Positions 1 to 64,000 of a stretch of DNA of 64,000 nucleotides are shown piece by piece (the stretch's first letter is position 1; each line of letters begins with the position of its first letter). Position numbers and translations under genes: made by a program. Origin of the DNA: Polyangiaceae bacterium (lineage in GTDB: Bacteria > Myxococcota_A > Polyangia > Polyangiales > Polyangiaceae); assembly GCA_025936045.1 (NCBI GenBank), contig JAICUB010000004.1:124001-188000 (forward strand), written 5' to 3'. The notes beneath the pieces are model-generated. The model was not told the origin of the DNA. It did not search any database and was given only the letters and a program-made list of their open reading frames with translations.

Positions 1-65
1 CACGCCTCTACTTCACGACTTCGCTGCAACTAGAACGGCCGCGACCCCAGCGTGCAGCTCACTCG

Positions 66-1190
66 TTAAATACCGGCTTGTCCGCCGGCGCTCGTGTCAC
101 CGCCCTGCCCCGCCGTGAGCTCGCCCCCGGTTCCACCCTGCTCCGGCTGTCCGCCTTGCTCCGGCTGTCCACCTTGGCCCGCCTGCCCGGGCTCGCCGCC
201 CTGTCCTTGTCCGCCGGCTCCGCCTTCGCCCCCAGAGCCTGCGCACGTGCCGTTCGGCTCGCAACCCCAGACGAGCTTGCTCCCGAGGTACGCGGTGATT
301 TTGGGGTTCGGTTGGGCGGGACTGTTCGACGTCAACGCAGGCTCGAAGGACCAGTCGTTGGTTTGATCGAAATTGGCGGCGGCGCTCTCGATCTGAATTT
401 GGAACTCGGTCTTGTAGAGCGGTTCACCGGACGGGATGACGCCTCCCGAGAACGACGCGACGACATAGTCATCGCTACCGGGCGTGAACGCCAACGCGAT
501 CAAATTCTTCAGATCATCGCCCTGATAGAAGCTCGTAAGCTTCGGGGGCGACGCTTCGGCCGTGAACCAGTAGCGCACCGTGACGTTCCTCATGTCGAGC
601 GAGGTCGGTGCCCTGTTCTCGAGGAACAACTGCATTTCGACGTCCTTCGAGGAGTCCGCTGCCTTCGTCACGACGTAGTGAATGACGACGTCCGCGTCGT
701 CGAGGATGCCGGGCGGGATACCGTCACCGTTGCCGCCCTCGCTCGAGGTGCCGCTCGTCCCGATGCCGCCGGTGGACGTCGAGCCGCCCGTCGACGTCGA
801 GCCGCCCGTCGACGTCGAGCCGCCCGTCGACGTCGAGCCGCCCGTCGACGTCGAGCCGCCCGTCGACGTCGAGCCGCCCGTCGCGGTACCGCCTCCGAAC
901 GCGTTTCCCCCGCCCCTTCCGGATGGACCGCCCGCCGACGAACCGCCAGTTCCGAGGCTGCCGCCGGTTCCGAGGCTCCCGCCGGTTCCGAGGCCACCGC
1001 CGGTTCCGAGGCTCCCGCCGGTTCCGAGGCTCCCGCCGGTTCCGAGGCCACCGCCGGTTCCGGTACCGGTTCCAGCCGACGCACGTGGATCGTAAGCTCC
1101 GCCCGCGAGATCCGAGTCGGTCGCCTTGGCGCATGCCCAAACCACCAGGGAGACCGGTACGAGCAGGCGCGGATGAGTGAGCCCGCGCAT
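66..1190 (-). CDS. Secreted lipoprotein with Gly-rich linkers and a CBM3-like domain
   Basis: The 374-residue protein begins with a hydrophobic signal ending in a lipobox-like VWAC (Cys about residue 20), so it is probably an outer-surface lipoprotein. Residues about 40-150 are low-complexity linkers made of GGSLGT-type and GGSTST-type hexapeptides. Residues about 165-312 resemble a family 3 carbohydrate-binding module: a VVIHYVVT strand, an 'enhanced NxA' strand and the typical VTVRYWFT strand. A Gly/Gln-rich tail with GGQPEQ repeats follows. A role in binding cellulose or a similar polysaccharide is inferred; no catalytic domain is visible. The linker DNA is perfectly periodic (18 bp), so copy number may vary between strains. 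Confidence 0.75.
   Translation of the reverse strand: MRGLTHPRLLVPVSLVVWACAKATDSDLAGGAYDPRASAGTGTGTGGGLGTGGSLGTGGSLGTGGGLGTGGSLGTGGSLGTGGSSAGGPSGRGGGNAFGGGTATGGSTSTGGSTSTGGSTSTGGSTSTGGSTSTGGSTSTGGIGTSGTSSEGGNGDGIPPGILDDADVVIHYVVTKAADSSKDVEMQLFLENRAPTSLDMRNVTVRYWFTAEASPPKLTSFYQGDDLKNLIALAFTPGSDDYVVASFSGGVIPSGEPLYKTEFQIQIESAAANFDQTNDWSFEPALTSNSPAQPNPKITAYLGSKLVWGCEPNGTCAGSGGEGGAGGQGQGGEPGQAGQGGQPEQGGQPEQGGTGGELTAGQGGDTSAGGQAGI
772..879. repeat. Six perfect-phase 18-bp tandem repeats
   Basis: Six consecutive 18-bp units with the core GTCGACGTCGAGCCGCCC (the first unit has GTGG in place of GTCG) encode the STSTGG linker repeats of the CBM3-like lipoprotein on the minus strand. The unit is a multiple of three, so gains or losses of a unit keep the reading frame. 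Confidence 0.9.
949..1056. repeat. Six 18-bp tandem repeats, second block
   Basis: Six 18-bp units of the type GTTCCGAGGCTCCCGCCG, with GCCACC variants in units 3 and 6, encode GGSLGT/GGGLGT linkers. The unit sequence differs from the 772-879 block but the period is the same, pointing to two independent expansions in the same gene. Confidence 0.9.
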
Positions 1191-1259
1191 CAGCAGCGAG
1201 CCTCCGTTACAGCCCCACCACCAAAATTCGAACGAAACATACCAGGTATTCGTACCCCT

Positions 1260-1985
1260 TTAAGAAGGAGGCCGCTCGGAACTCGCCAGCCGACCGCGGA
1301 CCAAACGCAGGTACATCTGCGCGCCCTTGTTGTCGGCGTCGCGCTCGAGGACGGTTTCGAACTCCTTCTCGGCGGCCTCGAGCTCACCCGCCGAAAGCAT
1401 CATCACCCCGAGCAGTAGCCGAGCCTGTGCATAACTCGGGTTGGCCTCGCGCGCGGCTTCGAGCTCTTCGCGCGCACGCTCGGTTTGTCCGCCGTCTCGG
1501 TAGAGGACCGCGAGACGCGTCCGCAAGTCGGCGAACTGCGGACACAAACGCACGGCTCGCTCGAGCTCTCCGATCGCCTCCGGCGTCATGCCGGCGTCTT
1601 GATATGCCTGACTGAGCTCCGCGTGCATGTTCGCGATCTTCCCCTTCGCGAACGGGTCACCTTTGCCTCCGGCGGCGCCGCGACTGCGGATGCGTCCGTA
1701 GATCTCACGCGCGGCGTCGTACTTGCCGAGGTCATTGTAGGTGACCATCAGGTTGAGCTGCGCTTCGGTGTAGTTGGGGTTGAGGCGCACCGCGTTCTCG
1801 AAGTTGCGCTCCGCTTGCGCGAAGTCACCGCGGCTGTGCGCCATCACACCGAGCATGTCGAAGACATCGGCGAACCGATCCGTCTTCTCGACCACTTGCT
1901 TGAGCAAGTACTCGGCCTTGTCGAACTCTCGCTTCTGGTAATGCTCGCGGCCGAGCAAGAGCAGCTGCTTCAGATGGTCGTCCAT
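1260..1985 (-). CDS. Tetratricopeptide repeat protein
   Basis: This is a 241-residue soluble protein built almost wholly of TPR motifs. Typical repeat signatures include an A-x-x-F-E-x-A-x-x-x-N-P helix pair near residue 65 and E-L-E-R-A-x-x-L-x-P near residue 140. The open frame extends upstream to 2459, but that extension is Arg/Pro-rich with no domain. The ATG at 1985 (MDDHLKQ) starts just before the first TPR helix and is preferred. It is divergent from the M23 peptidase gene. TPR proteins are scaffolds; the partner is unknown. Confidence 0.8.
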   Translation of the reverse strand: MDDHLKQLLLLGREHYQKREFDKAEYLLKQVVEKTDRFADVFDMLGVMAHSRGDFAQAERNFENAVRLNPNYTEAQLNLMVTYNDLGKYDAAREIYGRIRSRGAAGGKGDPFAKGKIANMHAELSQAYQDAGMTPEAIGELERAVRLCPQFADLRTRLAVLYRDGGQTERAREELEAAREANPSYAQARLLLGVMMLSAGELEAAEKEFETVLERDADNKGAQMYLRLVRGRLASSERPPS

Positions 1986-2240
1986 GAGTCGCTCCGCTCG
2001 CGCCCGGGAGGGCCCGCGACGCTCCCGCGAGGCGCTCGCATCTCCTTCATCTTCGCCGCTCGCCCCGGGGGCCACAAGTCGAAAATCACGACGGAATGTC
2101 CGAATCATCGGGCCCAACGTCCGACCTGGTTCGGACGCCGGCGGTTGCCGCGACCCCCGGTCGCTGCTACCCGATGGTCCGCCGTGGCCTCGCGTCCACC
2201 AGACCCGAGCAGTCGCCACGTCGGACGCATCGTCGATCCC

Positions 2241-4127
2241 ATGGTGCGCGACGATGGCGAGCTCGAGCCGGAGTTGTCGATTGAATCGGCAGCGTCCGGG
2301 AGCGCTCCGCTGCCCGAAGGGGAAACGGAGGAGGACGGCGTGAAGCCGCGTGGCAGTTTGGTACGCGAACGGCTGCTCGAGCGCGCCGCAAGGGTCGAGC
2401 TGAAGTCGGAGACGCGCGAGCGCGGCCCGGACGACGACCTCGACGACATCGGCAAGCACGCGGAGCGCGCGGGGCTCGGCGACGACGCGACCGGTCCCGC
2501 GCGAGCGCCCGGCTCGCCGCTCACGCCGACGCGCGCCTCGTTGTCACCGACGATCGTCGCGCTGTTCGGCACGCTGATGGGCATGGCGGTGATCGCGTCC
2601 ATCACCGCTATCGCCATGCACGTCGCGCCGCACCGCGAGCCCGCGCTCGACCAAGCCGCAACTCCCGCCGAGAGGAGCTCGGCGCTCGCGAGCCCGCCCG
2701 CTCGGCAAAACGCGGTCAGAAAACGCGAGCGGCAGCGCGTGCCGGGACCGTGGCGCGTGAGTGAAGGCGCGCACTCGCCGGGCCTTCGTTACATCGAGGG
2801 CAAGGTCGGGACGGACGCGTTCCTGAAAGCCGTGCAGGCCGCGGGCGTGCCCGTCAAGGAGACGTACCGTATCGTCACCGCGTTCCAGGGGCTGAAGAGC
2901 TTCGACCATTGCGCGAAGACCGATCGCTTCGCCGCCTTGGTCGACGCGAAGACCGAACGCCTGAAAGCGTTCGAGTACCAGGTGAGCGGCGAAGAGGTGT
3001 ACCAGGCGCGCGAGGGCGCGAACGGGCTCCTCGAAGCGAGCAAGCTCGATCTCAAGATCGAGCACACGCAGATCGCCGGCTCGCTCGTGTACGACGGAAA
3101 GAGCCTCGACGACTCGGCGGAGCAAGCCGGCTTCGAGCGCGGGCTCGCGCGCGTCTTGAACAAGGCGCTCGACGGTCACTCCTCGATCGAGGATCTCGAG
3201 CGGGGCGACGTTATCCGCCTGATCGCCCAGGAAGTGTCGGTTCTCGGGGAATTCGACCACTACGCGGGCGTGGAGGCGCTCGAGGTGCGGCGAGCGAAGG
3301 GCGAGGCCCTGCGCGTCTACTACTTCGACGCACCGGGCGCGCGCGGCTACTACGACTCGAAGGGCCACGCCCCGAACCCCGGCGGGTGGCGCAAGCCGAT
3401 CCCCGGCGCCCCGGTCACCTCGCACTTCAACTTGAAGCGCATGCATCCGATCCTGCACAAGGTGATGCCTCACCTCGGGACCGACTTCGGCGCGCCGACG
3501 GGCACGCCCATCGGTGCCTCGGCCCCAGGGGTCGTGACGTTCGCGGGGTTCCGCGGCGCGACCGGTAACTTCGTGAAGCTCTCGCACGCCGGCGGCGTCG
3601 AGACGGGCTACGCGCACTGTTCACGCCTCGCCGACGGGCTCAAGGTCGGCGACCAGGTGAAGCGCATGCAGATCATCGGGTACGTCGGCTCGACCGGACG
3701 CTCGACGGGCCCGCATTTGCATTTCAGCGCGAGCAAGAACGGCGAGTTTTTCGACGCCGAAAAGCTCGACCTCGACGGGATGCGGACGCTCGCCGGCGCC
3801 GACCGGCTCGCGTTCGACAGCGTGATGGCGAGGTACAACCCGCTGCTCGACGCCATCGCGCTGCCCGAGCCGCTGCCGCCCGAAGCACCCGAACGGGCCG
3901 CGGCGGCGCCGCCACCGCTCGAAGGCGCCGGCCCCGTGGGGGCGCCCGCAGCCAAGCACGCCACCGAGCCGGAAGCCGAAGAGGACGACTCCGCTACTCC
4001 GCCGCCCCCGCTCGCCGCGCCGCCGCCGGTCAACGCTCCGAAGCGCTCGGGCTCGAGCATCTACTTGAGCGACAAGGAGCTGCGCGAGCTCCAGGGCGCG
4101 ACCGACGACGGCGAAGTCAGCGAGTAG
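2241..4127 (+). CDS. Membrane-anchored M23 (LytM-type) metallopeptidase
   Basis: The 628-residue protein has a charged cytoplasmic N-terminus, one membrane span at about residues 102-127, a periplasmic region of about 260 residues and a C-terminal M23 domain near residues 395-505. Zinc-site motifs are visible: HLGTDFG (HxxxD) and HLHF, as in active endopeptidases that cut peptidoglycan cross-links. A Pro/Ala/Glu-rich tail follows. The start at 2241 is preferred over the much longer open frame because the upstream translation is Arg-rich antisense of the TPR gene. It is likely a cell-wall hydrolase for growth or division; the exact substrate is not readable. Confidence 0.88.
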   Translation: MVRDDGELEPELSIESAASGSAPLPEGETEEDGVKPRGSLVRERLLERAARVELKSETRERGPDDDLDDIGKHAERAGLGDDATGPARAPGSPLTPTRASLSPTIVALFGTLMGMAVIASITAIAMHVAPHREPALDQAATPAERSSALASPPARQNAVRKRERQRVPGPWRVSEGAHSPGLRYIEGKVGTDAFLKAVQAAGVPVKETYRIVTAFQGLKSFDHCAKTDRFAALVDAKTERLKAFEYQVSGEEVYQAREGANGLLEASKLDLKIEHTQIAGSLVYDGKSLDDSAEQAGFERGLARVLNKALDGHSSIEDLERGDVIRLIAQEVSVLGEFDHYAGVEALEVRRAKGEALRVYYFDAPGARGYYDSKGHAPNPGGWRKPIPGAPVTSHFNLKRMHPILHKVMPHLGTDFGAPTGTPIGASAPGVVTFAGFRGATGNFVKLSHAGGVETGYAHCSRLADGLKVGDQVKRMQIIGYVGSTGRSTGPHLHFSASKNGEFFDAEKLDLDGMRTLAGADRLAFDSVMARYNPLLDAIALPEPLPPEAPERAAAAPPPLEGAGPVGAPAAKHATEPEAEEDDSATPPPPLAAPPPVNAPKRSGSSIYLSDKELRELQGATDDGEVSE

Positions 4128-4135
4128 CGGCGGCG

Positions 4136-5680
4136 TCAGCGCGCGACGCTGAGCACGAAGACGCTCCCGCGCGGCGCGTTCGCTTCGACCCAGGCGCGCC
4201 CGCCGTGCGCCTCCGCGATGTGCTTCACGAGCGCGAGCCCGATGCCGCTGCCGCGTACCTGCTTGGCCTGGGTCCCCTTGCCGCGCACGAAGCGCTCGAA
4301 GATACGCTTGCGATCCTCGGGCACGATGCCCGGTCCTCGATCGAGCACGCGCACCTCGACCGACGTCGCGTTCGCTCGCACGACGACGTCGACGCGGTCG
4401 CCGTCGGGCGCGTACTTCATCGCGTTGTCGACCAGGTTGATGACGGCGATCTCGATCGCGCGTTCGTCGAGGCGCACGGGGGGGAGCTCGGCTCCGAGCT
4501 CGAGGGCGATCTCGACGTGCTCGCGCTCGGCGCGCAAGCGGCAGACGTCCACGGCGCGCGCCACGACCTCAGCCAGGTTCCCCTGCTCGAAATGGTACGC
4601 CTGACGTCCGCGTTCGACCTTGGCGAAGTCGAGGACGTTCTCGATCAACGCGGCGAGGCGTTCGCTCTCGCCCACGATGATTTGCAGATATTGGCGCCGC
4701 TTGTCGTCGCTTTCGACGCGGCCGCTCTGCAGGAGCTCGCTGAACATGCGCACGAGCGAGAGCGGCGTCTTCAGCTCGTGCGACACGTTGGCGACGAAGT
4801 CGCTCTTCAGGTTCGCGAGGCGCCGCTCCTGCGCGGCCGCCACCACGATCACGATAAGGCCGGAAATCACGACCAAGCTCGAGAGCGCGACCAGCACCAT
4901 TTCGAGAACGCGGCGCCGCTGCACGGCCTGCGCGAGCTCTTCGCTCGACGCCATCGAGACGTTGACGCTCCACTTGTAGAGCGTGGTCTCGAACTGGCGC
5001 CCGAGCACCGGCCCCGTGCGCGCGAGCGGCTTTCCGAAGACGATGCGACCGTCGGCGTCGCTCACGTTCATTCGGCTCTGCTGGATGTCGGTGTAGAGCG
5101 CGGGGAAAAGATCGTGAACGATGCGCGGCACGTCGTGCCACACGACCGTCAGGTAACGGCGGCCGTGCACTTCGCTCTGCCAGTGGCTCACGAGGTACGA
5201 CTGACCGCGGTACGCGGTGTGCAGGTGACGGAGCTGATCGTACGGCGGCAGATCGATCTTCATCTCGTTCAACATGAACTCGACGCACAGGCGCCTGAAC
5301 CGCTCGTTCTCGGGGCCGGGCGCGCGCGAGGCGACGGCAACCACGTCGCGCCCGGGCGCGCTCAAATCGATCAAGAAGACGGCGCGCACCGTGGGCGTCT
5401 GGATCGCCGCCGATTCGAGCCAGCGGGCGCCGAAGGAAGTGCGGTCGTTCACGTCGACCGTCGAGCGCACCGCGTTGTCCTGATCGATGATGTTTTTGTC
5501 GAGCCTGTCGGCCTTCTCGTTCGCGAGTAAGAGCGTCGCCTCCACGACCGACTGCTCGCGCAGCTTCTCGAGCTGGAAGCTCGAGCGAAACATCACGCCC
5601 GCGAGCACCAGCACCGCGACGACGATGGCCGGCAGCAGCAGAAACGTGAGCAACCGCTCGCGCCGCGTCTGATCCGCCAT
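4136..5680 (-). CDS. Membrane sensor histidine kinase (orphan)
   Basis: The 514-residue protein has a transmembrane helix at about residues 11-31, a periplasmic sensor of about 230 residues, and a second helix at about 262-285. It continues directly into a HisKA dimerisation domain (NVSHELKTPLS, His near residue 300) with no obvious HAMP domain. The HATPase_c domain shows the N box (NLVDNAMKYAP), G1 (DRGPGI), F box (IFERFVRG) and G2 (GSGIGLALV). No response regulator gene is adjacent, so the partner is unknown. It is convergent with the M23 peptidase gene, 8 bp away. Confidence 0.92.
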   Translation of the reverse strand: MADQTRRERLLTFLLLPAIVVAVLVLAGVMFRSSFQLEKLREQSVVEATLLLANEKADRLDKNIIDQDNAVRSTVDVNDRTSFGARWLESAAIQTPTVRAVFLIDLSAPGRDVVAVASRAPGPENERFRRLCVEFMLNEMKIDLPPYDQLRHLHTAYRGQSYLVSHWQSEVHGRRYLTVVWHDVPRIVHDLFPALYTDIQQSRMNVSDADGRIVFGKPLARTGPVLGRQFETTLYKWSVNVSMASSEELAQAVQRRRVLEMVLVALSSLVVISGLIVIVVAAAQERRLANLKSDFVANVSHELKTPLSLVRMFSELLQSGRVESDDKRRQYLQIIVGESERLAALIENVLDFAKVERGRQAYHFEQGNLAEVVARAVDVCRLRAEREHVEIALELGAELPPVRLDERAIEIAVINLVDNAMKYAPDGDRVDVVVRANATSVEVRVLDRGPGIVPEDRKRIFERFVRGKGTQAKQVRGSGIGLALVKHIAEAHGGRAWVEANAPRGSVFVLSVAR

Positions 5681-5736
5681 GGCTCGAGACTATCCGACTT
5701 GGCGCGAACGCGTGCTCTTGCGTCCGACCGGCGCGC

Positions 5737-7656
5737 TCAGGCTCGCAGCACGATGTCTTCGTCGAGCACGAGCGGGCGGCTGGCGACGAACTCGGCGAAC
5801 TGCTCGCAGACGTACTCGAGGGCGTGCCTCTCGCCTTCGTGGAAAGGAGCGCCGCCGGAGGGATTGGCGAGCTCGATGAAGCCGAGGTAGCGCCCGCCCT
5901 GGCGGGCCGCGGCGCTCAGCACTTGCTTGGCCTGCACGCCGAGTCGATCGAACGCGGCCGAGTGCAGCGGCGCCGCGCCGTTCGCGACGACGCTCCGCTG
6001 CCGCATCACCTCGGCGACGACGGGATCGGAGTCGGGCGTGCGGACGAGCAGCGCTTTCCGCATAGTAGGGCCGTGGGCCCGCACGACGACGAACTCGCGC
6101 CGCGCGAGGTCGAAGACATGGACGAGCATGCCTTCACACGGGATGAGCTCGAAGAGCACGTTGAGCACGTAGTCGGCGCCGGACGGGATATCCCCCATGA
6201 ACATGAGGTCACCCATGCGGTCGAAGAGCTCGCCGATGAGGTCTTCGCCCGCCGCGCGCCGGCGCGGGGGCGCCAAGTTGGGATTGGAGCGGCGGCCGGG
6301 CGGATCCGAGCGACGGTTCGGGGGATCCGAGCGCCGACCCGACGGCTCCGCGCGGGGTGATGCAGGGTCCGAGGGCACGGGCTCGTTCGATGCGACCGCG
6401 GGACTCGCTGCGACGGACGGCTCCTCGGCGGGTGCGAGCGCGGCCACGGCAGCCGCGCTTGCGGGCGCGTCGGCGGGAGGCGGCTTGCTCGGCCCCACCG
6501 AGACCACGCGTGACGGTTGTACCGATACCGGACGCCCTTCCATGCTCGCGGCGGCGGGCGGCGGCATCGAAGGAGCTTCGGGCGGGGTCGAGGCGGCAGG
6601 AACGACGCGAGCGGCAGCCGGCGGAACCGACGCGGAACCTTCCCCTGCCGGAAGCGACGAGGCGAGCGGCGGGATGCTCGTCGTCGTGGACCAGCTCGGC
6701 GTGCGAGCGGTCGACATCGACGACGGCGGGGGCCCCTCATCGGCCTCGCCGAACCCGGGGTACGCGAGCGAGGGCTCGCCGCGCCAGTCCTTCCACACGA
6801 GCACGCCGAGCGGCGGCCGCACCGGGCGCTTCACGAAGACGTGGTCGAACACCGCGATCTGCACGAAGCGGCGTGCATCCGCCGGCATGGCGGCGCTGAT
6901 TTCCTCGAGGCGCGCGCGGAGCAGGGCTTCCACGTCGCCCTTCTGAGCGCCCGCCTTGACGGCCAACGCGAGCTCCCGATACGCGATGGGGCTCGCTTCC
7001 GTCGGCTTCTCTTCGCGTTGGCGAATCACCTGCACGGAGAGCGGCGGCGACGACGAGCCGCTCGGCTGCGTGTACGGGCTACTCGGCTGCGTGTACGGGC
7101 TACTCGGCGGCGGGGACGACGGGGGACGCGCGAGCGGGGCGGTCGGAGTGCCCGCAAACGCGGACGGCGCCGGGTCGGACGCCGAGTCACCCGCGCGCGC
7201 TACGGTCGGGGCGCTCGTCCTTTCGGGGTAGAACGGCGCCGTGCTCGCCGTCACGATCGGCGCAACGGCGGGGCCAGGCGCGGGCGGAGACGCGAGCGTC
7301 GGGAAGGGGTTGGGCGGCGGCACCGACGCGACGGGCGGCGGACGCGTGCTCAGCACGGCGCGCGCGCCGTCGGTAAGGGGCATCCCGGGCGGGGCCTCGC
7401 TCACGAGGTAGCGGACCTTGAGCTCCGGATCGATCGCGCGGTAGCCGTTGTCGGTGAGCTCGATGGTGAGGCGCGGCAAGGCTCCGCTGTCGCCGCGCAT
7501 CCTGCGGGCTTCTTGCAGCGCCGACTGCCAGCGCCGGGCGTCGATGCAGTACCGCTCCGAAGCTACGGTGTCGCCGACGCGGGAAACCTCAACGAGCCAA
7601 TGCATCTCTGGGAAAACGGGCTTCTTGCGCCGGGGGGACGGTAAGTAGAGCGCCAC
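5737..7656 (-). CDS. Protein with Pro/Ser-rich centre and C-terminal GAF-like domain
   Basis: The protein is 639 residues from a GTG start; an ATG at 7605 is an alternative. An N-terminal module of about 100 residues is of unknown type. It is followed by a very Pro/Ser/Ala-rich, probably disordered centre that includes RRSDPP repeats and a duplicated SSPYTQP. Residues about 470-630 look like a GAF domain: a helix containing DLMFMGD, a V-H-V-F-D-L strand, and a final GRYLGFIELANP strand followed by a long helix. There is no output domain, so it may be a ligand-binding or scaffold partner, perhaps for the downstream orphan kinase 56 bp away on the same strand. That link is inference. Confidence 0.7.
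   Translation of the reverse strand: MALYLPSPRRKKPVFPEMHWLVEVSRVGDTVASERYCIDARRWQSALQEARRMRGDSGALPRLTIELTDNGYRAIDPELKVRYLVSEAPPGMPLTDGARAVLSTRPPPVASVPPPNPFPTLASPPAPGPAVAPIVTASTAPFYPERTSAPTVARAGDSASDPAPSAFAGTPTAPLARPPSSPPPSSPYTQPSSPYTQPSGSSSPPLSVQVIRQREEKPTEASPIAYRELALAVKAGAQKGDVEALLRARLEEISAAMPADARRFVQIAVFDHVFVKRPVRPPLGVLVWKDWRGEPSLAYPGFGEADEGPPPSSMSTARTPSWSTTTSIPPLASSLPAGEGSASVPPAAARVVPAASTPPEAPSMPPPAAASMEGRPVSVQPSRVVSVGPSKPPPADAPASAAAVAALAPAEEPSVAASPAVASNEPVPSDPASPRAEPSGRRSDPPNRRSDPPGRRSNPNLAPPRRRAAGEDLIGELFDRMGDLMFMGDIPSGADYVLNVLFELIPCEGMLVHVFDLARREFVVVRAHGPTMRKALLVRTPDSDPVVAEVMRQRSVVANGAAPLHSAAFDRLGVQAKQVLSAAARQGGRYLGFIELANPSGGAPFHEGERHALEYVCEQFAEFVASRPLVLDEDIVLRA
7061..7102. repeat. 21-bp perfect tandem duplication
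   Basis: Two adjacent identical 21-bp units (7061-7081 and 7082-7102) encode the duplicated SSPYTQP segment in the disordered centre of the GAF-like protein. The duplication is in frame. Confidence 0.85.
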
Positions 7657-7717
7657 TCCCGGGTTTGGGCAAGGTCGGCCGGAGAAGAAACGCCGCTCGG
7701 CAGTGTGACGAAGCCTC

Positions 7718-9919
7718 GTGATAAACCGATGGCGTCTTAGGATGCGCGCAATCTCACGGAAACTCGAGCGTCTCCGGCCATACGTCTCGCGGCTTACTGC
7801 GCTTGCTCCGCTCGAGCCGGCTCTTTACGTGCTCGTGTGCGCGCTCGCAACGCTGCACGTCGCCGGCCGATTTTACGGCTCGGCCCGCCTGCAAACCCTT
7901 TACTCCGATTACTGGACCCAACCTGCGCTCTGGCAGCCGCACGCGACGCGCGCGCTCGGCCCCTGGTCTGCGCCGCTCGACGACGTTTTCATTCACTTCG
8001 ACTTCGCGCGCTCCGCGGCCCAGGGTCACCCCTTCGAGTGGTGCGCGGGTAACGGCTATTCTAGCGGCAGCACGAGCCTGCTCTATCCGTTCGTGCTGGC
8101 GGTGGGCTACGCGCTCGGCGCTCGCGGGCTCGAGCTCATGCATTGGGCGGCCGTGATTGCCTGCGTCTCGGTATTCGCGACCTTGTTGGCGCTCCGGCGC
8201 GCCTTCGTGCGGCTGCCGATGTGGACGTCGTACCTCTTGCCGCTCGCTCTGCTCGGAGTCGGAGCGCTCAGCTGGGCCCTCTTCAGCGGCATGGAGATCG
8301 CTCTCTTCATGGCGCTCTTCGGCGGCGCGTTCCTGAGCTGGGACGCGATCTTCGGCGCGACGGGAGCTCCTACGCGCACGGCGCTCGGCCATGCCGTCGC
8401 GCTCGGATTCTGGGGCGCCGCGCTCGCCGCGACGCGCCCCGAAGCGGCCGTCACCGTGGCGATCCTCGCCCTGAGCGCCGCCTGGGCGCTCAGGCGCCGC
8501 GGCGCGCGGTGCGCCATCGCGGCGCTCGTGTTCGCCGCCATGCCGGGCGCGCTCGTCGTCATCGGTGGCACGGTCGCGAACGTTCTTTTCACGGGTGAAG
8601 CCGCCGCGGCCGGCGCGATCGCCAAGCTCGAGCTCTATCACCCGTTCCTATCCGGCTCGGAGAAGTTCGACCTCTGGTGCTTTTACCTTGGTTACCAGGT
8701 GCTGAGGCTCACCCAAGAGCACCTCGAGAGCATTCCGGCCATCGGCTGGCTCGTCTGGGTGGCGGCGCTCGGCGCGCTCTATTTCAAGGAGACGCGTCGC
8801 GTCGCGATGCTCCTCTGGTGCTGTCTCGTCGCTTGGGGGATGACCGTCGCGCTGAACGGGCAGGTGCGCTGGCAAAACGAGCGCTACTCGATGCCTCTCC
8901 TCGCGTGGTTGCTGACTGCCGCCGCCCTCGGCGCGGGCGCGGCCATCGTGCACGGCTTCCGCCGGCCGGTGCATCAGGGACGCGTGCTCATGGCGACGCT
9001 CACGCCGGCTGCCCTCGTCGCGTTCGTGTGGCAAGCGGAGCCGAACTTCCGCTTTCAAGCTTGGTACTTCGGGCGCGGCGCGCGCAACATTTACGACCAG
9101 CACGTCGCGCTCGGCCGCATCCTGCGCGACGACTTTGGCAGCCGAGCGCGCGTGCTCGTGGGGGACGCGGGCGCGATCCCGTACGTGAGCGGCGGACCGA
9201 CGCTCGATCTGATCGGGCTCGGCGGCTACAAGGGCATGCCGTTCGCGCGGGCCACACGAGCACACGTCGGCTCCGCGGTCGAGCTCATCGAGCACATTTC
9301 TCCCGCCGAAAGGCCGCAGCTGCTCGCGATTTACCCGTCGTGGTGGGACGAGCTGCCGCTCTGGTTCGGCAAGCGCCTGTTCGAAGTGTCGGACCGCGGC
9401 AACGTCATGTGCGGCGCGCCGAGCGTGGTCGTCTACCAAGCGAATTGGGATTCGCTCGCCGGCAGCGCGCGTCCCGCGCGTCTCGCGCCGAACATGCGCG
9501 TCACCGCCGAGTTCGACTGGGCCGACGTGACGAGTGAAGCCGCCGCGCGCTACGAACGGCTCCCGCAGAGCGGCGGCCGCGTCGCGATCAAGGTGCTGCC
9601 GAATCCGGCCGCTCCGGCGCGCGACCTCTTCGACGCGGGCCGCAACAGTCCCGAAGGAACCCGCGAGCGTTTCACGCTCGACGGCATCGTGCCCGGCCGG
9701 CCGCTCACGCTCGTCTTTCGCGCGGCTCCCGTCGCGACACTCGACGTCCCCGTCGCCATCGACGGTACCCCTGTGGGGCGCCTCCACCTCCCCCGCACCG
9801 ACGGCTGGGTCGAAGTGGAGCTCGCGGCGCCGCCCGTGCAAAAGTCGCGCGTCCGCGTCGAGCTCGGGGAGTCCGGCGAACGCGTGCTCTACCACGTGTG
9901 GGCGATTCAGAAGGAGTGA
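7718..9919 (+). CDS. GT-C-type integral membrane glycosyltransferase-like protein
   Basis: The 733-residue protein has about ten hydrophobic spans in its first 430 residues and a soluble C-terminal part. After the first span it carries the Asp pair D88-D89 in a DDVFIHFDFAR context. This is followed by a GNGYSSGSTSLLYP loop, the arrangement of lipid-linked-sugar GT-C enzymes (ArnT/AftB-like). The C-terminal 150 residues are beta-rich. The start is GTG at 7718; ATG 7742 is equally possible. An AAGGAG ribosome site for the next gene lies at its end, so the two are co-expressed. The likely role is sugar transfer to cell-envelope glycans; donor and acceptor are unknown. Confidence 0.7.
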   Translation: MINRWRLRMRAISRKLERLRPYVSRLTALAPLEPALYVLVCALATLHVAGRFYGSARLQTLYSDYWTQPALWQPHATRALGPWSAPLDDVFIHFDFARSAAQGHPFEWCAGNGYSSGSTSLLYPFVLAVGYALGARGLELMHWAAVIACVSVFATLLALRRAFVRLPMWTSYLLPLALLGVGALSWALFSGMEIALFMALFGGAFLSWDAIFGATGAPTRTALGHAVALGFWGAALAATRPEAAVTVAILALSAAWALRRRGARCAIAALVFAAMPGALVVIGGTVANVLFTGEAAAAGAIAKLELYHPFLSGSEKFDLWCFYLGYQVLRLTQEHLESIPAIGWLVWVAALGALYFKETRRVAMLLWCCLVAWGMTVALNGQVRWQNERYSMPLLAWLLTAAALGAGAAIVHGFRRPVHQGRVLMATLTPAALVAFVWQAEPNFRFQAWYFGRGARNIYDQHVALGRILRDDFGSRARVLVGDAGAIPYVSGGPTLDLIGLGGYKGMPFARATRAHVGSAVELIEHISPAERPQLLAIYPSWWDELPLWFGKRLFEVSDRGNVMCGAPSVVVYQANWDSLAGSARPARLAPNMRVTAEFDWADVTSEAAARYERLPQSGGRVAIKVLPNPAAPARDLFDAGRNSPEGTRERFTLDGIVPGRPLTLVFRAAPVATLDVPVAIDGTPVGRLHLPRTDGWVEVELAAPPVQKSRVRVELGESGERVLYHVWAIQKE

Positions 9920-9925
9920 CACAGG

Positions 9926-11902
9926 ATGCCGCTGCTCGAGTTCGGACCGAGCGCGGAACCCGTGGGGCAGAGCGCGCTCGTGCTCGGCGGGCTGTGCTTG
10001 GCGCTCTGGCTCTTCAGGCGGCGCTGGTTCGCCGGCACGCTTTCCCGAGTTCCGAGGACGGTGTGGGTCGGTGCGTGTGCGCTCGGCGCACTGCTCCTGT
10101 CCGCGGGGTACGTCTATTATTTTTTGCGGGGTGGTCCGCGCATCATCGACGCAACGAGCTACTACCTCGAGGCGCGCGGACTCTCCTCGGGGTACCTGGC
10201 TTTTCCGGTCCCGGAGCCGACCGCGGCCTTTCGCGGCCGCTTCACTCTGCTCGGCCCGAGTGGTCTTTCGGTCATCTTCCCGCCGGGTTACCCGTTGCTG
10301 CTCGCGCTCGGTTTCCTACTGGGAGCGCCGCTCGCGATAGGACCGCTGCTCGGTGCGCTGCTCGTGGCAGTCACGTACGTCGCCGCGCGTGAGCTCGAGC
10401 TTGGAGAGCGCGTCGCGCGCACCGCCGCGCTCGTGTCCGCGTTGTGCGCTGCGCTTCGGTATCACACCGCCGACACGATGTCGCACGGCCTCGCGGCTCT
10501 CTTGCTGCTCGGGAGCGTCACCGCGGCGCTGCGCCCGACGCGTGCTCGCGGCGCGCTCAGCGGGTTGCTCATCGGTTGGCTCATCGCAACCCGGCCGATG
10601 ACGGGCCTCGTAGCGACGGCCGTCACGCTCGGGCTCGTGTTCCGCGGCACGACCGGCTCCGAGCGCGTCCGCCGTGTCGCGCTCGGAGCCGCAGCCACTC
10701 TGCCCGGCCTCTTGCTGCTCGCCGCCCATCAGCACGCCGCCACCGGCTCCTTCTTCGGCTCGACGCAGCTCGCGTACTACGCGCTCGCCGACGGGCCGCC
10801 CGGCTGCTTTCGTTGGGGGTTCGGGGCCGGCATCGGTTGTCACTTCGAGCACGGCGACTTCGTCCGCAAGCACCTCGCCGCCGGTTACGGACTGTTCCCG
10901 GCCCTCTACGTCACGGGCGAACGCCTGCTCTGGCACGCCTTCGACGTCGCGAACACGGCGCTCCTGGCGCCCTTGATCCCCTGGATCCTTTGGCGCAAGC
11001 GTGCGACTGCGGGCGTCCGAGTTGCCGGCTTGACCGCCGTTCTGGTCGTTCTCGCCTACGCGCCGTTCTACTTTCCGGGCAGCTATCCCGGCGGCGGCGC
11101 GCGTCTTCTCGCGGACGCCCTCCCCTTCGACCACCTGCTCATCGCGTCCGCGCTCGTGGAGCTCGAGCTCAGCGCCCTCGCGCCCGCGCTCCTGCTGCTG
11201 GGGTTCGCCCTGAACGGCGTTCACGCTCACCTCGCGCTGCGGGACCGCGAAGGCGGACACCCCATGTTCGAGCAGCGCGCCCTTTCCGCGCAGGGTGTGT
11301 CCCACGGGCTCGTCTTCACGAACACCGATCACGGCTTCGCTCTGGGCCACGATCCTGCCGCCCGCGACCCAAAGACGAGCATCGTCGTCGCCCGCGCGCA
11401 CGGGGACGCGCATGACCTTGCGCTCTGGCAAGAGCTCGGCCGGCCGCCCGCCTTCAGCTCGTCGTATTCACCGCTGACCGGCGAGAGCAGCGTCTCCCCC
11501 ATAGCGCTGTTAAAGGAGTCCCCGGAGCACGCGTGGCGCTGGGAGGCAGAGGCGGAGTGGCCTGCGCTCAGAGTCTCGGGCGGTTGGGTGCAGCCGGACT
11601 TCGGGCCGTGCCTTTCCCGTGGTCAGGGTCTTCGCCTGGTCCCGGTTCCGGACATCGCGGCCGAACTCGAGCTCGGGGCCCCGGAAGCTGGGTTGAATCG
11701 CGTTGCGCTCGGCTGGGTAGCCGAGCTGGGCGCGCGGCTGACGGTCAGTTTGGGCCACCAACAGGTCGACATCGTGCACGGGCCTGCCGGCTGCGAGGTC
11801 ACTCGACTGGGAGAATTTGCGCTGCCGAAGTTCGGGCCCGTGGGCCTGAAGACGGAGCGGGAGATCCTCGTCGACTACTTCGACCTCGAGCCCGTCATCT
11901 AG
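9926..11902 (+). CDS. Second GT-C-like membrane protein (ArnT/GT39-like)
   Basis: The 658-residue protein has about eleven predicted spans followed by a soluble C-terminal domain of about 200 residues. The first extracytoplasmic loop contains a RIIDATSYYLEARGL segment and a PPGYPLLLALG motif as in GT39/ArnT-type polyprenyl-sugar transferases. The classical DD pair is replaced by a single Asp (IIDAT), so catalysis is less certain than for the upstream protein. It starts 7 bp after the upstream gene with AAGGAG at 9911-9916. Together the pair probably decorates an envelope polysaccharide or lipid. Confidence 0.68.
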   Translation: MPLLEFGPSAEPVGQSALVLGGLCLALWLFRRRWFAGTLSRVPRTVWVGACALGALLLSAGYVYYFLRGGPRIIDATSYYLEARGLSSGYLAFPVPEPTAAFRGRFTLLGPSGLSVIFPPGYPLLLALGFLLGAPLAIGPLLGALLVAVTYVAARELELGERVARTAALVSALCAALRYHTADTMSHGLAALLLLGSVTAALRPTRARGALSGLLIGWLIATRPMTGLVATAVTLGLVFRGTTGSERVRRVALGAAATLPGLLLLAAHQHAATGSFFGSTQLAYYALADGPPGCFRWGFGAGIGCHFEHGDFVRKHLAAGYGLFPALYVTGERLLWHAFDVANTALLAPLIPWILWRKRATAGVRVAGLTAVLVVLAYAPFYFPGSYPGGGARLLADALPFDHLLIASALVELELSALAPALLLLGFALNGVHAHLALRDREGGHPMFEQRALSAQGVSHGLVFTNTDHGFALGHDPAARDPKTSIVVARAHGDAHDLALWQELGRPPAFSSSYSPLTGESSVSPIALLKESPEHAWRWEAEAEWPALRVSGGWVQPDFGPCLSRGQGLRLVPVPDIAAELELGAPEAGLNRVALGWVAELGARLTVSLGHQQVDIVHGPAGCEVTRLGEFALPKFGPVGLKTEREILVDYFDLEPVI

Positions 11903-11910
11903 AAATAGCG

Positions 11911-11940
11911 TTGACAGTTCACACGTTAGGTCTGACCATA
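11911..11940 (+). promoter_or_regulatory. Possible sigma-70-type promoter for the HU gene
   Basis: A perfect TTGACA at 11911-11916 is followed after 18 bp by ACCATA (11935-11940), a poor -10 element. It lies 49-78 bp before the HU start codon in the only intergenic space available. The -35 match is good, the -10 weak, and no start site is known. Confidence 0.35.
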
Positions 11941-11988
11941 CCTACTCCCGGTGGGTCTTGAGGGCTCCGTTTCGGGAAGCAGAGCTGG

Positions 11989-12306
11989 ATGACGAAGAGC
12001 GAACTCATCGAAGCCATCGCTGCCCGCGGCGAGCTCACGAAGGCGCGCGCTGAGCTCGTCGTCAACTGCGTGTTCGAGGCGATGACGGAGGCGCTTCAGA
12101 AGGGGGAAGGCATTGAAATCCGAGGGTATGGGAGCTTCACCGTGCGCCCCTACAAGCCGTACGCCGGCCGTAACCCGCGCACTGGCCAACCCGTGCCGGT
12201 ACCGGCCAAGCGCCTACCGTTCTTCAAGGTAGGCAAAGAGCTCAAAGAACTCGTGAACGGCAGCCGTCACATCCCGATCACGGGCGGCAGCGACAGCGAC
12301 GACTGA
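11989..12306 (+). CDS. HU/IHF-family DNA-binding protein
   Basis: The 105-residue protein has the complete HU/IHF fold: N-terminal helices (MTKSELIEAIA), the IEIRGYGSFTV strand, the beta-arm AGRNPRTGQPVPVPA with the DNA-intercalating Pro, and FKVGKELKE at the end. The C-terminal 15 residues are an acidic extension (GGSDSDD). The arm sequence RNPRTG is typical of the IHF-beta/HU group. It is a nucleoid-associated DNA-bending protein. It is monocistronic or co-transcribed with the lipoprotein 13 bp downstream. Confidence 0.93.
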   Translation: MTKSELIEAIAARGELTKARAELVVNCVFEAMTEALQKGEGIEIRGYGSFTVRPYKPYAGRNPRTGQPVPVPAKRLPFFKVGKELKELVNGSRHIPITGGSDSDD

Positions 12307-12319
12307 CGCGCGCGGCCGA

Positions 12320-13357
12320 GTGGCGAAGTTCAGCCGAGCGCACGCGCTTTCAGCGCTACTGCTCGCAGCATGCGCTGCGTCACGAGCGCCGAGCGCAACG
12401 ACACCGAAGCCGCGCGCCGAGGACGCAGCGCCGCTCGACCCGCGCGCCTACGCGCCCGCGGCCGGCCTGCGCTGGCTCGTGGACGCGTATCCCGCCCTGA
12501 TTTTTCGCGACTCCGCGCTGAAAGTCGCGTTCGCGGGCGTGCTCTCCCCGGAGCGCATGGACGCGTTCGTGAAGGTGACCGGAATCGACCTACGAGCGCT
12601 CGAGGAGGTCGTCGTGGCCGGCTATGATCTCGGAACGCTTTACGTTACTTCGCTGCCGTCGCCGGACGGTGGCCGCGTGCGAGCCCGCTTCGAAGAGCGT
12701 CTCACCGGTGCGGTGGTCAAACATCCGCGACCGTCTCTCTACCGCATCGCCGGCACGCACGGGGGCCAGCCACGCGCGCTCGTGGCGGTCGACGATCGCG
12801 TCTTCGCGTTCGCGGTCGGTGACCTCACGCTGGCGCGCGTCGCCGAAGCGTATGCCGAGCGACGCCTGAAGTCGCCGACGGCGCTGCACGGTGCCGCGCT
12901 CGCGGAGCTACCGTCGGCACCGAGCGACGCCCTCGCGCTGCTCTACGTACCAGGTCCGTTCGTCGACTCGTGGGCGTCGGCGGCGCATGGACTTTTGAGC
13001 ACGGCGCTCGCGCTGACTGTCACGGTCCGACCCGGCGGAGGGACGACCTTGCCGGTGGTACTCACAGCCGTGGGTGATTGGGACCAAGGCGAGGCTCACA
13101 CTCAGCTCGAGGCTGCATGGAGCGACCTCTCCGCCAGCTCGACCGGCCGACTATTCGGCTTTGACCAAGCGAAGAATGTGAATATTGTCGCGCACCTACA
13201 CCAGCTTACATGGTCAGCCGACCTGGCCCTCCCGCAGCTGGCGGCCGGCCTGCGAGCGGCAACGGCGACCAATGTATCCGAAATGTTTGATGTTCAGGGC
13301 AGCGCACCGACTGGCGAGCCGACCGATCCGCGACCGAACGACGGGCCGCGTCCCTAG
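12320..13357 (+). CDS. Putative lipoprotein of unknown function
   Basis: The protein is 345 residues from a GTG start. The signal sequence ends in LLLAACA, a lipobox with Cys at residue 18. The mature part has no motif I recognise. It has a repeating alternation of short hydrophobic strands and charged helices (for example ALVAVDDRVFAFAVG near residue 155), reminiscent of periplasmic alpha/beta proteins, and a polar Pro/Asp-rich end. It follows the HU gene closely, but a shared function is not evident. Confidence 0.65.
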   Translation: MAKFSRAHALSALLLAACAASRAPSATTPKPRAEDAAPLDPRAYAPAAGLRWLVDAYPALIFRDSALKVAFAGVLSPERMDAFVKVTGIDLRALEEVVVAGYDLGTLYVTSLPSPDGGRVRARFEERLTGAVVKHPRPSLYRIAGTHGGQPRALVAVDDRVFAFAVGDLTLARVAEAYAERRLKSPTALHGAALAELPSAPSDALALLYVPGPFVDSWASAAHGLLSTALALTVTVRPGGGTTLPVVLTAVGDWDQGEAHTQLEAAWSDLSASSTGRLFGFDQAKNVNIVAHLHQLTWSADLALPQLAAGLRAATATNVSEMFDVQGSAPTGEPTDPRPNDGPRP

Positions 13358-13417
13358 CTCCGGCCGAAAGTCGAGCGATTTCCGGCGACTGTGACGCCGT
13401 CGCAATGCGCAGCGCAA

Positions 13418-13447
13418 TTGACCTTTGATGATGGAGAATGGTACGAA
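13418..13447 (+). promoter_or_regulatory. Possible promoter upstream of cdnL
   Basis: TTGACC (13418-13423), an 18-bp spacer and TACGAA (13442-13447) lie about 155 bp before the cdnL start in a 245-bp non-coding gap. It is an imperfect sigma-70-like match only. Confidence 0.3.
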
Positions 13448-13602
13448 TCCCGCCGTGCTGCAGCGCGCAGGTCGGAACGGAGGCTAAGTCGGCCCAGGCA
13501 TACGACCAGCGGCAGCAAACATCGATCCGAGACGGATTGGCCGTCGCGGAGCAGCGGAATAACGCCCCGCGCCAGCGAACGGCTGGGGCTCGAGGAGGCG
13601 GA

Positions 13603-14124
13603 ATGCAATCGTCGTCGTTGAATGCTTCGGTGACCCAGCACAGTTTCAAGGTTGGCGACATGGCGGTCCATCCCGCTCATGGCGTAGGGGAAGTGGAGAG
13701 GATGGAAGAGCGGGATTTCGGCGGCAGAATAACCGCCTGCTACGTCATCAAGATCCGCGATACGGGTCTCAAGGTGATGATCCCGACCGAGGCGGTGGAG
13801 CGCGTCGGCCTCCGGCCCGTGATGAAGAAGAAGGAAGCCCAGAAGATCCTGGACATCCTGAAGGCTCCAGAAGTCGCGGTGGACGTGCAGCCCTGGAACC
13901 GGCGATTCCGGGCCTACACCGAGATGCTGAAAAGCGGCCTGCCGTCGGAGATCGCGAAGGTTCTCCGCGACATGTACCGGCTGAAGTTCGATAAGGACCT
14001 TTCGTTCGGCGAGCGACGCCTCCTCGATCAGGCGCGCAGCCTGCTCGTGCAAGAGCTGGCGCTCGCCCGCAAGGTGGCTCCCTCCGCGATGGAGGGAGAA
14101 ATTCAGCAGATTTTCTCCGCCTAG
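13603..14124 (+). CDS. cdnL: CarD/CdnL-family RNA polymerase-binding regulator
   Basis: The 173-residue protein has an N-terminal RNA-polymerase-interaction domain (FKVGDMAVHPAHGVGEV, then YVIKIRDTGLKVMIPTE) and a C-terminal helical domain with the conserved W (DVQPWNRRFRAY) that stabilises open promoter complexes. CdnL of Myxococcus is the essential CarD-like protein that binds RNAP beta and activates rRNA and other sigma-A promoters. The ATG at 13603 is chosen because a GGAGG ribosome site precedes it and the conserved domain begins shortly after; the open frame upstream (to 13438) has no domain. Confidence 0.93.
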   Translation: MQSSSLNASVTQHSFKVGDMAVHPAHGVGEVERMEERDFGGRITACYVIKIRDTGLKVMIPTEAVERVGLRPVMKKKEAQKILDILKAPEVAVDVQPWNRRFRAYTEMLKSGLPSEIAKVLRDMYRLKFDKDLSFGERRLLDQARSLLVQELALARKVAPSAMEGEIQQIFSA

Positions 14125-14202
14125 CGCGGTCGGTCTAGCGAGCGAGCTCGTCTCGAGCTGGGAAGGGCGGCCGCGCCGTGGCAAGGTCCGCGGCGCGACG
14201 CC

Positions 14203-14754
14203 ATGAAGATCTATACGCGCACCGGGGATTCCGGCACCACCGGACTGTTCGGAGGTGCGCGGGTGGACAAGGATGCCGAGCGGGTCGAAGCATACGGCTC
14301 CGTCGACGAGCTGAACGCCTGCCTCGGGGTGGCTTCTGCGCTCGCAGGCCCGGGTGAGCTTGCCCGGTCGCTCGAAGGGATCCAATCGGACCTCTTCACG
14401 CTCGGAGCCGAGCTCGGCTGCGTGCCCGGCCGGGAGGACAAGCTCGGGATGCGGCTCGTCGGTGCCGAGGATGCGACGCGCCTCGAGGGGCTGATCGACG
14501 CTGCCGAATCGCAGCTCGAGCCGCTCAAAAACTTCATTTTGCCCGGCGGCTCTCCGCTCGCAGCGAGCCTGCACGTCGCCCGTACCGTGTGCCGGCGTGC
14601 CGAACGCCGCATCATCACCGCGCGGCGGAGCGCCCCGGTCCGTGACGAGATCGTCCACTACCTGAACCGCCTGAGCGACTTGCTCTTCGTCCTGGCTCGC
14701 GAGGCGAATCACCACGCGGGCGTGCGCGATACGCCCTGGGCAGTACGCCAGTGA
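14203..14754 (+). CDS. ATP:cob(I)alamin adenosyltransferase, PduO type
   Basis: The 183-residue protein has the PduO/MMAB signatures: an N-terminal Y-T-R-T-G-D-x-G-x-T-x-L-F ATP-binding motif (residues 4-16), SVDELNACLG, the LPGGS turn near residue 125, and the CRRAERR helix near residue 140, followed by YLNRLSDLLFVLAR. It transfers the adenosyl group of ATP to cob(I)alamin to form coenzyme B12 for radical enzymes. The length is normal for the family. It sits between cdnL and a kinase gene with no other cobalamin gene nearby. Confidence 0.93.
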   Translation: MKIYTRTGDSGTTGLFGGARVDKDAERVEAYGSVDELNACLGVASALAGPGELARSLEGIQSDLFTLGAELGCVPGREDKLGMRLVGAEDATRLEGLIDAAESQLEPLKNFILPGGSPLAASLHVARTVCRRAERRIITARRSAPVRDEIVHYLNRLSDLLFVLAREANHHAGVRDTPWAVRQ

Positions 14755-14806
14755 GCGCAAGACCTACGGCGACCGACATGCCAATCTCCTACGCCAGGCG
14801 ACATTG

Positions 14807-16372
<1,566 letters not shown>

Positions 16373-16456
16373 AGGCATACGCTTGCGACGAGAGTCGCCG
16401 TTCACTTCATCGACACTCCTCGGAAAATAACCAGCCCGTAGACTCCACCGAAGCTC

Positions 16457-17245
16457 ATGCTGGAGTCCGAAGTTTCGAGACACGCCTTGAAAACGACCGC
16501 CACCGTTCCCCATCCCGACTTTCCGCGAAGCCTACCCGAGAGCTATCGCAAGAATTTCGACGCCCCGGCAATGGCCGCTCACTTTGCGATCGCGGAGGGT
16601 CGCGGCGAGGACATCGTGGCAATCGGCGCGTTTCCGTCGAGCCGAACGGGTACGGCGCTCTGCGTCGTGGCGGAGGACAGGCCGGGCCTGCTCGCGACGA
16701 TCAGCGCGGCACTCGTGCTCGTGCGTCTCGACGTGATCGAGGCCGAGGCGTACACGCGCCGCCAGCCGGGCAAAACCGACGAAGCGCTCGATATCTTTTG
16801 GGTACGCCACGATCCTCCCGAGCTTCGCGCCGCACCTCTCGGCCCCGAGCACGTCGAGCACCTGAAGAGCACGCTCGCGGGCCTGCTTGCGGGCAAGCTC
16901 GACCGCACGCGCGTCGACTCGACGCGCCGGATCGCGACGCCGTCCGCAGTCGAAACCGTGGTGCGCTTCATCGAAGGCAGCGACGGCTCGTTCGCGACGC
17001 TCGAGGTCGAGACGGGTGACCGCTCGGGCCTTTTGCTCGCTCTTTCGCAGGCGCTCTTCAGCCAACGGGTCCAAATCATGGGGTCGCAGGTGAGGACGAC
17101 GGGCACGCGAGTGTTCGACCGCTTCAGCGTCGTCGAGTTCGACGGCTCGCCGATCAACGCCGCGCGCCGTTTGGAGATCCAGGTCGCGGTGCTCTCCGCC
17201 GTCGATCCCATCGTCGGGCGTGAGGCAGCCGTACCCTCGCGCTGA
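16457..17245 (+). CDS. GlnD-like double ACT-domain protein without catalytic domains
   Basis: The 262-residue protein resembles only the C-terminal end of the PII uridylyl-transferase GlnD. It has a short LPESYRKNFDAPAMAAHF lead-in, then ACT domain 1 (about 66-155, containing VVAEDRPGLLATISAALV) and ACT domain 2 (about 178-250, VETGDRSGLLLALSQAL). The nucleotidyltransferase and HD domains are absent and nothing upstream encodes them. ACT domains bind amino acids such as glutamine, so it is probably a stand-alone nitrogen sensor or regulatory subunit; the partner is unknown. Confidence 0.8.
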   Translation: MLESEVSRHALKTTATVPHPDFPRSLPESYRKNFDAPAMAAHFAIAEGRGEDIVAIGAFPSSRTGTALCVVAEDRPGLLATISAALVLVRLDVIEAEAYTRRQPGKTDEALDIFWVRHDPPELRAAPLGPEHVEHLKSTLAGLLAGKLDRTRVDSTRRIATPSAVETVVRFIEGSDGSFATLEVETGDRSGLLLALSQALFSQRVQIMGSQVRTTGTRVFDRFSVVEFDGSPINAARRLEIQVAVLSAVDPIVGREAAVPSR

Positions 17246-17250
17246 GGGCG

Positions 17251-19287
17251 TCAGAGCAAGCGCAAAAAATCGAGCAAGGCGGCGCGTTGCGCGTCGTCGA
17301 ACGCGTGCAGTGGTTCGTCCGATGTCACCGGCGCAGCGTGGAAGAAGCCTGAGTCGGAGAAACGCGCGCGCTCGAGGACTTCGGCGAGGGTGCGAGCGCT
17401 ACCGTTCGTGAAGTAGGGTCGCTTCAGGTAAAGGCGGCGAAGCGTGGGCACGCGCGTTCCCTCCGTATCGACGTACGGCAAGATGCCCGACCGTTCGTAG
17501 TCGCCGTGCGCCCACACGATCGGCGTCGCGGGCGAGAAAATCAGAGCTTCCCAGCGCTCGAACGGCACCTCGCTCGCCGGGTCGCTCGCAACGAGACGCG
17601 CGGCATGGCAGCGGGCGCAGCGAGCGCGGAAGAGCGCGGCGCCGTCGCGCTCGCGCTCCGTGAAGGCGCCGGGCGGCGCGTGCAGCGCGACGAACGGATT
17701 TTCTTCGTGGGAAAAGCGCGCGAGAAACGCGAGCAGCGAGCCGCGGAGCTCGAGCGGCTCGATGCGCGCCCGCTCGATCCCGAGCCGAGCCAACCAGGGA
17801 AAGCGCGCCGTCTCGAGCGCAAACCAGGGGTCGATCGGATTGCCGCGGTTCGCGACCGTGAACTCGTTGTGGGCCACCGAGCTGAGATCGCGATCGTGGG
17901 CGCGCGAGAAATACGGAGCGGCGTTGAAGAGGCCGAGGAGCGGGCGCGTGCTCACGCGGATCTCGTGGCGGCCGGTAGCGTGGACGCGGCCGTCCGTCGC
18001 GCCTTCGAAGTGGCACGTCTCGCAGCTGAAGCGGCTCAGGCGTCCGTCGCTCCGCGTGTCGGGCGCCATCAACGTGGTGAAGAAGAGCGCCTCACCGAGC
18101 CGCTGATTCGGCGTCGGGTCTTCGAGGGCCGGCGGGCGAACGGGGTGGACGACCGCGCCGCCGCGCGCGAGCTCCACCCAGGCGTCGAGCAGCGGATCGG
18201 CGCAAACGAGGCGGTCGGCGCGCGCGACGAGCGCGCTGCAGCCGGGCACCGCGGCGCGCGTGATTTCGGCGCTCGTGACGCCGACGCTGGCGAGCGGCGT
18301 CGTCGCGTAGCCGACGGCGTGAAGGAGCGGTGCGCCGTCGTGCTCGTCGAAGGCGACGGCTTTCGGATCGACGACGCCGAGCTCGCTCGCGTTCACCGCC
18401 TGCCGCCGTACGAGGGTGCCGTCCGCTTCGAGCACGTAGAGGTACACGAACGAGTCGATGTAGCCGAAGACCCCATCGCGGCGCTCGAGCGGGTGATCTT
18501 CGACGCCGCCCGCACCGATGAAGAGCTCGCCGTTCTGCTCGCGTAGCGCGAGCGACCAGAGCGGGCCGTCGTGGACGATGCGCGCGACCTCGCGGCCGGG
18601 CTCGCCCGAAGCGTCGCGCTCGAGCACCGAGACGGCGTGATCGAAGAGGCAAGCGACGCCGAGGTAGTGCGCCGAAAGTGCGGCGCGCACGGGGCCGCGG
18701 CAGCTCGACGTACGGAGCGGCTCGCCGACGCGGGCTGGAACGGAGAGCGCCCGCGGTAATTGCCACGAGAGCAAGCGGTCGCCCACGAAATCGAGCACCA
18801 CGAGGGCTCGGCCGTCCGCGGCGAGCGCCCGTACCAAGGTGCCTGCCGGCAGCGGCAATGCTCCGTCAGGCTCGAGCTTCTCGCCGTTCACGCGGAAGCG
18901 ATCGACGCCCTTCGCGAGCGGCCCCGAGACGAAGACGTGCCCGCCGGGCACCGCCGCGAGCGCGCTCGGCGACGGCGACGTGCGCGCGGCGCTCGTTTCG
19001 GTGAGCCCTTCGCTCAAGAGCACGACGCGCGAATCGCCACGTAAGATTCCGACGAAGCGCCGCCCGTCGAGATCGGCGAGCGCGTACGGATTGGCTCCGA
19101 ACGAGCGGCTCGACGGGAGCTCGCTCGCAAAATCGGTGCGCGCGCGGAGCTCTTTCTCGTCGACGCGCAGCCGCTCGAGCGCGGCTCGGATCTGAAGCTC
19201 CTGTTTGCTCGGTGGCGGCGGCGGCTCGCGCTTCTGGCACCTGCCGAAGACGAACGCGACGCCGAGGGCGAGCGCGAAAAGCCGCAT
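17251..19287 (-). CDS. Beta-propeller plus dihaem cytochrome c peroxidase-like protein
   Basis: The 678-residue exported protein has a hydrophobic N-terminus ending near Cys17 (FGRC), a poor lipobox with Arg at -1. Residues about 60-400 read as repeated propeller-type blades. The C-terminal 270 residues resemble the CcpA/MauG dihaem family. They carry two CxxCH haem sites, CETCH (near residue 425) and CARCH (near residue 558), and a typical VPTLRRLYLKRPYFTNGSARTL segment near the end. It is probably a periplasmic haem enzyme for peroxide reduction or substrate oxidation. It starts 3 bp after the Eis-like gene ends, so the two form an operon. Confidence 0.82.
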   Translation of the reverse strand: MRLFALALGVAFVFGRCQKREPPPPPSKQELQIRAALERLRVDEKELRARTDFASELPSSRSFGANPYALADLDGRRFVGILRGDSRVVLLSEGLTETSAARTSPSPSALAAVPGGHVFVSGPLAKGVDRFRVNGEKLEPDGALPLPAGTLVRALAADGRALVVLDFVGDRLLSWQLPRALSVPARVGEPLRTSSCRGPVRAALSAHYLGVACLFDHAVSVLERDASGEPGREVARIVHDGPLWSLALREQNGELFIGAGGVEDHPLERRDGVFGYIDSFVYLYVLEADGTLVRRQAVNASELGVVDPKAVAFDEHDGAPLLHAVGYATTPLASVGVTSAEITRAAVPGCSALVARADRLVCADPLLDAWVELARGGAVVHPVRPPALEDPTPNQRLGEALFFTTLMAPDTRSDGRLSRFSCETCHFEGATDGRVHATGRHEIRVSTRPLLGLFNAAPYFSRAHDRDLSSVAHNEFTVANRGNPIDPWFALETARFPWLARLGIERARIEPLELRGSLLAFLARFSHEENPFVALHAPPGAFTERERDGAALFRARCARCHAARLVASDPASEVPFERWEALIFSPATPIVWAHGDYERSGILPYVDTEGTRVPTLRRLYLKRPYFTNGSARTLAEVLERARFSDSGFFHAAPVTSDEPLHAFDDAQRAALLDFLRLL

Positions 19288-19290
19288 CGC

Positions 19291-20457
19291 TCAAAAATAA
19301 TCGCTCATCGCCGGCGGCGGACCGGCGAAGAGCAGCGCCAGGCGCGCGAGCGCGCCGGGTTCCCCTTCGAGCTTGCCCGAACGCGCGAGGGCCGCGGGGC
19401 CGAGAAAACCAGTGTAGAGCGCGGCGAGCGCGCGTTCGTCGAGCGCGACCGAGCCCGTGCCACCGAGCGTCACGCGAGCGCGACCGCCCGAGACTTCGAG
19501 CCGGTAGCGTCCCGCGTTCTCCGGCAGCGTGCGATCGGCGAGCTCGAAGTCGACGGCGGTGTCGATCGGCGGGTAGCCGCGCGCTTCGAGCGCGCCCACG
19601 ACGTCGAGGACGCGCAGCATCCAGGTCTCGGCGCGCGTGACGGTGAAGACGCGCTCGGGCGCCATGAAGACGAGGGGGTCGACCGCGCCGCCGCGCACGA
19701 GCAAGGACTTGATGGTGCTGCGGTGTTCGGCGAAAAACCCGGTGAAGCGCTGCGCGGCCGCCTGCGTGGCAGTCACGAGGTCGTGCACCACGAGCTCGCG
19801 CGCGTCCTCGGAGCCTCGCTGCGAGAGGTACGCGTACCCCTCGAGCCCGCCCGCTCCGCGTACGACGAAACCTCGGTACTTCTCCTTGCGTGACTCGCGA
19901 GCGCGCCGCCAAACGTAGGGGCCGCGATCGAGGTAACCGGGGCGCTCGCTCGCGACCCTCGCGTAGAGTGCCTCGACGGCGCCGGCGTCCCCGGGCTCGA
20001 GCGGGGACACGTCGAGATCGGGACGTTCAGTGGGCAGATCCGCAAGGTTGGCGGTGATGCGGTAGCGGCTACCCGCGAGCTCGTAACCGGCCGCGCGGTA
20101 AAGCGTGAGGGTCGCGGGATAAAGCGTGCTGAGGAGCGTCCCCCGGCGGCGAGCACCCCGAAGGGTGTCGAGCATCAGCGAGAGGGCGACGCGCTCGCCG
20201 CGTGCTTCGGGCGCCACGCCGACGCCCGCAACGCCCACGGTCGGCACCGAACGGCCGCCGAACCATTGGCCCATCGGGATTTCGAGCAGGCCGCCGATCA
20301 CGCGGCCGCCACGCCGGGCGATGCGAACGTTGCCTGCGCCGCCGAGCTCGAGCCAGACGCGCGCGTCCGCGGGGTCGAACCCGAACGACCAGCCGAGGAT
20401 GTCCCCGAGCCTCTCGAGCTCGTCGTCCCCGCGCGGCGGGCCGAATTCGATCGTCAT
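19291..20457 (-). CDS. Eis-like GNAT N-acetyltransferase
   Basis: The 388-residue protein has the Eis layout. The N-terminal GNAT domain carries the acetyl-CoA loop VGVAPEARGERVALSLM. It is followed by a second GNAT-like domain and an SCP2-like C-terminal domain, ending in an aromatic-acid terminus (DYF) that in Eis proteins places the terminal carboxylate in the active site. Eis enzymes acetylate amines, including aminoglycosides and protein lysines. The start at 20457 (MTIEFGP) is preferred over one 30 bp upstream because GGAAGAAGG precedes it by 7 bp. It shares a 68-bp divergent region with the next kinase gene. Confidence 0.85.
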   Translation of the reverse strand: MTIEFGPPRGDDELERLGDILGWSFGFDPADARVWLELGGAGNVRIARRGGRVIGGLLEIPMGQWFGGRSVPTVGVAGVGVAPEARGERVALSLMLDTLRGARRRGTLLSTLYPATLTLYRAAGYELAGSRYRITANLADLPTERPDLDVSPLEPGDAGAVEALYARVASERPGYLDRGPYVWRRARESRKEKYRGFVVRGAGGLEGYAYLSQRGSEDARELVVHDLVTATQAAAQRFTGFFAEHRSTIKSLLVRGGAVDPLVFMAPERVFTVTRAETWMLRVLDVVGALEARGYPPIDTAVDFELADRTLPENAGRYRLEVSGGRARVTLGGTGSVALDERALAALYTGFLGPAALARSGKLEGEPGALARLALLFAGPPPAMSDYF

Positions 20458-20525
20458 CGGTAGACCTTCTTCCACCGCCCGGCGCACCCGAGCAAGTACC
20501 GACCGCCCGGCGAATGTAGGTAGGG

Positions 20526-22154
20526 GTGGCCGAACGTCGGACCCCCTCTGCCTTGGCCCAAGGGGGCCGCGTCGGCTATCGTATTTCGGTAAGGCCCTTG
20601 GCTAGTTCGGGCGCGTCCCTCCGGAGCGGCGACATGCTGGGCTCCTATCAGCTACTCGCTCCCATCGGGATCGGTGGGATGGGACGGGTCTGGGTCGCGC
20701 GCGAGACGCGCATCATCCCGGGCACGGGCAAGTGGCGGCTGATGGCCGTGAAGACGGCGCTCGCCGAAGACGGCGCGAGCCAAGACTTCTTCCGGACGCT
20801 CTTCGACGAGGCGCGCATCGCCTCGCTGCTGACGCACCCGAACGTCTGCACGATCCACGTCGTCGAGAAAGAGCGCGGGGTCGACTACCTCGTGATGGAC
20901 TACTCGGACGGCGCGTCGCTCCGCGAGTTCCTCGACGCGGTTCCGAACAAGAAGCTCGACATGCACGTCGCGGCGCGCATCGTCGCGCGCGTGTGCTCGG
21001 GGTTACAGGCGGCGCACGATCTCGTCGCGGAAGACGGCGAGCCGCTCGGCGTCGTGCATCGCGACGTGTCGCCGCAGAACGTGCTGATCGCGGCGAACGG
21101 CCAGGTACGGATCACCGACTTCGGCGTGGCCAAAGCGCGCGGTCAGCTGCACGCCCCGACCCAGACCGGCGAGGTCAAGGGAAAGATCGCGTACATGGCG
21201 CCCGAGCAGGTGACGACGAAGGACATCGACCGCCGCGTCGACGTGTTCGCGATCGGCTGCGTGCTTTACGAGGCAACGGTCGGCCAGCGCCCCTTCCACG
21301 GCGGCGACGCGCTCTCCACTCTGTACCAGCTGCTGGAAGAGCCGATCGTGCCGCCGAGCGCCCGCGCCGAAGGGTACCCGCCCGAGCTCGAAGCGATCGT
21401 GCTGAAGGCGATGGAGCGCGATCGCGAGCAGCGCTACCCGTCCGCGTCCGAGTTCGGTCGCGCGCTCGAGCGTTGGTTCATCAGCGAAAAGGCGACGGTC
21501 ACGGACGCGGACGTGGCGGCGGCGTTGCGCGAGGCGATGGGCGATCACATCGACGCCCTGCACAAGAAGATCGAGACGGCCATCACCGCGATCGAGACGG
21601 GCAAGGCCGACTCGCTGCCCCCGCCCGAGGACGAGCCGGTGACGTTGGTCGGACCCTCGGCGACGCCGCAGGGCGGACGCACGCTCGGGGGCGCGGCGCT
21701 GCCGGACGTCGGAACGAAGCGCGCGCGTTCGGGTCTCGCGCTCGCAGGCCTCGGAGTGCTCGCAGCGCTGGCGGCCGCCGCGTTCTTCGTGCTCGGACGG
21801 CCGGGCGCCGCGCCGGTGAAGCCGCCCGAGCCCGTGGCGCACGAAAAACCGACCGCGACGACGGCGCCCGGCACCGTCGGGACGCCCGCCGGCATTCCGT
21901 CGGCGACCGCCGAACCGACGACCACGGCCACGCCGAGCGCGAGCGTCGAGCCGGAAACGCGACCGAGCGCCGCCCCGAGCGTACGCCCGTGGGGGCACCA
22001 CCCAATCGTCGTGAGGACTCCCGTCACGCCGACTGCGACGGCGACGCCCACGAACGCGGGCACCACCACCGTGCACCCCGTGGACTCGGCGCGCCCGGTG
22101 AAAAAGCCGCGCTCTCTCGATAACGAGAATCCGTTCGCTCCGACGGGACAGTGA
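20526..22154 (+). CDS. Ser/Thr protein kinase, HRDVSPQN subclass, with membrane span
   Basis: The 542-residue protein starts at GTG 20526; ATG 20634, just before the kinase domain, is possible. The kinase domain has GIGGMGRVW, a VAL-K equivalent (MAVKTA), a catalytic loop HRDVSPQN in place of HRDLKPxN, DFG, and an AYMAPEQ activation segment. The VSPQN loop is a common myxobacterial subclass and retains the catalytic Asp and Asn. A transmembrane segment lies near residue 405 (LALAGLGVLAALAAAAFFVL), followed by a Pro/Thr-rich extracytoplasmic tail. It is convergent with the FHA/sigma-54 activator gene, which may be a target. Confidence 0.9.
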   Translation: MAERRTPSALAQGGRVGYRISVRPLASSGASLRSGDMLGSYQLLAPIGIGGMGRVWVARETRIIPGTGKWRLMAVKTALAEDGASQDFFRTLFDEARIASLLTHPNVCTIHVVEKERGVDYLVMDYSDGASLREFLDAVPNKKLDMHVAARIVARVCSGLQAAHDLVAEDGEPLGVVHRDVSPQNVLIAANGQVRITDFGVAKARGQLHAPTQTGEVKGKIAYMAPEQVTTKDIDRRVDVFAIGCVLYEATVGQRPFHGGDALSTLYQLLEEPIVPPSARAEGYPPELEAIVLKAMERDREQRYPSASEFGRALERWFISEKATVTDADVAAALREAMGDHIDALHKKIETAITAIETGKADSLPPPEDEPVTLVGPSATPQGGRTLGGAALPDVGTKRARSGLALAGLGVLAALAAAAFFVLGRPGAAPVKPPEPVAHEKPTATTAPGTVGTPAGIPSATAEPTTTATPSASVEPETRPSAAPSVRPWGHHPIVVRTPVTPTATATPTNAGTTTVHPVDSARPVKKPRSLDNENPFAPTGQ

Positions 22155-22205
22155 GCCCGAGCTCGTCGGGGAGTCGAAGCGAGCCTCGGCGCGAACCGCG
22201 CTCGC

Positions 22206-23597
22206 TCAGCCCTTCTTCGGGCGCGGCAGGTTGAACTGCTCGATGCGATTGATGAGCGTGCGCCGCGCGATGCCGAGCATCTTGGCGGCGCGGGTCTGGT
22301 TGCCGCCGCAAGCCTCGAGCGCTTTGAGGATGCGCGCCTTCTCGTCCTCGGGCGAGCCGCCCTCGAGGAAGGGCGAGGCGATGACGGCCGTCTGGGCTTC
22401 GAAATCGGAGTCGAAGAGATCCTGTGAGGAGCCGTCCGAGTTTTCGATCATGACGTGCTCGGCGTCGAGCACGCTACCGCTCACGAGCAGGGTCGCCCGC
22501 TCCATCACGTTCCTGAGCTCGCGCACGTTGCCCGGCCAGTCGTGCGCGAGCAGCTTGCCCAGGGCCGCGGGGCTCACGCTCGGCACGATTTGGCCCGAGC
22601 GCATGCTGAACTCGCGCAAGAAGTGGCGCGCGAGCGGCTCGATCTCCGCCGGCCTTTGCCGAAGCGGCGGGATGCGAATGACGAGCCCGCTGATGCGGTA
22701 ATAGAGATCGCTGCGAAAATGACCGGATTGCACGCGTTGCGCGAGGTCGCGATTCGTCGCCGTAACGAAGCGAACGTCGATGCGCCGGGGCTTGGTCGCA
22801 CCGACGCGGATCACGGCGCGTTCCTCGAGCACGCGCAATAGCTTCGCCTGCGTGCCCGGCGAAAGCTCGCCGATCTCGTCCAGGACCACGGTGCCGCCGT
22901 CCGTCGACTCGAGGAGGCCCGCCTTGGTCGCGTGCGCGCCCGTGAAGGCGCCGCGCTCGTGCCCGAAAAGCTCGCTCTCGAGCAGCGTATCCGTGAGCGC
23001 GGCGCAGTTGAGCTTCAGAAACGGACCCTCGGCTCTGAGCGACCAACGGTGCACCGTCTCGGCCATCACCTCTTTGCCGGCGCCCGTTTCACCGAGCAAG
23101 AGCACCGAGATCTCGGTCGCGGCGGCCTTGCGCAAAAGCTCGTAGGCTCGGCGCATCTCCGGATCGACGAGCACCGGTTGGCCCGGTCCACCCACCGGCG
23201 CCGGATGGCTCGAGCGGCCCTTGCGCTGCAGCACGAGCACGACTTGCCCGACGCGCAGCACGTCGCCGACCTGAAGCTCGTAGCGTTCACCGCTCGGGAT
23301 GGTATGCGTCGCGCCACCGATCGTCTCGTCCTCGACGCCGGCATGCTTGCTGTGCACGACCATCGTTCCGTTGGCACTGCCAAGGTCCTCGACCTCGACA
23401 ATTTCACCCACGTGAAGAACCGCGTGGTGGCGCGAGACGGAAGGATCGTCGATGCGGATCGCGTTGTCCGCGCCGCGGCCGATGCCCGAGACGCTGCCGG
23501 GAACGAGCTCTACGGTGCGCGTCTCCTGCCGCACGTAGATCGTCACCTCGAAAAGCGCGCGCGGCGGGGGCGGGACGGTCGCCACGTCAACCTTCAT
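22206..23597 (-). CDS. FHA-domain sigma-54-dependent transcriptional activator
   Basis: The protein is about 463 residues from the ATG at 23597; GTG 23648 gives a 17-residue extension. The N-terminal FHA domain (about 25-115) shows the phosphothreonine-binding loop GIGRG, SVSRHHA and GSANGT. The central AAA+ domain has Walker A GETGAGKE, the sigma-54 contact loop GAFTGA (near residue 219), Walker [13 protein letters not shown] and the arginine-finger region. The C-terminal Fis-type helix-turn-helix contains [20 protein letters not shown]. The FHA domain couples activation to Thr phosphorylation, so Ser/Thr kinases on both sides are natural candidates as input. Target promoters are not visible. 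Confidence 0.95.
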
Positions 23598-23761
23598 GAG
23601 CCTCGAAACATCGTGCACGCAGCTTACATCGCCCTCCATTGAGCGCACTGAATGCCGATCCGTTAATCATAATCGGGCTCATCGGTGCCCGCGTACATGG
23701 TGGGAGAAAAGTAGCGGGCACGTGACGTGTCATCATTGTTAGCAGCGTGGGATGATGTATC
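23598..23761. promoter_or_regulatory. Divergent promoter region between FHA activator and kinase
   Basis: This 164-bp spacer separates two outward-facing genes. It is less GC-rich than its surroundings (for example GTTAATCATAATC and TCATCATTGTTAGC), as expected of a promoter region. An imperfect inverted repeat with ATGAT and ATCAT arms straddles the kinase start (about 23752-23776). I see no convincing -24/-12 element. Confidence 0.35.
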
Positions 23762-25360
23762 GTGAAACGTATCATGGGTAAGCGAGGCGCGAGCGTGAAC
23801 CCGCCTCCTCCCGCCCGGAAAGGGCAGGGGGCCGCGGGGACGAGCGGCACTCCGTCGGAAGCACCGGAGGCGGTTTCGTCCGTCGTGCCACATTCGAAAC
23901 CGAACACCACGCCCGCGCCGCGGCAGCCGGCGACGGTGACGACTGCGCCGGCGCCGGCGCGCCCGCTCGCGACGGCGGCATTCGCGCCCGCCGCGCACGC
24001 TCCGAAGAAGCCGTCTCGCGCGCCCCTTCCCGGTGCGCCTTCGACGAAGCCGCCGGCCGCGTCGCCGCTGCAAATGCACGCCGGCCGCATCGTCGGTCGC
24101 TATCGCTTGCTCGTGCCGGTCGGTGCGGGCGGCATGGCGCAAGTCTGGGCGGCGAAGCCGGAGACGGCGGGGCTCGCGCGCACCGTGGCGATCAAGCTCG
24201 TGCTGCCCGACTACGCGTCGGACAGCGAGTACGAGCGCATGTTCGTCGACGAGGCGATGGTCGCGTCGGCGATCCGTCACCCGAACGTCTGTGAAACGCT
24301 GGAGCTCGGTCGCGACGGTGACGTGCTCTTCATGGTGCTCGAGTGGATCGCCGGTGAATCGCTGAGCGGCCTCCTGCAGCAGAAAGGCGCCTTGCATCCG
24401 TTGCCCGATCCGATCGCGGCGCGCGTCGTCGCGGAAGGTTGCGCCGGCCTTCACGCCGCGCACGAAGCGGTCGGCGTCGATGGCGAGCCGCTCGGCATCG
24501 TGCATCGCGACGTGTCGCCGCCGAACATCCTGATTTCGACGACCGGCCACGTGAAGGTGAGCGACTTCGGCATTGCGAAGGCGCGCTACCAGCTGCACTC
24601 GAAGACGCGCACGGGCGAGATCAAGGGCAAGTTCGCGTATATCCCGCCCGAGCAAATCCTCGGCCGCGGCGTCGATCGGCGCGCGGACGTGTACGCGATG
24701 GGCTGCGTGCTCTACATCGCGACGCTCGGCCTGCGGCCGTTCGGCGGCGGTGCGAGCGCGCTCGGCAAGATCGTGCAGGGCCGCTACCTCAAGCCGAGCG
24801 AGATCCGCAGCAATTACCCGCCGGGGCTCGAAGCCATCATCGTGAAGGCACTCGCCTCCGATCCGGCGCAACGCTTCCAGTCCGCGGACGAGCTACGGCA
24901 AGCCATCGAGCAGTGGCTCATGAGCGTGAACGAGATCGTGATGGAGAGCGACGTGGCCGACGTCGTGCGCAACCGCATCAGCAAGGAGCGGCGCATGGTG
25001 ATCGACGCGGTGATGACGTCGGGACGCGCGCTGCCGGAGGCGCTCGCCAAGCAGCTCTTGAGCCGTAACGATCGCACGCAGACGCCGACGGCGAACAGCA
25101 GGGTCTTCCTCTCCGCGCCGCAGCCGCGCGTCCGGCTTTCGACACCGCCGCCTCCCAAAGGCGGGCCCGAAGACGCGCAGCCCACCTGGCGTCCGCCCAA
25201 CAAGCCGACGGGCGAGTACAGCGTGAAGGGTGATTTCGACGAGGCCCCCCGCGTGCCGATGGATTTCCACCCCGACGAGGGGGAGAGCACCGTGCGTAAC
25301 AAGAAGCAGGTGTTCGCGAGCAGCCGGCCGCCCGCGAAGAAGAACGGCAGCGACCACTGA
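23762..25360 (+). CDS. Ser/Thr protein kinase, HRDVSPPN subclass, soluble
   Basis: The protein is 532 residues from GTG 23762; ATG 23774 is possible. A Pro/Ala-rich region of about 110 residues precedes the kinase domain (GAGGMAQVW, AIKLVL, HRDVSPPN, DFG, AYIPPEQ). The glycine-loop and catalytic residues are intact, with VSPPN replacing LKPxN. No transmembrane helix is evident. The C-terminus is polar and Pro-rich, ending in a cluster of charged residues. It is transcribed divergently from the FHA activator and is similar in type to the kinase at 20526, suggesting a local signalling unit. Confidence 0.9.
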   Translation: MKRIMGKRGASVNPPPPARKGQGAAGTSGTPSEAPEAVSSVVPHSKPNTTPAPRQPATVTTAPAPARPLATAAFAPAAHAPKKPSRAPLPGAPSTKPPAASPLQMHAGRIVGRYRLLVPVGAGGMAQVWAAKPETAGLARTVAIKLVLPDYASDSEYERMFVDEAMVASAIRHPNVCETLELGRDGDVLFMVLEWIAGESLSGLLQQKGALHPLPDPIAARVVAEGCAGLHAAHEAVGVDGEPLGIVHRDVSPPNILISTTGHVKVSDFGIAKARYQLHSKTRTGEIKGKFAYIPPEQILGRGVDRRADVYAMGCVLYIATLGLRPFGGGASALGKIVQGRYLKPSEIRSNYPPGLEAIIVKALASDPAQRFQSADELRQAIEQWLMSVNEIVMESDVADVVRNRISKERRMVIDAVMTSGRALPEALAKQLLSRNDRTQTPTANSRVFLSAPQPRVRLSTPPPPKGGPEDAQPTWRPPNKPTGEYSVKGDFDEAPRVPMDFHPDEGESTVRNKKQVFASSRPPAKKNGSDH

Positions 25361-25412
25361 CGCGCTCCGGCGCAAAGCGGGCGCGGCCTTTCGCCGGGGC
25401 TAGACTGCCGGC

Positions 25413-26489
25413 GTGGCAGATCTCGCGCGCGCCGCGGCGCGCCTCCTGACGATCGGTTTCCCGGGCAAAACGCTCGACGCCGAAACGGAGCGGCTGCTCG
25501 AGCTCGGCGTCGGCGGGGTCGTGCTGTTCGCGCGCAACGTCGCGGAGCCGGCACAAGTCGCGGAGCTCACGGCGCGGCTCAAGCAGCGCGCGGGCGGGCC
25601 CCTCGTCGTCGCCGTCGATCAAGAAGGCGGCAGTGTCGCGCGCCTGCGCGCGGGGTTCACGCGCCTGCCGCCGTTTCGCGCGCTCGGCGACGCGGGCGAT
25701 CCGCTGCTCGCGCGCGAGCTCGGCCGGCTCGTCGGCAGCGAGCTCCGCGCCGTGGGCATCGACTGGAACTTCGCGCCCGTGCTCGACGTCGACACGAACG
25801 CGGCAAACCCCGTGATCGGCACCCGAGCGCTCGGTTCCGATCCGGAGCGTGTGGCGACGCTCGCCGTCGAGTTTGCAGCGGGCATGCTCGCCGCGGGGGT
25901 CGCGCCGTGCGGCAAGCATTTCCCCGGTCACGGCGACACGCGCCAGGACTCGCATCACGAGCTTCCGCGCCTGCCCCACTCGCTCGAACGCTTGGAGCGG
26001 CTCGAGCTCGTTCCGTTCGCGCGTGCCGTCGCGAGCGGCATGCCGTCATTGATGGTCGCTCACATCGTGTTCGAGGCGCTCGATGAGACGTGCCCTGCGA
26101 GCATGAGCCCGCGCGTCGTCGGCGAGCTTTTGCGCGGGCGACTCGGCTATGCCGGGCTCGTTGCGACGGACGATCTCGAAATGAAGGCGATTGCCGCTCA
26201 CTACGCGATCGAGGACGTCGCCGTGCGGGCACTGAACGCGGGCGTCGACGTGCTGCTCGTGTGCCACACGCCCGAGCTTGCGCGGCGGGCCATCGATGCC
26301 ATCGTTCGAGCGGTGAAGCTCGGCGAGGTCGGCGAAGAGACGTTGCAACGCGCGGAGCGGCGTGTCGCGACATTTGCCGAGCGTTTCGCGGCTCCCGCCG
26401 CCGAGCGCGCGGAGCTCGCGCTGGTCGGTTCGAGCGCGCACGCCGCCTTCGTCGAACGGCTGCTCGAAGCCGCGGGAGTCTCCGCATGA
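25413..26489 (+). CDS. nagZ: Beta-N-acetylhexosaminidase (GH3)
   Basis: The 358-residue protein has the GH3 NagZ signatures: VAVDQEGGSVARL near residue 70, the KHFPGHGDTRQDSHHELP loop near residue 170 with the catalytic His, and the nucleophile Asp in VATDDLEMKAI near residue 250. NagZ removes GlcNAc from muropeptides during peptidoglycan recycling; in myxobacteria a role in lysing prey walls is also possible. No signal peptide is seen, so it is probably cytoplasmic. The stop codon overlaps the next start (ATGA). Confidence 0.93.
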   Translation: MADLARAAARLLTIGFPGKTLDAETERLLELGVGGVVLFARNVAEPAQVAELTARLKQRAGGPLVVAVDQEGGSVARLRAGFTRLPPFRALGDAGDPLLARELGRLVGSELRAVGIDWNFAPVLDVDTNAANPVIGTRALGSDPERVATLAVEFAAGMLAAGVAPCGKHFPGHGDTRQDSHHELPRLPHSLERLERLELVPFARAVASGMPSLMVAHIVFEALDETCPASMSPRVVGELLRGRLGYAGLVATDDLEMKAIAAHYAIEDVAVRALNAGVDVLLVCHTPELARRAIDAIVRAVKLGEVGEETLQRAERRVATFAERFAAPAAERAELALVGSSAHAAFVERLLEAAGVSA

Positions 26490-27370
26490 GGCCCGCGTCC
26501 GCCGTCCTCGTTTTCGCCGTGGTCGCCGCGGCGTTCGCAGCGAGTTGCGGGGGAGGCAAGGACGAGGCGGCTGCGCGCGTCGCGTCGGCGCAGTGTTTGT
26601 CGGACGCGGGCGGCTTGTATCAAAAGAAGCTCGCGCCGGTGCTCGCCTCGGATCAGCCGCAGACGTGCAACGAGTGCCACCTTTCCGGCGTCGATTTGAA
26701 CCTTTTCGTGCGCGCGGACATGTGCGAGACGCGCGCGTGCCTGGTCGATCTCGGCCTCGTGGACTTGAACGATCCGGACGAGAGCAAGGTGCTCGCGTGG
26801 ATCGCGCGCGCGCATCCGGACAGCGCGCTCATCACGCAAGGCGTGATTGATCAGGAGTACGACGCATTCAAGGAGTTCGTCGAACAGATCTCGCGATGCG
26901 GCGGTGAAGCCTGTCCGGGCGTGACGTGTCCGGCCACGAGCGACGTGCAAGCCTGCGGGTCGCCGGATCAGGCACCCGACGGGACGATCGTCGTTCCGCC
27001 CGGCACCGCGTGCGACTCCACGACGGTCGAGTCCACCTTTCGTGACACCGTGTACGTCTGGCGCAACCGCTGCTTTCCGTGCCACTTCGCGAGCGAGCCG
27101 GGGTCGGCGCCGGGAGCGCCGCCGTGGCTCGATGATCGCAACGGCTGCAACGCGGGCGCGCTCGAGACGTTCCACAACATGGTCGCGCTCGGCCTCGTCG
27201 ACGCGAACGATCCGACGCAGAGCCTCATCCTGCGCAAGCCTCTCGACATCGCGCAAGGCGGAGTCGAGCATGGCGGCGGCTCGAAGTTCGACGGCATGAG
27301 CGACCCGACGTACCAGTCGTTTCTCTCGTTCCTCGAGTACTGGATCGGCTGCGGGGCGCCGACTCCGTAA
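26486..27370 (+). CDS. Dihaem-type c-type cytochrome lipoprotein
   Basis: The 294-residue protein has a signal sequence ending in a lipobox (FAASC, Cys about 21). Two CxxCH haem sites are visible, CNECH near residue 71 and CFPCH near residue 193, each within a similar block that includes GLVDxNDPxxS, pointing to an internal duplication. Several extra Cys could form disulphides. It overlaps nagZ by 4 bp (ATGA), so it is translationally coupled. It is probably an envelope electron-transfer protein; no enzyme domain is recognised. Confidence 0.78.
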   Translation: MRPASAVLVFAVVAAAFAASCGGGKDEAAARVASAQCLSDAGGLYQKKLAPVLASDQPQTCNECHLSGVDLNLFVRADMCETRACLVDLGLVDLNDPDESKVLAWIARAHPDSALITQGVIDQEYDAFKEFVEQISRCGGEACPGVTCPATSDVQACGSPDQAPDGTIVVPPGTACDSTTVESTFRDTVYVWRNRCFPCHFASEPGSAPGAPPWLDDRNGCNAGALETFHNMVALGLVDANDPTQSLILRKPLDIAQGGVEHGGGSKFDGMSDPTYQSFLSFLEYWIGCGAPTP

Positions 27371-27404
27371 GCGCCGGGCGCGCGGGGCTGACGCCAGGTC
27401 CAAG

Positions 27405-27833
27405 TCAGCTTGCGGGCACTCCCCCCGCTCCGCCCGGTGACTCGCTCGTCTCACCCGCACCGGCGAGGTTGCCGGCGCCGCCCTCGTCGCGCGCACCACC
27501 GTTCGAGCCCGCGGCGCCCGGCGCACCGGCTCCGCCCGGCGGCGGCAGCGCTCTGTCGGCATCGTGGCACGACTTCACGCACTCGTCCTCGACCTCGAGA
27601 CACGCGTTCGCCTTGCCGCGCATGCCGGTGTCGTAGCAACCCTGATAGGGCTCGCCGAGAGCGGCGGCGGGAGCCGCGCAATATTGGACGAGGTCCGCGC
27701 AGACGGCGTCGCCGTCGCTGAGAGGTGCGATAGGGTAACCGTTATTGCACGCCGCCGCGATCACGAGCGCCGCAGCGAACGGGAGGGGCAGGCGCGACGG
27801 CAGAGAGCAGCGCCGAATCGAAGCTCGTTTCAC
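27405..27833 (-). CDS. Small cysteine-containing lipoprotein
   Basis: The protein is 142 residues from GTG 27833; a TTG at 27869 is possible. It has a basic n-region, a hydrophobic stretch and the lipobox IAAAC. The mature part has six further Cys in about 65 residues (CADLVQYC, QGCYD, ACLEVEDECVKSCHD). A Gly/Ala-rich tail follows. It looks like a surface-exposed disulphide-stabilised knob on a flexible stalk. No family is recognised. It is convergent with the cytochrome lipoprotein gene. Confidence 0.65.
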   Translation of the reverse strand: MKRASIRRCSLPSRLPLPFAAALVIAAACNNGYPIAPLSDGDAVCADLVQYCAAPAAALGEPYQGCYDTGMRGKANACLEVEDECVKSCHDADRALPPPGGAGAPGAAGSNGGARDEGGAGNLAGAGETSESPGGAGGVPAS

Positions 27834-28017
27834 GCGCGCTAGCTTAACGCTCGGTGCTTCGCCTCGCAAAGGAGCCTGCGGCTCAGCTCGGGCGAGCCGG
27901 CGCGAGCGAAGCTTCGCTGCGAGCGAGCGTGAACTCGGCCTGCCGGCGAAAAGCGGGTTCGAGTCCGCTGCTCCGTCAAGCTGCGGCGCCAGCCGCGCGA
28001 AAAGCTATGCTTGGCGC

Positions 28018-28479
28018 GTGGCAGCGGTGCTCGAACGTTCGGTGAGCTTGCGGCCGAAAATGGCCGGCGACGATGCGTTCATCGAGCGGTTATCGCGGCA
28101 GGCGTTCGCGGATTTCGACCCGCTCGCCGGCCCCCACACGCTGTCGCTCACGCAAGGCGACGGCGTCGTAACCCGAGTAGCGGTGCGTGACGGCGAGCGC
28201 CTCGGCTTCGTGGTCCTACAATTTGGCCCTAGTGTCGGTTGGATCCAGGCGATCGCGGTGAGTCCGAGCGAACGCGGGCAGGGCGTGGGAAGGACGCTCG
28301 TCGCCGAAGCGATTCGCGTCGCGCGACGCACGGGCGTGCGACGGCTCCGTCTCACGACGGCGCAAGCGAACGTGGAAGCTCTCGAGCTGTTCCTGAAGTG
28401 CGGCTTCGCGATCGAGCGCCGCGTGCCGCGGCATTACGCGCGCGGTCAAGACGCGTGCGTTCTCGGGCGAGCGCTGTAG
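28018..28479 (+). CDS. GNAT-family N-acetyltransferase
   Basis: The 153-residue protein has the single-domain GNAT fold. An N-terminal SLRPKMAGDDAFIERL strand-helix is followed by the acetyl-CoA-binding VSPSERGQGVGRTLVAEAI (Q/RxxGxG/A) near residue 82 and the AQANVEALELFLKCGF motif near residue 120. The GTG start at 28018 fits the usual beginning of the fold; the longer open frame to 27745 is antisense of the lipoprotein gene. The substrate cannot be deduced; the MFS gene follows 12 bp later. Confidence 0.85.
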   Translation: MAAVLERSVSLRPKMAGDDAFIERLSRQAFADFDPLAGPHTLSLTQGDGVVTRVAVRDGERLGFVVLQFGPSVGWIQAIAVSPSERGQGVGRTLVAEAIRVARRTGVRRLRLTTAQANVEALELFLKCGFAIERRVPRHYARGQDACVLGRAL

Positions 28480-28491
28480 CATCGCCCCCGC

Positions 28492-29709
28492 ATGGCGACC
28501 AAGGGCCCGAACGGCGGGGCGTTCCCGACGCGTCTGTTCGTCTTCGCGTTTCTCGGCTGGACCTTCGACTTCTACGACCTCGTCCTCTTCGGCTTCATCA
28601 AGGACCCGGTCGCGCACGATCTCGGGCTCGCCCACCGCTACGAGCCGTGGCTGCTCGGCGTCGCGCTCAGCACCTCGGGCCTCGGCGGCATCATCGCGGG
28701 GCGCTTCGCCGATCGCGTCGGAAAGCGCTCGGTGCTCGCGACCACCATCGTCGTCTATTCGCTCGGCTCGCTCGTGTGCGGACTTGCGGGCTCGGTCGCG
28801 ACGTTCATCGTCGGGCGCGCGCTCGTCGGGCTGGGCGTCGGCGGCGAATGGGCGGTAGGGCACGGCATGGTGGCCGAAGCGGTCGCCGCCGAACGGCGCG
28901 GTCGCGCCTCCGCGCTTCTGCAAGCGGGCGAGCCGGTCGGGGTCGCCATCGCAGGCGTCGTCGGCTATCTCTTGGTGCCCGCGGTCGGCTGGCGCGCCGT
29001 ACTAATCGGCTCGAGCGTGACGGCGCTGCTCGCGTTCATCGCGCGCCGCTCGGTGCACCTCCCGAGCACGCCGCTGGCGGCGCCAGCCTCGGTCGCGGAG
29101 CTCCTCCGCCCCGGCATCCTGTCGCGCTTCGTCCGCAGTTGGTTATTGGGCGTGTTCAAGCTCGGCACGTATTGGAGCTGTTACACCTGGCTGCCGAGCA
29201 TCCTGCTCACGCGCATGCACCAATCGGTCGGTCGCAGCTTGACCTGGATCATGACCGCGCAGGTGGGGCAATTCCTCGGCATGCTCGCATTCGGTCCGTT
29301 CGCCGATGCGTTCGGCCGCCGCAAGGCTTTCACGCTGTTTTCGTTGCTCACGGCCGCGGCGCTCGGGCCGCTCGCATTCGGCTGGCAAACGTTGGCCGAG
29401 GCGCCGCCGCTCTTTTGGAGCGTGATGCTGCTGCTCGGCTTCGGCTCGGGTTGCACCGCGGGCTTCGGTGCGCTGCTCGCGGAGCTTTATCCGACGGAGC
29501 TCCGTGGCCTCGGCATGGGCACGACGTACAACCTCGCGCGTACGGTGCAGCTCGGCGCACCCGTCGCGGTGAATTGGGCATTCGAACGCGAAGGGCTCGC
29601 GGGCGCGCTCGGGGTGCCGCTCGTGCTCGCGCTGCTCACGGCGAGTTGGGTTTGGGTGCTGCCCGAGACACGCGGGATCCGCCTGCCCGTCTTGCGTGAC
29701 ATCGCCTGA
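28492..29709 (+). CDS. MFS transporter (metabolite:H+ symporter type)
   Basis: The 405-residue protein has about 12 membrane helices. It carries the family signature GRFADRVGKRS between helices 2 and 3 and an equivalent GPFADAFGRRKA in the second half. The DFYDLVLFGF start and the VGRALVGLGVGGEWAVG segment are typical of the sialate/aromatic-acid/metabolite symporter branch. The substrate is not readable. Its stop codon overlaps the first in-frame ATG of the esterase remnant (TGATG). Confidence 0.9.
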   Translation: MATKGPNGGAFPTRLFVFAFLGWTFDFYDLVLFGFIKDPVAHDLGLAHRYEPWLLGVALSTSGLGGIIAGRFADRVGKRSVLATTIVVYSLGSLVCGLAGSVATFIVGRALVGLGVGGEWAVGHGMVAEAVAAERRGRASALLQAGEPVGVAIAGVVGYLLVPAVGWRAVLIGSSVTALLAFIARRSVHLPSTPLAAPASVAELLRPGILSRFVRSWLLGVFKLGTYWSCYTWLPSILLTRMHQSVGRSLTWIMTAQVGQFLGMLAFGPFADAFGRRKAFTLFSLLTAAALGPLAFGWQTLAEAPPLFWSVMLLLGFGSGCTAGFGALLAELYPTELRGLGMGTTYNLARTVQLGAPVAVNWAFEREGLAGALGVPLVLALLTASWVWVLPETRGIRLPVLRDIA

Positions 29710-29878
29710 TGGAGAAGTTTACGCCCGACGCCGTCGTGGTGAACCTCGGGACGAACGACTATTCGACGCACGAAGTACCCGTCCGCGTAACGGCTGCGAC
29801 TACCACCCGGACGTCGTGAAGGATCAGGCAATGGGCGACAAGCTCGCGGGCGAGCTCGAGAACGTGCTCGGCTGGTGA
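29709..29878 (+). pseudogene. Remnant of a CE2-type SGNH/GDSL esterase
   Basis: Two fragments of one family lie in different frames. The first, from 29709, reads PDAVVVNLGTNDYST, the block III (GTND) of family CE2 SGNH esterases, and soon stops at 29819. The second, from about 29789 in another frame, reads NGCDYHPDVVKDQAMGDKL and ends VLGW at 29878, the C-terminal catalytic His block of the same family. The 70-90 residues that normally separate them and the whole N-terminal part with the GDS nucleophile are missing. I interpret it as a gene reduced by deletions. An assembly error is possible but would need two events. Confidence 0.7.
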
Positions 29879-29899
29879 GCACGGGAGCGTCGCGTGCTC
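29877..29899. promoter_or_regulatory. 7-bp inverted repeat upstream of the tmo operon
   Basis: GAGCACG (29877-29883) and CGTGCTC (29893-29899) are separated by 9 bp and lie 148-171 bp before tmoA. There is no T-run, so it is not a standard terminator. It could be an operator; a TTGACA at 29905-29910 lies next to it but lacks a good -10 at normal spacing. Confidence 0.3.
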
Positions 29900-30047
29900 G
29901 ACGATTGACATGTGTGTGCCTGTAAGCTGCGGCAAATGCCGACAGCCTTGGACCCTTGGCGCTCACGGCATTGGTGCTAGGTTCCGGAGCACGCGGCGCG
30001 GGCCAGCGAGCGGAGCCGGCGCCCAGGGGAAAGCTCGAAGCACAGCG

Positions 30048-31544
30048 ATGCGGCTCTTGCGTCACGAATGGCTGGATCTCGCGAGGAAGCTCGACTGGTC
30101 CTACAGCTACGTCCAGGAGCGAAGCGTGTTTCCGGAAGCGATCAGCGGGCGCCCGTGGCTCGAGCAGGCTGCGTGGGAGGATTGGGACGAACCGTACCGT
30201 ACGAGCTTCGGCGAGTACGTGAGTGCTCAGCACGAGAAGGAGGCGTCGATCGTCGCCGTACGCGAAGCGGTCGGTCGCGTCGGCGACTTCGCGCGTCACG
30301 ACCGAGCTTGGCTCTCGGCGTTGAAGCTCCACGGCGCGACGCTGCCGCTCGCGGAGTTCGCCGCCGTGATCGGGAACTTGCGGGCCGCGCGCTTCGGGCG
30401 TGACGGCGCCTGGCGCACCATGGCCGCGCTCGGTGCGCTCGACGAGCTGCGCCACACGCAAATCCCGCTCGCGGTATTGCACGATCTCGTGGCGTGGGAC
30501 GCGCAATTCGACTTCACGCACCGGCTCTTCCATACGGACGGCTGGGTCGCGATCGCGGCGCGGCATTTCGCGGACGAGCTCCTGCTCGGCTCCAATCCCG
30601 TCGAGTTCGCGGTCGCGACGAACTTCGTGTTCGAGACGGGCTTCACGAATCTGCAGTTCGTCGGGCTGTCCGCGGTCGCGCATGCGGTCGGCGATCGCAT
30701 GTTCGAAAAGATGGTGCAGAGCATCCAGACCGACGAGGCGCGGCACGCGCAAATCGGAGGGCCCGTCTTGAGGAAGCTCTGCGAGCACGACCACGCCTAC
30801 GCGCAGTTCCTCGTCGACAAGTGGTTCTGGCGTTCGTTTCACTTCTTCGCGGTCGTGACCGGCTTCGCCATGGACTACCTGACGCCACTCCCGCACCGGA
30901 AGCAGTCCTTCCGCGAGTTCATGGACGAGTGGGTACTCGGGCAGTTCGAGCGCACGCTGCGCGAGTACGGCCTCGCGCGTCCCTATTATTGGGACGAGTT
31001 CCTCGCGAGCCTCGACTACTATCACCATCAAGCGTACGCGAGCGCCTACACCTATCGCGCGACCATGTGGTTTGACTTCACTCTTCCGGGCCCGGAAGAG
31101 CGCGCGTGGCTCGCCGAAAAATACCCCCAATCCTGGCCTGAATTCGCGCCCGTATGGGAGCGCATCAGCGCTCGCTGGCAGGCCGCAGGCCCCGACGTGG
31201 AGTGGTTCACGCACGGCGTCACGCCGATCGGGTTCTGTTCGCTCTGCCAGTTCCCGCTCTGCGCGGGGACGCCACGACGAAACGCCGCACGCGTGGTCGA
31301 ACACGAAGGACGACGCCTGATTTTTTGTAGCGAGCCGTGCCGGCACTTCTTCGAGCAAGAGCCGGAGCGCTATGCCGCGCACGAGACGGTCGTCGAGCGC
31401 ATTCTCGCAGGCAAGGCGCCGGCGAACCTGATCGCGCTCGTCCGCGACTACTTCGGCTTGAGCGAAGACCTCTGGGGCAAGGACGCCGTTCACGGCCGTT
31501 ACGACTGGCTCGCAGGCGGCGCAGCGCCCGGGAGCGCCGAATGA
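30048..31544 (+). CDS. tmoA: Toluene/alkene monooxygenase hydroxylase alpha subunit
   Basis: The 498-residue protein matches the T4moH alpha subunit in length. All six diiron ligands are present at positions shifted by one from T4moH: E103, E133, H136, E196, E230 and H233 (ExxH motifs in DELRH and DEARH). The gate threonine T200 is also present. The C-terminus has a YHS-like Cys-rich segment (CSLCQFPLC, then CSEPC). It is the catalytic subunit of a four-component bacterial multicomponent monooxygenase that hydroxylates aromatics or epoxidises alkenes using O2. The start at 30048 is chosen because the extension to 29910 has no homology and normal alpha subunits begin this way. Confidence 0.93.
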   Translation: MRLLRHEWLDLARKLDWSYSYVQERSVFPEAISGRPWLEQAAWEDWDEPYRTSFGEYVSAQHEKEASIVAVREAVGRVGDFARHDRAWLSALKLHGATLPLAEFAAVIGNLRAARFGRDGAWRTMAALGALDELRHTQIPLAVLHDLVAWDAQFDFTHRLFHTDGWVAIAARHFADELLLGSNPVEFAVATNFVFETGFTNLQFVGLSAVAHAVGDRMFEKMVQSIQTDEARHAQIGGPVLRKLCEHDHAYAQFLVDKWFWRSFHFFAVVTGFAMDYLTPLPHRKQSFREFMDEWVLGQFERTLREYGLARPYYWDEFLASLDYYHHQAYASAYTYRATMWFDFTLPGPEERAWLAEKYPQSWPEFAPVWERISARWQAAGPDVEWFTHGVTPIGFCSLCQFPLCAGTPRRNAARVVEHEGRRLIFCSEPCRHFFEQEPERYAAHETVVERILAGKAPANLIALVRDYFGLSEDLWGKDAVHGRYDWLAGGAAPGSAE

Positions 31545-31792
31545 AAGACGTCCTCATGCCGCTCTACGGCTTCGTGCGCGGCGATACGCTCGGAGTGCTC
31601 GTGCTCGTCCGTGCGAGCGACAGCGTCGGCACGCTGATCGACACGCTCGAACAAGCGACGGCCGTCCGTGTGGCCCCGCGTCCGCAGGCGCGACTCTTCG
31701 CCGGGGAGCGCGAGCTCGATCGCGCCTCCACCGTCGCGGCCGCCGGCCTCAGCGCGCTCGAGCGGGTCGATCTCGTCCCGGAGGGCGGCTGA
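31541..31792 (+). CDS. tmoB: Toluene monooxygenase gamma subunit
   Basis: The 83-residue protein has the ubiquitin-like fold typical of TmoB/TouB: a short N-terminal strand MPLYGFVRGD, then FAGERELD and AGLSALERVDLVP. It overlaps tmoA by 4 bp (ATGA). It is part of the (alpha-beta-gamma)2 hydroxylase; it has no catalytic residues. Confidence 0.9.
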   Translation: MKDVLMPLYGFVRGDTLGVLVLVRASDSVGTLIDTLEQATAVRVAPRPQARLFAGERELDRASTVAAAGLSALERVDLVPEGG

Positions 31793-32130
31793 TGGCGTTC
31801 GAGCCCGTGCTCGAGGCCGAGGAGCTCTGGATCGGAGAGATGCGGGGCGTCACGCTGCGCGGGCGGCGCGTGCTCGTGCTGCGCACCGAAGACGGCGTGC
31901 GCGCCTACGAGGATCGCTGCGCACACCTCGGTTTGCCGCTCAGTCTCGGCAAGCTCGAAGACGGCGTCATCACGTGTCGCGCGCACCACTACCAATACGC
32001 TGCGTGCAGCGGCTGCGGCGTGAATCCCGAGCGCGTGCGGCTGCGCCCTTATCCGGTGCGCGTGAGCGACGGGCAGATCGCAGTCGACGTGGATGAGCCC
32101 GCGGAACGAGCGGCCGAGGAGCAGGCGTGA
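31792..32130 (+). CDS. tmoC: Rieske ferredoxin of the monooxygenase
   Basis: The 112-residue Rieske protein has [2Fe-2S] ligands C43/H45 in CAHLGLPL and C62/H65 in CRAHHYQY. It passes electrons from a reductase to the hydroxylase. The first base of its ATG is the last base of the tmoB stop. The C-terminal ten residues are acidic. The reductase it would need is not encoded next to it. Confidence 0.93.
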   Translation: MAFEPVLEAEELWIGEMRGVTLRGRRVLVLRTEDGVRAYEDRCAHLGLPLSLGKLEDGVITCRAHHYQYAACSGCGVNPERVRLRPYPVRVSDGQIAVDVDEPAERAAEEQA

Positions 32131-32426
32131 GCGCGCGTGTCGGACCGGACGTCGCGCGCGTCGGGCCGGTACTCGAGGCGAGTGAGAGCGGGCACGCCGT
32201 CGCGGCGGCGATCCTCGCGTCGAATCCGGGGGCGACGCTGGAAGATCGCGGGGCGTACCTCCGGGTTTCGGTGGCGGACCGTTGCGTCGTCGTGCGGCGC
32301 GACATCGAGGAACGGCTCGGTCGCGCCTTCGTGCTGCCGCGCGACCTCGAGCTCGTGATGCCGGCGTTTCACGGCTTCTTGCGCCTGAGGGACGACGCTG
32401 CGGAATGGCGCTCCGAGGCCCCATGA
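32127..32426 (+). CDS. tmoD: Monooxygenase coupling/effector protein
   Basis: The 99-residue protein has a GTG start and a 4-bp overlap with tmoC. It resembles TmoD/MmoB regulatory proteins: VGPVLEASESGHAVAAAI at the start and a beta-strand PAFHGFLRL near the end. It binds the hydroxylase and controls access to the diiron site. Confidence 0.9.
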   Translation: MSARVGPDVARVGPVLEASESGHAVAAAILASNPGATLEDRGAYLRVSVADRCVVVRRDIEERLGRAFVLPRDLELVMPAFHGFLRLRDDAAEWRSEAP

Positions 32427-33394
32427 AAGCGCGCCGCACGTATTGGCACCTGGAGGCGCAGAAGCGCGTGCCGAGCGCTTACGACATCGGCTCCTCGCGG
32501 CTGCTCTATTATCTCGAGCGCGGCTTCGAGGTGGAGACGCCCATCGCGGATTGGTATCGCCGCCACCAAGCCGGCTCGCCGCTCGGTCGCACCGCGGTCG
32601 CGGGCTTTCGCGATCCGCGCGCGACGACCTACGCGAAATACGTCGCCCTCGCGCAGGAGAAGGAAACGTTCGTCGACGGACTGCTCCGCGCCGCGGACGA
32701 AAGCGACTACGACTCGAAGCTCGGCACGGAATGGCTCGCGAGCCTCGAGCGCTGGCTGCCGGTCTTGCTCTACCCGTGTCACGGCTTGCAGATGGCGAGC
32801 GCGTACATCGGCCAGCTCGCCCCCTCGAGCGAGCTCGTGATCGCGTTCGCATTCCAGACCGGCGACGAGATGCGGCGCATTCAGCGTCTCGCTTATCGGA
32901 TCAAACAGCTCGAAGCGCGCGCCGCAGGCTTTCGGAGCGGTAAGACGACGTGGGAACGGGCGCCGCCGTGGCAGCCGCTCCGTCGCGTGATCGAAGAGCT
33001 GCTCGTCACCTACGATTTCGGTGAAGCGCTCGTCACGCTGGCGCTCGTGGTAAAGCCGCTGTTCGACGCATTTTTCATGCAGCACGGCGGGCGTCTGGCG
33101 GAGGCGCGGCACGACCCGCTCTTGAGCCGCCTGTTTTTTTCGTTGAATGAAGATTGCCGCTGGCACGAGAGCTTCACGGACGAGCTCGTGCGCGTCGTTG
33201 CCGCGAGCGATCCGGCGGCCTTTGCGTTCGCGAAGCGCGTGGCCAAGGAGCGTTACGCGCGAGCGCGCGTCGGTTTCAGCGCCCTCGAAGCGTTATGGGA
33301 GCCGGGGCTCGAGCCGTTCAGTCTCGTCATGGAGTCGCTCGACGCGCAAATCATGAAACGCTGGCAGGCGCTCGGGCTGGAGGCGGCGGCGTGA
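32423..33394 (+). CDS. tmoE: Toluene monooxygenase hydroxylase beta subunit
   Basis: The 323-residue all-helical ferritin-like beta subunit has RRTYWHLEAQKRVPSAYDIGSSRLLYY near the start, then DPRATTYAKYVALAQEKE, both typical of TmoE/TouE. It lacks the iron ligands, as expected of the non-catalytic paralogue. ATG 32423 overlaps the tmoD stop (ATGA), and the stop overlaps the GTG of the kinase gene (GTGA). The unbroken chain of overlaps means one transcript for tmoA-E plus kinase. Confidence 0.92.
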   Translation: MKARRTYWHLEAQKRVPSAYDIGSSRLLYYLERGFEVETPIADWYRRHQAGSPLGRTAVAGFRDPRATTYAKYVALAQEKETFVDGLLRAADESDYDSKLGTEWLASLERWLPVLLYPCHGLQMASAYIGQLAPSSELVIAFAFQTGDEMRRIQRLAYRIKQLEARAAGFRSGKTTWERAPPWQPLRRVIEELLVTYDFGEALVTLALVVKPLFDAFFMQHGGRLAEARHDPLLSRLFFSLNEDCRWHESFTDELVRVVAASDPAAFAFAKRVAKERYARARVGFSALEALWEPGLEPFSLVMESLDAQIMKRWQALGLEAAA

Positions 33395-34482
33395 CGGCCA
33401 CGCTCGAACCGACCGCGACGGCGCCCGCGAGCGACGTCGAGAGCGAGCTGCGCTTTCGCACCATGGCCGACCACGCCCCCGTGCTGCTCTGGATGGCCGG
33501 CACCGACGGGCTCTGTAACTTCTTCAACCAGCGCTGGCTCGACTTCACGGGGAAGCCGCTCGAAGAGGAGGTCGGAAGCGGCTGGGCGTCCGGCGTGCAT
33601 CCGGAGGATTTCCAGCGCTGCATGTCGGTGTACCTGGACGCGTTCGTGGCGCGCCGGCCGTTTGCGATGGAGTACCGGCTTCGGCGCAAGGACGCGGAGT
33701 ATCGCTGGGTCTACGACCAGGGTGCGCCCCGCTTCGAGGCGAACGGGCGCTTCGCCGGCTTCATCGGATCCTGTACCGACGTGACCGAGCAGCGCCAGGC
33801 ACGCGACGCGCTCGGCCGCACGAACGTCGAGCTCGAGGACCGCGTGCGCGAGCGCACGGCGCTCGCGCGCGAACGCGAAGTCTTGCTGCGAGAAGTGCAC
33901 CATCGCGTCAAAAATGATCTTCAGCTCATCTCGAGCGTGCTCAGCATGCAAGGCCGGCGACTCGAGGACCGAGCGTCGGTCGAAGCGCTTTCGGAGTGCC
34001 AGAATCGCGTGCAGACGATCGCGCTGATCCACGAATACATGTACCAGTCGGAGAACCTCGCGCGGCTGCCGCTCTCGCGTAACATCCGCGGGCTCGCTGC
34101 GAATCTTCTGCGTGCCGTCGGGCCCGCCGATCGGGCCATCACGCTCGAGGTCGACGTGGAGGAGGACCTCACCTTGCCGGTCGATCGCGCGATCCCGTGC
34201 GGCCTGATCCTGAACGAGCTCATGACGAACGCGCTCAAGCACGCCTTCCCTGCCGATCGCCTCGGCACGGTGCGCATCACGCTGCGGCGCGAGGACGGCA
34301 ATCGTCTATTGCTCGGCGTGGCCGACGACGGCATCGGCTTGCCGGACGGCCACGCCGAAGCCGAAAATGGCTCGCTCGGCTGGCGCCTCGTCCAGGCGTT
34401 CGCCGACCAGCTCGGCGCGAGCGTGCGCGTCTCGCGCGAGCACGGTACGAGCGTCGAGGTAGCGTTTTGCCCGGAGGGGTAG
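33391..34482 (+). CDS. PAS-HisKA_2 sensor histidine kinase coupled to the tmo operon
   Basis: The 363-residue soluble kinase has a PAS/PAC domain at about residues 22-135 (ending GFIGSCTDVTEQRQA). A short coiled segment follows, then a HisKA_2 phospho-acceptor domain with EVHHRVKNDLQLI (His near 170). The HATPase_c domain shows NELMTNALKHAFP and DDGIGLPDG. This class usually pairs with stand-alone receivers. It has no transmembrane segment. Its GTG overlaps tmoE, so it is translationally coupled to the hydroxylase and may sense substrate, product or redox state through the PAS domain. That function is inference. Confidence 0.9.
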   Translation: MTATLEPTATAPASDVESELRFRTMADHAPVLLWMAGTDGLCNFFNQRWLDFTGKPLEEEVGSGWASGVHPEDFQRCMSVYLDAFVARRPFAMEYRLRRKDAEYRWVYDQGAPRFEANGRFAGFIGSCTDVTEQRQARDALGRTNVELEDRVRERTALAREREVLLREVHHRVKNDLQLISSVLSMQGRRLEDRASVEALSECQNRVQTIALIHEYMYQSENLARLPLSRNIRGLAANLLRAVGPADRAITLEVDVEEDLTLPVDRAIPCGLILNELMTNALKHAFPADRLGTVRITLRREDGNRLLLGVADDGIGLPDGHAEAENGSLGWRLVQAFADQLGASVRVSREHGTSVEVAFCPEG

Positions 34483-34514
34483 CCCGAGCCGCGAAGCGAG
34501 GAGGCGAAGAGCAG

Positions 34515-36452
34515 ATGGCCGCAATTCTGGTGGTGGAGGACGAACGGGTCGTCGCGCGCGACATTCAGGAGTCGCTCTTGCGCATGGGCTACGACGTGAT
34601 CGGCACGGCGGCGTCATCGACCGAGTGCCTCGCCCACGCCGAAGAGCGGCGTCCCGATCTCGTGCTGATGGACATCCGCATCGAAGGCGCGCTCGACGGC
34701 ATCGAGACGGCGCGCATCCTACGCTCGCGCTACGGAGTGCCGGTCATCTTCTTGACCGCGTACGCCGACGAGCAAACCGTCGCCCGCGCCAAGGAGACCG
34801 AAGCCCACGGCTATATCCTGAAACCATTTCGCGCCGGAGAGCTCAGGAGCGCCATCGAGATCGCGCTCTTCAAACACGAGATGGAAACGCGGCTCGAGCG
34901 GCGGGAGCGCTGGTTCGCGACGACCCTGCGCGCCATCGGCGACGCCGTCATGGCCGTCGATCGCGACGGCTGCGTGAACTTCGCGAATCCGGTGGCGGAA
35001 GCGTTGCTCGGCGCGAGCTCGGAGGAAATCGTCGGACGCGCTCTACCCGAGGTGTTCCGGCCCATCGACGAGCGCACTCGCGCGCCGATCACGTTGCCGT
35101 CACCCAAGGACGTGGCCTCGGGGAAGAGCGCGCCGCTCGCCTCGGGCGCCGCGCTCGTGAGCCCGACCGGCGAGCACCCGATCGAAGACAGCCTTTCGCC
35201 CATCATCGACGACAAGGGGCAGCTGCTCGGTGCCGTGATCGTCTTCCGCGACGTGAGTGAAGCGCGCAAAATGCGCGAGCGCGTCGCGCTCTCGGAGCGG
35301 ATGGCGTCGCTCGGCACGCTCGCCGCCGGCGTCGCGCACGAAATCAACAATCCCCTCACCTACGTGCTCGGCAACGCGAGCGTCGTCGCGCGCGAGCTCG
35401 AGCAGCTGAACCAGGCCGTGCGCGAGCGGCGCGAGTCGGCCGGCGCGCTGCTGGATCGGGTCGCCGAACGCACGCACAGCCTGTCGGAGGCGCTCGTGGA
35501 GATTCAAAACGGCGCCGAGCGGATCCGCGGCATCGTGGTCGATTTGCGCGCGTTTTCGCAGCCGGATTCCGCGGAGCGGCCCGGCGACGTGCGCTCGGCG
35601 CTCGATTGGGCCCTGCGCTTGATCGAGCCAGAGCTCCGCGCGCGCGCAGAGCTCGTCACGCACCTCGAGCCGCTGCCCGGCGTGCACGGCAGCGGCTCGA
35701 ACCTCGGACAGGTGTTCTTGAATCTGCTCCTCAACGCCATGCGGGCCGTCGCGGAGAGCTCCGCGCGCAAGCACGTCATCGAGGTCTCGACCTCGGTCGA
35801 GCCGACCGGCTTCGTGGTGGTCGACGTGAAGGACACGGGCATCGGCATGGCGCCGGACGTCATGAAGCGTATTTTCGAGCCATTTTTCAGCACCAAACCC
35901 GTCGGCAAGGGCACGGGGCTCGGCTTGTCGATCTGTCACGGCATCGTCGCGGCGGCCGGCGGGGAAATCGAAGTGCAGAGCACGCCGGGGCTCGGTAGCC
36001 ACTTCCGCGTGCGGCTGCCGATCGACCTCCGCAGCGAGCCGCCGCGTGAGTCGACTCCGCAGCCGGGCCCGGAGCGCCGCGCGAAGATCCTCGTGATCGA
36101 CGACGAGCTGCAGGTAGGTACCGCCATTCGCCGCATCCTGAGCGGGCATCAGGTCGTCTCGACGACGAAAGCGGCGGAGGCGCTCGAGCTCATCGCCGAG
36201 GACGGCAACTTCGAGCTCGTACTCTGCGATCTCGCGATGGCGGAGATATCCGGGCGGGAGCTCTACGAGCGCCTGGCGGCCGAGCACCCCGAATACAAGG
36301 AACGTGTCGTGTTCATGAGCGGCGGCGCATTCAGTCCGGATATCGAGAAATTTTTGAAGTCCACGACACGCCCCTGCTTGTCGAAGCCGTTCGGCGCGGC
36401 CGAGCTCCGCGACCGCGTGAACGGCCTCCTACGGACTCGGACGAAACACTAG
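34515..36452 (+). CDS. Hybrid REC-PAS-histidine kinase-REC protein
   Basis: The 645-residue soluble protein begins with a receiver domain (acidic pair E8/D9, phospho-acceptor D53, Lys in YILKPF). A PAS domain spans about 130-255. The HisKA domain has AAGVAHEINNPLTY (His near 275) and the HATPase_c domain has DTGIGM and GKGTGLGLSI. A second receiver lies at about 525-640 (phospho-Asp near 571 in LCDLAM). It follows the PAS-HisKA_2 kinase by 32 bp on the same strand, so its N-terminal receiver is the obvious phosphate acceptor. No DNA-binding domain is present; the final output is elsewhere. Confidence 0.9.
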   Translation: MAAILVVEDERVVARDIQESLLRMGYDVIGTAASSTECLAHAEERRPDLVLMDIRIEGALDGIETARILRSRYGVPVIFLTAYADEQTVARAKETEAHGYILKPFRAGELRSAIEIALFKHEMETRLERRERWFATTLRAIGDAVMAVDRDGCVNFANPVAEALLGASSEEIVGRALPEVFRPIDERTRAPITLPSPKDVASGKSAPLASGAALVSPTGEHPIEDSLSPIIDDKGQLLGAVIVFRDVSEARKMRERVALSERMASLGTLAAGVAHEINNPLTYVLGNASVVARELEQLNQAVRERRESAGALLDRVAERTHSLSEALVEIQNGAERIRGIVVDLRAFSQPDSAERPGDVRSALDWALRLIEPELRARAELVTHLEPLPGVHGSGSNLGQVFLNLLLNAMRAVAESSARKHVIEVSTSVEPTGFVVVDVKDTGIGMAPDVMKRIFEPFFSTKPVGKGTGLGLSICHGIVAAAGGEIEVQSTPGLGSHFRVRLPIDLRSEPPRESTPQPGPERRAKILVIDDELQVGTAIRRILSGHQVVSTTKAAEALELIAEDGNFELVLCDLAMAEISGRELYERLAAEHPEYKERVVFMSGGAFSPDIEKFLKSTTRPCLSKPFGAAELRDRVNGLLRTRTKH

Positions 36453-36526
36453 GAGAGCGGTCGGGGCGTCACGCGCGGGGCCGCCTCCCTGCGCGAGGAC
36501 GGTGCAGAGCGAGCGCTTCCGCGATA

Positions 36527-37807
<1,281 letters not shown>

Positions 37808-37817
37808 GGCACTGCCG

Positions 37818-38807
37818 TCAGTGGTCCGTGCATGCCTGCGCCAGGAGCTCGAACGAACGCAGGCGGGCGGCATGCTCGAAAATCATCGCCGTGGTCATGA
37901 GCTCGTCCACGCGCGTCGCGGCTACGAACTCGTTCACGCCCCGCCGCACGGTCACCGGATCGCCGACGACCGCGTAGCGGCAGATCTGCGCGAGCAGCTC
38001 GTTGACGGCGGGCTCGAAGCCCGCGCGCTCGGTGTCACTGAGCGGCGGCGGCAGCTGCCCGGGCCGACCCGTGCGCAGGGCTACGAACGCCTGCTCGAGC
38101 GAAGTGAACAGTCGCCGAGCCTCCGCGTCCGTTTCGGCCACGAGCACGCTGATGCACGCCATCGCGTGCGGCTTGTCGTGGCGGGGCGAAGGACGAAACT
38201 GCTCGCGATAGATGGCGAGCGCCTCGTGCAGCAAATCCGGCGCGAAATGCGCCGCAAATGCGAACGGCACGCCGAGCGCGGCCGCGAGCTGGGCGCTGTA
38301 GAGGCTCGATCCCAATAACCAAATCGGAACTCGGCTGCCGGCGCCCGGCACCGCCAGCACCGCCTGACCTTCCGTAGGCGGCTCGAGCAGGCGCATGAGC
38401 TCGACGACGCTCTCGGGGAAGGCGTCTCCCGCTTCGAGGTGCCGGCGGAGCGCGCGCGTCGTGAGAGGGTCCGTCCCCGGCGCGCGGCCGAGGCCGAGGT
38501 CGACGCGATCGGGATAGAGCGCCGCCAGCGTTCCGAACTGTTCGGCGATCACGAGCGGCGCGTGGTTGGGCAGCATGATGCCGCCGGCGCCGATACGGAT
38601 ACGCGTCGTGCCTTGTGCCACGAAGCCGAGCGCCACGGCGGTCGCCGCGCTCGCGACGCCCGGCATGCCGTGATGCTCCGCCATCCAAAATCGGACGTAG
38701 CCCCAGCGCTCGGCGTGCTGGGCCAAGTCTAGCGAGCGGCGCAGCGCCTCGCCCGCATCACTCCCGCGCGTGATGGGCGCAAGGTCCAGGATCGAGAGCG
38801 GGACCAC
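37818..38807 (-). CDS. Luciferase-like (LLM class) flavin-dependent monooxygenase
   Basis: The 329-residue TIM-barrel protein is of the MsnO8/LuxAB-like group: LSILDLAPI start, [18 protein letters not shown] near residue 43, [26 protein letters not shown] near 70, and [15 protein letters not shown] near 100. Such enzymes use reduced FMN or F420; the substrate is not deducible. It is convergent with the PilZ-kinase gene 10 bp away. Confidence 0.9.
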
Positions 38808-38843
38808 CGCAAAGCTATGAGGCCGCCCCGGCCAGCCCGCAAG

Positions 38844-39971
38844 TCAGACGCCGCGAGCGCCGACTGCGACCCCGACGCTCGGAACGCGGACCCGGCTCGG
38901 CAAACAACGCGCTTCGACCGCGTGGTGAAAAATCACCGCGGCGACGAGACTCAGCACGACCGCGAGCAACATGCCGAAGAGCGCGGCGTGCGGCGAACCC
39001 GAGAGGTGACGCGATCCCCAGGCGTTCACGACCAGGCACACCGGAAAATGCACCAGGAACAGGCTGTACGAGATGCGGCCGAGGCCGCTCAAGTAGCGGT
39101 TGCCGCGCCATTCACGCAAGGCTTCGGCCTGCGTCGCGGCGAGCAAGAGCACCGTCGTCGCGAGGGCCACGAGCAGGCGCGGACGGAACTCCCAGCACAA
39201 CGCGAGCCCGACGACGCAGAGGCACACCGCCACGAGCTTGCGCGAGACCGTACGTTCGCGCGCCCAGCCCACGAGCATGCCCAGGAAATACGTGGCAAAA
39301 AAGTAGACCGCGTAGTTGTCGAGGCGGCTCAGCTTGTTGAGCCAGAAGAGCGACCAGATCGCGAGCGCACCGGAGAGCGCGACGAAGAGCCGCGGCGTCG
39401 AACGGCTCGGACGCGGGTTGCCGAAGGCCGTGAGGCGTTGGCTCAGCGCGAGCAAGAGCAGGCTCAAGAGCAAGAGCTGAAAATCGATCGCGAGGTACCA
39501 AACGCCCGCGGTGAGCGGCTCGAAACCGAGGATGTGCGTGAGGAACGTCGCGTGTGCCAGCACCTGCGGCAGCGTGGGCGGCGCCGAAATCGACGGGTGC
39601 TCCATCCAATGCCGCGCCACCTCGTTGCAGACGATGGCGAGCACCAGCGCCGCGAGATACGGTAAGCCCGTGCGGCGATAACGCGACCAGAGCTCCGCGC
39701 CGAGCTCGCGAGGACCGAGCAGCGGCAGACGCGCGAGCTTCCGCGCCGTTCCGAAGCCGGCGATCACCAGGAACGCCTGCACGGCCATGCGCGCGTATTC
39801 GCTGAGCCAGTCGAGCGCCCCGGGCACGAGAGGGTAGGCCACGTCGGAGAGCGGCCCGTAAAAGGCGAGGTGGTGCAGCACGATGAGCAGGGCCGCGATG
39901 CCCTTCACCGAGTCGATGAGCGGCATCCGGACCGACGACGCGGGGCGCGCGCAGACGGCAGGCTCGTTCAT
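38844..39971 (-). CDS. Acyltransferase-3 family membrane protein
   Basis: The protein is about 375 residues from ATG 39971; an upstream GTG at 39995 is possible. It has about ten membrane helices. The N-terminal LIDSVKGIAALLIVLHHLAFYG carries the His of the OafA/YrhL family active site. Another feature is GRISYSLFLVHFPVCL near the end. These enzymes O-acylate cell-surface polysaccharides. It is transcribed away from the pectate lyase gene across a 272-bp spacer. Confidence 0.88.
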   Translation of the reverse strand: MNEPAVCARPASSVRMPLIDSVKGIAALLIVLHHLAFYGPLSDVAYPLVPGALDWLSEYARMAVQAFLVIAGFGTARKLARLPLLGPRELGAELWSRYRRTGLPYLAALVLAIVCNEVARHWMEHPSISAPPTLPQVLAHATFLTHILGFEPLTAGVWYLAIDFQLLLLSLLLLALSQRLTAFGNPRPSRSTPRLFVALSGALAIWSLFWLNKLSRLDNYAVYFFATYFLGMLVGWARERTVSRKLVAVCLCVVGLALCWEFRPRLLVALATTVLLLAATQAEALREWRGNRYLSGLGRISYSLFLVHFPVCLVVNAWGSRHLSGSPHAALFGMLLAVVLSLVAAVIFHHAVEARCLPSRVRVPSVGVAVGARGV

Positions 39972-40243
39972 GCTGGGCAGGACGGCGACGGTCACGATTT
40001 CGGCTCAACCCAATGAAAGTTTTCTCAACTGGGACCCTACTCTCCCAGGCTCGCTACCGTGTCAAGGCTCGCAATCGCCCCGGCGCCTGAGTCGAGCCCC
40101 GAACCGCCCTCAGCCTGCCGGGTGTTGGACGCCGCTGATGCCCAGATGATTCACGCCGTTTCAGCGGTGCTCGCTTTTGGTGACGCCCCACACGCCCAAA
40201 CGCAACTGCTACGAGGTCTGGCGGCGCGCGACGCTCCGCCCGC
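39972..40243. promoter_or_regulatory. Divergent intergenic region with short hairpin
   Basis: This 272-bp spacer lies between outward-facing acyltransferase and pectate lyase genes. It contains an inverted repeat CTGGGA (40029-40034) / TCCCAG (40043-40048) with an 8-bp loop next to an AT-richer stretch (ATGAAAGTTTTCTC). It may be an operator; no promoter consensus is convincing. Confidence 0.3.
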
Positions 40244-41797
40244 ATGCCGAGCGAAGCCATGCAGCGAGCGAAATACCTGGGCCTTTTTCTGGTGACGCTC
40301 ATCGCCAACGCGTGCGGTGGCGGCGGAGCGGGCGACGATGATTCGAGCCCCAGCAGCGGCGGCGCCCCTGGAAGCGGCGGCGCACACCCGAGCTCGGGTG
40401 GTGCCTCCAATGCCGGAGCCGCGGGTAAAATCGCCACAGGCGGCGCCAGCTCCGGCGGCGCCAGCTCCGGCGGCGCCACGAGCAACGGCGGCACCACCTC
40501 ATCCGGCGGCAGCGCCGGGCGCGGAACAGCGGGCGCGAGCGGCTCCGAAATGGGCGGCGGCGTCAACGGCGACGGCGGCGCTATGTCGATGATGGGCTCG
40601 GGCGGCGCGCAAGCCGGCGGCATGAGCGCCGGCGGCGGCAAGAGCTCCGGGGGCAGCGCTGGCGCACGCGGCGGCGCAAGCGGCTCATTCGCTGGCGGCG
40701 CGAGCGGCAAGGGCGGCTCCGGCGGCAAGGCGGGTTCCGGCAGCGGCGGCGCGAGCGGCAAGGCGGGCTCGAGCAGCGGCGGAAGCGGCGGCTCCGGCTC
40801 GTGCGACGCGCCGCCGGCGCCGAGTCCGCTCCTCGGTTGGGCGGCGGTTTCGGGCAGCAGCGTGGACACGACGACCGGCGGCGGCAACGCGACACCCACC
40901 GTCGTGACGACGCTCTCCGACTTCACGAACGCCGTGAAAGGCACGAACGCCGCGGTGATCATCGTGAAGGGCACGCTCGGCGCGGGCAAGGTCAGCGTCG
41001 GCTCGAACAAAACGATCGCGGGCGTTTGCGGAGCCGAAATTCACGGGCACCTCGAGCTCAGCGGCTCGGTCAACGTCATCGTGCGCAACGTCAAAATCGT
41101 CGGCTACGGCGTCGGCGATTGTTCGCTCGACCCCGATTACGACTCGAGCGTCGGCTGCTCGTCCGGCAACGACGCCGTGACCGTGCAAAAGAACGCGCAT
41201 CACGTCTGGTTCGATCACTGTGACATCTCCGACGGCACCGACGGCAACCTCGACATCACCAACGGCGCCAACTACGTCACGGTGTCGTGGACCAAGTTCC
41301 ACTACACGAACCGCAGCGACGATGACGGCGACGATTCGACCGGGGCCGAGGGTCACCGCTTCAGCAGCCTCGTGGGCGGCACCGACAACCCGAGCACCTA
41401 CGACGACGCCCACGCGCTCAACGTGACCTGGCACCACGACTACTGGGCCGACCGCGTCGTGGAGCGGCAGCCACGCGTCCGTTTCGGCAAAAATCACTTG
41501 TTCAACGACCTCTGGGCGTCGGCCGGCGACAACTACTGTGTCCGCGCGGGCAAGCAAGCGGCCATCCTCGTCGAGAGCAGCGTCTTCGACGGCGTGAAGG
41601 ATCCGCTCCAATTCAACAGCACCGACGATCAAGGCACGGCCAACATCGCGGCACAGAACAACGACTACTCGAGCGCGACCGGCAAAGAAGATACCGGCGG
41701 CGGTGGCCCGGCCATCGGGACCTTGCCCTACTCTTACACGCCGGACGCGCTCGGCGACGTGAGCGCCGAAGTGAAGAGCGGCGCGGGCCCGAAGTAG
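40244..41797 (+). CDS. Pectate lyase lipoprotein (PL1-like) with Gly/Ser-rich stalk
   Basis: The protein is 517 residues; ATG 40259 is an alternative start. The signal ends in a lipobox-like ANAC. Residues about 25-190 are a Gly/Ser/Ala stalk. The lyase domain (about 195-505) is a right-handed beta-helix: GVCGAEIHGHLEL, VIVRNVKIVGYG, HHVWFDHCDISD, NGANYVTVSWTKFH, and the catalytic RQPRVRFGK, where PL1 enzymes carry the essential Arg. Conserved Asp calcium ligands are visible (DGTDGNLDI). It cleaves polygalacturonate by beta-elimination at the cell surface. It suggests plant-matter use; the family assignment is firm. Confidence 0.93.
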   Translation: MPSEAMQRAKYLGLFLVTLIANACGGGGAGDDDSSPSSGGAPGSGGAHPSSGGASNAGAAGKIATGGASSGGASSGGATSNGGTTSSGGSAGRGTAGASGSEMGGGVNGDGGAMSMMGSGGAQAGGMSAGGGKSSGGSAGARGGASGSFAGGASGKGGSGGKAGSGSGGASGKAGSSSGGSGGSGSCDAPPAPSPLLGWAAVSGSSVDTTTGGGNATPTVVTTLSDFTNAVKGTNAAVIIVKGTLGAGKVSVGSNKTIAGVCGAEIHGHLELSGSVNVIVRNVKIVGYGVGDCSLDPDYDSSVGCSSGNDAVTVQKNAHHVWFDHCDISDGTDGNLDITNGANYVTVSWTKFHYTNRSDDDGDDSTGAEGHRFSSLVGGTDNPSTYDDAHALNVTWHHDYWADRVVERQPRVRFGKNHLFNDLWASAGDNYCVRAGKQAAILVESSVFDGVKDPLQFNSTDDQGTANIAAQNNDYSSATGKEDTGGGGPAIGTLPYSYTPDALGDVSAEVKSGAGPK

Positions 41798-41809
41798 CGC
41801 CCGTGGAGC

Positions 41810-43087
41810 TCAGCGCGTGTAGATCATCTTCCGCGCGTCGATCGTCGCGTGCATCTGATGCTGCGTCACGTCGACGCGAAGCGGTGCCTCGTCCTTCTCG
41901 TTCTGCACGCCCCCGACCGCTTCGCGATCCGTCGGATCGACGGCGCCCGTAAAGCGCGTCGCGAGCGGGCCCCCCACCTGCCAAGAAATGAGCCGCTCGA
42001 GCCCGAGGTCGATCACGCAGCCGTATTTGGCCGTGCGCGCGGCGTCGTGGCGGCGCCGCGCCCAGTCGTACGCGGGGATCAGACCCTCGTAAGCGTACGC
42101 GGTGTTGCGCTGGCGCGTGAGCGTCTTGTGAACGTCGATTTCCCAGTCTGCCAGCTTCAAAATCCAATCGCCGTAGCGCGCGGTATCGGGCCAGCCGCTC
42201 GTCGCGAGCTCGTAGAGCGTCATCGTGAACCACTGGTAGTACGCCTTGGTGGTATCGGAGTCCGGGTCCGCCGCGAGCGCTTGCTCGACGTTCAGGCGAT
42301 GACCGGTGTCGGCCGAGCGCAAGACGAGCGGAACGAGCTCGGCGTGGCCCGCGTAGCGCGCGGCCTTGGTGAGCGCGAGCAGCGCTTCGCCGTCGGAGTA
42401 GGGCGACGCTTCCCCGCGCGCCGCGCACGTCGTCGGATCGTAGGCGCCGAACCAGAGCCCCGCGGGATTCATGCTCGCTCGGAGCTCCGTCAAGTACGCG
42501 CTGAGCCGGCGTTCGTGGAGCGCGCGCCGCTCGGCGGGAAGCGAGCCGCCCGGCGTATTCAGATAATCGACGTACGAAAGGGCGATCAGCGCCACCGTTC
42601 CGATGCCGAGCTCTCGGCGGCCGCCGTAACCGGGACAACGAGCGCCGCTCGGCGTTTCCACGGCGTGGTCGTCGAAGAAGGCGAGACCTTTTTCGACGGC
42701 AGCGCCGAGCTCCGGCGTCGGGTGGTCCTGGTAGAGGAGCGCGAGCCCCCACACGGCCCCGGCCTGACGCACTTCGTTGTCCTCCTCGGAGTACTCCTTG
42801 TCGCGCCAGTCGTACTCGTAATCGAAATTTCCTTCAGGCCGCTGGTGTACGAGCAGGTAGCGCGTGCCGAGCGCGAGCGAGCGGTCGAGGATCGCGCGCG
42901 TCACGACCTTGCTACATCGCCCGCGATACGGAGCTTCGAGGGCGAGGCGGACCAACGTATGATCGCCGAAACGCTTCCAAAGCACCGCCGCCGCAGCGAC
43001 GAGAGCGAGTGCCGCCGCGAATGCGACTTGCTTCCTCCGGCCGAGCCTCGACCACCAGGCTTTGAGACCGCTCACCCTCCGTCTCAT
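41810..43087 (-). CDS. Membrane-anchored protein, possibly alpha/alpha-barrel
   Basis: The 425-residue protein has an N-terminal anchor at about residues 20-41 and then an all-helical exported domain. The repeat pattern (ALGTRYLLVHQRPEGNFDYEYD, AVWGLALLYQDHP, GIGTVALIALSYVDYL, SDGEALLALTKAARY) is reminiscent of alpha/alpha toroids such as six-hairpin glycosidases and C5-epimerases. No catalytic motif is certain; acidic residues in EYDWRD and DDHAVE are candidates. It is convergent with the pectate lyase gene 13 bp away, so a role in polysaccharide processing is a guess. Confidence 0.6.
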   Translation of the reverse strand: MRRRVSGLKAWWSRLGRRKQVAFAAALALVAAAAVLWKRFGDHTLVRLALEAPYRGRCSKVVTRAILDRSLALGTRYLLVHQRPEGNFDYEYDWRDKEYSEEDNEVRQAGAVWGLALLYQDHPTPELGAAVEKGLAFFDDHAVETPSGARCPGYGGRRELGIGTVALIALSYVDYLNTPGGSLPAERRALHERRLSAYLTELRASMNPAGLWFGAYDPTTCAARGEASPYSDGEALLALTKAARYAGHAELVPLVLRSADTGHRLNVEQALAADPDSDTTKAYYQWFTMTLYELATSGWPDTARYGDWILKLADWEIDVHKTLTRQRNTAYAYEGLIPAYDWARRRHDAARTAKYGCVIDLGLERLISWQVGGPLATRFTGAVDPTDREAVGGVQNEKDEAPLRVDVTQHQMHATIDARKMIYTR

Positions 43088-43221
43088 GCCTTACCGCGGG
43101 GCTCCACGGCAAGGCCCCCTACTCGAGAAGCTCCGCGAGCGGGAGGCTTGCGCTAGCGGAAAACGGGCTCCACGCTCTCTGCCTCGCGCCTTCCGGCGCG
43201 CACGGAGCTCGCCGGCCAAAA

Positions 43222-43237
43222 CCCCCGGGGGCAGGAG
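43222..43237 (+). promoter_or_regulatory. Perfect CCCCCGGGGG palindrome abutting the ribosome site
   Basis: The 10-bp palindrome at 43222-43231 lies directly before CAGGAG (43232-43237), the ribosome-binding site for the DUF1993 gene. It is flanked by AAAA (43218-43221) and TTTT (43238-43241). It could be a protein-binding site or affect initiation; it may be chance in GC-rich DNA. Confidence 0.3.
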
Positions 43238-43245
43238 TTTTCAGC

Positions 43246-43755
43246 ATGTTTTACCTTGTCATTCGTCAGTTTGCCCGCACTTTGAAGAACCTCGACGCCT
43301 GTCTCGCGAAGGCGGAGAAGTACGCGGCAAGCCGCAACTTCGACGTGAACAACATGGTTCAGGCTCGGCTCGCGCCGGATATGCTGCCGTTCGCCGCGCA
43401 GATCCGCATCGCCTGCGACAACGCGAAAATGGCGGCGGCAAACCTCTCGGGCAAACCCGCACCGAAGCACGAGGACACGGAGACGACCTTCGAGGAGCTC
43501 CACGCTCGCATCGGCAAGGCGCTCGCCTTCATCGACACGTTGAGCGAGGCGGACTTCGCGAAGGTCACGCCGGAGCAGACTATCAAGCTCCAATTTCCGG
43601 CGGGCAAGGCCCTGCGCGCGAACGACTACATCGTCGGTCGTCAGATCCCGAATTTCTACTTCCACGTCGCCACCGCGTACGACATCCTCCGCGCGAACGG
43701 CGTGGACGTCGGCAAGGGCGACTACCTCGGCGAGCTCCCCCTGATCGACGCGTGA
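43246..43755 (+). CDS. DUF1993 family protein
   Basis: The 169-residue protein has the DUF1993 pattern: LDACLAKAEKYAASRNFDVNNMVQARLAPDMLPFAAQI near the start and the terminal NFYFHVATAYDILRANGVDVGKGDYLG. It is a helical DinB-like fold. The His and Asp positions that could bind metal are partly kept. Function is unknown. It has a good ribosome site (AGGAG, 8 bp before ATG) and an intrinsic terminator downstream, so it is a single-gene unit. Confidence 0.9.
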   Translation: MFYLVIRQFARTLKNLDACLAKAEKYAASRNFDVNNMVQARLAPDMLPFAAQIRIACDNAKMAAANLSGKPAPKHEDTETTFEELHARIGKALAFIDTLSEADFAKVTPEQTIKLQFPAGKALRANDYIVGRQIPNFYFHVATAYDILRANGVDVGKGDYLGELPLIDA

Positions 43756-43793
43756 GCTCCGCGACGCGGGAGCGTCACGTGGAACGGCGAAAA

Positions 43794-43832
43794 CGGCGGT
43801 GCTGCGACGAGCTGCACCGCCGCTCGTTTTTT
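43794..43832 (+). terminator. Intrinsic terminator after the DUF1993 gene
   Basis: A perfect 9-bp stem CGGCGGTGC (43794-43802) / GCACCGCCG (43814-43822) with an 11-bp loop is followed by CTCG and six T (43827-43832). An A-run (43790-43793) on the other side would provide a short U-tract for the opposite strand, so it may act on the convergent TRAP operon as well. Confidence 0.85.
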
Positions 43833-43902
43833 GTGTTGGGCGCGCCGCGCGGCGCCGTCGCCGCGGCGCCCGGCGTGGGCTGGGCGCCGCCTCGGCGTTT
43901 TC

Positions 43903-46569
43903 TCACTGCCCGGTCACGTGGCAGCGCTTGTCGAACGCTTCGAAGGACTCGTCCGCGCGCGGCTCCTCGCAGTCGCCGCCGGACGGCGCGGCGGAAGCGG
44001 ACGGCGTCGCCGCCGCAGACGGCGCGGACGAGCCGGTGCTCGGCGCGCCCGTGATCGTGCAGCGCTTGTCGAAGTCGCTGAAGGATTCGCCGTCACGCGG
44101 TTCGTCACAGTCCGAAGGCGCGGCCGCGGCTGAAGCGGACGGCGTCGCCGCGGCGGACGGCGGCCCCGCCGCCGAAGGCGCGGCGGTGAGTCCGGTACCG
44201 TGCGGCAGCGCGAGCGTCGGTGCCGGCACTTCCGCGGCTTGCGCGACCGTGAGGCTCGGCACGTACGTGGTGACGAGCAGCGCGACCACGAATATGCCGA
44301 TGAACGGCATGACGACGCGATAGAGGTCGGGCACGGGGCGATTGAAGCGAAAGCCGGCGATGAAGAGATTGAGTCCCATCGGCGGCATCAAGTAGCCGAT
44401 CTCGAGGTTCAGCAAGAACACGATGCCGAGGTGGTACGGGTTGATGTTGAAGTGGAGCGCGATGCCCATGATGAGTGGGACGATCACGACGATGGCCGAG
44501 AAGATGTCCATCAACATCCCCACGACCAAAAGGAAGACGTTCAACGCGAGCAGGAACGAGACCGGTGAATCGATGAGGCCGCCCGCGCTCTTGCCGACTT
44601 GGGCGAGCGCGTCCACCGCCTCGCGGCAGCTCGACATCGTGTCGGCGTGCGCGGCGAGGTACGCCTTCGCGGGCGGCCCGCACGTGAGCGCCTCGAACAG
44701 CCGATCGGCCGTCTGCGCCTGCACGAAGTAGAAGGTGAGCACCGTCGCCGCGCAGAGCTTCACGAAGATGGCGCCGACCAGCACCATCGAGTCCGGCACG
44801 ATGCGCGGCAGATCGCGCGTGAGCGACAGATCCTTGTAGATGAACACCTCGATCACGAGGACGTAGAACGCCGTGAACGCGGCCGCCGTCACCGGGCTGA
44901 AGACGCCCGTCGCGAGCCCCCCCAATAAAAATACCGGCAGCACGAGCTCCCACTTCGCTTCCCACAAGGCGGCCCGCGCTTCCTTGCCGTCGAATTTCGA
45001 GCGCGGCACTTTCGAGATCATGCCGATGATCACCGCATACACGATGAGGAGGCCGATCAGGAGCGCGCCGGGGCGCAGGCCCGCGAGCAAGAACTTGTCG
45101 AGCGCGAGCCGCTCGTGGCCGGGCGGCACCTCTTGCAGGCCCGCGACGATGCCGTAGACGATGAGCGGCAGACAGGGCGGGAACGTGATGCCGAGCGCAC
45201 CGCCCGTGGTGACGAGGCCGAGCGAGAACTTTTCCGGATAGCGATCCTTGAGCAACGCCGGCAAGAGCAGGCCGCCGATCGCGACGATCGTGATGCCGCT
45301 CGCGCCGCTGAAGATGGTGAAGAAGGCGGAGGTCAGGATGCAGACGACGCCGAGGCCGCCCGGCATGAACCCGAGCAACGCCCGCGCGATGCGCACGAGA
45401 CGCTGCGGCGTCTTGGCCTCGCTCATCAAATAGCCGGCGAGCGTAAATACGGGGATCGTCGGCAAAATGCTCATGCGCGCGAAGTGCTGGCCGAGCACGT
45501 CCTCGACGGCGTTCGGCAGGGCCATGACGCCCACCGTCGCAGACCCGTGCGCCCACAAGAAGAGCGCTAAGCCGCCGAGAAAGCTGAAGAGCGGCGCGCC
45601 CATCAGCGCCATCAGCGCGCAGAACACGACGCCCCACGAGATGGGGAACGACGGGATGTGCGCGGCCCCGAAAGCGAGGAGCGCGAGCGTGACCGCGACC
45701 GCGACCAAGGCCGAACCCATCTGTCCCACTGTCGCGCCTTCGGCGTACCGCTCGTCGTGTGGCGCCGTCGGAGCCCACGAGCCGGTGCGACGTTTTCGGA
45801 GGACGAGCGGCACGCCGATGATCGCCGCCGAGGCGATGACCCCGAGCACGAGCGGGCCGAGCACCGTCGTCCCGATGGCAAACGGCAAGAGCAGCACGAG
45901 AAACGCGAGCGCGATCACGACCTCCGTCGCGGTCGCCTGCGCGACGGGGGCGAAACGCTCCGTCTCCGGATCGGCGGGGTTCGGTGCCGGCTCGGATTGT
46001 GGGCCACCCTGCAGCGCCGCCACCCATTCGTGGAAGGCGTGCAGCAGGAGCCGCGTCGCGATCAGAACGAACGCGGCCGGGATCACGAATTGAAATTCGT
46101 AGCTGCGGTCGACGTCGGAGCTCGCACCGATGCCGCGCTCCGCGATCAGGCGCACCTGCTCGTGCATGTTCGCGACTTGCTCGAGCAGCGTGAGGTAGAG
46201 GCCGCGGGCGAGAGTGAACGCGACGACGGCGCCGAACGTCGCCGCGATCGCGATGACGACGCGGCGAGTACGATCGGGCAGCAGGCGGCCGAGCGCGTCG
46301 ATCGCGAGGTGGCGTCGTTCGCGCGTGGCATAGCTCGCACCGAGCAGAGCGGCCCAGATACAGCCGTGCATCAGCACGTCGGGCGCCGCGTGCAGCCACG
46401 CGATTTGCAGGTGCAAAAGCGCCGCGAGTGAGTCGGCGAAGGCGACGAGCACCATCACCGCGACGACGACGAGGCTCAGGCTCGCCTCGGCGAGCAGAAT
46501 GCCCCGATCGAGGACGTCGAGCGGACGAAAGAAGGGTGCTGGTCTCGCGGTCGGGGCAGCGCCTGCCAT
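43903..46569 (-). CDS. Fused TRAP transporter permease (DctQ-DctM)
   Basis: The 888-residue integral membrane protein has an N-terminal DctQ-like four-helix part (about 1-185) and a DctM-type large subunit (about 230-780), fused in one chain. DctM motifs include PLFSFLGGLALFLWAHG, the gating segment SGASGITIVAIGGLLLPALL, GGALGITFPPCLPLIVYG, and NLEIGYLMPPMGLNLFI. An Ala/Pro/Ser-rich C-terminal tail of about 90 residues carries two copies of a Cys-paired module, D-C-x-E-P-R-x-x-E-S-F-x-x-F-D-K-R-C. Fused QM proteins are known; the tail is unusual. It works with the DctP gene upstream. Substrate is unknown. Confidence 0.92.
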   Translation of the reverse strand: MAGAAPTARPAPFFRPLDVLDRGILLAEASLSLVVVAVMVLVAFADSLAALLHLQIAWLHAAPDVLMHGCIWAALLGASYATRERRHLAIDALGRLLPDRTRRVVIAIAATFGAVVAFTLARGLYLTLLEQVANMHEQVRLIAERGIGASSDVDRSYEFQFVIPAAFVLIATRLLLHAFHEWVAALQGGPQSEPAPNPADPETERFAPVAQATATEVVIALAFLVLLLPFAIGTTVLGPLVLGVIASAAIIGVPLVLRKRRTGSWAPTAPHDERYAEGATVGQMGSALVAVAVTLALLAFGAAHIPSFPISWGVVFCALMALMGAPLFSFLGGLALFLWAHGSATVGVMALPNAVEDVLGQHFARMSILPTIPVFTLAGYLMSEAKTPQRLVRIARALLGFMPGGLGVVCILTSAFFTIFSGASGITIVAIGGLLLPALLKDRYPEKFSLGLVTTGGALGITFPPCLPLIVYGIVAGLQEVPPGHERLALDKFLLAGLRPGALLIGLLIVYAVIIGMISKVPRSKFDGKEARAALWEAKWELVLPVFLLGGLATGVFSPVTAAAFTAFYVLVIEVFIYKDLSLTRDLPRIVPDSMVLVGAIFVKLCAATVLTFYFVQAQTADRLFEALTCGPPAKAYLAAHADTMSSCREAVDALAQVGKSAGGLIDSPVSFLLALNVFLLVVGMLMDIFSAIVVIVPLIMGIALHFNINPYHLGIVFLLNLEIGYLMPPMGLNLFIAGFRFNRPVPDLYRVVMPFIGIFVVALLVTTYVPSLTVAQAAEVPAPTLALPHGTGLTAAPSAAGPPSAAATPSASAAAAPSDCDEPRDGESFSDFDKRCTITGAPSTGSSAPSAAATPSASAAPSGGDCEEPRADESFEAFDKRCHVTGQ

Positions 46570-46663
46570 CGCGCGAGAGAGTACTTCGATCGCTTACGAA
46601 ACCACTACTAGTTCGGTCGGTTTACTTCGAATTAGACGCGCCCGAGCGCGAGCTCGCGCCGCA

Positions 46664-47671
46664 TCATTTGCCGAACGCAGAGACGCGATCGATGAGCGCC
46701 TGGTCGGCGACCTGGCCGGTCAGCTGCTTGCGCACCTCGGCGCCGAGCTTGAGCCACTCGGCTTTCTCCGCGTCGCTCGGCGTGAGCATCTTGATGTTGT
46801 GCTCCTTGAGCGTCGCGAGCGCCTTCTGCTCGTCGGCGCGCAGGTTCTTGCGCGCGAGCGCGTGAAATTGCGCCGAGGTCTCGGTCATGATCGTCTTTTG
46901 CTCGGGAGTCAGCGAATCCCACTGCTTTTGCCCCATCACCGTCCCGCCGATGACGACCGTGAGCGGCAAGTCGAGCATGTTGGAGACGCGGGTGTTCCAC
47001 TGGAACGCGAGCGCCGAGACGGGCGTCGCCATCAGCGTGTCGATCCGGTTCGTCTGGAGCGCACCGAGCACTTCCGGGAGCTGCAGCGGCACCGGGTTCG
47101 ATTTCACGACCTTGTAAAGTGCCGGCAGCACGAGGTCTTCGCGCCACACCCAGGGCTTACGCGTGCTGAGATCCGACGGCTTCGACACGGGTTGCGTCGA
47201 GAAGATGTACGACCAGCCCACGTCCGCCCAACCCAGCATCTGAAAGCCCGACTCGGCAAACTTCGGGTTCATCTCCGGCGCGAGTGCCGCGCGCGCGGCG
47301 TCGAGTTGCGCGTAGGTCTTCAAGATGCCCGGCATCCCGAACACGAGGGCCGGCCGGTAAATCTGCGACAGGCCGACGGCGGTGACCGCGGCGCCGTCGA
47401 GACGGCCGCTACGGATCTTCTTGATGACCTCGGCCTCGTCACCCTGCACGCCGCCCGGGTAGAAACGAAGCTCGAGCGTCTTGTTCGAGCGGCGGCGCAC
47501 TTCACGGTTCCACGCGTCGAACACCTTCATCCACGTGGAGCCAGGCGGCGCGAGCGTGGCGATCGAGATCGTTTTGACGGTGGGCTTTTCGTCGGCGATG
47601 CCGAGCGCCGACGAGAAGAGCAGCGTGAGGATCAGAGCGATCGGCCAAAAGGGGTGGGTTTTCTTGATCAT
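46664..47671 (-). CDS. TRAP transporter substrate-binding protein (DctP family)
   Basis: The 335-residue periplasmic protein has a Sec signal (FWPIALILTLLFSSALG). It has the DctP layout: ISIATLAPPGSTWMK, a long connecting helix, the central GFQMLGWADVGWSYIFS segment and the LQLPEVLGALQTNRIDTLMATP region, with R residues suited to a carboxylate ligand. ATG 47671 is chosen over GTG-type upstream codons because the signal begins there and GGGAG precedes it. It is second of three genes, between tatT and the permease. Confidence 0.9.
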   Translation of the reverse strand: MIKKTHPFWPIALILTLLFSSALGIADEKPTVKTISIATLAPPGSTWMKVFDAWNREVRRRSNKTLELRFYPGGVQGDEAEVIKKIRSGRLDGAAVTAVGLSQIYRPALVFGMPGILKTYAQLDAARAALAPEMNPKFAESGFQMLGWADVGWSYIFSTQPVSKPSDLSTRKPWVWREDLVLPALYKVVKSNPVPLQLPEVLGALQTNRIDTLMATPVSALAFQWNTRVSNMLDLPLTVVIGGTVMGQKQWDSLTPEQKTIMTETSAQFHALARKNLRADEQKALATLKEHNIKMLTPSDAEKAEWLKLGAEVRKQLTGQVADQALIDRVSAFGK

Positions 47672-47763
47672 CCGATTGTGCTCTCCCGTCGAGCGAGCCA
47701 TGGCGCGGGCCCTGGCCCTGGATCGACGGACGACTCTGGAGGTTTCTTCTAACGAACGGCGGT

Positions 47764-48795
47764 CTAGTGCGCGTGGGTGGGTGCAGGTGCGGGGGGCGTT
47801 GCGGCGGGGGCCGTTGCCGCCGCCGGCGGCTCCTCGGGGGCGAAGAGCTGGTCCGTCTGGGCGAGATAGCGCTCGGCACGCCGCTTGGCGAGCTGGTTTA
47901 CGAGAACCTGGTCCGGATCGATGTTCACGGGGGCCGAGAGCGTGGTGTTGAGGAGCTTCTGGTAGAGCGTGCGGTCCTGGAGTGCCACGGCGACGATCTG
48001 CGCCTCGATCACGAGGTACATGAGGTTCTTACCGTGGGTGGCGCTGATGGATGCCTCGAATTCCTTCTTCGCCTCCACGGGCTTGCCGCCGAGCTGGGCC
48101 GGGACGGTGCCGAGCAAGCCGCCACGCAGGGCGTGCGGCGCGTAGCCGTAATAGCTCGGGTCGAGGGCGAGGACACGGTCGGCCAGGGCGCTCGCGTACG
48201 GTAGGTCCGCGAGCGCGTTCATATCGTCGCGATTGACGCCGACGTAACGGCCCCAGCAATAGGCGCCCCAGAATAGCGTGGGGACGACCTTTTCTGCGTC
48301 GTCAAACTTTTTCAGGTACTCGGTCCATGCGGCGAGGCCCTTCTTCATCTGGGCTTGCGCGCCGCCACCCTCGTCCTCCCACAGCGTCAGGTTGCCGAGC
48401 GCGAGATCACGACAACGCCCGTAGGCGATAGCGGCGCGCTTGCGGAAGTGCTCGCTGCCTTTGTCGTCGTCGTTGGCTAGCGCCGCTTCCATGTGATCCT
48501 CCATGAAGCCGAAGCCGTACGAGCCGAGAGCGCGCGCGACCATCAACCGGAGCTCCGTATCCTTCGGCCGGATTTCGAGCAGGCCGTCCATCGTAGCGAT
48601 CGAGGCCGGGATCGCCTCTTCGGCCAAATCCGGGTCTTCGTAACGTTCGATGGCGGGCCACGCTTTTCCGATGATGCCTACGGTGGAGGACGCCGCTAGC
48701 TGCGTGGTGCTACAGGCGCTCGTCGCGAAGGCGACACCGGCGAAGGTCAAAGGTGCGAGGACGCGCTTCGCTCGGGAGGCGAACATGGGGTTCAT
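47764..48795 (-). CDS. tatT: TRAP-associated TPR lipoprotein TatT
   Basis: The 343-residue protein has an N-terminal lipobox (ATSAC, Cys28). The helical repeat body fits the TRAP-transporter TatT family: EAIPASIATMDGLLEIRPKDTELRLMVARALGSY, then FWGAYCWGRYVG and ALDPSYYGYAPHALRGGLLG. In Treponema pallidum TatT binds the solute-binding protein TatP. The gene order tatT-dctP-dctQM here matches that system. Chosen start ATG 48795; an upstream TTG (48825) is less likely. A Pro/Ala/His-rich tail follows. Confidence 0.9.
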   Translation of the reverse strand: MNPMFASRAKRVLAPLTFAGVAFATSACSTTQLAASSTVGIIGKAWPAIERYEDPDLAEEAIPASIATMDGLLEIRPKDTELRLMVARALGSYGFGFMEDHMEAALANDDDKGSEHFRKRAAIAYGRCRDLALGNLTLWEDEGGGAQAQMKKGLAAWTEYLKKFDDAEKVVPTLFWGAYCWGRYVGVNRDDMNALADLPYASALADRVLALDPSYYGYAPHALRGGLLGTVPAQLGGKPVEAKKEFEASISATHGKNLMYLVIEAQIVAVALQDRTLYQKLLNTTLSAPVNIDPDQVLVNQLAKRRAERYLAQTDQLFAPEEPPAAATAPAATPPAPAPTHAH

Positions 48796-48943
48796 CCCGT
48801 AGCCCTCGCAAGCTTTGGCTGTCAACGCACAAACTGCCGCAATTGGGGCGAGAAATCACGCCTGCGGCGTGGGCATCATGTGACGCGGTACCGGGGTTCG
48901 GTTCATTTTTCCGTCACGCTCGTTCGGGCCGACCCCCTGCTCG

Positions 48944-50320
48944 ATGGATAGTACTATCTTGGGTACCCGCGGCGATTTCCCCACGCCGACGGCAAGGGTT
49001 AGCGGCTTGTCCGATCCGGATGGTTTCGAAACGAGGCGACGACTGCGCTTCGAGCTTCTCCGCGAAGTAAATCGCGGCGGGATGGGGCTGATCGAGTCGG
49101 CGCTCGACCCGCTCCTCGGCCGTCGGGTCGCGATCAAGACGCTGCGGGAAGAGCTGCTGGAGGACGAGCGCGTCGCCATCAAATTCGAGGAAGAGGCTCA
49201 GATCACGGGCCAGCTCGAGCATCCGAACATCGTTCCCATCTACGAAATCGGCGAAGACGGGCACGAGCCGTTCATCGTCATGAAACTGATCCGTGGCCGC
49301 AGCCTCGGCGACCTGTTGCGCGTGCCCGTCCTCGCCCCGCAGGATCCAATCGGGCTTCAACGTTTCGTTGCGATTGTTTTGAAGCTGTGTGACGCGCTCG
49401 AGTACGCTCACAGCCGCGGCGTCTACCACTGCGATCTGAAGCCCGACAACGTGATGGTCGGGGACTTCGGCCAAGTCTATTTGATGGATTGGGGCGTCGC
49501 GCTTCTGGAATCGAGGAAGCACCGCCTCGCGCCCGGATCGGCGCCGGGCCGCCGCTTTTCGATCGAGCACCTGATCGCGAGCGATCGGGATTCGCTGATT
49601 CGCGTCACCGGCCCGGACGACGGCGGTGATCCGGTACGCGGCACGCCCGCGTACATGGCGTCCGAACAGCTCTGGGGCCGCACCGAGGAAATCGACGCCC
49701 GCACCGACGTCTTCGGCATCGGCGCTATTCTATGTGAGATCCTCACCGGTCGGCCGCCGAACGAGTGGGACTCCCTGCCGAACATCGCCGCCCGCAAGGA
49801 GCCCATCGAGCTCCCGGACGGCACCGGCGCATGGACGCGGCTCCCGCCCGAGCTCCGGCGCATCACGCGCAAAGCGCTCCACCCGCTCCGCGACCAACGT
49901 CACGCCGACATCGCTTCGCTGCGCGCCGAGCTCGAACAGTTCATGCGCGGCGGCGGCTGGTTCGAGACGCGCTCGTTCGCGCCGGGCGAGGTCATCGTCC
50001 AGGAAGGCGACGCGGGCGACAGCGCCTACATCATCGAAGAAGGCCACTGCCACGTCTTCAAGCACCTCTATGGGCGGCGCGAGCTCGTGCGCACCCTCGG
50101 CCCCGGCGACGTGTTCGGTGAAATATCGGTATTCGCGGGCGGGCCGCGCACTGCCACCATCCAAGCGGCCGACGCCGTCAAAGTGAAGATCATCGGCGGT
50201 GATTCGCTGAATCACGAGCTCGATCAGAATCCGTGGCTCGGCGCGTTCGTACGTTCGCTCGCGACGCTCTTTCGCGAAACCGACGCACGGCTGTCCGATC
50301 CGCCCGCGCCCCCTCGCTGA
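48944..50320 (+). CDS. Atypical Ser/Thr kinase with C-terminal cyclic-nucleotide-binding domain
   Basis: The 458-residue soluble protein has a kinase domain at about 30-325 with GGMGLIE loop and AIKTL lysine. The catalytic loop is YHCDLKPDN (Cys replaces Arg of HRD) and the metal motif is DWG instead of DFG. Catalytic Asp and Asn are kept, so activity is plausible without RD-type activation. Residues about 335-450 form a cNMP-binding domain (FAPGEVIVQEGDAGDSAYIIEEGHC, then GDVFGEISVFAGGPRTATIQA), with the phosphate-binding cassette FGEISVFAGGPRTA. Regulation by cAMP/cGMP is inferred. Confidence 0.9.
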   Translation: MDSTILGTRGDFPTPTARVSGLSDPDGFETRRRLRFELLREVNRGGMGLIESALDPLLGRRVAIKTLREELLEDERVAIKFEEEAQITGQLEHPNIVPIYEIGEDGHEPFIVMKLIRGRSLGDLLRVPVLAPQDPIGLQRFVAIVLKLCDALEYAHSRGVYHCDLKPDNVMVGDFGQVYLMDWGVALLESRKHRLAPGSAPGRRFSIEHLIASDRDSLIRVTGPDDGGDPVRGTPAYMASEQLWGRTEEIDARTDVFGIGAILCEILTGRPPNEWDSLPNIAARKEPIELPDGTGAWTRLPPELRRITRKALHPLRDQRHADIASLRAELEQFMRGGGWFETRSFAPGEVIVQEGDAGDSAYIIEEGHCHVFKHLYGRRELVRTLGPGDVFGEISVFAGGPRTATIQAADAVKVKIIGGDSLNHELDQNPWLGAFVRSLATLFRETDARLSDPPAPPR

Positions 50321-50438
50321 CCGGCCTTCCGAATGGCGGACAGCGCGCGAGCCCGTGCGCATCTCCCGCGCGAACGCGCATGAAAGAACCATTGCGGGCG
50401 CGGGAGCGCGGAACTAGCGTCCGAGCGTCACAAAAAGC

Positions 50439-52754
50439 ATGCGCCCGCCGAAGGTTGCCATCGTAGGCGGGGGGTGCGCCGCGCTGAGCGCTGCGTTCGA
50501 GCTCACGCGCCCCGATCGCGAGGACGGCGCGAAGTACGACGTCACCGTGTACCAGCTCGGGTGGCGACTCGGCGGCAAGGGCGCCTCGGGCCGCAACCGC
50601 GACGAGTGGAACCGCACCGAGGAGCACGGGCTCCACGTCTGGATGGGCTTTTACGAGAACGCGTTTCGGCTCGTGCGCGACGCCTACGCCGAGCTCGAGC
50701 TTCACTACACCGATCGACCGGAAGCGCGGCAGTCGCGTTACGGGGATTGGCAGGAAGCGTTCTTCGCCGACCCCTGGATCGGACTCGCCGACGAGTCGCG
50801 CGGCTTCTGGCGGGCGTGGACCGCGAACTTCCCGGCGAACGAAGGCCTCCCGGGTGACCCGCTGGCGCCCGGCACGAACCCATTTTCGCTATCCGGTTAC
50901 GTCGCGCGCAGCATCGATCTTTTGCGGGCGCTCCTGCGCAGCACGTTCACGGCGACACCGTCGGAGAGGCGCGACGCGACGGAGCGGGAGCTCGAATTCT
51001 CCGAGGTTTCGCCGCGCGCCGTGGTCGACAAGCTCACGAGCCTCTTGCGCACGGGCTTGCTCACCGGCGCGGGCGCCCTCTACGAGGCCATGGCGGTCCT
51101 GAACGTCGCGCTGTCGGGAGCGGCGTCGCTCCCGGAGAACGACTTCCGCGTCCTCAAGTTCGCGGAAGCCATCGCCGAAAACGTGAAGCGCGAAACCGCC
51201 AACGTGCTCCGGCTCGACGACGAGATCCGCCCGAAGCTCGAGCTCATCGAGCTCGTGATGACGATCATCGTCGGCATCGTCCGCGACGAGCTCTTGACGG
51301 ACCCGCGCGGGCTCGACGCGATCAACGACGAGGATTGCCGCGCCTGGCTCCGGCGCCACGGCGCTTCCGAGCGCGCGCTCGGTTCGCCGTTCGTACGCGG
51401 GCTCTACAACATGGCCTTCGTCGACTCGCGCGTCTTCGACGGCCATGGCGAGAACGTCCCGGCGAGCGCGGCGGACGAGCCGGGGCTGGCCGCGGGCCAG
51501 GCGCTGCGCGGCGCGTTGCGCATGTTCTTCACCTACCGCGGCGCCCTGTTCTGGAAGATGCGCGCGGGCATGGGGGACGCGGTTTTTTCGCCGCTCTACG
51601 AGGTACTGAAGCTCCGCGGCGTGCGCTTCGAGTTCTTCCATCGGCTCACCGACGTGGAGCTCGGTGAGGAGCAGGGCGGCTCGCGCTTCGTGAAGGGCCT
51701 TCATTTCGACGTGCAAGCGCGCGTGCGCCGGGGCCGGTCATTGGCTCACGGCGGCGAGCTCGCCGAACGGGTCGCAGGCGACGAGTACTATCCGCTCGAC
51801 GTCGACGGCTGCTGGCCCGCGAAACCGCAGAGCTCGCAGCTCGTCGGCGTCAACGAGCGCGAGGACGACGAGTACCTCGAGCTCCAGCTGCGCGATCCGA
51901 AGTTTCGCGCCGAGCCCGAGCGAGACCGACGCACGCTCGCGCTCGGGCGTGATTTCGATTTCGTCGTGCTGGGCCTCAGCGTCGGCGCCGTGCCGCACGC
52001 GTGCAAGACGCTCGTCGGGAGCGACCCGCGCTGGCGCGCCATGGTCGAGAACGTGAAGACGGTGCCGACGCAAGCGCTGCAGCTCTGGCTCAACGAGGGG
52101 CTCGAAACCCTGACGGACACGCCGACGCCCATCACCGTGGCCGGCCTGCGCGGCACGTTCGACACCTGGTCGGACATGACCCACGTGATTGCCGAAGAAG
52201 ACGCCGAGCCGCGGCCCGCGGGGCTCGCCTATCTCTGCGGGGTGCTCGGCGAGGAGCCGAGCACGTTGCCGGCAGGGTTCAAGCCGGGAGAGGAGCCGCG
52301 CCCGGATCAAATCGCGCTCTGGCGCAGCGCGGCCTGCGAGCGCGTGGTCCACTACCTCGATCACGTACTTCCGGCGCTGTGGCCCGCGGCCCGCGACCAG
52401 GACACGCGAGGCTTCCGCTGGGCGCTGCTGGCGACGCCGGGGCAGTTGAACCCGGCGCACGGCAAGACAGGACGCGTATCCCACCGGGACAAGCTCGCGA
52501 TTTTGGAACGGCAGTACCTCGCCGTGAACGTGAAGGTTGCGGACCGCTACGTCCTCGCGCGACCGGGGACGCTCGAATATCGAATTTCCCCGCTCGACGC
52601 GAGCTACGACAACCTGACGGTCGCGGGCGATTGGACCGACTGCGGCTTCAACGAGGGCTGCGTCGAAGCGGCGGTCATGTCCGGCATGCTCGCGTCGCAC
52701 GCCCTGAGCTCGCTCCCCGCGCTCGAAGACATCATCGGCTACGACCACCCCTAG
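50439..52754 (+). CDS. FAD-dependent oxidoreductase (phytoene-desaturase/amine-oxidase-like)
   Basis: The 771-residue flavoprotein has an N-terminal dinucleotide motif VAIVGGGCAALSAAFEL, then LGWRLGGKGASGRN. The C-terminal FAD segment LTVAGDWTDCGFNEGCVEAAVMSGMLA matches carotenoid desaturases, amine oxidases and HpnE-like enzymes. It is larger than typical desaturases (about 500 residues), with a helical insert around residues 130-330. It is the first gene of a five-gene operon with a polyprenyl synthase, so it may oxidise or reduce an isoprenoid chain. The reaction is unknown. Confidence 0.87.
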   Translation: MRPPKVAIVGGGCAALSAAFELTRPDREDGAKYDVTVYQLGWRLGGKGASGRNRDEWNRTEEHGLHVWMGFYENAFRLVRDAYAELELHYTDRPEARQSRYGDWQEAFFADPWIGLADESRGFWRAWTANFPANEGLPGDPLAPGTNPFSLSGYVARSIDLLRALLRSTFTATPSERRDATERELEFSEVSPRAVVDKLTSLLRTGLLTGAGALYEAMAVLNVALSGAASLPENDFRVLKFAEAIAENVKRETANVLRLDDEIRPKLELIELVMTIIVGIVRDELLTDPRGLDAINDEDCRAWLRRHGASERALGSPFVRGLYNMAFVDSRVFDGHGENVPASAADEPGLAAGQALRGALRMFFTYRGALFWKMRAGMGDAVFSPLYEVLKLRGVRFEFFHRLTDVELGEEQGGSRFVKGLHFDVQARVRRGRSLAHGGELAERVAGDEYYPLDVDGCWPAKPQSSQLVGVNEREDDEYLELQLRDPKFRAEPERDRRTLALGRDFDFVVLGLSVGAVPHACKTLVGSDPRWRAMVENVKTVPTQALQLWLNEGLETLTDTPTPITVAGLRGTFDTWSDMTHVIAEEDAEPRPAGLAYLCGVLGEEPSTLPAGFKPGEEPRPDQIALWRSAACERVVHYLDHVLPALWPAARDQDTRGFRWALLATPGQLNPAHGKTGRVSHRDKLAILERQYLAVNVKVADRYVLARPGTLEYRISPLDASYDNLTVAGDWTDCGFNEGCVEAAVMSGMLASHALSSLPALEDIIGYDHP

Positions 52755-52768
52755 GTCCCGAGGAGCCC

Positions 52769-53548
52769 ATGCAGGATCCGGAACGCCCGAAACGACCCGC
52801 GCTGCGCCGCAGCGGGCCGCTGCGCGACGCGACCACCGTCTACCGTCGCTCGGATCCGCAGGCGCGCCGTCCGCCGCCGCGCACGGGCGGCCCGCTCACC
52901 TCGAGCGAGGACGTCGTGATTCAGGCCGTAAAGCTCGGCTACAAGATCGCGGACGAGCAGATCGCGAAAGGGCAAGAGTTCGCGCGCAAGCTACGCGGCG
53001 CCTCGTCGCGCAACGACGGGGGTGACTTCGGCGACCTGGTCGAGCAAGGCGTGCGGCTGGCAAAGCAAGTCGGCATTCTGCTGGTGGAGCTCGCCGAAAC
53101 GACGACGCAGCCGCAAGCCGTGCTGCGGAACCTCACCCGCCAAGAGAGCGCGCGCCGCGGCGACGCGGGTGAGCCCGAACGCCGCGAAGCGCCGGCGCGC
53201 GAGGCGGAGCCGATGCGCGCACGCAAGGCGGACGACCACGCCCACACGGTGCCCGTCGAGGTGCTTTCGTCGCGGCCGACGCGCGTATCGCTCGAGCTCG
53301 ACGCGCCGCTGCGGGAATGTCCCGAGGTGTATCCGCTCTACCTCAAGGGCAACCCGGCGCACGCGCTTCATGGCGTGAGCTTCAAGGCGGACGACGGGCA
53401 CGGCTTCGTGCTCTCGGTCGTCGTGAAGGGCGATGATCCGCCGGGCAGCTATCGCGGTTATGCGGTCGATCGCGTGACGCAGCGGCCGCTCGGCACCATT
53501 TTGGTCACCGTGAGCGACGCGACGCCCGCGCCGGCGGGCCGAGCATGA
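52769..53548 (+). CDS. Hypothetical protein, helical N-half and beta C-half
   Basis: The 259-residue protein starts at an ATG with AGGAG 5 bp before it. Residues about 45-115 form amphipathic helices (VVIQAVKLGYKIADEQIAKGQEFARKL; LVEQGVRLAKQVGILLVELAETT). A charged linker and then a beta-rich segment of about 100 residues follow (VPVEVLSSRPTRVSLELDAP ... YRGYAVDRVTQRPLGTILVTV). No family is recognised. It may be a structural or membrane-associated partner of the enzymes. Its stop overlaps the polyprenyl synthase start. Confidence 0.65.
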   Translation: MQDPERPKRPALRRSGPLRDATTVYRRSDPQARRPPPRTGGPLTSSEDVVIQAVKLGYKIADEQIAKGQEFARKLRGASSRNDGGDFGDLVEQGVRLAKQVGILLVELAETTTQPQAVLRNLTRQESARRGDAGEPERREAPAREAEPMRARKADDHAHTVPVEVLSSRPTRVSLELDAPLRECPEVYPLYLKGNPAHALHGVSFKADDGHGFVLSVVVKGDDPPGSYRGYAVDRVTQRPLGTILVTVSDATPAPAGRA

Positions 53549-54615
53549 GCGCCGCCGCGTTCGCGAGCGCGCCGAGCCCGGAGCGGCTGCCCGACACGCA
53601 CGCGATTCCGGAGCTGCTCGCGCGTTACGGCAAGCTCACGCGCCGCGCGATGCTCGCCTACTTGCCGGACGGCGAGCCCGAGCCGTACCTCTACGGCCTA
53701 CTCGGCGACTACCCGAAGCGCGGCGGTAAGATGATGCGAGCGAGCCTCTGCCTCGCGAGCGCGCGCGTCTTCGGAGCCGAGCTCGAGGACGCCGTGAGCT
53801 CGGCCGTGGCCATCGAGCTCCTGCACAATTCGTTTTTGATCCACGACGACATCCAGGACGAGAGCGACGAACGCCGCGGCCGCCCCACGCTGCACAAGGT
53901 GCACGGCATCGGCCTCGCGCTGAACGCCGGTGAATCGCTGAGTCTGCTCAGCGTGCGCCCGTTGCGTGACAACGCCGCGCGCCTCGGGACGCGCCTCTCT
54001 CTGCGCATCTTCGAGGAAACGGAGCGTATGGCCTGGGAATCGGCCGAAGGCCAGGCGCTCGAGCTCGGCTGGCGCCACGAAAACCGCATGGACATCGACG
54101 AGGAGGCTTACCTCCTCATGGTCCTCAAAAAGACCTGCTGGCTCGCGACGATTCACCCGTGCCGCATCGGCGCGCTGATCGGCGGCCGCGACACGCTCGA
54201 GCTCGACGCCTTCATCCGCTTCGGGTTTTTCCTCGGCGCCGCCTTCCAGATCCAGGACGACGTCTTGAACCTCACCGCGGGGGAAGCTTACGGCAAGGAG
54301 CTGAACGGCGACTTGCTCGAGGGCAAGCGCACGCTGATGACCTGCCACGTCCACGCCCACGGCGGAGACGCCGGGCGCGCGCGGCTCGCGCGGCTCTTCG
54401 CGCAACCGCGCTCGGAGCGGAGCGCGAGCGAAATCCAGTGGCTCCGTGGAGCGATGGACGAGCTCGGCTCGATCGAGCACGCGCGTGCGGTCGCGCGCGG
54501 GCTCGCGGGCGCGGCGCTCCGAGAATTCGAAATCGTGTTCGGTGATCGGCCGGACTCCGCGGACAAGGAGTTCATCCACGGTCTCGTGCGCTGGGTCCTC
54601 GAGCGGGAAGCGTGA
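53545..54615 (+). CDS. Polyprenyl diphosphate synthase
   Basis: The 356-residue trans-prenyltransferase has the first Asp-rich motif DDIQDESDERRG at about residue 100 and the second, DDVLN, at about 237 (fifth position Asn). Between them lies the usual GQALEL-like segment (QALELGWRHE). It condenses IPP with an allylic diphosphate, and chain length (GGPP-like or longer) cannot be fixed by eye. It overlaps the upstream gene by 4 bp. No terpene cyclase is in the operon. Confidence 0.92.
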   Translation: MSAAAFASAPSPERLPDTHAIPELLARYGKLTRRAMLAYLPDGEPEPYLYGLLGDYPKRGGKMMRASLCLASARVFGAELEDAVSSAVAIELLHNSFLIHDDIQDESDERRGRPTLHKVHGIGLALNAGESLSLLSVRPLRDNAARLGTRLSLRIFEETERMAWESAEGQALELGWRHENRMDIDEEAYLLMVLKKTCWLATIHPCRIGALIGGRDTLELDAFIRFGFFLGAAFQIQDDVLNLTAGEAYGKELNGDLLEGKRTLMTCHVHAHGGDAGRARLARLFAQPRSERSASEIQWLRGAMDELGSIEHARAVARGLAGAALREFEIVFGDRPDSADKEFIHGLVRWVLEREA

Positions 54616-54619
54616 AGCG

Positions 54620-55933
54620 ATGAAGGAGCGTTTGCTCATCTACGGCGCGACCGGGTACACCGGCCGCTTGCTCGCGCGGGAAGCGGGGCGAAGGAAGCTC
54701 CCCGTCGTGCTCGGCGCTCGCCGGCGCGAGCGGCTCGAAAGGCTGGCGGACGAGCTCGACCTGCCGTACCGCGTGCTCGGGCTCGAGACGCCGGCCGAGC
54801 GCAAGCGCCGTCTGGACGAGGACGCGAAGCGGCCAATCCCGGGCCCGGACGAGCTGCGAAAGTTGGCGGCTGCACCCAAACCGGCAGCTCGCCCGTCGCC
54901 GAACGCGGCCCTTTACAGCGCGCTCGCGGACGTGGGCGTCGTGTTGAACGCCGCGGGACCGTTCGCGGAGACCTCGCTGCCGCTCGCGCGGGCATGCGTG
55001 AAAACGAACACGCACTACGTGGACATCTCGGGAGAATACGACGTTTTCCGTGAGCTCGACGGAGAGCTCGATCAAGAAGCGAAGAAGCACGACACGCTGA
55101 TCGTGCCGGGCGCCGGCCTCACGGTCCTCGCCTCGGATTGTTTGATCCGAGACGCCGTCACGTGCGCGCGCGAGCGCGGCATGGGCGAGCCGCACAGCGT
55201 GCGGGTGGCGCTCTCGCGCGTGCCGGTAGTCTCGCGCGGCAGCGTGCGGACGATGCTCGACTGCGTGCGCGACGGAGTGCGCATCCTGCGCAACGGCAAG
55301 GACGAGTTTTACCGGGTGGGGACGCTCGTACGCTCCTTCACGTTCGGCGAAGAGCGTGACTTCGAGCGGGATCAGCCGCGCATCTGCACGGCGATGTCGC
55401 TCGCCGACACGCTGACTGCGGGCGCAACGGCGGCGCGAGCCTTTCGTGGCCACTGGGAGCCCGCGCAAGCCGTACCCAACGTCGAAGCGTACCTCGAGGC
55501 GAGCAGCCTCGAGCGCACGGTCTACGAGCTCGGCGGCGAGTTCTCGCTCGCGCTCCGCGGCGGACCGCTGAAGCTCGTCGTCGATCGCGTGCTCGCGATG
55601 TGGCCCGAGGGTCCGCGCGCCGAAGAGCGCGACCAGACGACCCAGCAGATCGTCGTCGAGGTCGAAGACCGTTACCGGCGCGGAGTGGAGCTTCGCCTCG
55701 CGACGAAGAACAGCTACGACTTCACGGTCGACAAGGCGCTCGAGCTCGCGGAGACGCTCTGCACGACGAAGTCCGAAGAGCGGGGCTTCGTGAGTCCGGC
55801 GTGGGTGCTGCCGAGCGGCATCATCGACGGAAACGACGAGTTCGGCTCGACGGAGGGCTGGGGCGAGTGGCAGCTCAAGTATCGCGGTCTGCCGCGCCGC
55901 CGCGCTCCGAACGCGCCGGGGCCGCCCGCATGA
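54620..55933 (+). CDS. Saccharopine-dehydrogenase-like/trans-acting enoyl reductase family protein
   Basis: The 437-residue protein has an N-terminal Rossmann motif IYGATGYTGRLLAREA, then NAAGPFAETSLPLARAC and THYVDISGEYDV, as in mycobacterial trans-acting enoyl reductases and the saccharopine-dehydrogenase-like group. A short Pro/Lys-rich insert follows the first strand pair (about 60-90). It probably reduces a C=C in a lipid or polyketide chain with NAD(P)H; the reaction is inference. It starts 4 bp after the polyprenyl synthase gene. Confidence 0.85.
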   Translation: MKERLLIYGATGYTGRLLAREAGRRKLPVVLGARRRERLERLADELDLPYRVLGLETPAERKRRLDEDAKRPIPGPDELRKLAAAPKPAARPSPNAALYSALADVGVVLNAAGPFAETSLPLARACVKTNTHYVDISGEYDVFRELDGELDQEAKKHDTLIVPGAGLTVLASDCLIRDAVTCARERGMGEPHSVRVALSRVPVVSRGSVRTMLDCVRDGVRILRNGKDEFYRVGTLVRSFTFGEERDFERDQPRICTAMSLADTLTAGATAARAFRGHWEPAQAVPNVEAYLEASSLERTVYELGGEFSLALRGGPLKLVVDRVLAMWPEGPRAEERDQTTQQIVVEVEDRYRRGVELRLATKNSYDFTVDKALELAETLCTTKSEERGFVSPAWVLPSGIIDGNDEFGSTEGWGEWQLKYRGLPRRRAPNAPGPPA

Positions 55934-57879
55934 CCTCCGGGGCGGGCCGGGGGCCCGACTCGAGGCCCAGTGTGCCGCCGCCGTCACGCCGGCCGAGCGT
56001 GCCGCCGCGTTCGCCGCGTTCGACTCTCGCTCCGAGCTCCGGCAGCGATTTTCAGTCGACGACCCCTTACGCGCTGCCGAAAGTGAGCGTCCTCGGCGGG
56101 ACGTTCCGCAGCGACGACGCGACGCTCGGCGCGCTCTGCCGGACGCTCTTCGGCGAAAAGAGCGAGTGGGCACCCGCCTCGAGCGAGCTCTTCTTCGACC
56201 TCGGGCGCGTCGAAAGCGAAACGCCGTGGTGGTTTCTCTGCTTTCGCATGCTCGTGCGGAGCGCCCGTGGGGAGGTGCGAGCCGCAGTGTCGCACGCGTT
56301 CATCGACATCGATCGCATCCCCGCGCTCACCGTCGGTCGCGAGATTTTCGGCTTCCCGGCGCTCGCCGCCCGCTTCGTGTTCACCCCCTCACTCGAGCAG
56401 GGTGGCGGGTTCGGCACGAGCGGCAGCGTCTCGATCGAGACGGACGTGCTGACGGCGACCTCTCACGTGGTCGCCAAAAGCGTGGTCGCGCGCGTGAGCT
56501 GGAAGCCCGACGCGAGCGGTTCGCCGAGCGCGCGCATCGCCTGGCGCGACCTCGCGAACGAGTGGCTGACGGCGGAGGCCCCCGCGAGCGGGCCGTTTCC
56601 GTTCGTGCAGCTCAAACAGATCCGCGACGCCATCGAGCCGGGCCGCGCCTGCTTTCAGGACCTGGTCCTCGGCGACGTCGCGCTTCACGCGAGCGCCGAG
56701 CACGCCGATCCGGAGGTCGAGCTCACGCTGCACGACTACCGGAGCCTCCCGCTCGCGACGAGCCTCGGACAGCGCCGCGCGGGCGAGACCGGCGACGGCG
56801 CGGCCGACGTGAGCGTGCACCACGGCTACTCCGTCGGACGGCTGAGCCTCACGTTCTCGATCCCCGCCGTCGAGAAGCCGTCACGCGCCTCCGTCAAGCA
56901 GCGCGTGCCCTTCAGCTTTCGCGGCGGTGACCCGCAGTTCGCGCCCGAATACGATTTTCGGAACGTGAGCCTCACGGGCTTCATTTTGCCCGCCGCGCGC
57001 TCGCAATTGAAACGCATCATCGACGCGCAATTGAACGAGCCGTACCCCGATCGCAGCTACTTCTACGAGCCCGTGAGCACGGACGTCATCGTCGAGTACA
57101 TCGATTACGGCTCGATGGTCGCGGCCAATCCGCCGCCGCACCTCGAGATCGACGACAGCGCGGGACAGCACGAGCTCGTCTTTCGCGTGCTCGTCGGGCG
57201 CGTGGATCGCGGCTCGCGCGTCGCGAAGAAGCCGGCCATGTTCTGTCCCTTCGTGTTCGTGGACAGCACTTGGTCACTGATCTCCGGGCGCGAAATCATG
57301 GGTTACCCGAAGGAGCTCGCGACGTTCACCCGCTACGTCGAGGACGGGGAGCTCGCGGCATGCTGCGTGCGCTCGCGCGACCGAACGGGCGCCGTGGCGG
57401 ACGTGCTCACCCTCGACTGCCGTCGCGAACAGACATTTCGGGGCCTCGATTTCGAGCGCGACGCTCAGCCGCGCACCACGAGCGCGACGCACCCCGCCGC
57501 GAAAGAACGGCGCCCCCGCACGCGCGCGCATCCGTGGTGGGGCCTCGACTCACTGCAAGGCTCGGCCGACTTCGGCAACGTCGTCGGCCCCTGGCTGCGC
57601 GGCCTCGACTACGGCTTCGGCGCCGTCTTGCTCAAGCGTTTCGGCGCCGCGAGCGCGCCGCAAACGGCGTGTTACGTCGAAATTCTCGAAGGCGACTACA
57701 TCATCCAAAACGCCGACGTGAACCTCCCGCCCACGCGCGCGCGCCTCGACTTCGGCGCGGCCGACCCCTTCGGCCTCAAAGCGAAATTCGGCCTGAGCGC
57801 CCACGTCCTCGTCCCCGCGGGCAGCTGGTACCGCGCGAGCTGCGATTTTCGCGTCAGAATCCTCGACCCCCTCGCGTGA
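55930..57879 (+). CDS. Tandem acetoacetate decarboxylase-like protein
   Basis: The 649-residue protein has a disordered Pro/Ser N-terminus of about 50 residues and two acetoacetate-decarboxylase-like domains. The first (about 60-280) has VGREIFGFPALAARF; the second (about 310-645) has SGREIMGYPKELATF. In ADC the equivalent of PKKL holds the Schiff-base Lys. Only the second copy keeps a Lys there, so the first is probably non-catalytic. It overlaps the upstream reductase gene by 4 bp and is the last gene of the five-gene operon. Decarboxylation or aldol-type activity on an unknown beta-keto acid is inferred. Confidence 0.85.
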   Translation: MTSGAGRGPDSRPSVPPPSRRPSVPPRSPRSTLAPSSGSDFQSTTPYALPKVSVLGGTFRSDDATLGALCRTLFGEKSEWAPASSELFFDLGRVESETPWWFLCFRMLVRSARGEVRAAVSHAFIDIDRIPALTVGREIFGFPALAARFVFTPSLEQGGGFGTSGSVSIETDVLTATSHVVAKSVVARVSWKPDASGSPSARIAWRDLANEWLTAEAPASGPFPFVQLKQIRDAIEPGRACFQDLVLGDVALHASAEHADPEVELTLHDYRSLPLATSLGQRRAGETGDGAADVSVHHGYSVGRLSLTFSIPAVEKPSRASVKQRVPFSFRGGDPQFAPEYDFRNVSLTGFILPAARSQLKRIIDAQLNEPYPDRSYFYEPVSTDVIVEYIDYGSMVAANPPPHLEIDDSAGQHELVFRVLVGRVDRGSRVAKKPAMFCPFVFVDSTWSLISGREIMGYPKELATFTRYVEDGELAACCVRSRDRTGAVADVLTLDCRREQTFRGLDFERDAQPRTTSATHPAAKERRPRTRAHPWWGLDSLQGSADFGNVVGPWLRGLDYGFGAVLLKRFGAASAPQTACYVEILEGDYIIQNADVNLPPTRARLDFGAADPFGLKAKFGLSAHVLVPAGSWYRASCDFRVRILDPLA

Positions 57880-57943
57880 AGGATTTGGTTTTGCCGCACG
57901 TCGCCGGGCGTCGCGTGCTGCCAGCGCCTGCGCGTCTTCTCCG

Positions 57944-60900
57944 CTAACGCGCGACCAGCCTGGCCTCGGCCGCGCGAAGCTCTTCGTGATCCTCCCCCGC
58001 GTCTCGCGACCTCGACAATAACTCGCGCATCCTGGCGAGCTCCGCGTTCCCGGGACCCGGCAGCGGGTCACCGAGACTCAAGAGCGCGCGAAGCTCGAGC
58101 TCGTGGGCTCCCTGCGCGCGGGCGACCGCTGCCGCACGCAGGATTTCTTCGCGCCAGCGCGGGTCCTTCCCGCCGCTCGCAGCGTGCTGGATTTCGCCGC
58201 GCAGGCGGTGGTGCTCGGAGGCCATGAAGGCTTCTCCCGAGCGCTTTGCTTGGGCGTCCGCCTCGTCGAGCGTCACGAGCGCGCTCGCGGCGTCGCCGGC
58301 CGCGCGCTGACACAACGCGAGCCCCCACAGGAAAAACGGGCGATTGAGCTCGGCGCCGCCCGCCTGCCAGAGGCCGAGCATGTGCGTGAGTACCGGAATC
58401 GACGCCGCGGGCTCCGCGCTGCCCCGCGCGATCGCGCCGTGCATGCTGGCCGCACCGAGCCACACCGGAAAGCCGTGTTCCTCCGCGATCGCGGCGCCGC
58501 GTGCGGCATGCTGCGCAGCTTCGGCGAAACGCCCGCGCGCGTTGTTGTGAAGCGCGGCGAACGCATGCGCGTAGGCGCGATTGAACGGACGCAGCAGCCG
58601 CTCCGCGAGCTCGAGCGCCTCGGCCTGCACCCGCTCGGACCTCTGCACCTCGCCCATCATCCAGGCGACGATGGCCTGGAGCGACAAGCTCGCCACGCCC
58701 GGATCCTGCAACGAGGGGTACGCGAGCGTCTCACCGTCGTGCGCACGATAAAGCGCGATCGCGCGCTCGAGCTCGACGCGGCCGGCGGCGAGCGCGCCTT
58801 GATACACGAGCGTGTAGCCGAGGGCCGTCGCGCTCTCGATCAAATCCGCGGGGCTGCCGCTCTGCTCGGCGACGCGCACGCATTCCTCGGCGAGGTCGCG
58901 CGCCGTAGCGAGCTCGGCGCGCACGATGTAGAAGGTGCAGAGGCCGCGGAGCGCCGGGAACAGCACGGCGTGGTTCGCGTGTTTGCGGCAGAGCTCGAGC
59001 GAGCGGCGATACGCCGCCTCCACCTCGGGCGCCGCGTAACCCTGCGTCGCCGACGTCGCGAGTCCGAGCGCGACGGAGAGATCGATGTCGTGTTCGTCGC
59101 GCAGCGGCGACGGCTCGAGCCGCGCCACGAGCTCGAGCCCGCGCAGGAGGTGCCTGCGCGCCTCCATGTGCGCGGCGTGCGCCGAGGCGACGCGCGCGGC
59201 TTCACGTAGATACGCGATCGCGCGCGGGAAAGCGCCGGCCTCGCGGAAATGGTGTGCGAGCACGGCCGGGTCCTCGGTGCGTCCCTCGCGCACGCGCTCC
59301 TCGAGCACGTCGCCGATACGCTGATGAAGCTCGCGCCGCGTACTGCGAAGCATCATCGCGTAGGCGGCGTCCTGGAGCAGCACGTGCTTGAAGCTGCAGG
59401 CGGCGCGCGCGTCGGCCGGGACGCGCACGATGTCCGCGTCGGCCAGCGTCGTGAGCGCGGACGCGACCTCGGCTTCGGGCACGGCCAAGACGGCCGCCAG
59501 GAGCTCGCGCGTGAACTCACGACCGATGGCGGACGCCACGTGCACCACGTCCTTCACGTCGGCGATGCGATCGAGACGAGCCGCGAGCGAATCCTGCAGC
59601 GCCGAAGGGATCGCGCCGAGCTCCGGGCCGCGCACGCCGCCGCCCTCGGGGGAGAGCGCGCCCGCTTCGAGCATGGCTTTCGTGAGCTCCTCGACGAACA
59701 GCGGGACGCCCTCGCCCTTCGCGAGGATGTGCTCGACGGTCGCCGGGCCGAGCGGCTCGTCACGCGTCAGCTCGCGCACGAGCCGCTCCGAGTCGGCGCG
59801 GTCGAGCCGCGTCAAATCGAGGAGCGTCGTGGGGCATTTCGGCAGGTCGGCGTTTGCGCCGGGGCGGACCGTGATGACGACGAGGATCGGTCGCTCGGCG
59901 ATGCTCGCGACGACCTCGTGCAAAAGCTCGATCGTCGTCGGATCGGCCCAGTGCAGATCCTCGACGAGCACGAGCAGCGGAGCGACGCGCGCCGCCGAGT
60001 AAAACTGCTGCTTGAGCGCGAAGAAGGTGCGCTGCTTCAGTCGCTCCGCGGAATCACTGAACGGGGAGAAGCGGGCGCCGAACGGGATGTCGAGGAGCGA
60101 GGCGAGCACGCGCGTGAGGCCCTCGTCGGAACTCGAGCTCGTGCGCGCGACGAAATCGGCGACCTTGTCGAGCTTCGAGCCCGGCGTGTCGTCGGGCAGG
60201 ATCGCCGAAGCGCGCTCGATCTGCCGGATGACGGGAAAGAGCGCCGAGTCCTGGAAGCGGGGCGCGCACTGATAGCGGAGGATGGAGTGCGGCTCGGCGG
60301 CGACGCGCTGCCGGAGTTCGTGAACCAGCCGCGATTTACCGAGGCCGGCCTCGCCTTGGATCACGACGAGCTCACCTGCGCCGCTCCGAGCCGTTTGCCA
60401 GGCCGAGAGCAGCGCCGCCATTTCCTTCTCACGGCCGACGAGCGGAAGCTCGGGCGAGCGGCGCGGCGCTCGAGCCGCGGCGTCCTGCTCGCGACGCTCG
60501 CGCAAGACGTGCCACAGGGGAACCGGCTTGTCGAAGCCCTTCGGCGTGCTCGCGCCGAGCGAGGCACACTCGAAAGACGCCTCGACGAGGCGCTTGGTGA
60601 CCTCGGATATGACCACCGAGTCGGGCGCGGCACCCGACTGCAGGCGCGCAGCGAGGTTCGTCGTCTGGCCGAAGACGACTTCGTCGAACGACGTGCCCGA
60701 AACGAGCAGCGGATCGATGACGACGACGCCGGTCGCGAGCCCCACGCGCGCATGCAACTTGACCTCGAGGTGCGTGTCGAGCGCGCTCACGGCCGAGACG
60801 AGCTCGAGGCCGGCGCGCACGGCGCGCGCGGCATCGTCCTCGTGCGCGACCGGATAGGAGAAGAGGGCGAGCACCCCGTCGCCCATGTAGCTTACGATGA

Positions 60901-61207
60901 AGCCTTCGTGACGAGCGATGACGTCGCGTGCGCAATCGCGAAACGCATGTAGAACCTCGCGCAAGTCCTCCGGATCGAGCCGAACCGAGAGACTGGTCGA
61001 GTCGACGAGATCGCAGAAGAGGACGGTGGTTTGTCGGCGTTCGGGGTTGCCGAGCGGGCTCCGGCGCTGGCCGCTGCCGGGCCGGCCCGCACTCTGCGAC
61101 TTCGGCTGGCCTGCCGGCTCCGCGTCACTCGCTCCAGACACGACCGCGCCGCACGCGGCGCACACCGGGCCGTCGGGAACCTCGCGGTGACAGCGGACGC
61201 ACTGCAC
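57944..61207 (-). CDS. Class III adenylate cyclase domain-AAA ATPase-TPR regulator
   Basis: The 1087-residue protein has an N-terminal zinc-ribbon-like pair (CVRCHRE, CAAC). A class III cyclase domain lies at about 57-230 (VLFCDLVDSTSLS and MGDGVLALF supply the metal Asp residues). A helper AAA ATPase domain follows with Walker A GEAGLGKSR near residue 286 and a VLVEDLHWADPT Walker B. The C-terminal half has TPR-like helices. This architecture is common in high-GC bacteria and usually regulates transcription or signalling. cAMP production is possible but not certain; the lone cNMP-kinase at 48944 is a plausible effector. Confidence 0.9.
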   Translation of the reverse strand: MQCVRCHREVPDGPVCAACGAVVSGASDAEPAGQPKSQSAGRPGSGQRRSPLGNPERRQTTVLFCDLVDSTSLSVRLDPEDLREVLHAFRDCARDVIARHEGFIVSYMGDGVLALFSYPVAHEDDAARAVRAGLELVSAVSALDTHLEVKLHARVGLATGVVVIDPLLVSGTSFDEVVFGQTTNLAARLQSGAAPDSVVISEVTKRLVEASFECASLGASTPKGFDKPVPLWHVLRERREQDAAARAPRRSPELPLVGREKEMAALLSAWQTARSGAGELVVIQGEAGLGKSRLVHELRQRVAAEPHSILRYQCAPRFQDSALFPVIRQIERASAILPDDTPGSKLDKVADFVARTSSSSDEGLTRVLASLLDIPFGARFSPFSDSAERLKQRTFFALKQQFYSAARVAPLLVLVEDLHWADPTTIELLHEVVASIAERPILVVITVRPGANADLPKCPTTLLDLTRLDRADSERLVRELTRDEPLGPATVEHILAKGEGVPLFVEELTKAMLEAGALSPEGGGVRGPELGAIPSALQDSLAARLDRIADVKDVVHVASAIGREFTRELLAAVLAVPEAEVASALTTLADADIVRVPADARAACSFKHVLLQDAAYAMMLRSTRRELHQRIGDVLEERVREGRTEDPAVLAHHFREAGAFPRAIAYLREAARVASAHAAHMEARRHLLRGLELVARLEPSPLRDEHDIDLSVALGLATSATQGYAAPEVEAAYRRSLELCRKHANHAVLFPALRGLCTFYIVRAELATARDLAEECVRVAEQSGSPADLIESATALGYTLVYQGALAAGRVELERAIALYRAHDGETLAYPSLQDPGVASLSLQAIVAWMMGEVQRSERVQAEALELAERLLRPFNRAYAHAFAALHNNARGRFAEAAQHAARGAAIAEEHGFPVWLGAASMHGAIARGSAEPAASIPVLTHMLGLWQAGGAELNRPFFLWGLALCQRAAGDAASALVTLDEADAQAKRSGEAFMASEHHRLRGEIQHAASGGKDPRWREEILRAAAVARAQGAHELELRALLSLGDPLPGPGNAELARMRELLSRSRDAGEDHEELRAAEARLVAR

Positions 61208-61340
61208 GATTGAGCAAGCGTACTACCACGGCGCGCGCTCGCGTAGGCAAAGCCGCGGCGGGCTTGCGGGAACCTTGGGGCGCCGCCCTTCGCGCGTCGG
61301 CACACGCGCGGCCCACTGACTTCGCGGCCGCTCGGGCAGC

Positions 61341-62477
61341 CTAGGGACAGCTAGCTTGCCAGGCTATTTTCGTGTTCGTCGGGTCCGTCGTGTCGCCGCT
61401 GTAGTTGTTGAGCCACATGACGCTGCTCGACGGATCGGTGCTCGTCGCCGTCGTGCTGATCGAGCTCGCGGCGTCGAAGGTGAAGCTCTGCGGGGTCGCA
61501 AGGCTGACCGAGATCGAGTCGACGTAAACGACCGTCTTTGCCGGCGCCGGGTTCGTCGCGTTCGCCCCCGCGATCTCGATGCCGATACGCTTGATGCTGT
61601 TCTTCGTGAGGTTGGTCCCCCGCGGGTCTTCCGCGCCGACGTTCCAGCTCATGGTCTTCCACCCAGCGCCCACGAAGGAGGCGATGGTGGAGATGTTGCC
61701 CGGCGCAGGATTCAGAAAATGGAAGCTCCCCGAGTCTTGAACGAAGAGATCGACGATGCCGCCGGCGCCCGACGATACGTAAAAGTCCATCGAGACCGTC
61801 ACGGTGGTGGCGCTCATATCGACGGGACTCGTGAAGGAAACGTCGAAGTGCGCCTTGTCGCTCGCAGCAGTGAGCGGAACCGTGAGGACGGCGCAGCCGG
61901 TGCGCCCGCTCCCGCCCGAGCCTCCCGCGCCGGCCATGCCCGCGCTCGACCCAGCGCTGCCGCCACTGCCGCTCATGCCGGTCGTACCGCTCATGCCGGC
62001 TCCCGAGTTGCCGCCCGTCTCGACGCCGCCGGAACCCGCGCCCGCGGAGCCGCCCTTTCCCCCACTGCTGCCACTGCTGCCGCCACTGCCGCCCTTGCCC
62101 GAGCTGCCGCCCGATCCGCTGGTGCCGCCCTCAGCCGTCATGCCGGCCTCACCAGCCTCCCCCGCCATCTCGCTGCCGCCGGTCCCGCCCAGCATGCCAC
62201 CCCCGCTGGCGCCGGCTCCGCTCGTGCCGCCACGGCCGGCCCCCACGCCGCCCGCACCGCCGACCAACGGCGCACCGCCGGTCGAGCCGCCGGTCGACCC
62301 GCCGCTACCGCCCGTGGAGCCGCCCGTGCCGCCGCCACCGGTACCCCCCTGGGCGTCGGTACCACCGGTGCCACCGGACGTGTCACCACTGCCAACGAGG
62401 AGCGACGGGTCGTAGACGTTGCAGCCCACCGCGATCAAGATCGCCCCGGCCGCCACTCGTCGTACGTTTCGGGTCAT
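61341..62477 (-). CDS. Gly-rich lipoprotein with C-terminal beta-sandwich domain
   Basis: The 378-residue protein has lipobox IAVGC (Cys19). Residues about 30-195 are a Gly/Ser/Thr stalk with GGSGGS and GMSGTTGMSG-type repeats. The C-terminal about 180 residues look like a carbohydrate-binding jelly roll: VTVSMDFYVSSG, FLNPAPGNISTIASFVGAGWKTMSW, RIGIEIAG and VVYVDSISVS. This resembles CBM-type sandwiches attached to secreted glycosidases. No catalytic domain is present. It shares its architecture with the CBM3-like lipoprotein and the pectate lyase in this window. Confidence 0.75.
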   Translation of the reverse strand: MTRNVRRVAAGAILIAVGCNVYDPSLLVGSGDTSGGTGGTDAQGGTGGGGTGGSTGGSGGSTGGSTGGAPLVGGAGGVGAGRGGTSGAGASGGGMLGGTGGSEMAGEAGEAGMTAEGGTSGSGGSSGKGGSGGSSGSSGGKGGSAGAGSGGVETGGNSGAGMSGTTGMSGSGGSAGSSAGMAGAGGSGGSGRTGCAVLTVPLTAASDKAHFDVSFTSPVDMSATTVTVSMDFYVSSGAGGIVDLFVQDSGSFHFLNPAPGNISTIASFVGAGWKTMSWNVGAEDPRGTNLTKNSIKRIGIEIAGANATNPAPAKTVVYVDSISVSLATPQSFTFDAASSISTTATSTDPSSSVMWLNNYSGDTTDPTNTKIAWQASCP

Positions 62478-62646
62478 GGTCCGCCGGTCTTTCGCTCTGC
62501 ACCGTTGCTGCGGGGGTAGCCCGCCGCACTACGCCCCCAATCTAGCAGGATTTCAGGCCGCTCGCCCAAAGACGCGCGACGGAGGCCGCCCGCATGCTTT
62601 CGTCGACGCGCGGGACGTGAGTCGCCGCTACACTCGGCCCGCGGCC

Positions 62647-64000
62647 GTGCTCTCTCGCCCGTTCGTCATGGTTCTCATCGGGGCGCTCTCGCTCGCATGC
62701 GGGGCGGAGCCGAAACACGTGCCGCTCGGCCCGCCGGTCCCGGCGCCGGCACCCGCCGACCTCGCGCCCGAAATGACCGAGCGCGGCTCACGCAACGCGA
62801 CGTTCGTCAATCACGGCGGGCTCTTCATGCCTGAGCAGATGCCGTCGCAAGCGGAAGCCTTGAAGCGCCTCGGACTTCAGATCGATCCGGCGCTGCTCTC
62901 CGACCCGCTGTCGGATCTGCTCGCCTCGATCGTAAACTTCGGTGGTTGCTCGGCGTCGTTCGTTTCGGCGGACGGGCTCATTGCGACGAACCATCACTGC
63001 GCCGTCGCCGCGCTCCAGTACAACTCCACGCCCGGCGCGAACCTGCTCCACGACGGCTTCGTCGCCAAGTCGCGGGCCGATGAGCGCTTCGCGGGCCCGA
63101 CCCAGCGCGTTTACGTCACGCGCAAGCTCACCGACGTCTCCACGCAAGTCCAAGCCGCGCTCGCTCCGATCACGGATGATTTGGAGCGCGAGCGCGCGTT
63201 CGAAAAATTCGAGAAGACGAGCGTGGCCGCTTGCGAACGGCCGGGGCACGGGACGCGTTGCGAGCTCAAGCGCTTCTACGGCGGACTTCGCTATTATTTG
63301 ATCGAGAAGCTCGAGCTAAGGGACGTGCGGCTCGCGTTCGCCCCGCCCGCCGGGATCGGCAACTACGGCGGTGAAATCGACAATTGGCGCTGGCCGCGGC
63401 ATACCGGTGACTTCTCGCTGTTCCGCGCCTACGTGGCGAAAGACGGCGCCGCCGCCGATCACGCCGACGACAACGTCCCCTACGAGCCGCCGCATCACCT
63501 CGAGCTCGCGAACGCACCGCTCGCCGCCGGGGACCTCGTCATCGTGGCGGGCTATCCGGGGCGCACCTCGAATCTGGCCGTCGCGAAAGAGCTCGAGGAC
63601 ACGATCGCGTGGACGTACCCGCGCCGCATCCAGATGTACGACGCGTATACCGCCGCGCTCGAGGCCGTGACGGCGAGCGACGCGGACGCGAAGCTCAAGA
63701 GCACCGGTTACATCCGCCGTTTCGGCAACTTCCGCACGAAGCACCGCGGGGAGCTCGAAGGGTTCGCGCGCTTCGGCGTGCTCGAGAAGAAGCGCGCCGA
63801 GCAAGCCGCGCTCGCCGAGTTCATCGCGGCCGACCCCGAACGCAACCGGCGCTTCGGCGCGGCGATCGCCGACCTGGATGCCGCCTTCGCCGAACGGGAT
63901 CGGACGCGCGAGGAAGACACCGCGCTCCGCTCCGAGATCCTCATGCCGCAGCTGGTTTCGGCCGCAACGCTGATTGTGCGCATGGCCGAGGAGCGCCAGA
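62647..64000 (+). CDS. S46-family dipeptidyl-peptidase, partial (cut by window end)
   Basis: The frame runs off the end of the window, so 451 residues are visible. A lipoprotein signal (MLSRPFVMVLIGALSLAC from GTG 62647; ATG 62668 possible) precedes the S46 domain: GGLFMPEQMP, TNHHCAVAALQ with the catalytic His, and NWRWPRHTGDFSLFRAY with the catalytic Asp, then VIVAGYPGRTSNL. The nucleophile Ser should lie beyond the window. These are exported DPP7/DPP11-type enzymes that remove N-terminal dipeptides, used by proteolytic bacteria. Confidence 0.93.
   Translation, partial: MLSRPFVMVLIGALSLACGAEPKHVPLGPPVPAPAPADLAPEMTERGSRNATFVNHGGLFMPEQMPSQAEALKRLGLQIDPALLSDPLSDLLASIVNFGGCSASFVSADGLIATNHHCAVAALQYNSTPGANLLHDGFVAKSRADERFAGPTQRVYVTRKLTDVSTQVQAALAPITDDLERERAFEKFEKTSVAACERPGHGTRCELKRFYGGLRYYLIEKLELRDVRLAFAPPAGIGNYGGEIDNWRWPRHTGDFSLFRAYVAKDGAAADHADDNVPYEPPHHLELANAPLAAGDLVIVAGYPGRTSNLAVAKELEDTIAWTYPRRIQMYDAYTAALEAVTASDADAKLKSTGYIRRFGNFRTKHRGELEGFARFGVLEKKRAEQAALAEFIAADPERNRRFGAAIADLDAAFAERDRTREEDTALRSEILMPQLVSAATLIVRMAEERQ

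Follow-up and report, generated by a model that had tools for sequence, protein, structure and literature searches.

Five adjoining genes (A to E) of a Polyangiaceae bacterium form, by comparison across genomes, a conserved unit that is inherited together. That they encode a dedicated, regulated pathway, in which neither a canonical terpene cyclase nor any tail-to-tail condensation is involved in making and remodelling a prenyl chain, is in our estimate evenly balanced. Our confidence falls a little short of even for the fuller proposal, that the genes represent an undescribed class of isoprenoid pathways with members in at least eight named phyla. A flavoprotein of phytoene desaturase fold and a Schiff-base protein of the acetoacetate decarboxylase (ADC) family, one domain with and one without the catalytic lysine, would there take the place of terpene cyclases, converting a C20 prenyl diphosphate to a new lipid or signal, with a cyclic-nucleotide/AAA module in control.

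Layout and conservation of the gene set

The operon occupies positions 50439-57879 of the analysed stretch of 64,000 nucleotides (the window), with intergenic spacings of +14, -4, +4 and -4 bp from A through E (Table 1). The five same-strand genes and their spacings had been described in a first-pass annotation and are confirmed by the open reading frames; a coding-bias gene caller returns the same five genes, but starts E at 56083. The flanking genes K and Y were absent from that annotation. No RNA families were found in positions 49900-58200, and promoter scans at the operon gave no site; terminator-like sites number 13, where shuffled sequence averages 8.3 (sd 3.4).

Table 1. Features of the operon and its flanks, in positions of the window
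Feature	Position	Strand	Description	Basis
K	48944-50320	+	Ser/Thr protein kinase, C-terminal cyclic-nucleotide-binding domain	Pfam
A	50439-52754	+	771-aa FAD protein, predicted phytoene-desaturase fold	Pfam NAD_binding_8; AF2/Foldseek
B	52769-53548	+	259 aa, helices and beta domain, possibly a scaffold	AF2
C	53545-54615	+	predicted all-trans prenyl diphosphate synthase, geranylgeranyl type	polyprenyl_synt; 1wmw alignment
D	54620-55933	+	predicted NAD(P)-dependent oxidoreductase, saccharopine-dehydrogenase-type NADP domain	Sacchrp_dh_NADP; profile matches
E	55930-57879	+	double acetoacetate-decarboxylase-family protein	ADC, two stretches; own profile, two domains
E domain 1	56212-56856	+	lysine lost (GFPA)	
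E domain 2	56920-57858	+	Schiff-base lysine kept (GYPK)	
Y	57944-61207	-	class III nucleotide cyclase and AAA_16 protein, convergent with the operon	Pfam

Scanning with A gave at least 509 confirmed relatives, of which 80 loci were retained. With the window added, three of the 81 loci (L096, L118, L148) were dropped because A was not called there, leaving 78 scorable loci, in which neighbours were counted within 8 kb of A. C is present in 63 of the 78. A, B and C follow one another without interruption on the same strand in 51 loci (the window among them), and 13, the window and 12 others, show the exact A-B-C-D-E order. The contiguity and the recurrence of the full order indicate that the arrangement is not due to chance. 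The possibility raised earlier, that the genes are scattered in relatives, is thereby not borne out, with the reservation that E has no counterpart near A in 17 of the 63 C-bearing loci. Among these 63, a B-like gene is found in 61 by profile, a count that leans on hand-added B-like genes located between A and C, and in 44 by BLAST cluster alone; a D-type gene is found in 41 by profile and 32 by cluster. An ADC gene lies near A in 46. Eight of the 17 loci with none within 8 kb have both flanks of at least 8 kb, and no ADC gene lies near A in any of the eight actinobacterial loci. E may therefore not be essential.

All 65 C-linked A proteins fall inside one starred set of 70 in a tree of A with 111 rows, from which loci L099, L102, L107, L116 and L144 and A rows shorter than 560 aa were left out. 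The distance matrices of A, C and B correlate at 0.79-0.84, a level reached by none of 999 permutations; L144 was retained in these matrices and in the locus counts although its layout matches that of L109. Members of the alignments (A2-A5, A7) were picked by hand, by length. The carriers belong to Myxococcota, to alpha-, beta- and gammaproteobacteria and to Actinomycetota, including Mycolicibacterium, and other groups are represented by single loci. With A as the query, 64 of 377 Myxococcota genomes give a match, and with E alone two do, the bacterium's own genome being included in both counts. The view that the locus is unique, taken from the search with E alone, was overturned by the A query and by a later E profile; the scarcity of matches to E is attributable to fast divergence and to split forms of the protein. 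A plasmid search with E gave no match. We found no open-access paper placing this gene set in a described pathway, in keeping with the earlier statement that no described pathway has exactly this set.

Proteins encoded by the operon and its flanks

The flavoprotein A matches Pfam NAD_binding_8 (1e-9). Its AF2 model (pLDDT 84, pTM 0.90) has rice phytoene desaturase as the best Foldseek match (5mog, TM 0.75 by target length, E 3e-15), so that A is predicted to have a plant-type phytoene desaturase fold, as the description of A as phytoene-desaturase-like had anticipated. The model also contains a long extra helical region at residues ~150-340. Against NCBIfam, A stays below every cut-off: its best models are hydroxysqualene dehydroxylase HpnE (TIGR03467, 55.4 against 283) and zeta-carotene desaturase (CrtQ), and the phytoene desaturase model TIGR02731 yields 16.8 bits against a cut-off of 569. 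Among relatives of A, 50 of 51 match TIGR03467 at E 1e-5.

B carries a basic/proline N-terminal motif, long helices at 46-130, a linker and a C-terminal beta domain at 163-248 (AF2 model: pLDDT 77.5, pTM 0.44). The window's copy matches no Pfam family at 0.1, and across 39 members of the B family Pfam gives five unrelated matches, one member each. Foldseek against the PDB returned nothing with E <= 0.001, and the B profile finds weak matches there, the strongest being a glycosidase stretch at 7.6e-4.

C matches polyprenyl_synt at 4e-51 (174 bits, cut-off 27), and its best PDB relative is the Thermus GGPP synthetase 1wmw (2.5e-56), with which both Asp motifs align (DDIQD and DDVLN, the latter identical in both). 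Having the domain above the Pfam cut-off and both Asp-rich motifs, C qualifies as an all-trans polyprenyl diphosphate synthase and is, judged by sequence, an intact enzyme of the geranylgeranyl type. It does not reach the NCBIfam equivalog cut-offs for GGPP/FPP. Assignment of C to the family 2 encapsulin cargo polyprenyl transferases was rejected (NF041169, 166 bits against 450). D matches Sacchrp_dh_NADP (5e-9) and, by profile, the PDB entries 3ic5 and 4ina. It is a predicted NAD(P) oxidoreductase whose substrate is not predictable from the NADP domain; its former description as trans-enoyl-reductase-like has support no further than the NADP-binding domain.

E matches Pfam ADC (PF06314) over two stretches (3.9e-16; 59.7 against a cut-off of 29.8), resolved by its own profile into two ADC domains, of which one has kept the lysine and the other has lost it. 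Such pairs occur among the loci in fused and split forms; a lysine-bearing ADC protein without a lysine-less partner is seen at L104, L117, L137 and L158, some of them near contig ends. The lysine column is invariant in the 19 lysine-bearing ADC domains chosen for alignment A7, and the lysine of E domain 2 falls opposite the PKK lysine in alignments with solved ADCs, over a short stretch only (E 0.0025-0.0064). In the acetoacetate decarboxylase enzyme the Schiff-base lysine is followed by a second lysine (K115-K116). E lacks this pair, as domain 2 has Glu in place of the second lysine (GYPKE) and domain 1 has neither, and its score against the NCBIfam ADC model is far below the cut-off (22.8 against 150). 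In the neighbourhood set, nothing but other E proteins matches the C-terminal extension that E has in relatives (over 900 aa). The pathway formerly read from the five genes is partly supported overall; its step in which E processes a beta-keto acid is not established, since one domain lacks the Schiff-base lysine and the ADC-family precedent is an isomerase.

K adjoins A, 118 bp upstream of it, and matches Pkinase (9.8e-32) and cNMP_binding (4.5e-21); full-length K homologues lie within 8 kb of A at L046/L102 (the same locus twice), L088 and L110. Y matches Guanylate_cyc (3.3e-19) and AAA_16 (5.8e-20). Class III cyclase domains were counted up to 8 kb from A at the 63 C-bearing loci: our own looser profile finds one at 39, and Pfam, run on one candidate per locus, confirms 35 of the 39. 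A Pfam-confirmed cyclase was not seen in the other 28, and is present in two of the nine loci L044-L052; the profile-matched kinase genes at L050/L116 and L052 were not hit by Guanylate_cyc when the genomes were searched. Both K and Y are probable regulators.

Candidate pathway and alternative readings

Terpenoid synthases encoded elsewhere were sought in 26 genomes carrying A and C. A squalene/phytoene synthase (SQS_PSY) match is present in 21, where A could act on the product of such an enzyme, and none is found in five, the window's own genome among them; three of the five are 90-96% complete. None of the five has a match to SQHop_cyclase_C (PF13243), and four have none to the class I family Terpene_syn_C_2 (PF19086). 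The window's genome has no match to any of the three families; it is 86.6% complete, so that an absence there is weak alone. By these two cyclase families, it gives no sign of a canonical terpenoid cluster. The absence of a terpene cyclase noted at first pass thus holds for the five genes by Pfam, and for these two families genome-wide. Searches that start from known terpene cyclases or from carotenoid synthases would be expected to miss the set, none of these being among its genes.

In the pathway we propose, C would make GGPP (C20) and A would desaturate, isomerise or hydrate the prenyl chain. D, or in relatives the SDR f6, might interconvert alcohol and carbonyl or reduce an enone. The active ADC domain of E could then form a Schiff base with the carbonyl and shift a double bond, or else carry out decarboxylation or aldol chemistry, with the inactive domain as a putative substrate-binding or structural partner. 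B might hold the enzymes together at a membrane or lipid body. A cyclic-nucleotide circuit would control the operon, Y producing the nucleotide and K reading it. As product we would expect a new diterpenoid or prenyl lipid, either linear or cyclised in an unusual way, and the conservation of a biosynthetic set across several phyla implies that it matters to its makers. If true, Schiff-base chemistry of the ADC family on a prenyl chain would be, to our knowledge, a new use of that fold. Cultured carriers, among them Novosphingobium sediminis and Rhodopila globiformis, make the pathway directly testable.

Alternatively, A might be a desaturase or dehydroxylase of the carotenoid or squalene type whose C30-C40 substrate comes from a synthase with its gene elsewhere, with C merely boosting the GGPP supply and a variant carotenoid as the outcome. 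We judge this unlikely, even though it would suit the top structural match of A, its two best NCBIfam models (both under cut-off for the window copy) and the 21 genomes with an SQS_PSY match. Lycopene-cyclase-type proteins also lie beside C-lacking A relatives at L066, L076 and L147, with Pfam placing that of L147 above the cut-off and that of L066 below. A carotenoid operon is nevertheless weakened by the five genomes without an SQS_PSY match. Neighbour clustering, in which most clusters are unannotated, gave no recurrent phytoene synthase, and we know of no carotenoid clusters that contain ADC proteins.

It is likewise improbable that fatty acids or other imported lipids are the substrates of the pathway, in the manner of the conjugated linoleic acid (CLA) or oleate hydratase enzymes, while C serves to make another lipid, for instance an anchor or a quinone tail. 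In Catenovulum and Azospirillum, C-lacking A relatives do have ADC genes as partners, an annotated outer membrane transport protein adjoins the Azospirillum relative, a patatin-like gene lies near the Rufibacter relative, and one A-ADC fusion exists. Oleate hydratases are among the Foldseek matches of A, but assignment of A to that family (MCRA) fails at the Pfam cut-off (PF06100, 16.9 against 23). A prenyl synthase moreover stands beside 65 of the 70 A rows of the window's clade, and C directly follows A and B in 51 of 78 loci. There is a slim chance, along the lines of the quinone idea raised at first pass, that C provides a prenyl tail for some quinone-like or aromatic compound whose head group A, D and E modify: any hydrophobic ketone could suit these three, and methyltransferase-family genes lie near A at L101, L114 and L115 (Pfam-scanned for L101), but in a look over the recurrent neighbours, most clusters of which are unannotated, no aromatic prenyltransferase of the UbiA type stood out.

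Comparison with known systems

The proposed prenyl pathway has its nearest chemical counterpart in the CLA pathway of Lactiplantibacillus plantarum (CLA-HY, CLA-DH, CLA-DC, CLA-ER). As described in passages of two papers (PMC13365329, PMC9241672), it combines an FAD enzyme acting at a C=C bond, an NAD(P) dehydrogenase, an ADC-family double-bond isomerase and an enone reductase, roles comparable to those of the operon enzymes, and part of its set shares one operon, as here. Its ADC-family member, CLA-DC, shifts a double bond (PMC13365329). The same passages give it a fatty-acid substrate and an oleate hydratase as the FAD enzyme, unlike the operon, and speak of neither a prenyl synthase nor a B protein nor a double ADC.

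The plant/cyanobacterial phytoene desaturase (CrtP/PDS) has its fold in common with the model of A, which exceeds the 5mog chain by ~300 residues. A differs from both CrtP/PDS and HpnE in belonging to an operon without a phytoene or squalene synthase, and none was detected in five of 26 genomes. Within the acetoacetate decarboxylase family, E domain 2 retains the lysine found opposite that of PKK in the alignment, and E departs from the solved members by the Glu and by its lysine-less partner domain. The Thermus GGPP synthetase is the closest solved relative of C, with both Asp motifs aligned; C, in contrast, sits in a dedicated operon.

Operon and recurrence of its gene set

The five plus-strand genes described in the first-pass annotation match the window sequence in position and spacing, and our codon-bias gene caller chose the same five. 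Two flanking genes were not included there: a kinase gene with a cNMP_binding domain (Pfam) lies 118 bp upstream, and a convergent cyclase gene with an AAA_16 domain lies downstream. In a DNA search, the host draft genome (6.37 Mb, 86.6% complete) yielded six short partial matches beyond the operon itself.

Operon proteins (plus strand, 50439-57879) and individual genes at related loci (L handles)
Feature	Coordinates	Assignment
A, phytoene-desaturase-fold FAD protein		Pfam NAD_binding_8, 1e-9
B, helical and beta-domain protein		no family in Pfam search (window copy)
C, prenyl diphosphate synthase		Pfam polyprenyl_synt, 4e-51
D, saccharopine-dehydrogenase-like oxidoreductase		Pfam Sacchrp_dh_NADP, 5e-9
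E, double acetoacetate-decarboxylase (ADC) protein	start 56083 by our gene caller	Pfam ADC, 3.9e-16, in two stretches
L066, neighbour of C-lacking A	11097-12008	lycopene-cyclase-type membrane protein; Pfam Lycopene_cyc below cut-off
L076, neighbour of C-lacking A	10092-11075	putative, same type
L147, neighbour of C-lacking A	12241-13215	same type; Lycopene_cyc above cut-off
L089, E relative	14277-18098	>900 aa
L101, gene adjoining or close to A	5338-6108	methyltransferase family (Pfam)
L139, actinobacterial C	12096-13742	~240 additional residues N-terminal to prenyl synthase domain
L149, fusion	9065-12184	ADC domain and FAD protein in one 1039-aa polypeptide

When genome_contigs (84,980 species) was scanned with nine aligned A proteins (A1), at least 509 relatives were confirmed, the best 80 of which were retained. 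Genes were called in these 80 loci and 44 further loci, clustered all against all and then scored by family profile; A was uncalled in three of the 81 loci (80 plus the window), leaving 78. Among these best relatives and the window, a prenyl synthase lies within 8 kb of A in 63 of 78 loci. The C-bearing loci contain an ADC gene in 46 of 63 cases, a B-like gene in 61 by profile (44 under strict BLAST clustering) and a D-type gene in 41 by a profile that cross-hits the SDR gene f6 of relatives (32 by cluster). Many neighbourhood stretches are cut; where both flanks reach at least 8 kb (33 C-bearing loci), the respective counts are 25, 32 and 23. In 51 of 78 loci, A, B and C directly follow one another on the same strand. 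The exact order A-B-C-D-E, for which a search across genomes had been proposed, recurs in 12 loci besides the window (13/78 in all), ten of them alphaproteobacterial (eight Sphingomonadales) and two betaproteobacterial.

The 62 C-bearing loci outside the window belong to Pseudomonadota (30), Myxococcota (15), Actinomycetota (8), Gemmatimonadota (2), Acidobacteriota (2), Binatota, Planctomycetota and Nitrospirota (1 each), with two unassigned; the single-locus phyla are weak because many of these loci are metagenome bins. Within Myxococcota, A is present in 64 of 377 genomes (E <= 1e-20) and E in only two (E <= 1e-10), the host included in both counts. Six mycobacterial loci (L145, L152, L154, L159, L162, L163) keep A, C, the B-like gene and a cyclase gene with no ADC nearby, and carry a family of 464-489 aa proteins, two members of which gave no Pfam match. 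A methyltransferase-family gene adjoins or lies close to A in L114 and L115 as well as L101, with Pfam identification in L101 only.

A FastTree phylogeny of 111 A proteins places all 65 prenyl-synthase-linked rows within one starred set of 70; the several long-branch joins of which the program warned all lie outside this set. Three of its five C-less rows (L093, L120, L138) come from stretches ending at or near A, and stretch ends do not explain the missing C in L140 and L143. The window's A is starred with those of L124 and L136, which have the same gene order and reversed ADC domain order. Across 52 loci, the pairwise distance sets for A, C and B show correlations of 0.79-0.84, a level reached in 0 of 999 permutations; shared species history contributes to this.

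Properties of the encoded proteins

The AlphaFold2 model of A (51 relatives; pLDDT 84, pTM 0.90) has a long, mainly helical region at about residues 150-340. Among PDB structures it comes closest to phytoene desaturase from rice (5mog; 12% identity, TM 0.75 normalised by target length), with protoporphyrinogen oxidases, then amine oxidases and oleate hydratases, ranking next. In NCBIfam the window's A is closest to HpnE and CrtQ and is filed as neither, since its scores fall far under the cut-offs. The A proteins of L161 (1061 aa) and L140 (1129 aa) are similar in length to the L149 fusion, the only fusion seen.

Of solved structures, the Thermus GGPP synthetase 1wmw matches C best (2.5e-56). 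The two proteins align at both Asp-rich motifs and have in common the DDxLN form of the second, which we take to be unusual; its Asn is invariant in 44 of 44 C proteins (alignment A4). Judged from sequence, the product of C is likely C20. B belongs to a coherent family that evolves quickly (mean column identity of 22% across 39 aligned members), with an N-terminal R/P-rich motif, long helices, a linker and a C-terminal beta domain; structure comparison yielded no confident structural relative, and B may act as a scaffold. The NADP-binding domain is the only recognisable part of D, and f6, an SDR/epimerase gene, lies close to A in other loci.

By our domain profile, most E proteins over 600 aa contain two ADC domains, one with the lysine of a GREVYGWPK-type motif and a partner without it (GIPT, GRST, GTEM etc.). 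The lysine domain comes first in most loci. L124, L136 and the window have it in second place, and several sphingomonads encode the two domains as separate adjoining genes. Exceptions with a single lysine-bearing domain (L104, L117, L137, L158) include some close to contig ends. The lysine, presumably the Schiff-base residue, is invariant in 19 of 19 chosen lysine-bearing domains; a short alignment (E 0.0025-0.0064) pairs it with the PKK lysine of solved ADCs. Decarboxylation by the window's E is not assured, because the second lysine is replaced by Glu. Many E relatives over 900 aa, such as that of L089, have a C-terminal extension of no assigned family, missing from the window's E.

Neighbouring cyclases and host isoprenoid enzymes

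Clustering groups 44 genes with the downstream cyclase; they lie close to A, are spread over 42 of the 65 C-bearing loci and carry AAA_16 (41), Guanylate_cyc (33) and Pkinase (8) domains. Our cyclase profile marks 39 of 63 C-bearing loci, 35 of which Pfam Guanylate_cyc confirmed (a single candidate at each locus, over its first 600 residues); the background in one phylum is 161 matches in ~171 Mb of 20 Myxococcota genomes, or ~0.017 per 18-kb neighbourhood. Several points weigh against this association, the single-phylum background among them. A confirmed cyclase was not seen within 8 kb of A in 28 of 63 loci, although 17 of the 24 unmarked loci have at least one flank under 8 kb. In the L044-L052 series, just two of the nine loci (L045 and L046) have a cyclase. 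Kinases with a cNMP domain resembling the upstream one occur close to A in L046/L102, L088 and L110. In sphingomonad loci L111, L113, L121, L122 and L134 the 8-kb neighbourhood lacks a cyclase gene and has instead a convergent gene for a 784-795 aa product; the L111 copy encodes a bacterial transcriptional activator domain.

A subset of carriers, 26 genomes with A and C together (10 via genome handles, 16 via named loci), was surveyed for isoprenoid enzymes. SQS_PSY matched in 21, only partially in the L086 genome, and was not found in five: the window's own, G347 (96% complete), G258 (95%), G124 (90%) and the L115 genome. These five gave no SQHop_cyclase_C match, four of them no Terpene_syn_C_2 match, and each has three to six polyprenyl_synt matches. 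Barring a synthase that was lost to incompleteness or went unrecognised, A in these hosts should need neither phytoene nor squalene.

Proposed chemistry and comparison with known pathways

Beyond the families, conserved motifs and linkage documented here, we infer the reactions and product of the operon. A would perform flavin chemistry on a prenyl chain, D or f6 carbonyl chemistry, and E a Schiff-base double-bond shift or related chemistry. C-lacking A relatives also pair with ADC genes, in L149 as a fusion, and have been seen alongside a patatin-like gene or an annotated outer membrane transport protein. This suggests hydrophobic chains in general as substrates of the A-ADC pair.

The operon's parts are known families and their combination appears undescribed: no description was found among 5.39 million open-access papers, in keeping with the earlier statement that no described pathway with exactly this set was known to its author. 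The closest described chemistry found is the conjugated linoleic acid (CLA) pathway of Lactiplantibacillus plantarum. It comprises the hydratase CLA-HY, the dehydrogenase CLA-DH, the enone reductase CLA-ER and CLA-DC, a member of the ADC family that moves a C=C bond (PMC13365329; PMC9241672). The operon's roles would be comparable, with the addition of a prenyl synthase.
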